NCBI RefSeq assembly: GCF_040954645.1
Contig: NC_092806.1
Location: forward strand, 79,952,641 to 80,016,640
Length of the DNA stretch: 64,000 bases
Reading direction: 5' to 3'
DNA from: Diabrotica undecimpunctata
Lineage: Eukaryota; Arthropoda; Insecta; Coleoptera; Chrysomelidae
Positions 1-64,000 of this stretch are shown here, one piece after another. The notes beneath the pieces were generated by a model, which saw only the letters and a program-made list of their open reading frames with translations, searched no databases and had not been told where the DNA came from. Position 1 is the first letter of the stretch; the number at the start of each line of letters is the position of its first letter. The translations under genes were made by a program, and so were the position numbers.

Positions 1-8
1 GGACATAC

Positions 9-376
9 TCGAGCGCGTCAGATATTGATATCATCCATGTCCTACGTATTTTTAAGAATGTATGTATGTTAATCTGATTGTTTCCATGATGGGGGTGGTC
101 GTACGTAAGGGTTGAAAATCAAAAAAAAAAATTTAATCGAGCGCGTCAGATTTTCTGAGGGGATGTTAAGTGAACCTGATAAAAAGCTCTTATATAATAA
201 TCTGACGATTTGGATGTGACGCGAACTCGCGGCCGTTATTAGAATGTGCAAAAAAAATTCGCCATTTTGAAATACTCAAGCGCGTCAGATTAAGATATAT
301 ATGGTTCATCTATAAGCCCTAGATGTTGCTGTCTCATAATCTGACGATTATCTGGGGGGGTTCGCCTAATCTGATA
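9..376. repeat. Left subterminal repeat array
   Basis: The core GAGCGCGTCAGAT recurs at 11-23, 139-151 and, with one change, 278-290, a period of about 128-139 bp. Between the cores sit partial complements AATCTGACGATT (199-210, 338-350) and shorter AATCTGA copies (about 70 and 367). Each period therefore carries the motif in both orientations. Such arrays are usually transposase-binding sites; that role is inferred here. Confidence 0.7.
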
Positions 377-538
377 ATTTAAAGTTTTTTTTTTAATTTT
401 TTTAGATCATTGAACTTAATTAATTGAAAAGCTCAGGAAATAGCATGCAAATAAAAAATCGTATGTTTTTTTTTAAGTACAATACTTGTATTTACAAGAA
501 AATAATTATAAACAATGAAATTTTTTTGAGTATTTTTT

Positions 539-606
539 TTAATTTTCATCTTCATCGGTAGAATCATCTTCTTCTTCTGGCTCGATTTCATCCTCAGATT
601 GCGTAT
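539..606 (-). CDS. Terminal exon of the Academ-like gene (acidic tail)
   Basis: This short last exon encodes about 22 residues rich in Asp and Glu and ends with TAA at 539-541. It was found by splicing: the upstream exon has a GT donor at 686-685 and this exon is preceded by a pyrimidine-rich tract ending in CAG (608-607 are the AG). Joining 687 to 606 keeps the frame and changes the C-terminus from a short read-through into a strongly acidic tail. The 80-bp intron is typical of insect genes. Confidence 0.65.
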
Positions 607-686
607 CTGTAACAAGAAATCATTGAAATACTTACAAATATTTTTTTTTATGAATAACCTGTATAATTATTGGGGAAAAAATATAC
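607..686 (-). other. 80-bp intron in the Academ-like gene
   Basis: The intron runs from GTATAT (686 downward) to TTACAG (ending at 607) on the minus strand. It is AT-rich with a T-rich 3' part. Removal preserves phase between the nuclease exon and the acidic exon. Confidence 0.65.
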
Positions 687-3600
687 CTAATTCTGGAGTA
701 TCCTCAAGAGTATCAGGTGTTATGACTACATCTTCATACGCTTTCGGCAATTGATCACCTGCAAACCAGATCATTTCGAACTTTCCGTCGACTATTTTCC
801 ATCCATAGTCCGTTGGTAAAAGATCAATAATTTTTGCATTATGGGCATTACTCCACATACATGCAATGAATCTTGTGCGTAACACTTGTTGGAGTAACTC
901 CGATTGACAGGGTGGCAAGTTGCACGCATCGTAATTCCGGATATTCAAGGAGAAGGGTTGTGATGTGTCCTTTACCTTGTACGTCTTATTGAAGATGACA
1001 ATCCTGGCTTGATTGACATCGTCTAACTTTTTTAGCCCATAGAAGTGGCAAGTAAAAGACTGTATGACGTTTAAAGAATCCTGCAGATTATACTCCTTTG
1101 ATCCTAAATCCAGAAATGCTTGTTGGAAAGTTTCTGAACTCATCAGAATTTGTAAAGGTTTCTTTTTCCCTCGTCGGTAAAATGCTGGGTTAAAATCGCA
1201 ACCAGTGAACGCATGCAAAGCTGGAAGCGCCTTCGAAATTTTTGGGCCTAATTTATTGTAGAGAGCAGATACGTCGATATATCGGCGTGCATTGCCAACT
1301 CCAATATCCATCCAAACTTCTACTGTTGCTTACAGGTGTTCCATATTCGCCAACATAATGACTACGATATCAGTATCAGATGTTCTGATAGTAATAGTAG
1401 AATCTTCTTTTTGTTGGCAAGCAAGAAATGCTATCTTCGTATCCGCTTCTTCGTGATCAGGGCATGACAACTCATAATTAATGATGCGTGTTACTTTATT
1501 ATCAGTAACAGAATATTCATAACACAAATCATGTATTATGTAAATTACCTTACTACCGATAATCGCTGCCATCTCCTGATCAGCCCAATGATCGATGAAA
1601 AACTTGACAATAGCTTCTTTAAACTTTATATTTTTCAAATCTTTTGTAAAATCTGCTGTTCTTGTTTGTTGAGGACCTGAGATGTGGAATTCCTTGTCAT
1701 CTACACTGCCACGAAGAGAATGCTCATAGTCTTTGATTGAAGGTGTAAAGTAGCGATCAAATACAATAGCAACTCTACTTGCAGTGTTATTGATAAGGCA
1801 TTGCAATATCTTCTTTGATACACCTCCAAAACTACGGGGCATTTCTTTAAAAGTATTTAAAAAAAAGAAGCCATCTACAATTAGAAGGTCAATTTGGGAT
1901 GGCGGTTGCTCCACATCTTCAACTTGTTTCTCTAACTCATGAATTAGTACTGACTTATTAGTCTTGTTTAAAGAACCATCTATATGGCACAGCGATAACG
2001 GGATAGGAGTTATAGGAAAACAAAGTACTTTTTCCAGGTCTATAGACGTGTCAAGAGATAAAGCTAATAACCGACCAAATAAGTCCCGCTGCAATTTAAC
2101 TTCGTGCACTTTTCCACCAATTTTTATTTTTCTTTTCTTCTTGAGATTTGCAAAAGTCAGCACCGTATTTTTTTTTAATGGTTGGTGAAATCTGTCTGAA
2201 TTTAAATTGCATTCCATTATGAATTGATCTCGCAGAAAAGTTCCTCCAGACACTGTCTTTAGCAAACAGTTTGTAATTTCTGGAGGGGCAGCTTGCCCTG
2301 TTGAAATGTTAAACAACTGATCCTTATCAATCGAAAAAGAGAATGGATTAATGGTCTGCAGGACACTGTTTGAAAAAGCTTCAATTTGGATGTGTTGTTT
2401 TTTCATTCTATCTGGGTGTAGATCAGCAGCAATATCATGGTAGTTTCTGTCAAGTCCTGCACGAGTAAGTACATGAGATATGATTCTTGTTCGCGCCCCA
2501 ATTGAATTTGTGATGTTAACGATTCCAGTAAGACGACGAGCAGCATCACCATTTATCTTCTGCTCTAACGGTAAATCCACAGGAATTCGTGAAAAAGGCT
2601 TGATGGTTCTTCTGATTCCAAACGATCCTTTAGCCATTTCAGTTCGGAGGCCTGGATGTGTGTTATCTATGTGTTGTAGTAAATTAAGGTAGTACACTAG
2701 CCATCGACTGTAGTTGGGTTGATTGTAATAGAAGAATAAGCTGTCGATTTTCGCAATGGTATATACGTACAAATCTAAATCTCCAACTCTAATACTTTTA
2801 ACGAATAAGTGGTAAAGATTTACAAAATCGATGTACATTGCGTAAAATTGCGCTGTTTTTCCGTGCTTGCCGTCTAATGTGTCTTCTGCATATTTCTCAT
2901 AAGATTGAATGAGTTGTTGTGTTTCGGTATGCTGAACTTGTGGAGACACGTCTGTATGAGCCAAAAATGAGGTGAGATATTCTAACACTGATTCCCCAAC
3001 TGTCAATTGTTCGTTTTCCAAAAACGCTTCGAAATGTAATTGCTGCAATGCCAATGCCACGAGAGAATGTAACCGTTTACATCTATTGTAATTTTTTCCG
3101 CTAATAAAACCTGAAACTGAACCATTAGCGATCAATTCACACTCAGTCATGATATTGCTCAGTCCACAATCTTCAAAAAAAGTGCCAAGTGCCTTGAAAA
3201 AAGGCATTTCAATATGAAAGGCTCCTAAATGAATAAAAATATTGTCAAATCGTGGAGATTCTTGAGCTTGAATACAATAACTAGTGCGAGCAATAGCTAG
3301 ATCATAGGTGATCTGGATATAGGGAGCTTGACATTCATTTGCAATATCCTGACTCAATTCTAGAGTTTTCAAGACAGTTGAATTGTTGGTGGGAGATTCA
3401 TTTATGGGAGTTAGATATGAAACTTTTTGAATTCGTGAATCGTCTACCAAAATCTTGCTGTGAAATCCAACCCACATTGGGGCGTCCGATATTTTATACT
3501 TATGTAATAACATCCACGTAATGTCCAGCTGTTTCGACATAGTCAAGTTGTCTGGAGCTTTATTAAGCTCTGAGATATCTAGCTGACTCCAGGAGGTAAT

Positions 3601-5000
3601 TTTTAATTTCTTGGTGAATGGATGCATTTCGAAAGTAACTTCTTCAAAAGTCCTGCGTTTTCGGTTTTTTGTTTTTGTGGTAGTAACGGATAATTCCGAA
3701 AAACTACCATGCTCAATCTCTTCGATTGTTGAATTTTCAGGTACACTAGGGCTAGAAGATTCCACAGACACCGGATCCGGATTTTGCACGATATCCTGAA
3801 AAATTATCCCCACCGTATCATGCAGAGTATCTTTACCATTTAGGGTTTCTACGAAGCGGTCGAAATTGTCGAATGCGACACCAGTATTCAAATCCGGGCG
3901 ACGTAGGATATCTTCAGGGCATACGTGAGCACTATTTACCGTTGAAAATGTCAGCTCAGTCTCTAGCTCTTCTAGAGTTGTGTACGAGCAACAATGTCCA
4001 TATTTTGACAGTACGTTAACAACTTTCTTACTGTTACATAGGCTTTTCACTGCCAGACCAAGGGTAATGTGCTTAGATGTTTTAATTTTGTGGGCAGAAG
4101 CTGCGTAAATCAGATCTTGTCCAATGGAAAAAATAGAAAGCTCGTTCTTTTTTTTTTCTATTTTCACGTGCTTTGTTGGATATATGAGAAACATCGCCCC
4201 AAATGAAGGATTTAAAAAAATAAGTAAGAAGCTCTGGCACGTTATCGCACTCTCCCATCATCAAATCTTCAGCTGTACAATTTTCAGGCAATTCTCTTCT
4301 GGCTGAGTTAAGGACTTCTTCGCGAAGTTGTGTTGCAACTGAACGAATTGTTTCTTTTACTGCCATCGTTTTAAATAAATCCTTGTAAGACAAAATAGTG
4401 GCGAAAAATGGAGCAATAAACTTTTTCTTCTCAGCGTAAATAATCTTAATCTTTTTGTCAAATGTTTCCATTAATTTTCTTTCTAAGTGACGGTCTGAGA
4501 ACGAAGAAATAGTAATAGAATCAGACAATAAACTGCTTTGCTGTTCTAACAATTTTTGATATTCTTTTTTTATGTAGTCAAAAAATAAGCATTCATTATT
4601 CTTGACCACTCTTTCTTCTAGCATATCACAAATAATAGTATACGCAGTATTGTAAATCTTTTTTTTTCTTAGAAATTCGCTATTTTCATCCTTATAGATT
4701 TCTCGTAAATATTGATCTTTGCAACATTTATGGTAAGGCATTTTGGAATCATCGGAGAAAGAACTAAGTTTTTCCAACATCGATATATCATTTTGTTCCG
4801 TGGCCGCATTTTTGACATTCTCTATAGTTTTTAATCTACTGATAGCTAAGCGAACTTCACGACCATGATGCCGTTTACGTTGTTTTTCGCAAATGAAGCA
4901 AGTTTGCGATGCTGAATCGTTATGAGCGACAGGCTTATCTGTGTTGAATGAATCATTGAAATCCTCCAAGTCTACTTGAATGTTGCTGTATTCTCCCGCT
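687..5000 (-). pseudogene. Main exon of Academ-like PIN/XPG-like nuclease (one frameshift, one stop)
   Basis: The exon opens after a TTTGCAG acceptor (5001) and encodes a second Cys/His module (CFIC ... YHKCC), a long central region, then a PIN/FEN/XPG-like nuclease core. Its acidic clusters are in the expected order: LLIVDGF (about 1870-1890), VFDRYFTP (about 1750-1775), EEADTKIAF (about 1440-1460), SDTDIVVI (about 1365-1390) and HAFTGCDFNPAF (about 1190-1225). The C-terminus includes LPPCQSELLQQ. The reading frame changes near the A10 run (plus strand T10, 4148-4157). A TAA at 1330-1332 interrupts an otherwise continuous frame; 18 bases later it reaches the MDIGVGNARR block. Apart from these two lesions the roughly 4.3 kb is open. 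The transposase role is inferred from Academ; a nuclease fold is likely from the residues seen. Confidence 0.65.
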
Positions 5001-5667
5001 CTGCAAATTTTTTAACAATAACATAATAAAGCTGAAGATTATATTATGAAATTAAAAGATTGATAAAAGAAATAGATTAGTTCATGTTTTATAATGGTAT
5101 TAATAGTTATGTTGACGCAAGAAATAATGAAGGAACACCCATTAATTACGTCAGCTATTTTTCGATCATTTTAGACCCCTCCCCCCTTAGGTGACATTTA
5201 ATGAGATTTACGCTATAAATTATTTAAACTAATTTTTTTTATTATTCGGGAAAATAACCGTTTCGGTATACTATAGATAATTTATTCAAATTAAATGAAA
5301 TTTAAAGCAAAAACAGGTAAAAATAGTACATTTCTCAATTTTTCACTCAATCCATGGAGACTCATGTACTTTTTCGATTGATATAATTGGACATATATCA
5401 TCTGTTATTTAAAATAATTTTTTCTTTAATATTTGTAATAATTTATATTTTTTTAAGATGACGTCAGATTTTCAATTATCCTCCCCTCGGTGTAAGTGAG
5501 ACTCAATGAGATTCTATTGGACCCCATTTCGAGCTCACATAATTAATGGATGTCCCCTAGGTTTTTTTTTTGAATAATGATTTTTTTGGTCTATAAATTT
5601 AACTAAAAAAAAAATTCAATAACTTTTTTTTTAAATATTTACTACATAAAGTCATACTAAAACTCAC
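5001..5667 (-). other. 667-bp intron in the Academ-like gene
   Basis: A strong donor GTGAGT (from 5667 downward) pairs with an acceptor AAATTTGCAG ending at 5001. Splicing completes a Glu codon and joins the two Cys/His modules in frame. The intron is AT-rich with no ORF of note. Confidence 0.6.
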
Positions 5668-6146
5668 TCATCTGTTGATGTACCAACAGCCTCAGTAGAT
5701 GTGGAATCAACAGTAGCATATGATTTGGAGCACTCTCCAGAAACAGGAACTTGTGACTCAGAACACTCTCCAGGAACAGAAACATGTGACTTGGAGCACT
5801 CTCCAGAAACAGGAGCATGTGATTCTGAGCTATTCCTCTGAACTTCTGATGCATTATCATATTCCACTACACTTTGCTGTTGTTGCTGTTGTAAATACTG
5901 AAAGTCTGGTGGTATTTTTATTGCAGTAAATAATTTGTAGCACTGTGCGTGATAGACTTCATGTAATGAAGATTCTTTCGAAAGTTCAAGATTATCGTAT
6001 CTTGTTCGGGATTTTCTGAAAACCGGTTTGCTTCGACGATATTCTAAAATATTTATACATTTTTGTAATGTGTCTAATGTAAATTTAATTGTTTTTTGCA
6101 AAGTAACTTCACCACAAAATACACACTTTATATTATTATCACTCAT
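5668..6146 (-). CDS. First exon of Academ-like protein, Cys/His module
   Basis: It begins at ATG (6146) and encodes about 160 residues. Residues 8-11 are CVFC, with Cys30 and a YHAQC motif ending at Cys69: a C-x2-C ... C ... H-x2-C arrangement that looks zinc-binding. A Gln run (QQQQQQQ) follows, then an 11-residue repeat built on SGECSES in three to four copies (33-bp units, about 5729-5833). The exon ends at a perfect GTGAGT donor. Without splicing a TGA at 5664-5666 would stop the frame, which supports the intron. This module probably binds DNA or a partner protein; I infer that from position only. Confidence 0.6.
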
Positions 6147-6418
6147 AGTAAATATTTATAAACTTAAATTCACCTTACTTATGTTAAAATCACAAAATGA
6201 GCAAAAACGTTGGAAATACGTTGTAAACAATATCATGCCACAAACGCGTTTGTGTGATCAGCTGTCATGGCGTCATGGCAACAGAAACCAGAGTGGGGAC
6301 GGTATGAGAGATAGAGAAAGAGTGAGAGAGGAATAGAAACGCGGAGAGGGGAATATAGGCATCACGTAGCTGCACGTATTAAACTTTATCGATGAATTTT
6401 TATTACTTCGGCTTGTGG
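6147..6418 (-). other. 5' leader of the Academ-like gene
   Basis: Non-coding stretch between the start codon and the right subterminal repeats. It must hold the promoter if the gene is expressed. I recognise no specific site in it. Confidence 0.35.
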
Positions 6419-6775
6419 AAATCGTCAGATTATATATTTTTTGTAATTCTTCAATTATTCCCTTCAAAATAAAAAAAAATTTAGCCACGCTCGAGAATGT
6501 CGAGATGACGTTTTTTTTTTTACAACTTTGTCGCCCTCCCCCTTCTTTGCGTCACTCTCAAATTGTCAGATTAGTGGAATATACACTCTTTAGCATGTAA
6601 CTAACTCACCCTACCTTAATCTGACGCGCTCGAGAATTTCAGATGATCAATTTTTTTTTACTAATCTGATCCTTTATCCTTGACGGGCGGCCATATATAT
6701 GGGGTTCATATTTGGTGGAAGTACTTAACTGGGTACAAGGATTCTCTCTGTATAATAATCTGCCGCGCTTTAGTA
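6419..6775. repeat. Right subterminal repeat array (inverted)
   Basis: Inverted copies of the left motif occur as CGCTCGAG (6488-6495), AATCTGACGCGCTCGAG (6618-6634) and AATCTGCCGCGCT (6757-6769). Shorter TCGTCAGATT and TGTCAGATT copies lie near 6421 and 6564. Spacing is again about 130-139 bp, mirroring the left array. The last copy probably lies close to the true terminus. Confidence 0.65.
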
Positions 6776-7930
6776 AATCCCGAAATCCCCGCTTGGGCTC
6801 CCCTACTACTAGCAAATTCCTGTTTCACCAACACTTTTACGTCTTCTTACTTAAAATAAATGTTTTGTTTTGCAACAATTTTTTATTTACGCCCAAACCA
6901 TTTCTATAGGGTTCAAGTCAGGATGATATGAGGAAGTTTTAAAAAAACATGTCCACATTCTTGCAGCACTTTGTCAAATTTATATTTAATATGATACGTT
7001 TGTGTCTTTTGATGATTTCATACAATTGCGGTTTTAACATTGACGTTACAAATGGTAAATTTTTTTCTGTCAATCAACACATCATATCCATATTTTTTGA
7101 ATTTTTGGTGGGTGCTTTATTAATTTGTACATTATGGTATGATGTATTATCAGTAACAACAACAGATCCAACAGGCAAATTGGGGATAAACTGTTCTTTC
7201 AACCATTTTTCATAATTTTCTGAATTCATATCATCATGATAATTTCCTGTCTTAGCTCCTGACTTAAAAATCAAAAGGGCATTCTGTATGAAACCCATCT
7301 CCCCACCACCATGTACAATAACTAACCTACTTCCTTTTGAAATGTTTTTGAACAATCCTTTGTCACTGTCATCTGTCCAGCTATTTGGCGTAGTGTGTCT
7401 TACATGTACATAGGTTTCATCAACATATACAATGTACTTACCTTCGCTTCGGTAATATTTAATTTTGTCCAAATATTTAATGCGTAGAGCACGAATATCA
7501 TTCCGTTCAATTAGTAAACGTCGATTATCTTTCTTTTTCTTCCGTTTAAATCCCAAATCTTTCACAATTCTGTAGAGAACTCACACTTCCAGTCCACTCG
7601 TACACATCTTCAAGCCTTTTCTGCAAAAGCTTCAATGATACACGACAACGTTCAGTCTCATTAAAACGAAGAATGGTATTTCTAATTAACTGTTTGTCAT
7701 ACTCCCTCAAGTCTGTCACGGTTGCTTTCCTTTTAACAAGTGTTGTAGCTGGAAATTTTAGTCTATTATTTTACTCTGCGTTTGTTAACATATTCGCTTG
7801 TTGAATGATCCTTTCCACTGTACGTAAAGATACTCCAGTAGCTTCACTCACACGTTTAATATTGTTTAATACTGGTTCGATTATCTTCAGGAAATAGTAT
7901 TTGCATATATTTAAATACATTGTAAACTAT
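6776..7930 (-). pseudogene. Tc1/mariner-superfamily transposase, decayed
   Basis: The longest open part (7074-7565) encodes a DDE core: YVDETYVHVRH (first Asp), a LVIVHGGGEMGF strand, and VVVTDNTSYHN (second Asp). Upstream on the minus strand, in other frames, are a helix-turn-helix (RVSEATGVSLRTVERII, about 7800-7870) and a linker region with a stop (about 7570-7790). Downstream, a frame-shifted DLNPIEMVW block near 6895-6920 gives the third acidic residue. At least three frame breaks make it a relic. The same DDE family, with its GFV strand and DNAPYH block, occurs again at 31667-35420 in an intron-containing copy. Terminal repeats were not identified. Confidence 0.75.
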
Positions 7931-8489
7931 TCATTTGGATTCTGATGTCAATCTGATATGTTTACTTGTACTACACTTAATCATCTCCATTCTACAAAAT
8001 AGTTCTAACACGCGTGGTAGCACCTTTCTTGTTGAGACTCTACAACATAATAAGACTAAATTACGAACTCGTTTGAAATCCAGTGACTAGAAATTCTCGG
8101 AAATAATTCTTATCAATTCTTTGTATGTCCTTAACGAGTCGTTAAGGAGTCATTAATAATGACTTTATAATTACGGTTTTTAAGGTAACTGACACTAAAT
8201 TAGAAATTAAGTTTTACCAAATTTTATAGAGTGTCAATTATTAAAGATGGTATTATAACAAACAAAAATTTGGTATCTATAAAACAATCTGAGTACAATC
8301 AAACTCCTATTTAAGTTGATTAAGTTGATTTAAGTTGATTACAAACTATTTAAGTGAGTAATAATTTTGTAATTAGTGCGATTTCAAATAATTTAATTTG
8401 TTTAATATTGCAACACCACTGCTTGGATCTGATCATAGATATTCTATTGTCTGCACGATTAACTACTATTTCGTGGAAGGGCTCGCCAC
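7931..8489. other. Unassigned AT-rich stretch
   Basis: No gene is visible. A short local repeat of TTTAAGTTGATTA (about 8310-8345) is the only structure I note. It probably contains the remainder of the transposase element and the flank of Jockey copy A. Confidence 0.4.
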
Positions 8490-8499
8490 TCAATTTGAA

Positions 8500-9252
8500 A
8501 TAAGCTGTATCCATCGTCACTCCTAGGTATTTTATTTTGCTTCACTTTTCCACTCGATGGGGTTGTTTTGCACTGTCAGTTGTTCCTATGTTTGTTGTTG
8601 CTTCATTTTAAGGAGTACTGCTTGCGGTTTTTTCTGAATTTAAGGCGATTTTCCATTTTAAACTCCACTCTTCGATATCGTGTAACGCTGTTTTCAGGTT
8701 GTTTACCGCTATGTCTACCTTTCTATGTTTGGCCGCTATCGCTGTGTCGTCGGCATATAGGCTTAGTACAGTTCCTAGCGTTCTTGGAACGTCGGCTGTG
8801 TATATTGTGTACAGCAGAGGTGTCAGGACCGCTCCCTATGGTACTCCAGCCTCCGGCCTACCGAGCTCGGACAGGACTTGTCCTATACGAACCCTGAAAC
8901 TCCGGTTGCTCAAGTACGAAGAGATTAGTCTCGTCATTACCCCGCTGTATCCGTATCATTTCATTTTGTAGATTAGTCCTTTATGCCAGACTGTGTCCAG
9001 CTCCTGTATATTGTCTGTCGTTGAATTCAGCTGCTATGTACTGAGTACTGCTATGTTAATCTGATTACTTGTAGCTCGCTGGAGTGCTCTGATCTAAATC
9101 CGAACTGTGCTTTTGGTATTATATCTAATCTGTCTGCTTCGGCTTGGAGTCTGCTGAGTTTGACTCTCTCTACAATCTTACTGATTGCAGGGGTAATAAG
9201 TTTGTCCTGTAATTTTGCGGGAATGTACTATCTTTTTCTGGCTTTGGAATCT
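8500..9252 (-). pseudogene. Jockey copy A, reverse transcriptase C-terminal part
   Basis: On the minus strand the sequence reads through a VPQGAVLSPLLYTIYT-type block, then LYADDTAIAAKH (catalytic Asp pair, about 8735-8770), then a WSLKWKIALNSEKTQAVL-type block. This order is diagnostic for LINE reverse transcriptases. The frame is broken in several places. The plus-strand ORFs here are antisense shadows of this domain. Confidence 0.75.
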
Positions 9253-9463
9253 TAATGATATAAAAAAATTTAAGTAAAAATCCTTTATAAAAGGTATATA
9301 AATTAAAAACCCAAACGGGCTTGTCATGAAGACAAAACGTTTTCGGAATCCATGTTCGATCATCAGTGTATAGGTGTACATGGTTTGAGCCACTAAATAT
9401 CAGGGTAAGAACCCGTTAAAAGTTATCTGGTATTTATAATTTAGTTTACATTATTTGGTATTA

Positions 9464-9468
<5 letters not shown>

Positions 9469-9532
<64 letters not shown>
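9469..9532. repeat. (TA)n tract, 3' tail of LINE fragment
   Basis: An uninterrupted TA repeat of about 64 bp abuts the 3' end of the LINE fragment at 9533-9945 and probably is its tail, as in the copy at 55192-55894. Confidence 0.8.
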
Positions 9533-9535
<3 letters not shown>

Positions 9536-9945
9536 GTCGGTTTACAACGTTCTTCGACGTCTTCAGATTTCCAATCTCCATCTCATTGTATCGTTCCATA
9601 GATCGTCCTCCAGTTCTCTTTCTCTGATTTCTTTATCAACTCCTCTCCAACTTCTTCTAGGCCTTCCTGGTCTCCGCCTACCTCTTGGTTGCCATTCAAG
9701 AATTTGTCTTGGTACTCTATTCTCCTTACGTGTCCGTACCATCTGAGTTGTGTCGTTTTGATGTCATCAACAATATTATGTGTAACCCCCATGATTTTTC
9801 GGACTCTCTCGTTTGTTATTCTGTCGCGTCTGGAGATTCCCGCCGGGCGGCGTCAGAAGTTCATTTTTGTTGCTCTAAGCATTTTCTCTGTTCTGTCTTT
9901 TAGGTGCCACTATGTTATATTTTAATATTTAATATATTTATATAT
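9533..9945 (-). pseudogene. LINE ORF2 C-terminal fragment, (TA)n-tailed family
   Basis: Minus-strand translation gives ISRRDRITNERVRKIMGV, then LRWYGHVRRI, a C-terminal block common to several insect LINE ORF2 proteins. It is 5'-truncated and in broken frames, with the (TA)n tail toward lower coordinates. It lies in the left arm of the Penelope fold-back and is therefore the youngest layer of a three-level nest. Confidence 0.7.
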
Positions 9946-10387
9946 TATTATTATATTTTAAGATGTTAAAGTTACCAGTGGATATGATAACATGGCGACG
10001 TATGACTCCACATGAAGTTGCTGATCCTGAGACGAAGTGTCTACGAGGACTTGATGATAGCAAATGATGGAGGTGGAGTCATACGTTGCCATGTTATCAT
10101 ATCCACTGGTAACTTTAACATCTTAAAATATAATACCAAATAATGTAAACTAAATTATAACATAACTTTTAACGGGTTTTTACCCTGATATTTAGTGGCT
10201 CAAAACATGTACACCTAGACACTGATGATGGAACATGGATTCCGAAAACGTTTTGTCCTCATTACATAGCCCGTTTGGGTTTTTAATTTATATACCTTTT
10301 ATAAAGGATTTTTACTTAAATTTTTTGTGATACATGGTATACAGCCAGCTACAGGAACTTAGTTTCCTTGTGGATTATAATGATATA

Positions 10388-11800
10388 GGCCTCTTTCCAT
10401 CGGTTTGGGAATTCCCTGTATCTTAGCATCGCATATTTGTTAGGAATACTATGGCTCTCGTTGGTAAGTATTTTTTTCGGCGAACTATTTTTAATTAGCT
10501 CGTTTATATCCTCCGGTGGTGTTGGAGAGATGTTTTCGTTTGGGTCCTCGGGCCTTTCTCTTTGTTCTTCGACTTCTTCTATGAAGACAATGTCTTCGTC
10601 TCGGTAATAGTTTAATGTTCACTCTTTCTCGAGAGTAGTCCTTATTACCTCTGCTTTTTCTTCAGTGGAGTTTACTATTCTGTCTTCTCCGTGTATTGGA
10701 TTTCTATTCTTTATAGCTTCCAAATATTTTGCATATTTTGACCTTGTTCTTCAAAGTCTCGAATGTGGTTTTCCCAGCTTTGACTACGGTGTTGTTGTAA
10801 TGCTGTTTTGACCTTTCTATTGAGTCTGTTTGCCCTGTTTTGTTCTCCTGGTTCCTTGTTCTTCTCGCTGTCTGCTTTGCTCTATTCTTTTCCCTTATTA
10901 AGTCCTTTATTTCTTGTGGTATATCTTTTCCCGTGTGTATCTCTACTTCATCTTCTGCAGGACTGTTCATGAGTGCGTGTTGGATGAGATTTTCAAACTC
11001 TAGGACTCTATCCTCTATATATTGTGGGTTGTCGATCAGTAGGACTATATTTATTCTCAACTGCTCAAAATTTATTTACTGCTCAAAAGTGTCTTGAAGC
11101 TAATTTTTTTTCTTGTAATTCTTTTGATTGTACTTTCTTCCTCCCAGGTTGCTAGTTCTAGTAGGATAAGGTTGTGGTCCGCTGTACCTTCGTTAAATTC
11201 TTGTATTTCTATTTGAAGTCCTAGGTTTCTAGCGACTACAATATCTATGTGAGTAGGAAGTCCATTTCCTGCATAATGTGTTGGGTCGGTGGAGCCCATT
11301 GCCATGGTGTCGTCGTTGTTTTCTATGTATTGGTTTAATAGTCTTCCGGTTCTGTTCGTAGCTTCATTATTCCAGTTTGGGGATCTTGCGTTTAGGTCTA
11401 TTATAATTGAGGGTTCGTCTATATTTAAGAATGTATTCAAGTCTTTTTCGATCAGTGGATCCTGAGGTCTTACGTAGGCGGAGGTAATCCTGAGTTTTCC
11501 TTGCTTCATTTGTATTCTAATTGTTGTTGTTTTCATATTGTTCAGTCTTGGTGTCAGGATTCTGATATGTCTGATTCCATTTTCACTAGGGTTGCTGTGG
11601 CTCCTGATCTTCCTGTGTTGTCGTTTCTATATTTGTCGTAGTCAGAAAACTTTACGTTGAAGTTTTTCGTGAGCTTTATTTCCTGTATTGCTACGACATC
11701 CATTTCATATCTGTTGACCAGTTCGTCCAATATGTTCTGGTTGGTCCTTATGCCTCCTGGGTTCCAAGAGCCTATCCTCAACTATCCCCTGTTAGCCTGC
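10388..11800 (-). pseudogene. Jockey copy A, endonuclease and RT N-terminal part
   Basis: The endonuclease begins with MRIGSWNPGGIRTNQ and VVAIQEIKLT (11781-11554), continues with LRITSAYVRPQD and IIIDLNARSPNW, and ends with THIDIVVARN and TADHNLILLE (11536-11072). The usual Gly before DLNARS is absent. A basic linker (11060-10704) and the first RT blocks, with the FPNRWKEA-type block near 10386, follow. Frame changes at about 11550 and 11065 and scattered stops mark it as dead. Confidence 0.75.
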
Positions 11801-13363
11801 CCTAGTTCAGTGCTAACTTGGTGTTGGAAATCGCCTCGTGGACAATTGTAGTGACCAGTTCTTTGACTAAGTTCACTAGTCCATCCTGCTGTTGCTTCGA
11901 GATCAAGATGGTATTGTTCTTGGAGTGTTGTTGTTGCCTGTGCATAGGACATTTGACGGATACTGTCCCTGGCAGTTGGCGCACTTTGCCTTCTGGTCGC
12001 GGGGCATCTGGCATTCCTTACTGGGATGGTCCTCGCCGCACTTTACTCATTTTGGTGCCTTAAAGCACGCTCTCCGCGTATAGTGATACCCTTGGAAGTT
12101 GAAGCATTGCGTGGGTGCAATTGATTTTCGTAAGTCCTCTATTTGTATCTTCATATGCATCAGGTTTGTGATGCGCCAGGTACAAACATTGGTAACTTCC
12201 TCCTGTCGCTATTTCTTGAGGTCATATTTTTGACTGATTCACAGTCAATGTTATATTCTTGTCATATCATATAATGTCTGTGGCCTTTGTGTTGGAGGCC
12301 TCTAAAAAACCATTCTTGGTTTAATGCCTTCCTCTAGGGGGAAGGCTATCCACTGTTTTGTTACACTCTTTGATGAGTTTATCCATTGTCCTATAGTTAT
12401 CCGGATTTTAGCCTAGTTGAGCGTCTCACGTCCGCTTCTTGATAGCTTACTAATAGTTATCACTTTTTTATTTTGTGCGATGTGTAGGATCGCTCCTGTC
12501 TCGCACACACTCTGTAATTTAATTACAGGTGGTTTTGGCTTCCATTTTGTAAGATTTTCCTGTTGTTCCGGCTTTTGGGTTGTTTCGTTGTGTTTCCATT
12601 GTCTGTACTTGACACGGAGTCGGAAGGCGTGGTGAGGCGCGCGCATCATCTCTGTTGCACTGGTGTCGCTAATGGCGGGAAGTTTTCTCTTGTTGGCTGC
12701 GCCCTTTTCCCTTTTTTGGGCTCCTGCTTGTTGATGCTTTTTCGACTTTTCTGCAGATGTGGGGATTTTTGTCTTTGGGATTGTTTCCGTAGACTTTTCC
12801 GTATTGGTGGGCTTTACAGTTTGTTTGGCTGGTTTTCCCAGGTGTCCTCATTTTGGCTTTCTTTTGGGGCCTTTTTAAGTTCGTCAAACTTATTGTTGAT
12901 ATGCCCTTTGATGGCTTGTTGGGATTCCCGCATCTGGTCCTGTAGCTCTGAGATTTTTTGTCTCAGTAGCTTTATTTCTTCGTCTTTCTCCTTCAAGATC
13001 ATCCTCAAGGTTGAGAGCTTGGACTTTTCCTCCTCGCTGCTATGCTTTTGCCACTTTGCGGCTGCCGATATCTTAAATGTCGTCGTCTGAGTTTTCCTTT
13101 GCCGTGTTGTCTTCTTTTTCTTTTTTTGAGGTCTTCCTGTTTTTGGGACGTTTGAAATCCCCGTAGCTCCAGTCTCCTTTTCTGCTGGCCATCTCGTCTG
13201 TGGTCTCGTATCCATCATTTGGGAGTGTGTCGAAAATGTTGTATTTTGAAATTAACAAACTACCGTCGGGGCTTGGATTTGCCTTACGGCAGGGGGGTGA
13301 TCGCGAACGCTCAAGCATTTGGGGGGGGGGGGTGTTTTCATCCGCCTGATCCGTTGTCAGCAT
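11800..13363 (-). pseudogene. Jockey copy A ORF1 (Gag-like)
   Basis: Minus-strand pieces give a charged N-terminus (13363-13073), a coiled-coil segment with MRESQQAIKGHINNKFDEL (13218-12814), a basic linker (12887-12669), a PPVIKLQSVCETGAIL block (12649-12413), and a remnant of the C-terminal zinc-knuckle region (about 12120-11940). The order matches ORF1 of copy B at 44800-46352. At least four frame breaks are present. ORF1 proteins of this type bind the LINE RNA; here that is family knowledge only. Confidence 0.65.
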
Positions 13364-13769
13364 GGCTTTTCTCCCAGGTTGTTTCGCGGATGTTCACGCG
13401 GATGGTTCACTTGCGTTTCGTATCTCACTCGCCTTGGGGCCGTTGTTGCCAGATGTAGATACTAAAATACTACATCTCACAGTTTCATCCCAGACGGAAC
13501 ACAGTGAATATCCTGACGGGTCCGACCACCCGTTTAGTTCTTCACTTCTGGACTTGACGAACGCCTTCCTATTGGCCATAAATTATCGAACTATCTTAGT
13601 CATGTCTGTTGGGTTACCAGGCACGCACTTAGTTTTTCTGCTCCTTCGTCTGTCGAATGAAGAGTCACGGTAGTTTTTGTGCAAAACTCTTTTGGTTTGT
13701 TGATTTCTCAATCGTTAGGTCGTGTGTTGGTGATATAAGGCATTTTTTTAAGCCAAAACAAAAGTTTTC
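13364..13769. other. 5' region of Jockey copy A and flank
   Basis: Non-coding, GC-richer than its surroundings up to about 13700, as expected for a LINE 5' UTR. A G12 run occurs near 13320-13331 just inside ORF1. No other feature seen. Confidence 0.35.
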
Positions 13770-15426
13770 CCTACTTTAAAATAATTCCTGTAAGTATATT
13801 AAAGCAATAAAACACTAAAAACTTTCGTTTTCAACACTTCCACAAAATTTATTTTAAATTATTATCACTACAGCTGTTTCGGCCAGAGTGCCTTTCTCAA
13901 GTGATCTATTTTTGGTATGTGTTTACACTTTATAGTCTTTAACTGATAAGTTGAGGAGGGGAGAACTGTTTGTCTCAAATTAGTCATTCAGAATTATGTC
14001 TCTATTTTTTAATTTGTTGATTTACGTAGATTATAATAAAGAAAGCTTAAATCTTATTATGGTCTATAAGGTGAAGTGCGTACGTAGAGTCTGTTTTTCT
14101 ATTATTGAAAGCCCTTTTATGTTTGGCTGATGTAAATTTTTGGGCAGTCGCCACATTTAAGTTTGTATACACCGTTGTGTAATTGCTTTTTCTTTTGGCT
14201 CTTGTTCAATATATTTGCCTAAGCTGGTGTTATTCCTTTCTTTTTTATGTATTTGGCTATTTTTGTTGATATCTTGCGTGTATATGTAATCGAGCAGAAA
14301 GTACTTGGATTTTTCTCTGGTGGTGGAAATACTAATTTCAGGGCTTTCTTATGTAGTTTTTGATTTAAAATTTTATTTATTGTGTGTTCGTTGTATTCAT
14401 TGTTTACTGCTATTTGCTTAGTGACAAGTTATTTTTTGACATGGGAATTTCTATCAATATATGTAACATGCTATGGTAGGCAGCCAATTTATGTTGTGTA
14501 GGATGGGATGATGAATTGTGTATAGTCGTGTCAGTATGGGTAGGTTTATGAAATACGGAGAACTCATGTTTGTTTTTAAGTCTGATAATTTTTAAATCTA
14601 GATAATTTATGCATTGATTCTGTTCTCTTTCTATTGTGAATTAAATATGACTACGGAGTGAATTAATATATAATAAGAATTGGTCAAGTTGTCTGTTAGT
14701 TCCTGTAAAACCTACCAGTACATGGTGTACGTATCTCCACCAATACAAAAACTGTTTGAATATGGGATGTTTTGAAATCTTTGTTTCTAGATAGTCCATA
14801 AAAATATCTGATAGCAATGGGCTTAGAGGATTACCCATTATAAGTCCTGCACTGTTATTTGTGTGTATATGATTATTAAATTTAAAGTAGTCTTGGGTTA
14901 TGCAAATTTCAAGAAGATGTAAAATTTTAGACGTAATGATTGGATTTGTAATATTATGGTTTATATAGTTTATATGACGGAGCTGTATAAAAAAAAACTA
15001 CAGGTCTTATTGGCTAATCAGGTTTGTGTAGTTTAATAAAAGAGTATAATTTAGGAGGCTGTAGGTTCATGATGTTGAGGTATTTCTGTTCTATTGAATT
15101 TAATATTGATTTTGAATTTTCTAACGCTAGTTTAATTTGTTTTTGATACATTTCCGTTGGATCTTTGTTTATTGTTTCAATATTTTTATTATTTAAAAAT
15201 TCTGTTATTTTGTTGTTATATTCTATTTGACCTATAGCGATAGTAGTGTTACCTTTGTCTGCGTTTGTAAACACTTTTTTGTTTTCTATTGATTTATTTT
15301 TAATTGAATTGACTGTTTGATCATCTTTGTAACAGGACTTTTTAGTTTCACTGCACACATCGGTAATAGATTTCGCAATGATACTTTTTGCGATGTTATT
15401 GGCAGTTTAGCATTTATAATAGCCTA
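13770..15426 (-). pseudogene. Penelope-like element fragment, RT plus GIY-YIG
   Basis: On the minus strand, 15358-15014 encodes FTNADKGNTTIAI and PKLYSFIKLHKPD (PLE RT block 1). 14838-14641 gives MGNPLSPLLSDIFMDYLE followed by a decayed catalytic box (YVHHVLVGF, where PLEs have YVDD). 14230-14110 gives NGVYKLKCGDCPKIYI, a GIY-YIG start. The 3' segment (about 13830-13910) carries a GGCCGAAACAGC block like other PLE 3' regions. The loss of the Asp pair and several stops show it is inactive. It is distinct from the PLE at 19228-24876. Confidence 0.75.
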
Positions 15427-15620
15427 ATAGATACGATATAAGATCGATCTGTACTGATCTGTTTAATGAATAAAAATTATTTGATATGTAATTTATTATG
15501 TTAAAAGTTATAAAAAACTGTGTGTCCGATATAATTTTGTCCTGACTGCAATTATTAATTAATAATTAAAAAATAACTTTTTGTATAAATTAAAAAAGAA
15601 ATCGGACCGGGCAGACATTA
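15427..15620. repeat. Fold-back element, left arm part 1
   Basis: This segment, including TTATTTGATATGTAAT and GATATAATTTTGTCCTGA, is the inverted complement of about 31395-31592. The arm is interrupted at 15620 by the BEL/Pao insertion and resumes at 30848. Confidence 0.7.
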
Positions 15621-16089
15621 TGTCCAATATCAAATCTTTAGAATTCATATCCGAAATTGGACAGTATAATTTTATCACCCAGTAGACCGAATGAATCTAT
15701 TTGTTATTAAATACACACACGTAGTTAATTAGGTTACATACACATTTGGTCAATTATCAATAATATAATTTGTACATCAGTCAAAAGTGCTGACAAAGTT
15801 AAACTATTTACATAAATTAAATACACATGTCACGCGAGGTCCGCGAAAATATTGACCCAATTAAAGTTTATATAAAACTAAGATCTCTTGCCTAGAGAAG
15901 CATTCAATCAATATTCACTCAACGAACTTGATAGTCGTCAACGATCAACTTCATCAGTCTCTACTCAAAGTAATCCCGGGTCTACACCCATAGTGTACGT
16001 CTCTACAATAAACTCTGCTACTATTATTTGGTGTTTCCATTACAACTGAACGAACATCTTCACTGAGCCAACGAAGGGGATTTGTTCAT
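15621..16089 (+). repeat. BEL/Pao 5' LTR
   Basis: 469 bp, begins TGTCCAATAT and ends TTTGTTCAT. Identical by eye to 30379-30847. TGGTCCTATCGAG immediately after it (from 16089) is the likely primer-binding site. Confidence 0.9.
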
Positions 16090-16186
16090 GGTCCTATCGA
16101 GAAACAGAATACTTCAAGGAAGTTTGAGAGAGCCTATACAGTCCACGCCAGCAACACCCTCAGTAGCAGAGAGAGACCACTAGACC

Positions 16187-16690
16187 CGGGAGAACGAGAG
16201 CCATACCAAAGCCGAGAGCCACACTAGAGCCGAGAGCAGTACCAAAGCCGAGAGCCACACTAGAGCCGAGAGCAGTACCAAAGCCGAGAGCCACACTAGA
16301 GCCGAGAGCAGTACCAAAGCCGAGAGCCACACTAGAGCCGAGAGCAGTACCAAAGCCGAGAGCCATACTAGAGCCGAGAGCAGTACCAAAGCCGAGAGCC
16401 ACACTAGAGCCGAGAGCAGTACCAAAGCCGAGAGCCACACTAGAGCCGAGAGCAGTACCAAAGCCGAGAGCCACACTAGAGCCGAGAGCAGTACCAAAGC
16501 CGAGAGCCATACTAGAGCCGAGAGCAGTACCAAAGCCGAGAGCCACACTAGAGCCGAGAGCAGTACCAAAGCCGAGAGCCATACTAGAGCCGAGGCAGTA
16601 CCAAAGCCGAGAGCCTTACTAGAGCCAAGAGCAGTACCAAAGCCGAGAGCCATACTAGTGCCGAGAGCAGTACCAAAGCCGAGAGCCATA
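16187..16690 (+). repeat. 36-bp minisatellite in the BEL leader
   Basis: About 14 tandem copies of a 36-bp unit containing GAGAGCAGTACCAAAGCC and GAGAGCCACACTAGAGCC. The two halves of the unit resemble each other, so the ancestral unit may be about 18 bp. Because 36 is a multiple of three, long frames stay open on both strands; these are by-products, not genes. The array lies between the 5' LTR and gag. Confidence 0.9.
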
Positions 16691-17342
16691 CTAGAGCCGC
16701 AGAGCAGCCAAAGGACAGGACCGATTGCAGAACCCACCAGAAGCGAGGGATCCTCAACGTCTAAGAACACAAAAAACCGTAAGTTTTTGAATAATTACAA
16801 AATCTTCCAACTTTTACAATCTTACAATTTAACAAGTTTTTTTTTTATTACAATTTAACAATTTAGAACAACAATCTCCACTCTATCAATCGTATAATAA
16901 TGTACTTTAGAATGTATACCATTTAAATAATACAGAGAATTGATAAAACAAAAAATAAACGTCATTCACAACTATAACTTACTAAACAGTAATTTTGTAT
17001 GACAATTTGAAAAAAGAAACGTTCATACATATAGCTTGCTTTTAATTCAATTAAATACTTTATTTCGAAAAATTAAAATAATTACGTAGCAAATAATTTC
17101 ATTTATTTTTATAACAGTATATATATGTATATATATCATTATAAGAGTGTGTGGATTACATCTTGACCTACCTCAGTACAAAGAATAGCACAGCAGGCAA
17201 GGTCAAACTCATATTTCGCTAAATTGCACATTCCGATAGAAAAGAAAGTGTTATAATACAGGTATACTTATTTAATAAATAACGTACATTTCGTATTGTC
17301 TAATATATTTACCGCTGAATGTAAAAATTTATAAGAATAATT
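16691..17342 (+). other. BEL leader between minisatellite and gag
   Basis: AT-rich untranslated region. CCGTAAGTTT at about 16777-16786 is a near-perfect splice donor, which could serve a leader intron or a subgenomic env RNA. No acceptor was confirmed. Confidence 0.45.
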
Positions 17343-19227
17343 ATGGAAAGCATATACGTTAAGCAAGCGGAATTAGGAACAGAAATAACGAAACTCGTTT
17401 CAAATACAAAAAAGGATTCCCAATCTCGGAAAAATCAACAATACATCCGGGATAGACAGGAAAAATTAGAAGAATATTGGGCAAAATTTTTAAATAACCA
17501 CGAAAAGCTGCTAGAAGGGGGTATAACGAAAGAAAAATATTTTGAAACAAAATACTATGATCAGGTATTTAAGATATACATTGAGGGGAAAACCCTGTTG
17601 GAAGAATATGGAAGGGTGCTGAAAAGAGGAAAAGCACCGAAAGTAAAGGAGATACAGATAAGAAAACAAAGAATCGAGGAATTATTACGGCCAGAAAATG
17701 AACAAGACTTGCAGGAGGATGAAGAATTACAGTCAGAGTTAAGAGAATACATGGAAAAGGTGAATACACTAATGATTGAAGCAGCAGTAAATGAGGAACT
17801 AGACGCTACAGATAATGGAGAAGTAGAGAGAATAAATCATCTAAAGAGGAAAGTCCGGGAAGTTTTAAAGAAAATAAGGCCAGGAATGCAACGGCCAGAA
17901 AGCACACAGAGGAGGGACGGTGTGACATTGCCGCAGGTAAAAATCCCTGTGTATGAAGGCAGATATGAAACGTGGAGAACTTTCCACGATCTGTTTACTA
18001 AAGTAATACATGAAAACGACCAGTTATCAAACGCAGAAAAAATGCAGTACCTAAAAACTCAAGTAAGAGGGGAAGCCAACAGAATGATACAACACTTAAA
18101 CATATCCGAGGCCAACTACGAAGTGGCCTGGAACATGCTAAAAGATAGGTATGAGAACCCAAGGATGATATTGTTTAAATTAATAGACAGGATGCTACTA
18201 GCGCAGGAAGTAAAGGAATCTTCTGCTAGAGCATTGAAATCACTACATGACACCTTCCACGAAAGTCTGGAAGCCATAGGAGGGTTAGGAACAGACACGG
18301 AAGCGTGGAGCCCATTGATAGCCCGAATTATCATAACGAAATGGGACAATGAAACTAGGAGGCTGTACGAAAACCACATTGGAGACAGTAGAGAGATACC
18401 GACGTACAAATCGACACAAACATTCTTACAGCGAAGATTTCAGACACTGGAACTGCTGGAGTCAGAAAAAAGACAAGAGAAGCAAGGAGGATCTCTTAGG
18501 AAACCAAGAACACATTGCGTGATATGCAACGGAGATCACGGAGTACCGAACTGCAGAGAATTTCAGGAACTCAATGTAAGAGACCGGAACAGGATGATAA
18601 AAGAAAAAGGATTGTGTACAAACTGCCTAGCACATAAAAAAGAAAAACAATGTTATTCACAATATAGGTGCAGACACTGTGGCGGAGACCACCACCATAT
18701 GTTGCATTATGAAAAAGGAAACACAAGCAACAAAAGAAACTCCAATGGAACGAACGGAGAACAAACACAAGAAAGAAATGGAAGAGATTCAAACAATAGA
18801 AGAAACGGGTACCAAGCTGATAGGTACAGAGGAGGAAATAATAATCCATACAACGCCAGAGAACAAAATAACGGAAGGCGAGAAAATACACAAGATACCA
18901 ATGGGCCTAGGAATAGCAACGACCAACAAAGAGGGCAGAATTCAGTAAACTGTGCAAGCCATAAGGAAAGTAAAGCATTACTAGCGACAGCTGTGGTACG
19001 CATAAGAGATGCGAAAGGAGATTCACACATAATGAGAGCACTAATCGACCAAGGGTCACAATGCGCATTTATAACGGAACAAGCTGCGACGACGCTAGGA
19101 ACAACAAGGAAGCCCATACAGGCGACCATATCCGGGATAGGCTCGTCAGGAGAAAAAACAGCCAACTGGAGTATGAAACTTATAATCGAAACTCATTACG
19201 AAAGTGACTTCGAGATGGACATAGAAG
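17343..19227 (+). CDS. gag: BEL/Pao Gag-protease, truncated by PLE insertion
   Basis: Starts at ATG 17343 (MESIYVKQAELG). A coiled-coil N-terminus is followed by a DUF1759-type Gag core (VKIPVYEGRYETWRTF at about residues 200-215). Next comes a Cys/His zinc-knuckle region (CVICNGDHGVPNC ... CTNCL ... CRHCGGDHHHMLH, residues about 390-460) and an aspartic-protease active site (ALIDQGSQCAF, near residue 570). The frame is intact to 19227, where a PLE is inserted. The open frame then runs into the PLE and stops at 19247. The original frame resumes at 24888 after the duplicated target GGACATAGAAG. Gag packages RNA and forms particles, and the protease cuts the polyprotein, by family knowledge. 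Confidence 0.9.
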
Positions 19228-20005
19228 AAAATCCACAAGGAAAATAATTCCTGTAGCTGGCTGTATACCACGTATAACAAAAGAGGTTATTCTTTGTATG
19301 TGGGTATATTTTATTTTATAAAAACCCTTAAAAGGGCAACATTACAAGCACGAACGTTTTCGGAACAACTGTTCCATCATCAGGTTTAAAATGCCTAAAA
19401 TAAGTATAAACCATTTAATTACAGTAAACGTGGTTTAAAATTTTGACTAAGGTTAAAAACAATAAAATGGTTATACTTACAGGTTAACATGCCTGAGCCA
19501 CCAAAATATTTGGGTAAAAACCCTTTAAATTGAAAAAAGTTACCAAAGATTGTACATGATGTTTATAATATTATGTGATGTTTAATATTTTAATTAGATT
19601 TTACTTCAGGTAACATACACCCATGCTTAAGTGAGTTCCAGTGTCCGGAGAGTAAACCTCTTCAAACGGACTACGGTTGGCAACTGATTGATGAAATACT
19701 CATGAGCGGTGTCAAAAACAAAATGTCAGTGAACCATGAAACAGTGTTAGTTAAACATTATGTTACTACAGCCAAAAGATTAAAAAACTTTGATGATGTT
19801 AAAATGATAACAGTAATCCAGGTGTTGGGATTTAAAAATTTTTCTATAATTATTTAATATTGGATGTAAAAGATGTAAATTACTGGTGTTGTTGAAGGTC
19901 ATGTTTAAGAGGATGACGTATGCATTAGGCAGCTTATGTTACTCTTTATCGTATGGAGTGTGGTCTAAAAGGTGTAATTTGTGAAGAATTAGCTGAAATA
20001 TATGG
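19228..20005 (-). repeat. PLE pLTR, inverted left copy
   Basis: Reverse complement of the 3' pLTR, extended at its outer edge by about 40 bp including the complement of GTATACAGCCAGCTACAGGA. It forms a long perfect-looking hairpin with the adjacent direct copy. Confidence 0.9.
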
Positions 20006-20738
20006 ATAAAGAGTAACATACGATAAAGAGTAACATAAGCTGCCTAATGCATACGTCATCCTCTTAAACATGACCTTCAACAACACCAGTAATTTACATC
20101 TTTTACATCCAATATTAAATAATTATAGAAAAATTTTTAAATCCCAACACCTGGATTACTGTTATCATTTTAACATCATCAAAGTTTTTTAATCTTTTGG
20201 CTGTAGTAACATAATGTTTAACTAACACTGTTTCATGGTTCACTGACATTTTGTTTTTGACACCGCTCATGAGTATTTCATCAATCAGTTGCCAACCGTA
20301 GTCCGTTTGAAGAGGTTTACTCTCCGGACACTGGAACTCACTTAAGCATGGGTGTATGTTACCTGAAGTAAAATCTAATTAAAATATTAAACATCACATA
20401 ATATTATAAACATCATGTACAATCTTTGGTAACTTTTTTCAATTTAAAGGGTTTTTACCCAAATATTTTGGTGGCTCAGGCATGTTAACCTGTAAGTATA
20501 ACCATTTTATTGTTTTTAACCTTAGTCAAAATTTTAAACCACGTTTGCTGTAATTAAATGGTTTATACTTATTTTAGGCATTTTAAACCTGATGATGGAA
20601 CAGTTGTTCCGAAAACGTTCGTGCTTGTAATGTTGCCCTTTTAAGGGTTTTTATAAAATAAAATATACCCACATACAAAGAATAACCTCTTTTGTTATAC
20701 GTGGTATACAGCCAGCTACAGGAATTATTTTCCTTGTG
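20006..20738 (+). repeat. PLE pLTR, direct 5' copy
   Basis: Direct copy running up to the RT ORF. It ends in the extension GTATACAGCCAGCTACAGGA and TTTTCCTTGTGGA. Its junction with the inverted arm carries a short duplication, ATAAAGAGTAACATA. Confidence 0.9.
20580..20640 (+). ncRNA. Hammerhead-ribozyme-like motif in 5' pLTR
   Basis: CTGATGA (20589-20595), a hairpin GGAAC-AGTT-GTTCC, then GAAA (20611-20614) reproduce the conserved core order of a hammerhead ribozyme. Such ribozymes are established in Penelope pLTRs. Stem III and the cleavage site were not resolved by eye, and the base after CTGATGA (T) does not pair cleanly with the C before GAAA. Confidence 0.45.
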
Positions 20739-20757
20739 GATTTTGTTAATTGACGGT

Positions 20758-23289
20758 ATGGTCAACTTGGCTCTTCAATACATGCGCTTAGCCACTAAAA
20801 GATGTACTCTCAAGTTGGATATATGGTTCATCTCACAATGTATCAACTACAAAGTTTTTCCAACCTTTTGTAGAATTAAAACACCAGGAAATGTTCCAAC
20901 CACCTTAAGGAACACCTTTCAACTAAAAATCTTAAAGAAGGAGATTTGCAACCATTATGGAAAACTTAACTTTTTAAACTGTAAACTTAAGGTAACATAT
21001 GACTTTTTACTTGAATCCATAGGTTTTGATAACTTAAGTAACCTTCTGAATGATGTTCAGGACAAAATGGACAGTGTAACCTCTATTAAATTCAGTAAAC
21101 TTAAATCTAAACTCAATAAACTCATTAATAATGCATCTAATTCACAAAATAATAACAGTAACAAGAACAAAACTAAATTTTCTAATTTTCAATTTCACCC
21201 TAGGCTCAAAAATCTATCCTCCGTAACTTTTGATAAAAATGAAATCGACTTATTGAATCTAGGTCTCAAATACTCAATTCCGAGGAAGGTTTCTGAAAAG
21301 GACCTTCAGAGTCTCTCCATTGAGCTAGATGTTATCATACAGAATCTCTCAGTCCCTCTAAACCAAAAAACTTCAATTAGAAACTCCTGCTACAAAACCA
21401 TCTTCAAATTCAAAAACAAAAATTTTCCATCAACTTCTACTTCTTTCAATATCTCTACTACCAACACTACATCTAACACATCCCACAACTCATCATCCAT
21501 CAACCTACCTTCTACTTCTCAAAATTACTCATTCAACGTTCCTTTTCCACAATTTTCATACAAAAAACAGAAAGACCAACTCCATATCCTCAAGTCTATT
21601 CAAAACAAAATTAAATCCCATAATTTAATCATTAGTAAAGCAGACAAAGGCAATTGTCTAGTCATTCTTGATCAGAAGTTATATAACGACAAGGTCACTA
21701 CATTTCTTTCAGATAACAATTTCACTCCACTCCCCGAAGATCCAACAAAAAAGTTCATTAATAAAATCAAAGCTACCAATAAACTTTTCACAGAATTTCT
21801 GTCAGAACATGATGCTCCATATTATAAAATACCTAGCAACCCATTAACACCCAGATTGTACGGTTTACCTAAGATACACAAAGAGGGAATTCCCATTCGT
21901 CCTGTTGTTAGTTTTATAAACACTCCAGTTTCTATCCTGTCAAAATTCATATTGAATCTCATTAACAATATGACGAACTTCACCCCTCGCTTTTCAGTCA
22001 AAAATACAATTCATCTAGTCAACAATCTCCAACAAATAAATCTTCATCCCAACATCACAATGCTTTCATTTGATGTCAGCAATTTGTTTACTTCAGTCCC
22101 CAAACAAGAAACTATTAATCTGGTCCACTCTCTTCTACGAGCAAATTCTATCACTATGTCTACCACTAACTCAATTATTCAATTATTACAAACTTGTCTA
22201 GCTCAAGACTTTTTTGTTTTCAATAGTAAATTTTACAGACAACCTGATGGCTTAGCCATGGGTAGTTGCCTTTCCCCTCTCCTAGCTGATATATTTATGG
22301 ATCACTTAGAATCCACACACATTATGAAAAATCCTGAAATTCTTCATTGGTTTCGATATGTTGATGACTGTTTAGTCTTCATATCAGGTAACTCGAATTC
22401 AGCTGATCTATTACTCTCCAAAATAAATCAAATCCACCCAAACATAAAGTTCACCATGGAACTAGAGTCGTCTCAATCAATTAATTTCCTCGACCTTACT
22501 ATTACCAGATTAAACGACCATTTCGATTTCAGTATCTATAGGAAACCCACACAAACCGACCATATCATACCTTTATCTTCCAACCACCCAATGTCACATA
22601 AATATGCAGCCTTCCATAGTTATATTCACCGCCTAGAAACAATCCCACTATCACAATCTAACTACCAAACAGAACTCAATATTCTAAAACAAATAGCATC
22701 CAACAATGGGTATGACCCCAACCTCATTAACAAACTTATTAATAAGAGACAACTCAAACTATTGAGAGAGGCTGCGTTCCCCAGAGACTTGACCATTAAA
22801 CCTCATTATGCTTCCTTACCTTACCTTCAAGAACGTCTTTCTGGAGATACCAGATATATCTTAAAAAGATCTGTTGAGAATACCCACATTTCTTTTAAGG
22901 TCCTGAACAATCTAGGACAATGTTTAACCAATTCAAAAGATTGCATCAACTACATGGATCGTAGTGGTGTTTACAAATTACAGTGCTCTGATTGTGATGC
23001 TACATATATAGGTAGAACCTGTAGATCACTAACTTCCCGTTCCCAAGAACACACTAAAAAAGAGAACACTTCCACCTTCTCACAACATCTTGCACAACAT
23101 AAACATACCCTCAACATACCAGAAGACGTCTCTTTGTTACATAATATACCCCAAAAAAATTTTCTAAAATTAGATCTATATGAAGACTTGGAAATAGTCA
23201 AGGAAAAGCAAAGAAGCCCCAACTGCGTTAATCGCCATGTATCTTTCAACCGTGACTTTCAACCCTTACACCGACAACTCTTCTCATAA
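20758..23289 (+). CDS. Penelope reverse transcriptase with GIY-YIG endonuclease
   Basis: I choose ATG 20758, just after the pLTR; the open frame extends upstream to 20692 within the pLTR. The 843-residue protein has a low-complexity Asn/Ser/Thr-rich N-terminal third. RT blocks follow: SKADKGNCLVI, PRLYGLPKIHK, FDVSNLFTSV (Asp near residue 439), DGLAMGSCLSPLLADIFM and YVDDCLVF (residues about 534-541). A C-terminal GIY-YIG nuclease starts at GVYKLQC with TYIGRTCRSL (residues about 737-755) and two Cys in CSDC. All key residues are present and there is no stop or frameshift. PLEs prime reverse transcription at the nick made by GIY-YIG, by family knowledge. Confidence 0.95.
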   Translation: MVNLALQYMRLATKRCTLKLDIWFISQCINYKVFPTFCRIKTPGNVPTTLRNTFQLKILKKEICNHYGKLNFLNCKLKVTYDFLLESIGFDNLSNLLNDVQDKMDSVTSIKFSKLKSKLNKLINNASNSQNNNSNKNKTKFSNFQFHPRLKNLSSVTFDKNEIDLLNLGLKYSIPRKVSEKDLQSLSIELDVIIQNLSVPLNQKTSIRNSCYKTIFKFKNKNFPSTSTSFNISTTNTTSNTSHNSSSINLPSTSQNYSFNVPFPQFSYKKQKDQLHILKSIQNKIKSHNLIISKADKGNCLVILDQKLYNDKVTTFLSDNNFTPLPEDPTKKFINKIKATNKLFTEFLSEHDAPYYKIPSNPLTPRLYGLPKIHKEGIPIRPVVSFINTPVSILSKFILNLINNMTNFTPRFSVKNTIHLVNNLQQINLHPNITMLSFDVSNLFTSVPKQETINLVHSLLRANSITMSTTNSIIQLLQTCLAQDFFVFNSKFYRQPDGLAMGSCLSPLLADIFMDHLESTHIMKNPEILHWFRYVDDCLVFISGNSNSADLLLSKINQIHPNIKFTMELESSQSINFLDLTITRLNDHFDFSIYRKPTQTDHIIPLSSNHPMSHKYAAFHSYIHRLETIPLSQSNYQTELNILKQIASNNGYDPNLINKLINKRQLKLLREAAFPRDLTIKPHYASLPYLQERLSGDTRYILKRSVENTHISFKVLNNLGQCLTNSKDCINYMDRSGVYKLQCSDCDATYIGRTCRSLTSRSQEHTKKENTSTFSQHLAQHKHTLNIPEDVSLLHNIPQKNFLKLDLYEDLEIVKEKQRSPNCVNRHVSFNRDFQPLHRQLFS

Positions 23290-24149
23290 CCCACACTTCT
23301 CAAACTTACCCCATCTTCTTCATCTGTCCTTCCTCTATAAATGTCAACACCTTAATCCTTCTCAACAATTGTTGTTTTTTTAAAACAATCATTCTCTCTA
23401 CACTACTGTCACAACACTCCCTCCAAAAGAATTTTTCAGCCCCCTATTGTTAACATCATATCTTTTATACCTCACTATTTCATTATTTTACAATCTTCAT
23501 GTTTTCACCATATTCCTGTCCATTCTTTTTTCTTTTGCTAGTTCTCAGTCTTTTCATATATCTTCCATCCACCCATTAGTTCTAAACTCAGTAAACATTT
23601 AAACACAATCCAGCAATTCATCAGAATTCACTTTCTCCCACTTTACCTAAACCTTTAATCAACCATTGCTCCCCCCTCTCTTAGTCAACAACTTAGTACA
23701 CCATACTCACAAATAAAATTTTAGGCTTTTATGTATCGGATTTTAATATAACCAAAATATATTTTGTTCAGGGTGCTAGATGCTTTAAGCATGAAGGACC
23801 TCTATCATCTCTAATTTTGTTGATTAACTCATTCATTTCCCTTTAACCCACTCTCCTTTATTCTTTAGTCATTCCATTTACTTTTATTCCTGCCAGGTCT
23901 CTGAGGATCTCAGTCTTTCCAAAAAAAATTTTTTTAAATTTAATCACATATATTATAACTTTAATTCCTTCAGCCGGAAGATTTTCAATCATTTTTTCTC
24001 AATCTATTGGACTCACTTATATTAAAAAAATTTTTTACGATACTAGCAGTATTAAACAATTTCATCCACTAAAAAAGTCTTACATTAGCTACAAATATAT
24101 ATTACTTATTTTTCCTTGTCCTAGATGTTAGCAACATAAAAGGACATTT
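23290..24149 (+). other. PLE 3' untranslated region
   Basis: T- and C-rich non-coding sequence between the ORF stop and the 3' pLTR. No gene or structured motif recognised. Confidence 0.6.
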
Positions 24150-24876
24150 CCATATATTTCAGCTAATTCTTCACAAATTACACCTTTTAGACCACACTCC
24201 ATACGATAAAGAGTAACATAAGCTGCCTAATGCATACGTCATCCTCTTAAACATGACCTTCAACAACACCAGTAATTTACATCTTTTACATCCAATATTA
24301 AATAATTATAGAAACATTTTTAAATCCCAACACCTGGATTACTGTTATCATTTTAACATCATCAAAGTTTTTTAATCTTTTGGCTGTAGTAACATAATGT
24401 TTAACTAACACTGTTTCATGGTTCACTGACATTTTGTTTTTGACACCGCTCATGAGTATTTCATCAATCAGTTGCCAACCGTAGTCCGTTTGAAGAGGTT
24501 TACTCTCCGGACACTGGAACTCACTTAAGCATGGGTGTATGTTACCTGAAGTAAAATCTAATTAAAATATTAAACATCACATAATATTATAAACATCATG
24601 TACAATCTTTGGTAACTTTTTTCAATTTAAAGGGTTTTTACCCAAATATTTTGGTGGCTCAGGCATGTTAACCTGTAAGTATAACCATTTTATTGTTTTT
24701 AACCTTAGTCAAAATTTTAAACCACCTTTGCTGTAATTAAATGGTTTATACTTATTTTAGGCATTTTAAACCTGATGATGGAACAGTTGTTCCGAAAACG
24801 TTCGTGCTTGTAATGTTGCCCTTTTAAGGGTTTTTATAAAATAAAATATACCCACATACAAAGAATAACCTCTTTT
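24150..24876 (+). repeat. PLE 3' pLTR with hammerhead-like motif
   Basis: Near-identical to 20006-20705 but lacking the 40-bp terminal extension; it ends at CCTCTTTT before the duplicated target. CTGATGA (24772-24778) and GAAA (24794-24797) again frame a 5-bp hairpin. Confidence 0.9.
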
Positions 24877-24887
24877 GGACATAGAAG

Positions 24888-26580
24888 CACTAGTACTACC
24901 GAAGATAAGGAATTTACCGGAACAGGATATAATTCTACCGGACTATAACGAGAAAAATGCAATACTGGCAGATCCAAGATATTACAAGGTAGGGAAGATA
25001 GACTTACTACTAGGAGTAAAAGAATACAGTTACATATTGACAGAAGGAATGCACAGAATAAGTAATGGACTCCTGAGTCAAAACACCAAACTAGGATGGA
25101 TAGTTTCGGGAATAGCACGAGAAAGGGAGAATATAAAAGCAGAAGTATGCTGTATGATATCAAGACAAGAAATGGACGTACAAATAAAGAACTTCTGGGA
25201 ATTAGAAGAAGTAAATCAGGACACAAGTTTCTCAGTGGAAGAACAAGATTGTGAAGAACTGTATCGACAGACTGTAAAAAGGAATGAAGAAGGGAGATAC
25301 GAAGTAAAAATTCCGTTTAGGGAAGACGTCGCAAAGTTAGGAGAATCTAAACAGCAAGCATTCGCCAGATTGATGCAACTAGAAAGGAAGTTTGCAAAAG
25401 ACAAACAGTTAGAAGCGAATTACAGACAATTCATGGAAGATTATGAAAACCAAGGTCATATGGAAATAGCAGAAAACCAGGGAGATGGGTACTACTTACC
25501 TCATCATCCAGTGAGAAAAGAGGACAGTACTACAACGAAAATAAGAGCCGTGTTTGATGCATCAAGCAAAAGCTCATCGGCAGTAAGCCTGAATGATATT
25601 ATGCACACAGGGCCGAAATTACAATAAGATTTGACAAATATACTATTACGATGGAGATCCAATAAGGTAGCATACTCAGCGGATCTGGAAAAAATGTTTA
25701 GACAAATCAGAATGGCAGAAGAAGACCAAAAATATTAAACAATTTTGTGGAGAAAGGACACAAAGGACCACATACAAGAGTATAACTTAACGACGGTGAC
25801 ATACGGCACGGCCGCAGCACCCTTTTTAGCGTTAAGAACAATACCACAATTACAAGAAGACGAAGGAGCGAGGTACCCGTTGGCATCGAAAATTGTAAAA
25901 GAAACATGTATGTAGACGATATACTAGGAGGAGCTGAGACAGTGCAGGAAGCAGAAACAGCCCAAAAGGAATTAATACAACTGTTCAGAAAAGGAGGTTT
26001 CATTCTTAGAAAATGGTTGAGCAACGAAGAAAAAATAATGGAGAACGTACCGGAGGATATGAGGAACGTAGACTCCAAGGCAGTCAAACAAGAAGAAGTA
26101 CGGAAAACGTTAGGAATTCACTGGTCACCTAAAGAGGATATAATCACATTCAAAATAGGGATAACGACGGCAAAGAAAATAACGAAAAGACACGTACTGT
26201 CAGAAGTAGCAAAACTATACGACCCACTGGGATGGATAGCACCTGTAGTAATTCAGGCGAAAATGTTCATACAGGAATTATGGGAGCAAAAGACCAGTTG
26301 GGATAAAGAATTAACTAGCAACCAACAAAACAGGTGGAATACATACCAGGCGCAATTAGTAAATCTGGAGAAAATAACATTGCCCAGGTGGAACAACTTA
26401 AGCAAGATAAACAGAGTAGAACTACATGGATTTGCAGATGCGTCTATGAAAGGATATGGAGCGGTAATCTACTCAAGGGTATTAGGCCCAGAAATTACCG
26501 AGGCTCGAGCTGTGTGCCGCGGTACTACTAGCAAATTTAATGAAGAAAACCCTACAAGCATTGAACAGGGAAAACATTGA
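24888..26580 (+). pseudogene. pol: BEL/Pao pol: linker, RT and RNase H (broken)
   Basis: The gag-protease frame resumes after the PLE and runs to TAA at 25625-25627, within the RT (NDIMHTGPKLQ, the conserved BEL TGP-L block). A second stop lies at about 25735 after EEDQKY. A frame change near 25905 precedes MYVDDILGG, which holds the catalytic Asp pair. The RNase H start ELHGFADASMKGYGAVIY lies near 26418-26470. At about 26485 the frame changes again with an apparent deletion before a PRLELCAA block. RT and RNase H would copy the RNA genome; this copy cannot make the full protein. Confidence 0.85.
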
Positions 26581-28600
26581 GGTATATGCATGGTCGGACT
26601 CAACGATAACCCTGGCTTGGATAAGGGGATCATCAAAAAGGTGGAAAATGTTCGTCGCCAACAGGGTAGAGGAAATAAGAGGCGTTATAGGACCGAAAAA
26701 TTGGCATAAGGTAGATACAAAGGAAAATCCAGCGGACATCCTCTCACGTGGAAGTACCGCATCAGAATTATTAGAAGCAGAGCTATGGTGGAAGGGACCA
26801 ACTTGGCTGACTAGTAACAAAACTTTAACGCAGGAATCAGAAGAAATACCAGAGAAAAATGAGGAGGAAGTCAAAACGAAAATAACGGTGCACACGACAA
26901 CGATAAAGGAGGACATATGCGAGAGATTCTCAAATTTAGAAAGAATGAGAAGAGTACTTTCATATTGTAGGAGATTTGCAGACAAATGCAGAAAAAAGAA
27001 AGACAATGGACAAAGTCAGCTTACAGTCCAAGAATTAGAGGAAACGCTATTAAAGGTGATAAAGCACACACAGCACGCCTACTTCAAACAAGAAATAAAT
27101 AAGCTGGAGAAGAAACAGCAATTAGACAAGAAAAATAAATTAGCGTCATTGGTAGCATTCCTGGATAGACAAGGAATTCTAAGAGTCACCGGAAGACTGA
27201 GACACACGAATCTAAAGTACGGAGAAAAACATCCGATAATTTTGCCAAAGGATAGTGCATTAACAAAGTTACTTATAACAGATAGTCACGCAAGAAATCT
27301 ACATAGCGGATTACAACAAACACTACAGTACATAAAAAGGAAATACTGGATAATCAACGGCAGAAGAACCGTGAAAGATCATCTAGCAAAATGTTTAAGG
27401 TGCAGGAGGTATAAAAGCCAAGCAGCACAACAATTAATGGGAGATCTACCGAAAGACAGAGTGAACCCGAGTCATCCCTTTACTAACACAGGGATAGATT
27501 ATGCCGGGCCAATAAAAATAAGTACCACGAGAGGCAGAGGACAGAGGAGCTATAAGGGCTACATCTCAGTATTTGTGTGTCTGTCAACGAAGGCAGTACA
27601 CCTTGAGGTAGTAAGCGAGATGTCTACGGATGCATTCATCGCAGCGTTCAAGAGATTTACGGCACGAAGAGGACAGTGCAACAACGTATACAGCGATAAC
27701 GGAACCACATTCGTAGGAACAGCAAATTTGTTGAAAAAAGAAAATCAAAAAATAGATGACGAGATAAAACAAGGATTACTGGCACTAGGTACCCAGTGGC
27801 ATGTCATACCTGCATATGCACCACATTTCGGAGGATTATGGGAGATCGCAGTGCGAATAATGAAATATCACTTGAAAAGAATCATCGGGGAAACAGTTCT
27901 AACATATGAAGAATTGAGTACGGTGCTGGCACAAATAGAAGCATGTATGAACTCGAGACCATTATGTGGGTCATCAGAAGACCCTGAAGGGAAAATAGCC
28001 CTGACACCAGCTCACTTCCTTATAGGGAGAGAAATTATATCACCAAATCGGGAAGAAGAGCTTACGACTTATTTGAAGATGCCGACGAGGTGGAGATTAG
28101 TGGAGAAAATAAAAAGAGACTTCTGGAAAATTTGGAAACAGGAATACCTGCACCAATTACAACAGAGAAATAGATGGCATAAGGCGCACCCTAACATAAA
28201 AGAAGAAGAAATAGTTATAATTAAAGAAGAGGATACACCTCCAGGCAGATGGCCATTAGCAAGGGTAACAGAAACACACCCTGGAGCGGAGGGATTAACC
28301 AGAGTAGTAACAGTGAGAAAGGCAAACGGGAAACTGACTAAAAGACCCATACATAAGCTAATACGACTGGAAGAAGAGAAACAGGAAAAGCCGAAGAAGG
28401 CAGCAGCACTAAGATGGAAGAAAATACTAGTAGCTATAATGTTTTTAACGATGTTAAAACCCATAAAGGCAGAACCGTATAAAATATATAATCCGGTACC
28501 AGGATTTTTCACAGAAGACCTTGGAGAGGTCGTCATAGACCGGGGAACATTTCGAATAAAGGTGTTACTCGAAAAAGGAAGAACTCGAACAGAGCACTAA
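26540..28600 (+). CDS. pol: BEL/Pao RNase H end, integrase and Env N-terminus
   Basis: One long open frame. It begins in RNase H (VYAWSDSTITLAWIRG; DTKENPADILSRG) and continues with an integrase HHCC-type finger (HARNLHSG ... CLRCRRYK). The integrase core follows: GIDYAGPI (first Asp, about 27490), YSDNGTTFVG (second Asp, about 27690) and FGGLWEIAVR (Glu, about 27830). A DUF5641-type tail (PGRWPLARVTETHPG) comes next. Near 28420-28470 a hydrophobic stretch ending in KPIKAEP looks like a signal peptide, so the start of an envelope protein is fused in the same frame. It ends at TAA 28598-28600, which interrupts the envelope region rather than ending pol. The start at 26540 is simply the first start-like codon after the upstream frame break. 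Confidence 0.88.
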   Translation: MKKTLQALNRENIEVYAWSDSTITLAWIRGSSKRWKMFVANRVEEIRGVIGPKNWHKVDTKENPADILSRGSTASELLEAELWWKGPTWLTSNKTLTQESEEIPEKNEEEVKTKITVHTTTIKEDICERFSNLERMRRVLSYCRRFADKCRKKKDNGQSQLTVQELEETLLKVIKHTQHAYFKQEINKLEKKQQLDKKNKLASLVAFLDRQGILRVTGRLRHTNLKYGEKHPIILPKDSALTKLLITDSHARNLHSGLQQTLQYIKRKYWIINGRRTVKDHLAKCLRCRRYKSQAAQQLMGDLPKDRVNPSHPFTNTGIDYAGPIKISTTRGRGQRSYKGYISVFVCLSTKAVHLEVVSEMSTDAFIAAFKRFTARRGQCNNVYSDNGTTFVGTANLLKKENQKIDDEIKQGLLALGTQWHVIPAYAPHFGGLWEIAVRIMKYHLKRIIGETVLTYEELSTVLAQIEACMNSRPLCGSSEDPEGKIALTPAHFLIGREIISPNREEELTTYLKMPTRWRLVEKIKRDFWKIWKQEYLHQLQQRNRWHKAHPNIKEEEIVIIKEEDTPPGRWPLARVTETHPGAEGLTRVVTVRKANGKLTKRPIHKLIRLEEEKQEKPKKAAALRWKKILVAIMFLTMLKPIKAEPYKIYNPVPGFFTEDLGEVVIDRGTFRIKVLLEKGRTRTEH

Positions 28601-29224
28601 CTAATAGGAAATATGATACAAGGCGTACGAGAACTGTGTCATGAGATAAAAATCGTGAATTGTAAGGATATAATAGAGAAGTTAGAGGTAGGACAAAGAA
28701 AGGCGGAGTCAGTAAGCGAGGGGTTGACAGTAGAAATAAAAGGAAGGGAAAGAAGAGGAATATTAGGAACAATATTAACCTCAGTATTTGGAGTCAATGA
28801 CGAAGCCTACAGTAACATTGAAACATTAGATAATAACCAAAAGGAGCTAATAAAGGGATCACAGCACCAGGCGAAGATAATGTTAGAAACAATAACATCA
28901 ATCAATCACACAGAGAACAGGATAAACAAGCAAATGAACAAGTTTAACAAAGCACTAATCACAGGTCTACAAGAAATATCTAAAGGACTTAACGAAGTAG
29001 AAGACAAAGCACAAAAACTAGAAACCGAATATAGCACGTTACGAATACAAACGATAGCATTACAAGTTATGGACTTCATAAACGAATATACTCAATTTTA
29101 CGAGGGAATATTAAACCTTCACTATAACCACGGACACTTCATTGATATAGTGAAACCGGGTGAAATAACCAAATTAATAGGGAAAGCAGGGCAGATACTG
29201 CCTCAAGGGGTCGAAATACGATGA
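28601..29224 (+). pseudogene. env: Envelope-like region, fusion-domain part
   Basis: Same frame as the preceding integrase/Env ORF. A basic RERR motif near 28745-28757 is followed by a Gly- and hydrophobic-rich segment (GILGTILTSVFG), then a coiled-coil region with repeated Asn and Gln. This layout resembles the F-type fusion proteins carried by some insect retroelements and baculoviruses: a furin-like site, fusion peptide and heptad repeats. A TGA at 29222-29224 interrupts the frame. With the upstream TAA, the envelope frame is broken at least twice. Confidence 0.7.
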
Positions 29225-30244
29225 CAACCCATTATAGAAACAGAAGTCAGTCATGACGACAGATATATAACAGTCATCGGCTACTTCATAGTGACAGGGA
29301 AAAATAAGTACAGCATGCTCAAAGTCACGGCCATACCACTTAACGTTGAGGGGTCGGTGTTGCGCACATTTGTCGCCCCAAGGAATCTACTGGTCGTAGA
29401 TTATAACACACTGCACTACTTCGAATTGACCGCGGAAGATAGAGAAAAATGCTTACTGTTGACAAAGGCGCAGATAGCGTGCTCACCAACGGCTATAAGA
29501 AACATGGATACCCAACCAAACTGCATACTTGAAGAAATTTATGAGCGATCTAAGAATAGCACATGTCCAGTGGTAGCCAGGACAATACAGACAGCTCAAT
29601 GGAGTAAGATGGGTACTCCCAACCTCTGGCTAGTTATCACGCCAGTCACGATACACATATCCATTATTTGCGATGGAAATCGGAACGAAAGAGTACTGGA
29701 ACGAGTCACATTCCTGAAGCTTTCACCCAAATGTATCGCCCAAACGAAAAATATTACATTACTCCCCACTAGCAGTGGGGTGGACAGAGCAGTGACGAGT
29801 TACCTGAAGTCGCCAATCACTCCCGGGGCCCAACTGGTGGCGAGGACACCCCGCAAGTTTAACACGCCTCTAAACACCTACCTTGACATACCAGGAGGAG
29901 AGCTACGTCATGTGTTACTTGAGGAGGAGAGTCTGGAACAAGAAATGACGCATACGCAGTGGCGATCGATTCACGAATCTAATTGGCATTATTTTGTGGC
30001 CACCGGGATCATTACTATAATGGTAATAATTGGGATACTCACGTTATGGAAGTACCGTCCTGTTGCACGACTATGTCGTTCAGGGAATCCACAAACTCAG
30101 ACTAACGAACAGGAAGTACCTGTATTAGTTAGTAATCGGCACAACAATGTACCGTCGACTTCCCAAGTTGACATCCCACTTTCCACACTTTCATCCAATT
30201 GCCCTAATTTTAATCTAGAGATAGAGTCGGACATTGATAGCTAG
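29225..30244 (+). pseudogene. env: Envelope-like region, ectodomain end and TM anchor
   Basis: Continues in the same frame after the TGA. It carries several Cys residues, a glycosylation-type NSTC site, and a single hydrophobic anchor (HYFVATGIITIMVIIGIL, about 29985-30045). A cytoplasmic tail of roughly 60 residues follows, and the frame ends with TAG at 30242-30244. A TM anchor near the C-terminus supports an envelope glycoprotein. As a separate ORF it would start inside the protein, so I read it as the broken C-terminal part. Confidence 0.7.
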
Positions 30245-30378
30245 GGTACGGTTGGAAGATTGTTGATTATTCTTAAACTATTTATAATTTATCATATTTG
30301 AATTTTACTATGTTATGTAATTCTTATATGTAAACTTTGAGTATTGACACTTGGGCCAGATTGCCCGATTCCGCAGTA
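30245..30378 (+). other. BEL 3' untranslated stretch before the 3' LTR
   Basis: AT-rich, no ORF. No clear polypurine tract is visible immediately before the LTR at 30379. Confidence 0.5.
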
Positions 30379-30847
30379 TGTCCAATATCAAATCTTTAGA
30401 ATTCATATCCGAAATTGGACAGTATAATTTTATCACCCAGTAGACCGAATGAATCTATTTGTTATTAAATACACACACGTAGTTAATTAGGTTACATACA
30501 CATTTGGTCAATTATCAATAATATAATTTGTACATCAGTCAAAAGTGCTGACAAAGTTAAACTATTTACATAAATTAAATACACATGTCACGCGAGGTCC
30601 GCGAAAATATTGACCCAATTAAAGTTTATATAAAACTAAGATCTCTTGCCTAGAGAAGCATTCAATCAATATTCACTCAACGAACTTGATAGTCGTCAAC
30701 GATCAACTTCATCAGTCTCTACTCAAAGTAATCCCGGGTCTACACCCATAGTGTACGTCTCTACAATAAACTCTGCTACTATTATTTGGTGTTTCCATTA
30801 CAACTGAACGAACATCTTCACTGAGCCAACGAAGGGGATTTGTTCAT
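30379..30847 (+). repeat. BEL/Pao 3' LTR
   Basis: 469 bp, same sequence by eye as 15621-16089, including the ends. Confidence 0.9.
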
Positions 30848-31592
30848 ATTATTTTAGATTTTGTGGATCATTCGAAACAAAAAAGGTCTTACGTTGTATC
30901 GTTTTTGAGTTATAAACAATTTAAAACTGAAAAAAGAACGAAAGATGACTATTTTCAAGGCTTAAAAACAAATTTAAAAAATATCATTTTTGAAATTACG
31001 ATGTACCTAAATTCAAGATAAAATCTTATTCAATCCGTTTTTGATAAGAATTTTTGGCTTATTTTATTTGGAAATATTGTTTTTTAGTTGTTAATGAATC
31101 CCGATCGCCCTTTCCGATAAGAAATCTTCCTCATTAACAAATAAAAAATATATTTTAGAACAAAACATGGCAAACATTTTTATCAGAACCTGATAGAAGT
31201 AGATTTAAACTTGAATTTATGTACTTGACTATTACAAAAATAATATTCTTTACTTGTCTTTTCGAGCCGTAAAAATCGCAAGTTTTCGTTTTTTTAGTAT
31301 TAAACTGTTTATAACTCGAAAACCATCAACATAATAGAAAAATTACAAAAGGCCTTTTATGTTTTGAAGGGTCCAAAAAATCAAAAATAATATCTGCCTG
31401 GGTCGAAATTTTTTTACAAAGTTTGTTACAAATAAAACAAAGTCATTTTTTAAATATTAATTAATTATATTCAGGACAAAATTATATCGGGTACCTCTTC
31501 CTTTTTATAATTTTTAACATAATTAATTACATATCAAATAATTTATCCATTAAACATATCGATGCAGGTCGACTTTATATTGGATCCTCCAC
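30848..31592. repeat. Fold-back element: rest of left arm, loop and right arm
   Basis: After the BEL element the left arm continues (30848-31101). A loop of about 33 bp follows, bounded by TGTTAATGA and TCATTAACA (about 31093-31143), then the right arm runs to about 31592. Matches between arms include GAGTTATAAACA, TTATCGGAAAGGGC and GATATAATTTTGTCC. Without BEL the element is about 940 bp with arms of roughly 430 bp and no coding capacity, that is, a MITE-like fold-back. Confidence 0.7.
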
Positions 31593-32240
31593 TTTCAGAG
31601 TAAATTTTGAAAATGCACATTTTGTTATTTTAGTTGGAAAAAGTATAATAATTACATTTATTAAAAATGTCTAATACGGAGTCTGTGGATGAAAATGGGC
31701 AACTGTTACCACTAAGTCCTCCTAGGAAAAGAGCTAAAAAGAATCACATAGATATAAGAACCGAAGAAATAATGGTTAATACATATAAATGTGATTTATA
31801 TACATTTATTTGTATTAATCCTACTTTATCGTTAACGGACATTCAACAAAAGGTTGCAGATAAAGTTGGAGTTTGATAAGTCAGCTATAAGAAAAAAGGT
31901 TCATCAATATTTCTTCCGCAATGAAGTTCCTACAATTGACAAAGTCTTCTGAGACTTTTTTTTAGAGAACCACGTTTTACAAACTCTTACGAAAATTAAA
32001 TTTTAAATTTCAAAAACGTGGAATGAACAGTTTGCTACTCGACAGAAATGAAATTGTGCTATGACGAAGAGATTGTCTGCAAAAGACAATATAGAGCTGA
32101 AAATAGAACAATTTATTACTTGGACGAAACATGGATAAATGTTGGCCATACAAAATCAAAAGTTTGGGTGGATGCTTCTGTGACTTCTGCAAGACGTGCA
32201 TTTTTGGATGGGCTGTCGACAGGCTTAAAAAATCCATTAG

Positions 32241-32299
32241 GTAATTCAAATTAAAATAAACTTTGAATTTTTTTATTATTATCTTCAAATCACTTTTAG
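32241..32299 (+). other. 59-bp intron in the transposase gene
   Basis: GTAATT...CACTTTTAG; removal joins LGKGKRLI in phase, exactly where the conserved motif needs it. Confidence 0.75.
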
Positions 32300-32739
32300 G
32301 AAAAGGTAAAAGATTGATATTCTGTCACATCGGAAGTGAGAATGGTTTTGTTCCAGATGCATTGTGGGCTTTTAAATCGAGCAAAAATGGAGACTACTAT
32401 GGGGAGATGGATGCAAAGTAATTTGAAAGATTTTACCAACACTGGAAAAAATGCAGTAATTTTGATGGACAATGCCCCTTACTATTCCGGAAAATTGGAA
32501 AAAATTCCCTTATGGCTACAAAAAAGACAGATATTCAAAATTGGCTTCGCTCAAAAAACATTCCCTTTGAAGAAACGCTGTTAAAAGTGCAACTTTTAGA
32601 AATCGTTAAACAACATAAAGGCGAATATAATAAGTACATAGATGAACTGGTAAGAATCACACATAGAACAGTGTTAAGGTTGCCACTGTACCACTGTGAG
32701 CTCAATTCAATATATCTTGTACGACATGTACCAAACATA

Positions 32740-33451
32740 TTAAAAATAGAAAGTATAAGCTCGAGAGTTATCACTCTAATCTTAAAGTTGAATTCGAGAT
32801 ATAAATTAAAATTGATACAAGTGTATTCACCAACGACAAGTCACACAGATGAAGAGATTGAAATGTTCTTTGAAGATATTAGAACAGCCCTGAAAAGTAC
32901 CGTTTTATACTCTGATAACAGGAGATTTTAATGCTAAGCTGGGAAATAAAGAAGACCAAAGTGAAACCGCACTAGGAAACTACGGCTATGGAGAAAGAAA
33001 TGAAAGAGGGACCATGCTTGTAGATTTTTTACACCAAGAAAATCTTTTTTCTATGAACTCATTCTTTCAAAAAAAGCCCCAACGAAAGTGAACGTGGAAA
33101 AGTCCAGACGGTTTCACAAAGAACGAAATAGATTTTATCATTGCTAATAAAAAAGAAATTGTACAAGATGTATCTGTTTTAAACAGATTTACAATTGGAA
33201 GCGATCACAGATTGATTCGAGCAAAAATTCTGTTCAATTTAAAGAATGAACGAACAAAAATGATAAAATCAGACAATCGTAAATGGACCCCGCCCGAAAA
33301 TACAGACCACTTTCGTGACATCATTGACCATAACCTTCAACAAATCAACGACGAAACACAGGTCGAAGTTTTAAACGAAAGTATCGTAAAAGCCCTTAAA
33401 GAAGCGGAGAAGTTGTGCTGTCCTAAAATGAAGAAAAACATGAGAAAATAA
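32740..33451 (+). pseudogene. RTE-like endonuclease domain (broken)
   Basis: Apurinic-type endonuclease blocks appear in order: QVYSPTTSHTDEEIEMF, a GDFN-type block destroyed near 32930, TWKSPDGFTKNEIDFIIAN (about 33090-33150), and FTIGSDHRLIRAKI (about 33187-33230). Frameshifts lie at about 32930 and 33090. Confidence 0.65.
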
Positions 33452-33497
33452 GTCTCAACACTAAAAATCTGATCGAAAAGACATACGGCAACATAAC

Positions 33498-34862
33498 ATG
33501 AGAGAGGTGACAAGGGTGATACAGAAAAATAGAAGTCTGAAAGTTCTAAGACACAACATGTCCACAGGAAAAAAGAACATACATAAGTTAAGAAATAAAC
33601 AAGACGACATTGTGACTGATAAGGAAGAAATAGTGAAAACAGTGGAAGACTTCTACAGACAACTCTATGAAACAAGTGAATCCGATGAAAGACGTCCCTT
33701 ACCAAAGATAGAGAATCAAGGTTCAGAATTAATGCCGAACATAACTGTTGACGAAATTGAAAATGCTCTTCGGGTGATGAAGAACAATAAATCCCCAGGT
33801 GAAGACAGGGTAATGACCGAAAGCCTAAAACTAGGAGGAAATAAGCTCTTACTGACACTTGCTAAACTGTTCAATAAATGTCTGCGCGAAGCGATACCAC
33901 CGACGCAGTGGAAGAACGCGGAAATCATCTTACTTCATAAGAAGAGAGATATCAGCGACCTTAGAAACTACCGCCCCATTAGCTTGTTGTCACAAGTATA
34001 TAAGCTATTTACAAGAGTTATTACCAAGAGGCTAGGAAGTAAGTTGGATTTCTATCAGCCAAGAGAGCAAGCAGCTTTTAGAGCAGGATATGGCACGAAT
34101 GATCATTTACAAGTAATTAAGAACTTAATAGAACAGAGTGTTGAATATAACAAGCCATTAATCATGATATTTGTTGACTACGAAAAAGCTTTCGACACAA
34201 TAAGTCATCAAAAGATGTTAAAAGCCTTAACAGAGTGCCGTATAGATCATCGCTATATAAACATGATAAAATACATCTATCAAAATGGGGCAGCAAGTGT
34301 GAAACTGGCATATAAAAAGACCAACGTATTTAAAATAAAACGGGGAGTGCGACAGGGAGACACAATTTCGCCAAAATTGTTTACAACATTATTAGAGCAT
34401 ATGTTTAAGAACGCAAATCTGAGTGAAAAAGGAATTAATGTCAATGGAGAAATGCTTAGTCATTTGAGGTTTGCTGACGATATTGTCCTTTTTGCTGACA
34501 GAATCGATGATGCAGTATCGCAACTGGAGAAACTATACCTAGCCTCCCTACAAGTAGGATCAAAAATCAACCACACAAAAACACAAATCATGACAAATCT
34601 ATATATCACATATAAGTACTTAGGACATGAGATACGCATAGGAAAAGATAATCAAACGTGCGAACTAAGCCGCCGCATAGGACTCACTTGGGTGGCATTC
34701 GGCAAGCTAAGCTATGTTCTTAAATCAGAACTGCCTATGTGTCTTAAAAGAAAAGTCTTTAATCAGTGCGTGTTGCCAGTACTTACATATGGTGCAGAGA
34801 CATTAACACTAACCAAGAAAGTAAGAAATAAAATTTGTGTTACCCAAAGAGCCATGGAATGA
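33498..34862 (+). CDS. RTE-like reverse transcriptase domain
   Basis: 454 open codons. Conserved RT blocks are NNKSPGEDRV, LRNYRPISLLSQVYKLF, MIFVDYEKAFDTISH (first Asp), KIKRGVRQGDTISPKLF and LRFADDIVLFAD (catalytic Asp pair). The FADD box and spacing suit the RTE clade. The frame stops at 34862 (TGA) and continues as a decayed C-terminal segment. It is part of a truncated insertion, so probably not functional. Confidence 0.8.
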   Translation: MREVTRVIQKNRSLKVLRHNMSTGKKNIHKLRNKQDDIVTDKEEIVKTVEDFYRQLYETSESDERRPLPKIENQGSELMPNITVDEIENALRVMKNNKSPGEDRVMTESLKLGGNKLLLTLAKLFNKCLREAIPPTQWKNAEIILLHKKRDISDLRNYRPISLLSQVYKLFTRVITKRLGSKLDFYQPREQAAFRAGYGTNDHLQVIKNLIEQSVEYNKPLIMIFVDYEKAFDTISHQKMLKALTECRIDHRYINMIKYIYQNGAASVKLAYKKTNVFKIKRGVRQGDTISPKLFTTLLEHMFKNANLSEKGINVNGEMLSHLRFADDIVLFADRIDDAVSQLEKLYLASLQVGSKINHTKTQIMTNLYITYKYLGHEIRIGKDNQTCELSRRIGLTWVAFGKLSYVLKSELPMCLKRKVFNQCVLPVLTYGAETLTLTKKVRNKICVTQRAME

Positions 34863-34865
34863 TCG

Positions 34866-35189
34866 ATGTTAGGCATTTCTCGTAGGGATCGGATCACAAA
34901 CAAGGAAATAAGACGGAGAACAGGAGTGACAGATGCCATAGAAAGAATTATGACCCTTAAGTGGAACTGGGCGGGGCACATAGCTAGAATGTCGGATAAC
35001 AGATGGACACAGCGAATAATACAGTGGCGACCGAGACAAGAAGCACATCGAAGTAGAGGTCGTCCACCAACAAGATGGTCTGATGACATAAAACGGATCG
35101 ACAAAAATTGGATGCAAACAGAACAAAACAGAAATACATGGAAAAGACTGAGGGAGACCTATATCCAGCAGTGGATAGATCCGGGTTAA
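34866..35189 (+). pseudogene. RTE-like LINE ORF2 C-terminal segment
   Basis: Directly after the TGA at 34860-34862, ISRRDRITNKEIRRRTGV, then WNWAGHIARMSDNRW and RGRPPTRWSDDIKRI: the usual C-terminal block of many insect LINE ORF2 proteins. It stops at 35189, just before the repeated tail. Confidence 0.7.
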
Positions 35190-35420
35190 ATGATGTATGG
35201 ATGTATGGTCCAGAATTATGTTGCTGCCAATAACATATTTAAATTTGCTGGCATTAAAAATCTGCTGTAACCATGGAAAAATGGAAAAAGTGCGTCACAC
35301 ATGTAAAAGAAAAAGTAGAGCCAAAAATGTGGGAGTTGGACAATTTAATTGAAGCCCAAGTTGAGCCTCTCATTATTAACGTTAATGATGATAGCATTAC
35401 ATCATATTCTGAAAGTTTAT

Positions 35421-36205
35421 AACGCAAATACAGTAATTTTATATACTTTCTTTTTTCTGCATACATACTTTATTTTGTGGTTAATAGCTCTCGGTCTTGT
35501 AAATTATTTTTATATTTAAAAAATTGGTGTACTATAATCTGTATCTATCAAAGTTTGTTTGTTTTTTATTGTATCTTTAATTTACTAGTCCGGCCCTAAA
35601 CAAACGCGTGTTTCCAGCGTGCATATGTTTACATCGTCCGTAGCTTGAAGTTGAATTTACTTTAGGTTCAATCACATCCGAATTTGCGATTTTGCCTCTA
35701 CACGTTTGGAATCTTCGCTTTGTTATTTACAATTACACCAAGGTTTGCGCGTCGTCTCCTCCTGTCAAGAACTTTTCACCCTGAAACTCGCTCCTAACAA
35801 AGCACGTCCGCACTGCTCTACCTCCGCTGTCGAACTACTAACTCAAGAGAGAAATGAAGCAAGCAAGCAATTTAATTCAACCCAGCCTGTGAGACATGTT
35901 CACCCCTAAGAATGCTCCAGACCATCCCTTTCCCCCTATAGCGCTCTGATACGCTATAGGGGCACAACTATCAGCTAAATGCTCTTCATGTGGGAATCCT
36001 GGGTAATAGAACTCTAATATGGTTCCCTAACCAAATCAAATTCAGGACAGTGTGTGTTCGCTATAATTCTGTTATCTTAACGTGGCTTATCCGCGAACTA
36101 AAATTGCTTACCTGGTGTTCAAGAGGTTGGGCCCTACGTGCTCGGGTTTTTTTATGGTTTTTTGTTAATTCTTTTTTATCTAAATAAAGTTTTTTGTTAG
36201 TATTT
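35421..36205. other. Unassigned stretch with a small hairpin
   Basis: No gene seen. A perfect 11-bp stem CCCCTATAGCG/CGCTATAGGGG spans 35933-35962 with an 8-base loop. It may contain the 3' end of the transposase element and of Jockey copy B (poly-T near 36200 on the plus strand would be its poly-A tail). Confidence 0.4.
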
Positions 36206-36477
36206 TTTTTTATTTTTTTGTTTGTCGAAGCCGTTTTTTGTGTGTTTTTGTAGATTTTTTTTTGTAGGATACCTGAAACATAACATCAGAATTAGTGCAT
36301 ACTTATATATACTAATCAAATTGAATTAACTGGGCCCACGCTGTACGTTGCGTTTGTCCATGAGTTTTTCAAGCTACGAACTATCCTCTTTGTGTGCTGT
36401 TATGTTGTTTTTTGTAATGTTTTCTCTGTGGTGTGTTTAGTTTTTAGTTTAATTTTCTCTCTAGTGAACGTTTGGTT

Positions 36478-37197
36478 TTATTCTACTATTTTTTGTTTGG
36501 GTCTTTTGTGCTTCCATCTGTGGAAAACGTCGTATCTCATGACTTCTCGCATTATGTGACTTGGATGATTCTCTATCTCCGCGAACTTTGTCCTTGCTTT
36601 TTCCTTCATCATTTCAGTCACTCTAATTTGCTGCAATTCTCTAAAGAGGAATCTTTCTGGAACGTATCTCGGTACGTTGACTGCTTCTCTTAGGCTGCTG
36701 TTGTGTGCCCCTTGTATTTTCATTTTTGTTGAATTGCTTATGTGTCCAAATGCGAGAGATGTATATGTTAGTATAGGAAGAATTATACTATTTATTAGTC
36801 TTATCTTGGTTTTCATTCTCAGTTTGCTTTTTCTTCCTGCTATTCCTCTTATTGACGCTTTTGCCGTTGACTTTTTGTATCGTGGCGTCTACGTGCTTAC
36901 TAAAAGTTAAGCCTTTGTCCATGATTACTCCGAGGTATTTCGCTTCGCTTTTCCCTCGATGGGGTTGTTTTGCACAGTCACTTGTTCTTCTGGTTGTTGG
37001 CGCCTCTTTTTGAAAAGTACAGCCTGCGTCTTTTCAGAGTTTAAAGCGATTTTCCATTTTAAACTCCACTCTTCTATATCATCTAACGTTGTAGGTTATT
37101 TACCGCTATGTCTACGTTTCTATGTTTGGCAGCTATCGCTGTGTCGTCGGCATATACACTTAGTAAAGTACCTGCTGTTCTAGGTATGTCTGCTGTA
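36478..37197 (-). pseudogene. Jockey copy B, RT end and C-terminal tail
   Basis: The minus strand carries the YADDTAIAAKH-type box (about 37120-37165) and the following block. An open C-terminal part (36816-36478) includes LINSIILPILTYTSLAFGH and VPRYVPERFLFRELQQIRV, a Jockey-type ORF2 end. This part is lost in copy A. Confidence 0.75.
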
Positions 37198-37799
37198 TAC
37201 AGTATGATGCAAATATATGGAATAAATTTCATTATTTCAAAAACAGACGACTTTTAAAAAAAATCTTAAAACACGTCAATTTTAATTTTTGAATGACTAT
37301 CAACTGACATATATGTGTTGGACATTACGTCATCAGTTTCGGCGTAATGACGTAATCGACAATTTTTTTAAATACAAACCGATTGCACGCGACAGCTCAT
37401 TTGAAAGGTCTCCTTATCGTCATTGCAACAAAGTAATCACTTGAATATTTATTTCTACAGGGTTCACTAAAATTATGAACTTTGTCAAGTAACATGGAAT
37501 TACAATAAATATTCATTCACTGAACTAAAATACACTAAGAAACACCACTGAGAATAAAACAAAATAGGTATTGTTTTTTGCTGGTTCCGAAAAAAAAAAA
37601 TACATTGATAACAAACAAGGCTACATTATAATGTGAACTTAATTATTGTAGTAAGTATTCCAAGTTATTTTTCAAAAATATTTAAATCAATATTGTCACT
37701 GACTCGTCTTTATTTGTCAATGATCTATGAATCTGTCAAATAATAGACGTCAAATTCTTACTCTTCCAGTTTTTTGTTGACATTACAAAACAGCATTTA

Positions 37800-38711
37800 C
37801 ACTATACGAAATTAACAGAAACAGAACGAATCGAGATTTTAATCATGATTGATTATGGAGATATCGCTAACCAATTACTCAATCAACAGTGAGTAAAATT
37901 GAAAAAAAAAATTAGAGAAATGGGCTATGTTAAAGATCTTCCCAGAAGTGGTAGAAAATCAATATCCGAAGCCAAGAAACTGGACGTTGTACTGGCGTTT
38001 CAAGACAATCCCCATACCAGTTCTAGGCAGGTCGTACTAGATAATAATGTCCACCAATCAACTGTTGTCAGAGTGCTAAAAAAAGAGAAGTGGCATGCAT
38101 ACAAAGTATATCTGGTCCAGGAGCTATTAAAAGATGACTTTGATAGAAGAACTGAATTCTGCGAAACCATTATGGAAAAATGTAACAGAGATCAGGGTTT
38201 CATGGTGAAACCCTGAGAAGGTGAATGTTTGGGCCGGCATTATAAACAATCAAATTGTAGGGCCATATTTTTTGAGGAAAGCTTAACTGCTTCTCGTTAT
38301 TTAGAATTTCTTCAGGATTATCTGTTGCCACAGCTGAATCAGCTATTTCCAAATAGAAATAGTTTGTGGTAGCAACATAAAGGGGCTCCCGTCACACTAC
38401 GGCGTTGAGGTACGAAATTACCTTAATAACGTTTTCCCAGGTAGGTGGATAGGTAGAAGGGGGCCCATCGAATGGCCACCAAGGCCATTCGATGGGCCAG
38501 ATTTGACTCCGTTAGACTTTTTTTGTGGGGATATTTAAAGAGCAGAGTGTATCAAAATAGACCGAATAATGTAGAAGAGTTGAAGGAGCACATCAGAACG
38601 GAAATTGCACAAATAACACCTGAAGTCATCGAAAACGTTAGGAAAGAATTTATTGCCCGTCTTTCGCATTTTATTATTGCTAAAGATAATCAATTTGAAC
38701 ATTTGTTGTAA
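37800..38711 (+). pseudogene. Mariner-like transposase, internally deleted
   Basis: An N-terminal helix-turn-helix pair is visible: VKDLPRSGRKSISEAKK and SSRQVVLDNNVHQSTVVRVLKKEKWHAYK (37899-38216). The segment that should carry the first catalytic Asp is missing between CNRDQGF and VNVWAGIINNQIVGPYFF (about 38200-38270). QHKGAPVTLRR marks the decayed second catalytic block near 38370-38400. The C-terminus (38472-38711) retains RWARFDSVRLFLWGYLKSRVYQNRP up to FEHLL. Several stops; it cannot mobilise itself. Confidence 0.75.
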
Positions 38712-39139
38712 TTTAATTGTATTTACCTTTGGCATCGAGGCTTGAATCCGAACAATACTGTCAAAATACGCTCCGTATTAAAATATAAATTTAGTGTAAC
38801 AAAGTGAAAAATAAACTAATACAAATAGACTACAGTGAATTCAGACCGACGGCTGTTCTTCCAATAAAAATATTTCGTCAAAATTCAGCAGATATCAGTG
38901 AGTAAGCATTGCAAAAAGCACAATAACCTCTTTATACAATTAATAAACAATAGACAAAAACATCCCGATAAGAGCTGAAGTGCTGTCTGAAATAAAAGCG
39001 ACGTTGCCGGCTATTGAAAAATTTCTGCATTAAAGCCGAATCATTATTACGAAAATCCAAATCTGAGTATATCTCTAAAGTGCTGAGAAGGGTTGAAGCT
39101 CCGGCAAGTCGATTGGGCAGACACCCTTACCGCGGTACA

Positions 39140-39856
39140 ATGGAGCAGATACTAGAAAAATTAGAGAAAATCGACGAAAGAAATGTAAGAATCGAAAGCA
39201 AAATAGATAAAATGCAAGTAGACCTGGATAAATTAAATAAAGAAAACGAACAGTTGAAGGCAGATAACAAAGCAATGAGAACTAAAATCACAGAACAAGA
39301 AGTTAGAATCGAAATACTGGAAAGACAAGGTAGAAGAAAAAACATAGTAATACAGGGGGTCGAAGAAAACCAAACAAAAAGCGAACAAGAGACGATAAAT
39401 AAGATAAAGGGCATAATGAAAAAAATCGGCGTACAAACAAACCTAGATGAAGAACTGGTAGAGATGAGAAGAATAGGCAGACAAGGTAATCCCCAAAATG
39501 TACCCAGACCCATCATATTAGAAATGAAAAAGGAAGCTACGAGAATGGAAATTCTGAAGGCTGCTAAGAACCTAAGAGGAACTAAAATATATATCAATGA
39601 GGACTTCCCGAAGAAAATACTACAAGAAAGGAAGCATCTTCTTCAACTCATGAAAATGGTACGCCAGGAAGGACACACAGCCGCATTAAAATACAACAAA
39701 TTATGGATAAATGGTGAACCGTTCTCACTGGAGCAACTAGAAGGCATAGATGTAAATTATTGGAAGAAACCTGAAGAGAAGAAGGGAAACCTAAGGCCAA
39801 TAAACGACAGATCTCCCATATCTGATAATATAGATCCAAGAGGAAAATTGATATAA
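39140..39856 (+). CDS. LINE ORF1 (L1-ORF1p-like RNA-binding protein)
   Basis: I prefer ATG 39140 (MEQILEKLEKIDERN); the frame is open from 39014, but the upstream part lacks similarity I recognise. About 238 residues: a long heptad coiled coil, then an RRM-like core starting at RRKNIVIQGVEEN and a basic C-terminal domain with KIYINEDFPKKILQERK. This is the architecture of L1-type ORF1 proteins, which trimerise and bind the LINE RNA. No zinc knuckle is present. Intact. Confidence 0.85.
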   Translation: MEQILEKLEKIDERNVRIESKIDKMQVDLDKLNKENEQLKADNKAMRTKITEQEVRIEILERQGRRKNIVIQGVEENQTKSEQETINKIKGIMKKIGVQTNLDEELVEMRRIGRQGNPQNVPRPIILEMKKEATRMEILKAAKNLRGTKIYINEDFPKKILQERKHLLQLMKMVRQEGHTAALKYNKLWINGEPFSLEQLEGIDVNYWKKPEEKKGNLRPINDRSPISDNIDPRGKLI

Positions 39857-39974
39857 ATGGCGTCAAAAAACTAACAAAAAATATAACAAAAGACGGCGAC
39901 AGTATAACGGAGTTGGCAATGAATACGGACATGAAACTGTTTTGTAAGAAAAGACGCAAAAACAAAACAAAATA

Positions 39975-42617
39975 AAGCAAAAAACAAAAATAGAAAAATA
40001 AGAATAGGAACGTGGAATATCAAAACACTTCTAAGACCAGGCAAAATGGAAGAGTTGGCAAAAGAAATGATAAAATACAAGATGGGAATACTAGCGCTAC
40101 AAGAAATAAGGTGGGCAGGAGAAGGGATGATTGCTAGAAGAAATTACACAATGTACTACGCAGGAGAAAGCAAACAGGGGCGCAATGGAACTGCCTTTCT
40201 AGTTAGTAATAGCGTAAGAGACAAGATTATTAACTTTAAAGCGGTTGATGGAAGAATATCATATATTAGAAGGAAAAATAAACAAGCAAATTTAACATTT
40301 GTCAACATATATGCCCCTACTGAGAATGCTCCTGAAGAAGAAAAGAATGAATTCTATGAGAAACTTGAAGAATTGTACGAAGAAATACCAAAGAACGACA
40401 TACTAATCCTGCTAGGAGACTTCAACGCAAAGATAGGGAAAGAAGACACGAACAGAGAAATCGCAGGAAAAGAAACGATCCATCAAAATACGAATAACAA
40501 TGGCAGGAGAATATGTAATCTAGCAGCAGCAACCAATACTTTTATTATTAGCACTCAATTCAAGCACACAAAAGAGCACAAAGTAACGTGGCTAATACCT
40601 GGAACAACAGATGGAAACCAAATAGACCACATCCTAATCTCAAAAAAATGGAGAACAATTGTACAGAATGTAAGGTCATACAGGGGAGCCAATGCTGATT
40701 CGGATCACATTTTGGTGATAGGCGACATGAAATTGAAGATACTTAAAGATAAAAACGACAGAAAAAAAAAAGAAAGAGGTGGAATCGGTCGAAACTAAAT
40801 ACAGATAATGCAAACAAAAAATTCTGCACTAAATTGGAAGAAAAACTACTAGTCCTAAAACCATCAAACATAGATAAAAAATGGATCGAAGAATTACTGC
40901 AGGAACTCGAAGCCAATAGTAATGACAATGCAAGACTATACAAATACATAAAATCACAGAGAAAAAAAGAGATACCGGCAAATATTGGAAAAATGGAATG
41001 GGAAACACACTATAGAGAACTGTTTAAAAAGAAAGACGAGGCTGAAAATGCAGAAAATGAAGAACAAACAGAAAATAGGAATGAAGAACAATCAGAGCCT
41101 CCCTCATACAGCGAAGTATTGGCGACCATAAACAGATTAAAGACAAGGAAAGCAGCAGGATCAGACGACATTATAAATGAGTTCTTCAAGAAAGGGGGAG
41201 AGGAACTAGCCCACAGAATCCACAACCTAATAGAACGAATATGGGAAGAAGAACGCATGCCGAAAGACTGGAATTGTGGTCTGATAACACCAATCCCTAA
41301 AAAAGGCGACAAGACGAAATGCACTAACTACAGGGGAATCACGTTATTAAATACAATGTACAAAATATTAACTAATTTGATCAGACAAAGAATAGAAAAA
41401 AAAAAAATAGAACAAAAATAGGTGAATACCAACATGGATTCAGGGAAGGTAAGTCAACAATAGATGCAATACACATTGTAACGCAAATCGTCGAAAAAAG
41501 TTACGAGCACGGAATAGATCTACATATACTGTTTATTGACTACAAGCAAGCTTTTGACAGTGTAATAAGGGAGGAGCTAATTAAGGATATGAATCAATTA
41601 GGCATCCAAGAAAAACTAATAAGTCTCACGAAAATGACGATGAAGGAATCCAAGGCACGAATCTTAACAAGGGAAGGCCCGTCAGATGAAGTACAAATGG
41701 AGGTAGGTGTCAGACAGGGAGACTTCCTGTCAACAACATTATTTAACATTGCCATAGAGGGGGCAGTAAGAGCAGCCAAAATTATGGGAACGATTATCGA
41801 ATCTTCAGCCCAACTGATAGCGTATGCAGACGATATTGCACTGGTTACTAGAGATTTAAAAACCATGCAGAACATAATATTAATACTAGATAAAGAAGCA
41901 AAGAAGAGAGGGCTAGTAATAAACCAAAGCAAAACGAAATACCTCAAGTATTCAAGAGAGAATACGAACATAGAGAAAGAAATTAAGCTTGGTGCATATA
42001 CATTTGAAAGAGTACACCGTTTCAAATACCTGGGAGTGATGGTGAATGACAGAAATGATAGAACGGATGAAATAAATGAACGCATCCTACTGGGTAATAA
42101 AACCTACTGGAATTACCAAAAATTCCTGAAAGAAAAGTACATTAGTAAGAAAACCAAATTAAAAATTTACAAGACTGCAATCAGGCCAGTGATCACCTAT
42201 GGTGCAGAGACGATGTGCCTAACACAAAAAGATGAAATGAGGTTGGAAATCCTAGAGAGAAAGATAATTCGACGAATAATGGGACCGGTGAGAATAAGTG
42301 TAGGCGAATTTAGAAGATTAACCAATGAAGAAATTAAAGAAGTCATCGAGGGTGAATACATAATCAAGTTCGTAAAGACGCAAAGGCTTAGGTGGCTGGG
42401 ACACACAGAAAGAGCTAACCCAGACTCTACCCTAAAGCGAATAACTGGATGGAGACCAACAACAAAGAGGCCAAAGGGGAGACCCAAAACAAGATGGAGA
42501 GATCAAGTCTTAGGAGACATAAAGAAGCTGAAAATCTACAATTGGAAGGAGCGCTGTAAGGACCGGAAAGAATGGAGGAAAATTGTAGACAGGGCCAAGT
42601 CACACACGCTGCTATAA
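39975..42617 (+). pseudogene. LINE ORF2: endonuclease, RT, C-terminal tail (two frame changes)
   Basis: Endonuclease (to 40798): RIGTWNIKTLLRPGKM, LALQEIRWAGEG, VNIYAPTENAPEEEK, ILLGDFNAKIG and ANADSDHILVIG, all catalytic blocks present. RT (40834-41421, then 41426-42617): GITLLNTMYKIL, LFIDYKQAFDSV, VGVRQGDFLSTTLF and IAYADDIALV. The tail has LRWLGHTERANPDS and RGRPKTRWRDQVLG-like residues. The frame changes at or near an A10 run (40762-40771) and at an A12 run (41396-41407); no in-frame stop was noticed elsewhere. Both breaks are at homopolymers, so sequencing error is as likely as mutation. Confidence 0.85.
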
Positions 42618-42733
42618 TAATAAAAAAAACAACAGCGGACTGATTCTCCGCAATAAATAAATCAGAGAGCCCAAAAGGGCGGCAAACACTCCGCCAGGAG
42701 TGAATAAGCCATGATGATGATGAATTGTATTTA

Positions 42734-43003
42734 AGTAAACATTGTAAGTTAATTGTATTAATAAAGCAACAGTTTTGGTTAACCCTGTAGAAATAAATAT
42801 TCAAATGATTATATCGTTGCAAAGGCGATAATAAATAAATAAATCGTCGATTACGTCATTACGCCGACAATGATGACGTAATGTCTAACATATATAGCGG
42901 TTGATGGACATTCAAAAATTAAAATTGACGTGTTTTAAGATTTTTTTTTAAAGTCGTCTGTTTCTGAAATAATTAATTTATTCCATACATTTGCATCATA
43001 CTG
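42734..43003 (+). repeat. Right part and TIR of the mariner-like element
   Basis: Sequence after the LINE: a short spacer, then the inverted copy of the left TIR from about 42843 to 43003. Confidence 0.8.
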
Positions 43004-43005
43004 TA

Positions 43006-44780
43006 TATTGTGTACAGTAGAGGTGACAGTACCGCTCCCTGTGGCACTCCAGCCTCCGGGTTCACGAATTCGGATAGGACTTGTTCTATTCGAACTCTGA
43101 AACTACGGTTGCTCAGGTACGAAGAGATTAGTCTTGTCATTGCCCCGCTGTAACCGTAACTTCTCATTTTGTAAAGTAGTCCTTTATGCCAGACTATGTC
43201 GAAAGTTTTGCTTACTTCTAAGAAGAAGGTATTATATCTAATCTGTCTGTTTCAGCTTGGAGTCTGCTGAGTATTACTCTCTACAATCTTGCTGATTGCA
43301 GGTAGTAAGCTTATTGGCCTGTAATTTTGCGGGAATGTGCAGTCTTTTCCTGGCTTTGTTATCATTATGACATGGGCCTCTTTCCATCTGTTTGGGAATT
43401 TCTTGAATTTTAGCATCGCATTTATAATATTTGTTAAATATACTATGACTCCCGTGGGAGGTATTTTAGAGCTCTGTTCGTTATTTGATCTGGACCAGGT
43501 GCTTTTTTTCGGCGAGCTGTTTTTAATTAGCTCGTTTAACTCCTGTGGTGATGTAGGAGGGATGTTTTCGTTTGGATTCTCGGGTCTTTCTCTTTGTCTT
43601 TCGACTTTTTCTACGAAGTCGATGTCCTGCTCTGGGTGGTAATTTAGTGTACACTCTCTCGAGAGAGTATTCCTGATTACCTCTGCTTTTTCCTCGGTGG
43701 TGTACACTATTCCATTTTCCTTGTGTAGTGAAGGGATTGGTTTTCTGTCGTTTCTAAGTATTCTTTGGAGCCTCCAAATATTTTGCATATTTGAGCCTTG
43801 TTCCTCCATGTCTCTAATGTGGTTTTCCCAGCTTTTACTACGGTGTTGTGTAGTGCTGTTTTGACCTCTCTGTTGTTCAGTCTATTTGCTCTGTTTTTGT
43901 CTGTCTAGTTCCTTGTCCTTCTTGCTGTCTGCTTTGCTCTGTTCGTTTCCCTTATCAAGTCTTTTATTTCTTGCGGTATGTCTTTAAATCTTCCCGTATG
44001 TATTTCTATTTTATTTTCTGTAGTGCTGTATCTGAGTGCTTGTTGGATGACGTTTTCTAACTCTAGGACTCTATCGTCTATGTCTCGTGGGTTGTCTATC
44101 ACTTTAACTATATTTATTCCAGTGCTCACTAGTCTTTTGAAGTTCTAGTTCTTCTTCCTAGTTCTAGTAGGATAGGTTTCTAGCAACTACAGTATCTATG
44201 TGTGTGGGAAGTCCGTTTCTTGGATAGTGTGTCGGGTCTATGTTGCCAATTGCCATATTGTCGTCGTTGTTTTCTAAATATACATTTAGTAGTCTCCCGT
44301 TTCTGTTCGTGGCTCTATCGTTCCAGTTAGAGGATCTTACCTTTAGGTCTCCTATTATAATTAATGGTTCGTCAGTATTTAGGAACGTGTTTAGATCTTC
44401 TTCGAGTAGTTCATCTTGAGGTCTTACGTAGGCGGAGGTAATTCTGAGTTCTCCTTGCCTCATTTGTGTTCTGATTCTTGTTGCTTGCATATTATTCAAT
44501 TGTGGTGTCAGAATTCTGATATGTCTTATGCCTTTTTCAGTATTGCAATGCCTCCTGATCTTCCTGTGTTATCGTTCCTGTATATTTTGTAGCCCGGAAA
44601 CTTATTGTTGATGTTGTTAGTGAGCTTTGTTTCCTGCATTGCTACAACATCCATTTCGTATATTTTGACCAGTTCTATTCTGGTAGTATATTCTGGTTGG
44701 TCCTTATGCCTCCTGGATTCCAGGAGCCTATCCTCAAGTATCCCCTATTTGCTTGCCTTAGTTCAGTGCAAGCTTTATGT
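43006..44780 (-). pseudogene. Jockey copy B ORF2: endonuclease and RT
   Basis: Minus-strand pieces: the IGSWNPGGI-type start (about 44735), LRITSAYVRPQDELLEED and IIIGDLKVRSSNW (44499-44164). Then a basic linker (44129-43905), and RT with NYRPISLLPAISKIVE (43809-43252) and EAGVPQGAVLSPLLYTIY (43167-42973, running into the mariner TIR). The RT continues at 37197 beyond the insertion. About five frame breaks. Confidence 0.75.
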
Positions 44781-44803
44781 CAGAGATCACCTCGTGGACA
44801 ATT

Positions 44804-46352
44804 CTAGTGACCAGATCCTTGACTGAATTCACTTGGCCGTCTTGTTGTTGTTTTGAGATCAGGATGGTGTTCACAGTGTTTTGTGTTTTTGGTATCTGTG
44901 CGTAGGAAGGTCCGCTTGATGTTGGTTGCGGCCTTTTTTGCGCGGCTAGCTATCTTTGTGTCTGTTGTCGTCCCCAGGTTGGACATCTGAGGCAGCCTCT
45001 GAAATTTGCCGGGTGTTGTCCCTGACAATTTGCACATTTTACCTTCTGCTCACGGGGCATCTGGCAATTTCTATTCAAGTGGCTTTCACCGCATCTGACG
45101 CATCGAGGTGCCTTCAAGCATGCTCCCTGCGAGTGATGGTACCCGTGGCAGTTAAAACTGCGTGGGCCAAGTTGCTTTTCTGAGGTCCTCGATGTGAACT
45201 TTCATGTGCATCAGGTTGGTTTGCTTTTTCGACGTCCTCTCCCTCCAATGTCAATACAAACCTGTCAATAGGTAGGTTTCTTTTATTACTCTTTCTGGAG
45301 ATCATGTTCTTTATCGATACGCATTCGATGTCGTACTCTTTTTTCAGAGTATCGAACATTTCTGTGGGTTTTGTATTAGGAGGTAATCCTCTTAAAACCA
45401 TTCTCGGTTTTATGTCTTCCTCTAATGGGAAGGCTATCCCCTATATTGGTGTAGTTATATTATAGTCTTGCATGATTTTCACCATAGTTCTATAATCTTC
45501 CGGACTTTTCGCCTGTATAAGTGTTTCACTTCCGCTTCGTGATAATTTGTTTGTCGTTATTACCTTCTGTTTTTGGGCAATATTTAATATTGCTCCAGTC
45601 TGACTAACGCTCTGTAATTTTATTACAGGCGGCTTCCACGTTAGTTTTTCTATTTTTGTGGGTTCTCCGTCGGTTTCCATCGATCGTGTCTGACCTGGAG
45701 TGGGAGGTCGCGTTGTAGCGTGCGCATCACCTTCCTTATGGTTTTCTTTTGATGTTGGACTGGGGGTCGCCAACGGAGGAAAGTCTTCTCTCACGACTTT
45801 CTTTTTTAGTCTCGTCTTCTTGTACCCGCTTTTTTGTTGTCTTTTCAGTGTTTTTCTTTTTTGTCTTTGGGATTGCTCCCGTGGACTTTTAATTTTCGGG
45901 TTTTGGCGCCTTTCTGTCCTGGTTTTCCCAGGTATACTCTTTTCGGTTCTCTTTTGGGGCCGTTTCCGTTGTCTTCTTTTGTTTTTTGTTGTTTGTTTGG
46001 CCGTTAAGTTCTTTGAACTTAGAGTCGATGTGAGCTATTATTGTCTTCTGTGAAGCCACTATTGTATCCTGTAATTCCTCGATTTTTTGTTTTAGGGCCG
46101 TAATTTCCATCTCCATTGTCTCATCCTTTTCGTTGTCGTTCTTTTTTAAAGGGTTACGTCTTCGCCGGTTGTATGTTGTTCGTTTCCGCGGTTTCCCTCC
46201 GCGCGATCTTTGGCCCTTTTCTTCTTGGTGTTGGGGCGTTTGAAATCCCCTTCGGTTACGTCTGCAATGGGTAATTCATCGAAGATCTTGTAGTTTGTGG
46301 TCGTAGCTTGGTCGTCGTCGTCCTTAAGGCCGTTCCTCGCGATTCTGGGCAT
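44804..46352 (-). pseudogene. Jockey copy B ORF1 (Gag-like, zinc knuckles)
   Basis: Pieces at 46352-46146, 46116-45889 (coiled coil), 45794-45441 (PPVIKLQSVSQTGAILNIAQ), 45401-45114 (MVLRGLPPNTKPTEM, an RRM-like start) and a CCHC-rich end (RCVRCGESH, QMPREQKVKCANCQGQHP, about 45110-45000). Same domain order as copy A but better preserved at the zinc knuckles. Frame breaks between most pieces. Confidence 0.7.
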
Positions 46353-46360
46353 AGCTAAAT

Positions 46361-47399
46361 TCCAATGTAAAAGTTTATATCAAATAACGCAAAAACTATG
46401 TCAGATATTGAGATGATCCTTTTTTTTATATGAAAGGTCTTAAAAAGTTCTAGTGCACTATTTGGTTGTAAATTAATAAATTGTTTAAACAATTTTTTTT
46501 TCAAATATTGGTTAAAATAAACGTAAATTTTTTTTTTTTTAATAGGGCACTACAGAATTTGACCCATTTTCCAAATCTGTTTTTATTTTGAACATAAAGT
46601 AGCTATTTGGTATAAACTTTTTAAAAAATCTCAAAGTTCTGCTAAATGTAACTCTCTTTCGGTCAGCACAGGCTGTCCTTGTCGATAGTTTCTGGATTCT
46701 CGCCGACAAGTAGGTTAAAAGTATACACCCTCTCGGGGGAGGGTTATAAATAATGTTGAATAACAATATTAGGGCGTTTATTGTTTTTAAAATGGGTAGT
46801 TCACGAAGACGTTTATGTTCCGGACGAAAAAGTCGACGACGATTGAGGAAATTTTATATAAATAAGCAGTAAGAACCTATAATTTGATTAAATTTTTATA
46901 TGAATAGAAATATTTTTTGTTGATATGTAACATTTTCCTTCTAAATGTTTATACTGTTTTTATAATAATACTATTGTTTCAGTATTTGCTTATATAATAA
47001 TAAATTTATTATGTAGAAACAGCGTAGAATTTTGGTCAATCAGCCAGTACATTTTTTTGTATTTCAATCAGAATTATTATTTTCTTTTCTTCTTTACATG
47101 AGTTCAGAGTAATACCCAAATATTTTGCAGTATTTGAATATGGAATTTGATTATTTATATTTATTGGAATATTTATTTTGAACGTTTTTGTTAGTAAAGT
47201 TTACATAATATATGAATTTTGTTTCGTCACTTGCTTGTCCAGTCTAGACAAGTTTTCTAGTTTCTATATAAATTCTAGCATAGACAAAAAATTCCTTACT
47301 TATTATAAGTGTGTAAGTATGTGGTATATGCGTGAAATGGGTGAGGAGCGCTATGAACGATAAGGGAATATAAAAATAACAAACGCCAAACAATATTAT
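46361..47399. other. Unassigned AT-rich stretch
   Basis: No gene, repeat array or TE motif recognised; only short AT-rich tracts and a T10 run near 46520-46532. Confidence 0.4.
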
Positions 47400-47471
47400 T
47401 TTTAACTTATGGTTTATTACTTAAAATTACATATCACATATTAATTACGATAGTAACCCTAACAAACAAAA

Positions 47472-49007
47472 TCAGTCTCTTAATGCTATAGCGTGAACAA
47501 TATTTTTTGTTAGCCCATCTTTAGCGAACACAAACAAACTGGATGGTTTACCCACTCGAGAGCATGCTACGTACAATTGCCCGTGTGAAAAACATGGTGT
47601 ACTCAAATCTAAGCCACAAATAGACATCGTTTGGCCTTGGGATTTGTTGATTGTCATTGCAAATGCCAATCTAATCGGAAACTCAATTCGTTTGAATTGA
47701 ATTGGCACATATGTAGGTATGATAGAAATCCGTGGTAATAATATATTTTCACCTTTGAACTTGCCCTTTAAAATGCTGGCTTCGATAACGTTTTTCATCA
47801 ATTTTCGAATGACTAATCGCGTACCGTTTCACAGCCGTGGCAGGTTTAAATTACGAAGATAATTGGAGATCCAGCTTTCAATTGTAAATTATGCGCTGGC
47901 AAGCCTGGCAAATTCAGTGAGTTCAAAAATTCTGTGGGAAAATTGACAGCTTCGCTGGCATCGCAAACTGTATCAATAGATTTGTATGATACCAAGTTCT
48001 CTGGCAACAACTGTTGTATCTTCAAATTTAAATTGTTGACGTCTGCATTTTTTGCTGCTAAAATAGCTCTTTCTGTAAGCCACTCATTATTTATGTACTG
48101 TGTGTGTACATCAGGAAATATTTGTTCAATGAGAGTATCTTGCGAATCAGCGATTGTGCAGAAATCGGTCGGTAATTTTACATATCCAGTTTCATCTGTA
48201 GCAACTTTTCCATCACCGATATCTAAGAGTTGTTTTGAGAATGTTTCAGCGGATGGATCTTGAAGCATTTGAATGCGCATATTTACTTTCAGCTGTACTT
48301 TTTCAACATTACGCCACAATGGAGATGATTTTAAGCAAGCGTTGATCTCATCAGCGTATGTTGAACTTGGAATGACGGGAAGTGTTTGTCTGAAATCACC
48401 TGAAAGCACCAACAGAGTGCCGCCAAATAGTTTGTCGTTGTTCTTAATATCTTTCAATGTCCTGTTTAACGCCTCAATTGAATGTTTGTGTGCCATAGTA
48501 CGTTCATCCCAGATGATAATTTTACACTGTTTTAGCACGGTAGCCATGGACGATTGTTTTTTAATGTTACACACTGCGTCACGGGTTATTTTGAATATTT
48601 AGTGGCAGCTTAAATACTGAATGAGCTGTTCTGCCTCCATCCAATAAAGTTGCCGCAATGCCCGATGATGCAACGGCCAATGCGATGGCATTATTTGATC
48701 GTATTTCAGCAAGAATTAGTGAAATAAGGAATGTTTTGCCAGTTCCACCCGGTGCATCTAAAAAGAAGAACCAACCTTGCCCTGCTGAAACTGCGAGCAA
48801 AATGCGGTCATAAATGGTTCTTTGTTCGTCATTCATTAGTGGGATATTGCGAGTAACAATCGCTGCCATTTCTACAGTGTTGTACTGCAGTTCACGATTC
48901 ATTTCAGTGTTAATTAAATCAGATGCAGTTCGATTTAGCGAATTCATACCGAAATGAGTGAGTGATAAGTTGGTAATGAATGACAATGCAAAGATCCTCA
49001 ATAGCAA
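47472..49007 (-). pseudogene. Helitron Pif1-type helicase domain
   Basis: Walker A appears as LDAPGGTGKTFLISLI (about 48720-48770) and Walker B as IIIWDERTMAHK (about 48500-48525). LVLSGDFRQTLPVIP lies near 48365-48410. The C-terminal helicase blocks include AMTINKSQGQTM and GQLYVACSRVGKPSSLFVFA (47801-47472). Frame changes at about 48590 and 47840 break it into three open segments. Confidence 0.88.
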
Positions 49008-49811
49008 TCAATGCTTCATTGTACATAGCGTCGCTGAGTGTTATCGTTAGATTGTTGCACCGTGTACGATGTTGATGCAATATATCATCAGTCATTGAAT
49101 CTTTGTGATTATCCCACAATATCTGTGCTCGAGCTGGGAAACATGTAGTCAACACTATAGCGAATAGTAGACGAATTTGTATTGCTGTACAGTTCAATGC
49201 AGCTTCAGCAAGCATACACTCCCACTGGTTGTCGTCTTCCAGCAAGCCGAGTGCAAGGCATGCGTCTTTATATGTTGGATACTGTTGCCCATTCACTTTA
49301 CGTATATCTTGAAATGATAATGGGCCAGTAACATTAACCAACAACAGTCGAAGATAAAAGCACTCAGTGTATCTTGGATTAACTGTAAATAATCGCCCCA
49401 AAGCGTTCGATTTAAATAAATTGAGACATGCATCAACTGGTGAGCCTTGCTTCCATATCATCCAAAATCATCCATACTATTACACAATTCAAAAAATGCT
49501 GTGAGTGTAGTTTTAGGTGGATTTGTATCACGATCAATCACTGTCTCGTTCGTGAAAAATACACGCTGACCGTTTTCAAGATGGACGGCTAAATGAACAA
49601 CTACTGGATCCCGTTCATGAATTGGAAAACCGAAGATACGCCAAGCAGCTTCATTGGAGTTGATGTACCGTCCAATTTGGTAGAGCGTAATTTCATCGTT
49701 TTTATTCATTGGAGGAGCATTTACATTAGTATTTTCTACTCTAAACACAGCCATATCACTGCCTTTATGGACATCTTGCAAATATATTTGATGCTCTTCA
49801 CAGAACTGCAA
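48919..49811 (-). pseudogene. Helitron Rep-helicase linker region
   Basis: Two overlapping open segments (49811-49458 and 49461-48919) carry typical linker blocks: IGRYINSNEAAWRIFGFPIHERDPVV, and NPRYTECFYLRLLLVNVTGPLSFQDIR. Only a frame change separates them. Confidence 0.8.
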
Positions 49812-50763
49812 AACTCAACATTAATATGAGCATTGTATGTCTTGCTTAGCAGAGGTGAATACGGCACCACCCAACGATTGTCAATATCAATGTCTGTGTT
49901 GCTGATATTTTTAATAAATGAGTATCCGCCATTATCGGGACTTCTTCGACGATATATTGGATATCCGTCGGTATTTGTTATCGTATCATTAGTGAAATCT
50001 TTAGGGAAATTTTTAGTACATTTTCCATCTGCCATTCAAGGCGATGAACGATGAAAAGTACCACATGGACCATGGATCATGTTTGCTGTAACAATATCAA
50101 ACAGCACTTGGTCAGTAGACGGATCTGGAATTTCCGCAGAAATGATACTATCGATTTCTTCAGGACGGATTTTGTCGATTAACCAAACCAAAATGTGCGC
50201 ATGAGGTAATCCCCTCTTTTGCCATTCAACTGAATACAGCCAGCAACGTGTGGGACCGAATACATGTAATTTAGTTATGTAACTTGTAAGAGACTTCAAC
50301 TTTTGTCTGAATACACGTGCTGTAATGTCATGACGATGTATTGCATTTTGGCCAGGCAATAGCAAAGATGTAATCTCTGGCCATTTTGGATTACATGTGA
50401 ACGTAATAAATAAACACGGTCGTTCATATTCGTGCACGTAAGCCATAGCATCCTGTATATATTCTTGCATATGATGTGGACTGCCTATATACGATGATGG
50501 TAAAATGACAGAGTTACCAATTTCGGCGACGTCGGCGTTGTTGTTAATAGCGTCTCGTAAGTGAATGTACTCTTCCGCACGCAGCTTGAGTTGATTATAT
50601 CGTAAGTATCGTAGTCGTTCGCCCTCTATCTTCGCGTACATGTCGACAATGAATTATTGACAAAGCTCACGACATCGTAGAATGACGTTGTCCAGGCCGC
50701 GCCGAATCATTAATCGGTATGCATAATAATCTTTCGAGCTAACGTTCTTGTTTGTTTCAGCTC
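49736..50763 (-). pseudogene. Helitron HUH Rep nuclease domain
   Basis: The block LFITFTCNPKWPEI is followed by the HUH motif in EWQKRGLPHAHILVWL (about 50185-50225). SVKSIKYICK (about 49755-49785) lies where the catalytic Tyr pair occurs. An in-frame TGA after TFHRSSP (50036-50038) and a stop near 50656 interrupt the frame. A frameshift after YICK joins the next segment. Confidence 0.85.
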
Positions 50764-50853
50764 CTGTAATAATATATTTATGATTATTAATTTAAATTAA
50801 TTCCGTTCAATAATTTAATTGTTTTGTTAAATGGTTAATGATAAATGAAGTAC
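50764..50853 (-). other. 90-bp intron in the Helitron Rep gene
   Basis: GTACTT...ATTACAG on the minus strand. Removing it joins KQRDPVSG to AETNKNVSS in phase, the continuity expected in insect Helitron proteins. Intron presence in the Rep coding region is read from frame continuity only. Confidence 0.6.
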
Positions 50854-51271
50854 CTGATACGGGATCTCGTTGTTTTATGTTTATGCAATATCCGTCTTGT
50901 CTGAATAAACTGAAGATTATTATTTCTTCTACGAATCACAATTTCTCGTGTACCTGTACGATCGCCAACCATGATTCCAGCAACGTCTTCAACAACAGGT
51001 GCATTGAATCTACGAATATGTTCTCCAGCTGGTATTTTATCAGGTTAATGACAATAGCGTGATTATTGCTTTGTAATATGTGCATGTGTGATTTGAATAT
51101 TTTCAACAATTCATTGTGCTCGTTCAATAGAGCGTCCAAGTCGCTGACGATGCGCCTGGCAAAAAACGAATCAAGGTTGTTATAGTCACAACGTGGTGAT
51201 AATCTCATGCTAAATGAGACCAATTGTGTCGCCAATTCCTTGGCAGAATGTAGTAGGATCTGGATACCCAT
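50854..51271 (-). pseudogene. Helitron protein N-terminal part
   Basis: Contains LNEHNELLKIFKSHMHIL and a decayed IVINLIKYQLE-type segment, then a DGYCINIKQRDPVS block up to the intron donor. Frame changes near 50936. Confidence 0.65.
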
Positions 51272-51300
51272 ATTGAAAGAGGAAGTTATTAAAAGAAAAA

Positions 51301-52549
51301 TACGAGTATTGGTAAGTCAGTAACATATAGAGAATACATCATTTATGTTTTTTAAATAACAAACATATAAAATCGGAATTTGGTGTTTATTGAAGGTAAA
51401 CTAAATGCACGATCAAATACTTACCATGTCGGGATAGTATTATGAGGTTTTTTCCTGGTTTTTCCCTCATAAATTACTATGGAATCACTAACAGGAGAAT
51501 TTTACTGTCATCATGGCATGTATTTGTCTTTTTAAAGACGAATTACGTGTTATGATCTTTTCTGACGGATATTCTCAAGTTAAAGTTGATTTCATGTAAT
51601 CGAATGAACTATCTTATAAGTAAAGTCGTCCCAGGAACGCAACTCAACAATATTGGCAATATCATTTTAAAGTCGTCTACTTTAAAATGTATAAGGTATG
51701 TCTGAATTGTCAATATAGATGAGTCAGATAAAATTAAATTATTAGAAGAATTTTTCACCAAGTAACAAAAAAAAAACAAAATTTGTTTAATTTACTAATG
51801 TTTGTATTTTGAGAACGATTTCCGAAGTGGAAATTGAAACGTCAATAAACGTATTTTAACCTTTAATTGTGGCTTATTCCCATTTAAATATAAATTAATT
51901 AATAGTTATTATGAGAGTTACACAGAAATAGAAAATTGATAATTGTGAACGTTACTACTACACTTAATGCATAAACAATAATCATGGATGGCCGAAAACT
52001 GTGTAGGGAGTGAGAGAAGTCTTGTGTGATTGAAACAGGAGACCGGCTTCAGTTTATGGTATAGTGTGGCATTTCACTCACCAGTAAAGGTGCGGCAAAT
52101 TTGAAGAATCTAAGATTGGTAACACTAAGCATATATCAGGATTAAACTTTAATAATAAAAATAAATGTTTATTTTCTTAAAAAACATTTTAGATTTTTAA
52201 CCGAAGTAGTTAAAACACTATAATTGATCAGTTTTCGAGCGAGATGAAAAATGATTAAATTACTAAAAATAGCCATAAAAAATACGGGTTGATGATAAAA
52301 AAGTAAAAGTTTAGCGTTGTATGTATTTTTTAATGCAACATTATAAAAAAACAAAAATAAAAAATTTCGTCGAAAAAAAATATATTAAGGGTGAACAACC
52401 CTTATCACTTAGGGGTATGAAAAATAAATAGTAGCCGATTCTCAGACCTGTTGAATGCGCATATAAAATTTGGTAAAGATCGGTAAAGCCGTTTCGGAGG
52501 AGTACGGTAACTAACATTGTGACAGGGAAATTTTATATATTAGAAGATA
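51301..52549. other. Unassigned repeat-rich stretch
   Basis: No gene. It holds a perfect 10-bp hairpin ATTTTAAAGT/ACTTTAAAAT (51664-51688). At about 51820-51860 there is a block with ATTTCCGAAGTGGAAAT followed by GAAACGTC, like the 3' half of a hammerhead-type motif. Near 52470-52510 there is a segment GATCGGTAAAGCCGTTTC that looks like an old dispersed repeat. Confidence 0.4.
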
Positions 52550-52551
52550 TA

Positions 52552-53882
52552 CTCAGTGACATTAGAAGTGTTACACCCAGAAGGAATAATTTCTTGAACT
52601 TAATTTTTTGGCAACATGGTAGATTTACATCAAGAATGAAACGATAACATTGTCAATAATTTTTATTAACAAGTAATCAAAAAAAAGTTAATAATGTATT
52701 TGGCGACCCCGTAGCTGAATACACTCCTGTATACGTCTAGGCATTGACAAAATGAGATGATCGATGTCTGCCTGTGGCTCCTCGTTCCAAGCAACTTGAA
52801 CTTCATGTATTAACTATGCCAGAGTCTGTGGAAGATAGTAAAACATTAACTCCAGCTTCTTATAGAAAGTCCATAGTTTGACGGGCAATATGGAGACGCG
52901 CGTTGTCTTGCTGAAAAAGGACGTCTCGACGGCCGTCGAGATAAGGCAGTAAAGTGGTTTGTAAGATGTCATCAACACAACGCGCAGCTGTCATATTGCC
53001 TCGAATAAACACAGGTAGTGATGGACTACCATAGGCAATAGACCCCCAAACTATTACCCCAACTGTTCTGTGTACATGCCTCTCAACAGCAAACCCGATA
53101 TCCCGTCGCTCTCCACGGTGGCGTCTTACAGTCCTACGACCATCATGCTTTCCTAAACAGAATCGTGATTCGTCGCTGAATGCTACATTACGCCATTCTG
53201 CCACCCAATGCTGTCATTCTCTGCACCAATTCAAACGTTGATGACAGCGGTCATCAGCAAAGGAACCACTAGTCGTGGGAGGAATTGAACCAGTCCAAAG
53301 GCTCGAATATGACGGTATAGTCTACGCATACTAACAGGTCTACTACTTAAAACCATTAGTCAGCAATTTGACGCGTAGTAGCAAAACGGTCTCGCAGAGC
53401 CAGTAATCTAAAGCGCCTATCTTGACGCTCTGTGGTACGGCTCGGTTGACCAGTTGATCTTCTTTGTGTTCCTCTACCTTCGTCGTCCACACACGACAGA
53501 CACGCATAACCGTCATTGCCCTACAATTAACGCGACGGCCAATTTCGCGATTCGACAAACTCATATCTCTATACGCAATAATTCTCCCCTGTCAAAATCG
53601 CTAACTGGTGATAATTTTACTGTCTTCGAACTCGAGGCATTTTCTTACACTGAATACAATTAGACTGATGAATAATAACTAAAAATTTCTATACTAACCG
53701 GTTTTTACAAATCGGTCTCTTCACAAAAAAAATTTAAAGATAAAACTTTTTTTTACAAAAAGTAGAAAAGATAAAACATTGGTATTGTTATCATAGCATG
53801 TTTTAAATATAGTCATTCTGTTGCCAAAAAATTAAGTTCAAGAAATAATTCCTTCTGGGTGTAACACTTCTAATGTCACTGA

Positions 53883-53883
<1 letters not shown>
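52552..53883 (-). mobile_element. Tc1-like DNA transposon
   Basis: 1,332 bp with TIRs of about 66 bp (CTCAGTGACATTAGAAG onward at 52552 and the complement ending 53883) flanked by TA on both sides. It encodes one minus-strand transposase. The right end abuts a (TA)n tract. Confidence 0.9.
52670..53564 (-). pseudogene. Tc1-like transposase, internally deleted
   Basis: HTH region: SNREIGRRVNCRAMTVMRVCRVW (about 53485-53555), with the linker in shifted frames. DDE core (53204-52860): NVAFSDESRFCLGKHDGRR (first Asp), VGVIVWGSIAYGSPSL and VLFQQDNARLHIARQ (second Asp). After MDFL the usual SPDLNPIE segment with the third acidic residue is missing (about 52800-52860). The end SMPRRIQECIQLRGRQIHY remains. 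The loss of the third catalytic residue means it is inactive. Confidence 0.8.

Positions 53884-53952
<69 letters not shown>
53884..53952. repeat. (TA)n tract
   Basis: About 70 bp of TA repeat between the Tc1-like element and the CR1-like LINE 3' end. The Tc1-like element probably inserted at a TA in this tract. Confidence 0.8.
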
Positions 53953-53955
<3 letters not shown>

Positions 53956-53989
53956 CGTATCAATTAGCGCAACTGTCCTCAAAAAATTC

Positions 53990-55191
53990 CTATATACTAT
54001 AGTAACATTTAGATAATAAAATCTTCTTGATGGCTCTTCGGAATACAAAAATATGTCTTAAGGATCTTATATCGAGTGGTAGGTGATTAAACACTTTCTT
54101 ACCAGTGTAAATAAATGATTTTTTAATTAATGTAGAAGAGGGAATTGGAAGTGGAATAACATAATTTAGACGAGTGTTATAAGAGGAATCTGTCCGAATA
54201 TCCTCCTTATGTTTTTTAAAAATTAAGCACCCTAATTCAAGGATATACATGCAAGGAAGTGTTAAGATACCACGTTTCCGGAACAGAGACCTGCATGATG
54301 TACCAAACTTGACCTTGCATAAATATTTGAGCGCTTTCTTTTGTAGCATACAATTTCTACTGAAATGATGAAGAGAACAGCTACCCCAAAAGGCAATACC
54401 GTATCTCAAATTAGATTCAATCAGTGCCACATAAACACTTTTTGCAATCTTGAAATCTAAATGGTGAACAACTGATTTGACCGCAAAGCAACCCGATGAT
54501 ATCTTTTTGCTTAAACATACAGTGTGTTGCTCAAATTTAAGTTTATTACCAATATAGAGACCTAAAAATTTGTTTACGGTATCAGAACAAATGCCTTCAT
54601 TGCCCAGAGTAATGTTGTTTAAATCGTTCTTAACAGAAATTAATTTGGGTTTTGAAAAATTAAATGTCAAATGATTAGCTTTGCACCACTCTAAGATTTT
54701 TAGCATATCACTACTAATAATCTTGTTCAGTACCTTAGAGTCCTTGTTTTGCCATAAAATTGTGGTGTCATCTGCAAATATAGTAAACCGGCCATTAATA
54801 TCGAGGTTGGTTATGTCGTTAAAATATGTCAATAAAATAGGACCGAAGACAGAGCCTTGAGGTACTCCACAATTAATAAAGATATTACTAGAGTAGCGCT
54901 CATTGATTGATACAGACTGGCATCTGTCGTCCAAGTATGAACTGAACCACTTTAGAGCAGTGCCTCTAAAACCACACCTTTCCAGTTTACTAAGAAGTAT
55001 TTGGTGATTAACACAATCAAAGGCTTTAGATAGTGGAAGGAAGAAAGTAAATTGTGTTTTTGTAAGAAAGTCATCATTCGGAGTTTTACCAATTTTTCTA
55101 CAACCTTTGAAAGCGACGGTAACAAAGAGATAGGACGATAATTAGCAGGTAAATCGTGGTCACCACTTTTATACAGAGGAATAACCTTAGC
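53990..55191 (-). pseudogene. CR1-like LINE RT, main part
   Basis: NYRPISLLPSLSKVVEKLVKLRM (55215-54952), then after a frame change CGVPQGSVFGPILLTYFNDI and FTIFADDTTILWQ (catalytic Asp pair), and a long C-terminal region ending at 53990. The 54934-53990 segment is open for 314 codons. Confidence 0.82.
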
Positions 55192-55811
55192 TACAGATTG
55201 ATGACAACGTAACAATCAAAGGAAAGGATAAATTTAAATACTTGCGCTTTATAATCACGAAAAAGGCAACAACAGAGGAAGAAATTACACAAAAATTAGG
55301 ACAAACAAGAACAGCAATCCGACAACTTAACTCAGTGTGGTAGGATAGACACTTACATATGAAGACAAAAACACAGATTTATAAAATATTAGTGCGAAGT
55401 ATTATGACATATGGGGCTGAAAATTGGATCATAAATAAGAAAAACAGCAGTAAGATAGTAGCAACAAAGATGGAATGCCTGCGAATATGCTGCAGAGTAA
55501 CAAGAATGGATAGGAGAAGTAATGACGAAATAAAGCAAAGAACATCAATAGAAACGGACATACTAACATATATAGAACAAAAAAGACTAAAGTGATATGG
55601 ACATGTAAGAAGAACTAGCGACAGCAGATGGATAAAGAGAATAACCGAATGGAGCCCCATAGGAAGGAGGAAAAGAGGACGACCCCGAAAATCCTGGAGG
55701 AACGAAGTAGACGACGCCATGAGTAAGAGAGGCCTAAACGATGGAGAATGGAACAACAGAGCGAGATGGAAACGGTTGAGCGAGGGAAGGCAGTGAATAC
55801 TGTAGAATCCC

Positions 55812-55894
<83 letters not shown>
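55192..55894 (+). mobile_element. (TA)n-tailed LINE fragment inside the CR1-like RT
   Basis: Flanked by the 11-bp duplication ATAACCTTAGC (55181-55191 and 55895-55905). Plus-strand translation gives FKYLRFIITKKATTEEEI, IRQLNSVW, a stop, then IYKILVRSIMTYGAENWII, YGHVRRTSDSRW and RGRPRKSWRNEVDDAM. It ends in (TA)n of about 83 bp. 5'-truncated; one stop in the ORF2 C-terminus. Confidence 0.88.

Positions 55895-55897
<3 letters not shown>
55813..55897. repeat. (TA)n tail of the LINE fragment
   Basis: About 83 bp of alternating AT, directly after the LINE ORF2 stop and just before the duplicated target. Confidence 0.85.
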
Positions 55898-55898
<1 letters not shown>

Positions 55899-56587
55899 CC
55901 TTAGCACATTTTAAACAATCGCTAAATTGACCCGTTGAAAAAGATGTGTTAATTGCCTCCGCTAAAATTCTCAGTACATAATCAGGAAGAAGGGATAAAA
56001 CTTTAGATGGGATATCATCCCAGCCTGCAGCCATAGGATTTTTAATGCCTTGTATAATATTTTTATTTCAGTTGAGTATGGACCTATAGTTATAGAAATA
56101 TATCAAAAATTTATCATTGCATATTATATGTTTTTTAATGTAATTTAATGATCTTAAGTTTTTGGAGGAAATTCTAATTTCTTTAGTGATCCAAGTTTTC
56201 TTGCTTTTCGATTTAAGAATTCTTTTTTGAAATGCTAAATTGAAAATCTTCATGAGAGTGTGATGAAATTGATGAAGCAAATCAGGAGAGAAAAAAATAT
56301 TATTCCAATCTTCCTGGTTACATAATTTGATAAACCTGTCAAAATTACTTTTGCTAAAAATCCACCCCAGCTGGCTGTATAAGGTGGATTCTTAAGGAGA
56401 AATTCACATAGAATGGGATCATGATCTGATGAAAAATAGGAAATCACTCTGCACACAGCCATATCTGGATGTAGATTAGTACAAATATAATCCAATATGC
56501 TGTTATCTCTGGTTGTATCCAAATATGTTATCCAAATTTGTAATGGTAATAACATGCCTGTGTGATGAATCCAGATAATCAATATTA
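55895..56587 (-). pseudogene. CR1-like LINE, endonuclease end and RT start
   Basis: RT start (56034-55905): AGWDDIPSKVLSLLPDYVLRILAEAIN, ending at CAKVI, which continues on the other side of the LINE fragment as AKVIPLYKSGDHD. Upstream: STRDNS-type and SYFSSDHDPILCEFLL (56582-56400), the last endonuclease block. Confidence 0.78.
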
Positions 56588-57155
56588 CCCTCCCAGGACT
56601 GTGTTTTTACCTCGTCGCCGCTGGGAGGGCCTAGTAATTAGTCTTGGTTCCTGAAGTTGGTGAGGGGAGCACGACCAGTGAAACCAAGTACAGTCCACCT
56701 AGCGTTCTGCGCCGTTGCATTGGGTGGCCGTCGGACTTCCACCTCGCACCTTTCAGTTTCTCCTCTTTCCTCTCCCCCTTTCCCCCCTTTCCACAGGAGA
56801 AAACCAAAAATCCGACGGAGTAAACCAGCGGAAAAAAATCCGGAATCTAAGGTGTTAGACACCGTGCCGAAGGATGAATGACCAGACGACACGTAGCCAT
56901 GAACGGTCTCCTCGGGGTACCTGGCGAACCCCCGTTGTATATAGCCTTACCATCACATGCGGGGCTCTGTGGTGGCGGAAAACTATTTCCCTAGCTTCTC
57001 GTGGGATCAAAAATGATACCAATTGCAAAAAACTTAAAAACCGCGGGCGACCCGAGCGGTAAATCGGGAAGACAAACAGACTACTTCAGGAAGAGAACCA
57101 GTTCTCTACCGGATGAAAACATATTTAAACGGAAGGCTTCCCAAGAAAATTTTTA

Positions 57156-57161
<6 letters not shown>

Positions 57162-57235
<74 letters not shown>
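57162..57235. repeat. (TA)n tract inside the R1-like ORF1 5' part
   Basis: About 74 bp of AT repeat between GSGRQTDYFRKRTSS-type coding sequence and KKKTCSEAVELLDYLED. It splits the ORF1 N-terminus. Confidence 0.75.
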
Positions 57236-57237
<2 letters not shown>

Positions 57238-59121
57238 AAGAAGACCTGCAGCGAGGCGGTTGAGCTGCTCGACTATTTAGAGGATGTTGGCAAACAATTG
57301 TTAGAACTCACCGGACTTATCTCGGAATTCCCGAATACAGCAAGGCCGATAAAGGAGATCCATAGGCACCTTACAAAAAGACACGCTTTACAGAAGATGG
57401 AGCATTTTAGGAAATGGCTCCAGATACACTCGACTGAGCCTGTGGAGCGCATGACAGTAGATACGGAAACACAGGTGGGCACTTCTGAAACCATGACAGT
57501 ACCCAAACCTGCTACGGCGGAATGTGGAACACAAACGGATGCCTGGCACGGCCCTTCCGGGGCAGTCAAGGTGACGAGCCTCGAAGGATTCGATACCTTC
57601 GCCGACTTTCAGAGGCACGCTCTCTACGACTGGCCTGAAAAGATCTTTAGAAAGACAACCATTGAAATATCGAACCCGCTGGACTCCAAGTGCGGCGTTA
57701 AGGTCGTAGCTCTGGAGCCAAATGATCCAACAATGACCCACTCAATACAAAGATTATACCGGGACCGCTACCCCGACCTCCCCACCCTCGAAGGAGACTT
57801 GGAGGTGTTGGAACATTCCACGACGGTTAGACGAGGCGGTGAAAGGAAAACAAAGACAGAGAAAGTCATCAAATTACGAGCCGGCACACCCGAACAACTC
57901 TGGCGCGGTCTTGAGCGTGTAAGAGAAGAAACGAATTCCGAGGACTCTGTGGCTCTCCATCATGTGAGCTATATGCCGGTAATGGAGTTGCGCAAGATGG
58001 CAGAAGCGGTCTTTGCTTCCACCACAGGAACTACCTTTCAGATATTTACTACGGCTACGCGTCGAGAAAGGCCAACGTACGGTTTCATCGTATCCAAAAA
58101 GGACACGTCTTACTCCCAACTCTTGGAGGGAGTGGAGAAGGCCGTAAGAAAGACGGAGGCAAGGGAGGCTATTCGTAGCTTGCGCAGTACCCGGGACGGG
58201 AACCTTTTAATAACCATGGACAAGGACCAGGGGGCAGTCTCGATATTAAAAAAGGCCTTCTCAGATAAAGAAAGTGGTTTCATGGCGAAATTGGCGGGAA
58301 CCGAAAAGCAGACAATCATTCATTTAAGAGGAATGACGGAGAGCACACAAGAGGAGGATATAAAGCGGCTATAATACAAGAAATTGGCAGGTGGGATCCT
58401 AGTTTCACCATTAAACAGATACGCCCGATGCAAAACAACACTAAAGCAGCCTTACCGCACAAGCAGCAAGGAGGATTTTAGACCTCGGGCACCTGAAGGT
58501 GGGACTCATACGCTGCGAGGTGGAACGCAGGTACTTAGTAAAGAGATGCTAACGCTGCTGGAGCTACCAGCACGATGCGTCGAGGTGTGATGGTCCCGAC
58601 CGCACCGGACACTGTCATAGGTGCGGAAAGGAGGGTCACATCTTTGAGGCATGTAAGGAACAGGAGCACTGTGTCATATGTAAAGAGGGACACCGTATTG
58701 GCAGTGGTAAGTGCCCAGAATTCCGGGAAGCTCTCCAGAGAGCTAGACAGGCCGAACGCCCATGGAATACCGAGCCCCCTGCCCCCCCCCCCCCCCACAG
58801 CCGTACCAGCCTTCCCCAAAAACGGAGGCTTTGACAATGGAAACGGATCAAGAACAAGGACACTCAAACCAGGAAACAAGGCTTACGGACCCATCCCCCT
58901 TTTCCGAGGAGTTAAGAAGAGCGGACGATCAGATTTTTATCGAAGCGACCCATTCCTCTTTGATGAACCAATTCACGTCACTTTGCGACAGCGCCGCAGC
59001 GGACCTTGACCTTGTTAAACCACCCGGCCGTCCACCTACCCCGCCCCCTCCCACCCTGGACGGGGAACTAACATCGGTCCCTGCCCCTCAGGGTAGTGTC
59101 AAGATTGACCCTTTAGATTAA
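57236..59121 (+). pseudogene. R1-like ORF1 (Gag-like with CCHC knuckles)
   Basis: The open segment 57298-58374 has a Gag-type core. After a frame change at about 58374 come three CCHC-type knuckles: CWSYQ...RC (about 58555-58580), CHRCGKEGHIFEAC (about 58605-58655) and CVICKEGHRIGSGKC (about 58665-58715). A Pro-rich tail then runs to 59121. A C15 run (58782-58796) in the Pro-rich region is another spot where frame is uncertain. ORF1 proteins of this clade package the LINE RNA. Confidence 0.75.
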
Positions 59122-59171
59122 GAAACCCCCCTCACCATGTGACCAAATAGCTAGTGGTATAGACTTACAAT

Positions 59172-62049
59172 GGCTTCGAACGCGTTAAAAGTCTCAAGAT
59201 ACTGCAGGTAAACATCGGAGGGGCCAAAGCGGCACACGACCTGATACATTCGAAAGCCTTGGAAATAAAAGCAGATCTTATTATAGTCCCAGAACCAAAC
59301 AAAAACATCGCCAGAAAGTTTGGTTGGATCACCGATACACGGTCAGATGTTGCAATCTTCCTGTTGAACAAGTGGTGCAAATAAAAAAGATTACCAAGAA
59401 AGAAGGATTCATTAAAATCAATATGAACGAAGTGGCAATAGTAGCCTGTTATATATCACCGAATATAAACATTACACAATACCAAGACAAGGTAGATGAT
59501 ATCTTCGAGGCGTCACTTACAGAAAAACACGTTATAATAGTTGGTGATGTAAATGCTAAATCTATTCTATGGGGGTCACCAAAAAATGATAACAAGGAGG
59601 AAATATGGAATGAATGGATTTCATCGACCGACCTGGCAGTGTTAAATAATGGTAAACATACCTTTGAAAGAGGTGAATCGCGAAGACACATAGATATTAC
59701 CCTAGCATCGAACAACTTTGCCAAAAAAATCACAAACTGGGATGTTCTAGACAAGAGCATCTTCACTCTACATAAATACATCACATTCGAAATTGCCACT
59801 GAGGTCCCAACTAAGAACGGCAGAAAGACACTCGAATTCAACAAAGCAAGATTTGCTGAACAAATAAGCAACTTACAAGCAGAAACTACCGACTTTCTCA
59901 CCTTTAGGAACGCAATCATAAAAGCACACAACCTGAGCAGTAAGAGTAAATATGTCGCATATACCGTACCATACTGGTGGAATGATGAAATCCAACAAAA
60001 ACGGACAGGATGCCTTAGAATCAGGCGAACCGCACAGAGAAATAGGACACAGCAGACAAAGGACGAATACAAACGCGCCAAACAAGAGCTAAATAAGCTA
60101 ATCAAGAGAACTAAGCGCACATATTGGCAGAACTTGTGCAAGGCACTAGAGAATGACGTATGGGGCGAAGCTTACAGAATAGTCACCAAAACGCTGAAAT
60201 TAGTGACCCCGTATAATCTGTGCGATGATAAAAAAATGGAAATTGTGAATACCCTCTTTCCCAATAATCCCACTACAAACTTCGTTATAAATGAACACAC
60301 CTGTCAAGACGAGGTTAACCTTGCGGAACTCATGAGAGCCGCAGATTCCATTAAAGTAGGTAAATCTCCTGGACCAGATCGTGTTCCACCAGAGGCGATA
60401 AAACTATTAATTACATTACAACCAGAACCAGTAAGAGAAATCCTTAATCAGCTGCTGACAAGAATTCCCCGATCAACTCAAGCTCGCAAGACTTACACAT
60501 ACCTAAACCCGGCAAAGATCCGGACGATGCCAGCGCATATCTGCCAATTTGTCTGCTTGACTGCTTAGGAAAACTATACGAGAATCTTGTCAAAAATCGC
60601 CTTGAAGACGAGCTGAGGGAAAAAGATATCATCTCAACTAGACAATACGGATTCAGAAAAGCAAAATCAGCTATAGATGCGATTAAACATATCACAGATA
60701 CTGTCAGGAGTACAAGGAAAAGATGGGCTGTTTTAGTAATGTTTGATGTGAAGAATGCCTTCAACTCTGCCAACTGGGAGCACATCATAAGCCAATTAGA
60801 ATCTGCCAAAGTGTCGAGATATTTAATAAACATCATAAAGAGATACTTAAGTAATAGATATCTCTCAGTGGCTAGAAACACAAAAATCAGATTAACAGCC
60901 GGCGTACCACAAGGCTCCGTATTAGGCCCGACGTAATGGAATGTACTGTATAATGGGGTACTAGACATCGATTACGGTAGAAATAGCATGGCAATAGCCT
61001 ATGCCGACGACCTAGCTATATTAGTAACAGGTGACATGTATCTAGAACTCGTAGACACTGTAAACGACTGCTTTCGTAAAGTAAATAGGTGGATGACGAA
61101 TAACGACCTGGAACTTGCAGGCAACAAGACCGAAGCGGTCACTCTGAAAGCCCCGACAGCCGGGCCAGATTTTATCTTCCAACTAGGTAGTAATGAGCTA
61201 AAATCAACGAACTGTGCTAAATATCTAGGCATTGATCTAGACAGAGGCCTACGCTTCACGAAACATCTTCCGAGAGTGGTTAAGAAGGCCTACGAACAGA
61301 CAGCAGCCATCCAGAGAATAATACCCAATATAGGTGGGCCTAGCAGCAACAAGAGAAGATTGTACCTACACGTTGTACAATCGACCCTCCTATATGGAAC
61401 CCCCGTCTGGATAGATGTACTGAGATATAAAAAGTACAAAGACATGATCCATAGAGCACAGAGAAAACCCTTTCTCAAAGTTACGAGTGCGTATCGAACC
61501 ACTTCTACCGTGGCCCTTCAGACAATCGCTGGTACGCTCCCCATTCACCTCTTAGCCAAAGAACGGCATATGCTATATGATAACCGGAACGGTCACTTAC
61601 CCCAGGAAAGAGCGGCCGTACGAGAGCAACTACTAACAGAATGGCAGAGGGAATGGGAGGCACAGACTACAAAAGCTCAATGGACCAAAACTCTAATCCC
61701 TGAAGTAGTGGCTTGGTACAACTGCAAGTTTAAACGAGTGAATTATTATTTTACACAATTTCTGACCGGACATGGATCTTTTAGGTCTTACACATACGCC
61801 ATCAAGAAAACCAACGATGACATATGCTCTACATACGGCGAAAGGGACGACGCTGAGTATTGCATCTTCCGGTGTAATGTTTTCGCCCCCGAACAAAATA
61901 GGCTTCACAACAGAATAGAGTTGACAACGCCCAACAACATTCTACAGGTAGCTATGATCAACAAGGGGAACTTCGAAATCATAATAGACCACATAACGGA
62001 GATCATGAAAAGAAAGACCACACTTGAAAGGGCTGAACAAGCCAGGTGA
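59172..62049 (+). pseudogene. R1-like ORF2: endonuclease and RT
   Basis: Endonuclease: LKILQVNIGGAKAAHD, ADLIIVPEPNKN, a frame change near 59370, then VAIVACYISPN, VIIVGDVNAKSILWG and RRHIDITLASNN. RT: SIKVGKSPGPDRVPPEAI, a frame change near 60480, LVMFDVKNAFNSANW, LTAGVPQGSVLGPT, then TAA (60934-60936) in frame, and SMAIAYADDLAILV (catalytic Asp pair). The C-terminus ends at 62049 with a Cys-containing DICSTYGERDDAEYCIF block. Two frame changes and one stop. Confidence 0.85.
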
Positions 62050-62449
62050 GAGAACAGACTACACAATAAATTTATCTTTACCTCACATCGACATAAAGGT
62101 GCAAACTTTTCTTTTTGTTTTCATATTCTTCTTCTTCTTCTTAATTCTATAATAACGTCAGTTTTCCGAACCCCTTTCCCCCTTTTCCTTCCGAAAAGGA
62201 ATCAGACCCTCCCCTAGATGTGTGCCGTTATTAGGTATACATTGTAGGACAAGCCCTAAGACCTTCTGCAAGAACACCCTTCCAGACTGCGCGGGATGTC
62301 CCCATGTTTCGTTCTCTACCGGGGCCCGGTTTTCATGTGAACTCTATGCCGTTCTCGTGTGGTCCTGCCTTTCTGGTTGAATTCAACAATACTAGAAACA
62401 CCTTCCCTAGTCGGTTTCGAACCTTTCCACCTCATTAAAAAAAAAAAAA
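62050..62449 (+). other. R1-like LINE 3' UTR and A tail
   Basis: Non-coding, C-rich, ending in A13. No other element inside. Confidence 0.7.
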
Positions 62450-63180
62450 GTCACCTGTCAATCAATCTTTGAAAGAATAACTTAATAATAGACTGAGGGG
62501 GTCTGTACACAACAATGAGAAAAGTATTAAGCTTTTTACTGAAAGTAATATTCAGATTCAATGCAGAGGTGGTTAAATTTATTGTAGTCAACAAAATTGA
62601 ATTTATACTGAAACGTTGTATTAATTAAAATTAATGTGCCTCCATGGATGCTTTCAGATATGCAAAATTTGGATATTATGGAGTAATTATTAATACAAAG
62701 TGTTTCCAGACGATACAACCAGTGCTCAGTTAAAAGCACAAGATCTGGCCAATCATTTTCGCTAAGAAATACTTCCAGTTCCTCAACTTTATTGCGTACA
62801 GAGCATTATGTTGTATAAAATAATAGAAAATTTATTAACGATATTAAATTTAGATTTACTGGTATCCAGTTTATCACCTACCACACTTACAATATCATTT
62901 ATGTTATTTTTGTGCCCTGTATTGTCAAAGATTCTATTTGATTCTGGTTGGGATATACTAATTCCTTTCTTCAGACTTCTCATTTTTCCAATATGCTTCT
63001 TCATAACTCTATTTCTGTCTCTTTTCTTATAATGCACTGTTGTGAAATCACTCAAATCCTGCACATATTATTGGGCATCGGGAAATTTAGAGTCCTGTCC
63101 CATAGGCAAAGCGAGATTAATTATTTCATCCATTTTATTATTGTGATATTCACTTTCCACCTGTAGGTTAGGTGTGTTTG
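62450..63180 (-). pseudogene. CR1-like LINE, endonuclease start
   Basis: Minus strand: a basic N-terminal region (63064-62789, GKMRSLKKGISISQPES) and ILYNIMLCTQ, which aligns with the ILYQNIQ-type start of LINE endonucleases. LLTEHWLYRLETLCI and GGTLILINT follow (62739-62536), then a VYRPPQSII-type block near 62500. The frame continues on the far side of the R1-like LINE. Confidence 0.7.
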
Positions 63181-63619
63181 TTGACAAGTTATTTGTTTTT
63201 TATACAAAATTGTCGAAATCTGGGCCCTGATTCTATTTCATTTCGATGTCGAAATTTAAAAGCGACTACGCCATGACAGTCGCAATCGCTAGCGATTCTC
63301 ATTCATTTCGATTGTAGTTAAAACTGTAGATATTTACTTTATCATTTTGACACTGCTGAAAATTTGGGTTGGCCCTGTTGTTTATTGGCTGCACTATGCT
63401 TGTTGAATGTTTGTTGTTTGTTTTGTTTACGTTACGTGAACGTCGTGAACGTCTTTTTTTTTTCTTGTTTGAGTTGTTAAATCATAAATATTGGCCATTC
63501 TCAATTATATTTTGAATTGAAAGAAAAGATGGCAAGAAAAAAAAAGGCGATGTGCGAGATCCTTAAGTTATAACCACTAAGATTTGACTTAGTGGTTATA
63601 TTCTAATATATTTTTAAAT
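63181..63619. other. Unassigned stretch with hairpin
   Basis: No gene. A perfect 12-bp stem ATAACCACTAAG/CTTAGTGGTTAT with a 6-base loop lies at 63570-63599. Confidence 0.5.
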
Positions 63620-63883
63620 TTACTGCAGCTTTGTAATACTAACCCTAAACATTTTGGGTATCCTAGAGGCATAAACACCTTCTTCCAAATATGGTTCTAA
63701 TACCCTTATTAAATAATTTGCAGCTTGTTTATTAAGCCGGAATTGCTGCCTAAATTGAGCATCACTTAGTGAAAAAGAATTTTGAGTATCCTGTAACATT
63801 CTTCTTATCCTCCGTTAAGAGCGTCGGATATCTATCCTCTCTAATTCCTCCAAAACTAGCAAATGTCCGTAAAACACAGCCAT
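63620..63883 (-). pseudogene. HARBI1-like (PIF/Harbinger) N-terminal fragment
   Basis: ATG at 63883 begins MAVFYGHLLVLEELERIDIRR, then a stop (63815-63817), and in the same frame LQDTQNSFSLSDAQFRQQFRLNK and ANYLIRVLEPYLEEG. The FRLNK...YLI...LEPYL pattern is the N-terminal region of HARBI1-type nucleases. The catalytic part is absent, so this is an isolated fragment or a spliced first exon. Confidence 0.6.
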
Positions 63884-64000
63884 ATCAATACTTTTTGCCT
63901 CAGTTTTCCTTGCAAGGATCAAAACACCGCCTACCTAAAGTTCACTTCTCCCAGTCCAGTCACTCCAGTCAGTCATGTCAGATTAATTTCGACTCGAAAT

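What the first reader, a model, noticed from the sequence alone, without database searches (positions are those of the whole stretch)
1..6775. Candidate Academ-type transposon with multi-copy inverted subterminal repeats
A spliced gene for a PIN/XPG-like nuclease with two Cys/His modules lies between mirrored arrays of one motif, three copies per side at about 130-bp spacing. Academ is known for XPG-like nucleases; two separate N-terminal finger modules and such arrays are features I have not seen described together. The system could be functionally close to intact, with only one frame change and one stop.
Basis: partly seen in the sequence, partly recalled or inferred. Interest (0 to 1): 0.75.

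Follow-up and report, generated by a model that had tools for sequence, protein, structure and literature searches.

The report
Recently active Academ-type insect DNA transposon
This is a recently active cut-and-paste jumping gene, very probably a new member of the known Academ group, whose single protein joins a transposase to a DNA-repair-type flap nuclease between mirrored arrays of likely binding sites; near-identical copies in the genome make its mechanism testable.

Summary
Window 1-6808 is all but the first 170 bp of a 6,978-bp DNA transposon. Its first kilobase matches 21 places at 99-100% and one at 68%; 20 copies were fetched. The ends are inverted repeats (TAGTAGGGGAGCCCA); a 3-bp target duplication flanks 17 of 18 two-ended copies, not the window copy. 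Joined flanks of one copy match empty sites at 40 of 40 scored places. The arrays are composite: a roughly 139-bp unit pairs CGTCAGATT with its inverse about 59 bp inward, mirrored at both ends. A second family, 45% identical in protein, shares the 3-bp duplication (6 of 6) and a similar pitch. Copies differ by 0.46%, star-like: one recent burst. Tested features fit AcademX; no Academ reference sequence could be compared. Likely mechanism: DDE-catalysed cut-and-paste, with the nuclease processing the other strand (inferred). New member of a known kind.

The parts
1..6808 (.). Academ-type DNA transposon, window copy; the first 170 bp of the element lie before the window (L009:1431-1600)
   Evidence: Boundaries where near-identical copies stop matching each other
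6794..6808 (-). Right terminal inverted repeat, 15 bp perfect (TAGTAGGGGAGCCCA read inwards); a further shared TCGGGATTTACT makes an imperfect 37-bp repeat
   Evidence: left partner at L009:1431-1445
6..25 (+). Subterminal motif A, left unit 1
   Evidence: 18 of 20 to TACTCGAGCGCGTCAGATTA; best internal match 12 of 20
65..86 (+). Subterminal motif B (inverse of A core), left unit 1, weak
   Evidence: 15 of 22, equal to the best internal match; in register, 59 bp after motif A
134..153 (+). Subterminal motif A, left unit 2
   Evidence: 18 of 20
193..214 (+). Subterminal motif B, left unit 2
   Evidence: Reference copy of the scan; exact ATCTGAC
273..292 (+). Subterminal motif A, left unit 3
   Evidence: 19 of 20
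332..353 (+). Subterminal motif B, left unit 3
   Evidence: 16 of 22; exact ATCTGAC
6756..6775 (-). Subterminal motif A, right, outermost (34 bp from the right end)
   Evidence: 17 of 20
6617..6636 (-). Subterminal motif A, right unit 2
   Evidence: 19 of 20
6557..6578 (-). Subterminal motif B, right unit 2
   Evidence: 16 of 22; exact ATCTGAC
6478..6497 (-). Subterminal motif A, right unit 3, degenerate
   Evidence: 13 of 20, in register but within shuffle range alone
6416..6437 (-). Subterminal motif B, right unit 3
   Evidence: 16 of 22; exact ATCTGAC
5668..6146 (-). Exon 1 (ATG to inferred GTGAGT donor)
   Evidence: Open frame; tblastn of Diabrotica homologue P0005 residues 18-140; splice site read from the sequence, inferred
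687..5000 (-). Exon 2, main coding exon; in this copy broken by one frame change and one TAA and shortened by 30 bp
   Evidence: homologues align along it; splice sites inferred
539..606 (-). Exon 3, short acidic C-terminus
   Evidence: Reading; the C-terminus of P0003 has a similar DTQ...DEIE...DDE tail; inferred
5940..6125 (-). Zinc-like module 1, CxxC...HxxC
   Evidence: Sequence; same pattern in P0005 and family 2
4721..4900 (-). Zinc-like module 2, CxxC...HxxC
   Evidence: Sequence; same pattern in P0005 and family 2
2419..3906 (-). Predicted RNase H-like DDE transposase domain with helical insertion; putative triad D at 3859-3861, D at 3301-3303, E at 2563-2565
   Evidence: Model m09c350e7d32e pLDDT 86, pTM 0.86; VIA-align rows 1-13 are all DDE transposases; kept in 63, 66 and 64 of 66 rows; Foldseek alone not significant
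814..1959 (-). FEN1/EXO1/XPG-type nuclease domain

Best explanation
A recently active cut-and-paste DNA transposon of the Academ superfamily, nuclease-bearing (AcademX-like) lineage. Its one gene, probably of three exons, makes a protein of about 1,600 residues. The two N-terminal Cys/His modules (inferred) bind the repeated inverted CGTCAGATT pairs of the subterminal units and bring the two ends together; the RNase H-like DDE domain (fold predicted) cuts the element out and joins its 3' ends to target DNA with a 3-bp stagger (3-bp duplication shown); the C-terminal FEN/EXO1/XPG-like nuclease (fold predicted) most likely cuts or trims the other, 5'-ended strand or flaps at the ends or at the target gap (inferred). 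Incomplete repair of excision gaps (inferred) would give the many private internal deletions.
For: 20 fetched copies with a common left end, 18 with a common right end; 3-bp duplication in 17 of 18, against a mean of 2.9 and maximum of 9 when flanks are shuffled; 40 of 40 scored empty-site matches at 97-98% for one copy; FEN/EXO1/XPG fold with conserved acidic residues; DDE-type fold and triad; family 2 with the same plan and 3-bp duplications in 6 of 6; star-like variation, 259 private against 7 shared minor alleles in 17 copies; 9 of 19 copies with an internal gap of 54 bp or more relative to L014, all with different breakpoints; Academ features in passages of PMC10045372, PMC5199201 and PMC9587614. 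Circumstantial: Academ is reported from Lepidoptera and the wasp Microplitis (PMC5704228 passage), and here a Microplitis relative, on a more distant branch, is 97.8% identical over 411 residues to one of the moth Scirpophaga.
Confidence: 0.85

Rival explanations
1. A separate, undescribed superfamily of DDE transposons with its own fused FEN-like nuclease, parallel to Academ rather than within it.
For: No Academ reference was compared; Pfam gives only weak DUF6589 similarity, one of 7 homologues scanned passing its cut-off; the TAG...CTA termini could not be checked against published Academ termini.
Against: Nuclease, DDE-type fold, 3-bp duplication, length and host range agree with what the passages seen say of Academ.
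Confidence: 0.1
2. The nuclease domain itself is the transposase (a FEN/PIN-driven element) and the middle domain only binds DNA.
For: The nuclease's acidic residues are kept in 61-65 of 66 rows and it is the only domain with a significant Foldseek match.
Against: The middle domain keeps an invariant D266 and near-invariant D80 and E512 at canonical places of an RNase H fold, and its first 13 VIA rows are DDE transposases; a 3-bp duplication fits staggered DDE strand transfer.
Confidence: 0.04
3. A decayed, inactive repeat whose arrays are chance or mere tandem-repeat relics.
For: The window copy is broken and many copies carry deletions.
Against: Copies are 0.46% apart with star-like variation; 8 of the 9 exact GTCAGAT words of the element lie in the arrays; array spacing is reached by 0 of 400 shuffles per end at offsets 136-142, a range chosen after the spacing was seen; L014 reads uninterrupted through exons 1 and 2 although its right terminus is missing.
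Confidence: 0.01

Closest known systems
AcademX lineage of the Academ superfamily (Kojima 2020, not seen; quoted in PMC10045372)
   Same: DDE-type transposase plus nuclease, 3-bp target duplication, single long protein, insect hosts
   Different: Composite 139-bp-pitch subterminal units with inverted pairs: no description seen (searches, mostly listings); TAG...CTA termini not checked against published ones
AcademH lineage
   Same: Same superfamily if membership holds
   Different: AcademH has a helicase and 9-10-bp duplications (PMC10045372 passage); here a nuclease and 3 bp
P, hAT, Transib and MULE-like transposases
   Same: RNase H-like core with a helical insertion; a role of subterminal repeats is described for the hAT-type Kat1 (abstract start in listing)
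   Different: 3-bp rather than longer duplications (recalled); C-terminal FEN-like nuclease; no significant match in the PDB sequence search
Tn7 TnsA+TnsB (recalled)
   Same: Would work like it if the second nuclease cuts the 5'-ended strands
   Different: TnsA is a separate restriction-endonuclease-like protein, not a fused FEN domain

Membership tests
Academ superfamily, AcademX lineage | 3- or 4-bp target-site duplication (PMC10045372, PMC5199201) | tested here: met
   Exactly 3 bp in 17 of 18 family-1 and 6 of 6 family-2 copies; empty sites for one copy
Academ superfamily, AcademX lineage | Nuclease (PMC10045372; XPG-like, recalled) instead of helicase | tested here: met
Academ superfamily | DDD/E transposase (PMC9587614) | tested here: met
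   Predicted fold and conserved D80, D266, E512; prediction only, Foldseek alone not significant
Academ superfamily | Sequence kinship of the transposase core to named Academ elements | not testable with these tools
   No Academ reference sequence available; paper not held
Academ superfamily | Terminal inverted repeats of the published Academ type | not tested
   Termini found (TAGTAGGGGAGCCCA, TAGAGTAAGATCCCA) but no published Academ termini were seen
AcademH lineage | 9-10-bp duplications (with a helicase) | tested here: not met
   3-bp duplications

The most novel reading that the evidence does not exclude
The fused FEN-like nuclease is the second-strand cutter of a DDE transposon, a Tn7-TnsA-like division of labour inside one eukaryotic protein, and the 139-bp-pitch arrays of inverted half-sites, a pitch kept between two families that share little terminal sequence, are a fixed-geometry docking platform for a large transposase multimer.
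Probability: 0.3. Interest if true: 0.65.

Novelty: new member of a known kind. Interest (0 to 1): 0.42.

Why it matters
What the XPG-like nuclease does in Academ transposition is, as far as I know (recalled), untested. Here is a family with defined ends, duplications, empty sites, a set of near-identical copies from one recent burst and a copy whose exons 1 and 2 read open, so the question can be put to an ordinary excision assay. The matched array geometry in two diverged families gives a concrete prediction for transposase binding, and near-identities between relatives in different orders point to horizontal spread among arthropods.

Tried and rejected
Pfam on the window's protein pieces: nothing above cut-off. 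PDB sequence search with the 66-row profile: best E 0.84. Foldseek with the transposase model: best E 0.46. Viral contigs: 6 pattern matches, no relative. DUF6589 as an identity: one of 7 homologues scanned passes the cut-off (28.4 against 27 bits), four more are listed below it and two not at all; no held paper has the term. Homology of the two Cys/His modules to each other by pairwise alignment: no support, the score lies below the shuffle mean, so I claim only a shared pattern. Array statistics against me: over all offsets 60-320 the best window score is reached by 0 of 200 shuffles (family 1 left), 8 of 200 (family 1 right) and 3 of 200 (family 2 left); the narrow 136-142 range, with 0 of 400 each, was chosen after the spacing had been seen. 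Motif B copies score 15-16 of 22 (the reference copy aside) against a best internal match of 15, and family-2 units 19-21 of 26 against a best internal 18, so these rest on register and on the exact core words. The count of terminal-only or short non-autonomous copies could not be made: the genome search machine did not answer.

Paper evidence: passages only of PMC10045372, PMC10799480, PMC9587614, PMC12730594, PMC5753468, PMC5704228, PMC5791352, PMC10294476, PMC5199201 and PMC3627910; other papers in searches were seen as listings with abstract starts. Kojima 2020 (AcademH) and Zhang 2016 (Academ transfer) were not seen.
Full report
WHAT WAS CHECKED. The motif GAGCGCGTCAGAT is present five times with up to two mismatches, mirrored at the two sides of a minus-strand gene, against 0.36 expected by chance. 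The gene shows three large minus-strand frames (4082-5011, 1330-4257, 667-1329) and an upstream 163-residue frame.

ENDS AND COPIES. The window lies in a 1.74-Gb genome (contig C4); the host was not identified. Its first 1,000 bases match 22 places: 20 over the whole length at 99-100% (one of them the window itself), one over 5-981 at 99%, one over 115-398 at 68%. I fetched 20 of these 22 with flanks. All 20 share the left boundary 170 bp before the window; 18 of 20 keep the right terminus at the place of window 6808, L014 and L027 do not. The window copy is 6,978 bp. The termini are inverted repeats: 15 bp perfect, TAGTAGGGGAGCCCA, plus a shared TCGGGATTTACT at 26-37. In 17 of the 18 two-ended copies the last 3 bases before equal the first 3 after the element; 4 bases match in none; shuffled flanks give a mean of 2.9 and a maximum of 9. 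The exception is the window copy (TCT before, CTA after), perhaps by mutation or recombination. For copy L019, which sits in another repeat, the joined flanks with one duplication removed match 40 of 40 scored places (618 candidates) at 97-98%, 37 of them over all 220 bases: empty sites. This test was made for one copy only.

AGE. Among 17 copies with both ends (L017, rearranged, left out; L014 and L027 lack the right end) the mean pairwise difference is 0.46% (0.26-0.68%); 259 minor variants are private and 7 shared: a star, so one recent burst. Relative to L014, 9 of 19 copies have at least one internal gap of 54 bp or more, all with different breakpoints, some with a few bases of overlap or filler (L017 has two large ones); the window copy has its own 30-bp gap. 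This resembles the incomplete gap repair known for P elements (recalled); inferred. L014 has an open exon 1 frame and an uninterrupted 1,457-residue exon 2 frame, but no right terminus; L012 is open too but 28 residues shorter.

Two CxxC...HxxC modules lie before the DDE part (5940-6125 and 4721-4900). Of 58 listed relatives of 1,300 residues or more, 16 have two by a simple pattern, 28 one and 14 none; gene models may lack the first exon. Family 2 has two.

ARRAYS. Scanning both ends of the window copy: motif A (about TACTCGAGCGCGTCAGATTA) starts at 34, 176, 304 and 443 from the left end and at 34, 173 and 312 from the right end. Motif B, containing AATCTGACG, the inverse of CGTCAGATT, follows 59, 59 and 59 bp after the inner three left copies and 58 and 60 bp after the inner two right copies. 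The outermost left and innermost right A copies match at only 13 of 20 positions; B copies other than the reference score 15-16 of 22, hardly above the best internal match (15). The exact word GTCAGAT, either strand, is found 9 times in the element, 8 of them in these units. The pattern holds in the other copies: all five exact left words are in register in 18 of 20 copies (L018 and L026 lack one each), the three right ones in 17 of the 18 copies with a right end. Scores at offsets 136-142 are reached by 0 of 400 shuffles at each of three ends tested, but that range was chosen after seeing the spacing; over all offsets 60-320 the counts are 0, 8 and 3 of 200. In the first 620 bp, variants inside these motifs across the 20 copies are singletons.

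A SECOND FAMILY. A search of the same genome with P0003 found eight further main places at 43-47% identity (30 of 3,010 candidates scored). Six of the eight were fetched; all six are one family with roughly 450-bp inverted repeats 91-97% alike, TAGAGTAAGATCCC... ends (TACAGT in one) and exact 3-bp duplications in 6 of 6. Its protein (L029) is 45% identical to the window's over 1,135 columns and has both modules and the DDE-region and nuclease motifs. Its ends hold a different unit at 24, 178 and 317 and GTCAGAC at 239 and 377, so one 139-bp step (and one of 154) and a 60-bp inner offset, symmetric at both ends. A shared pitch with little shared terminal sequence suggests a constraint from the protein; two families are few, so this is a lead.

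SPREAD. Among 37 named homologues (of 120 listed), pairs from different orders reach 97.8% over 411 residues (moth Scirpophaga, wasp Microplitis) and 84% over 549 (beetle Diabrotica, spider Trichonephila); the window protein is 90% identical over 419 to a partial one of the butterfly Pararge, but its own host's order is unknown. A quick tree joins different orders in several well-supported groups. This fits horizontal transfer; contamination of single records was not excluded. A review passage says that Academ was reported from Lepidoptera and the wasps Cotesia and Microplitis (PMC5704228).

WHAT IT IS. Passages give Academ a DDD/E transposase (PMC9587614), 3-bp duplications (PMC5199201), and in the AcademX lineage 3-4 bp with a nuclease against 9-10 bp with a helicase in AcademH (PMC10045372). 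The features that could be tested agree with AcademX; kinship to a named sequence could not be tested. I file it as very probably AcademX-like.

HOW IT PROBABLY WORKS. Shown: defined ends, 3-bp duplication, empty sites, recent multiplication, arrays. Predicted: DDE-type and FEN/EXO1-like domains. Inferred: the modules bind the inverted pairs; the DDE domain cuts and joins 3' ends; the nuclease processes the other strand or flaps. The last step is the open question of interest.

NOVELTY. A search for Academ with 'subterminal' listed three papers; the one Academ passage of one of them was read (PMC3627910: a helicase in Academ, nothing on arrays), the other two were seen as listings only. The kind is known; the family and the array geometry are, as far as these limited searches go, undescribed.

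Noticed in passing
L029-L034 (own genome): Second Academ-type family with 450-bp inverted repeats; L032 and L033 share one internal deletion while L034 has others.
   Followed up: partly
window 17325-30244: BEL/Pao-type retrotransposon pieces (DUF1759, Pao peptidase, integrase) with an 867-residue reverse-transcriptase frame at 20686-23289 within the stretch. Described only.
   Followed up: no
window 47472-50653: Helitron pieces on the minus strand (Helitron_like_N, PIF1 helicase).
   Followed up: no
window 16195-16707: 36-bp tandem repeat, 14 copies, 96% matches, open in several frames on both strands.
   Followed up: no
window 7074-7580: DDE_3-like transposase remnant (E 0.039, below cut-off) about 270 bp beyond the element's right end.
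   Followed up: no
window 5731-5822: 33-bp in-frame tandem repeat inside exon 1, coding a repeated 11-residue linker.
   Followed up: no
P0049 (Brenthis ino): Gene model joining BED and hAT dimerisation domains to this transposase; nested insertion or annotation fusion not told apart.
   Followed up: no
window 9462, 53884, 55815, 57161: Four TA/AT dinucleotide arrays of 36 to 41.5 units.
   Followed up: no
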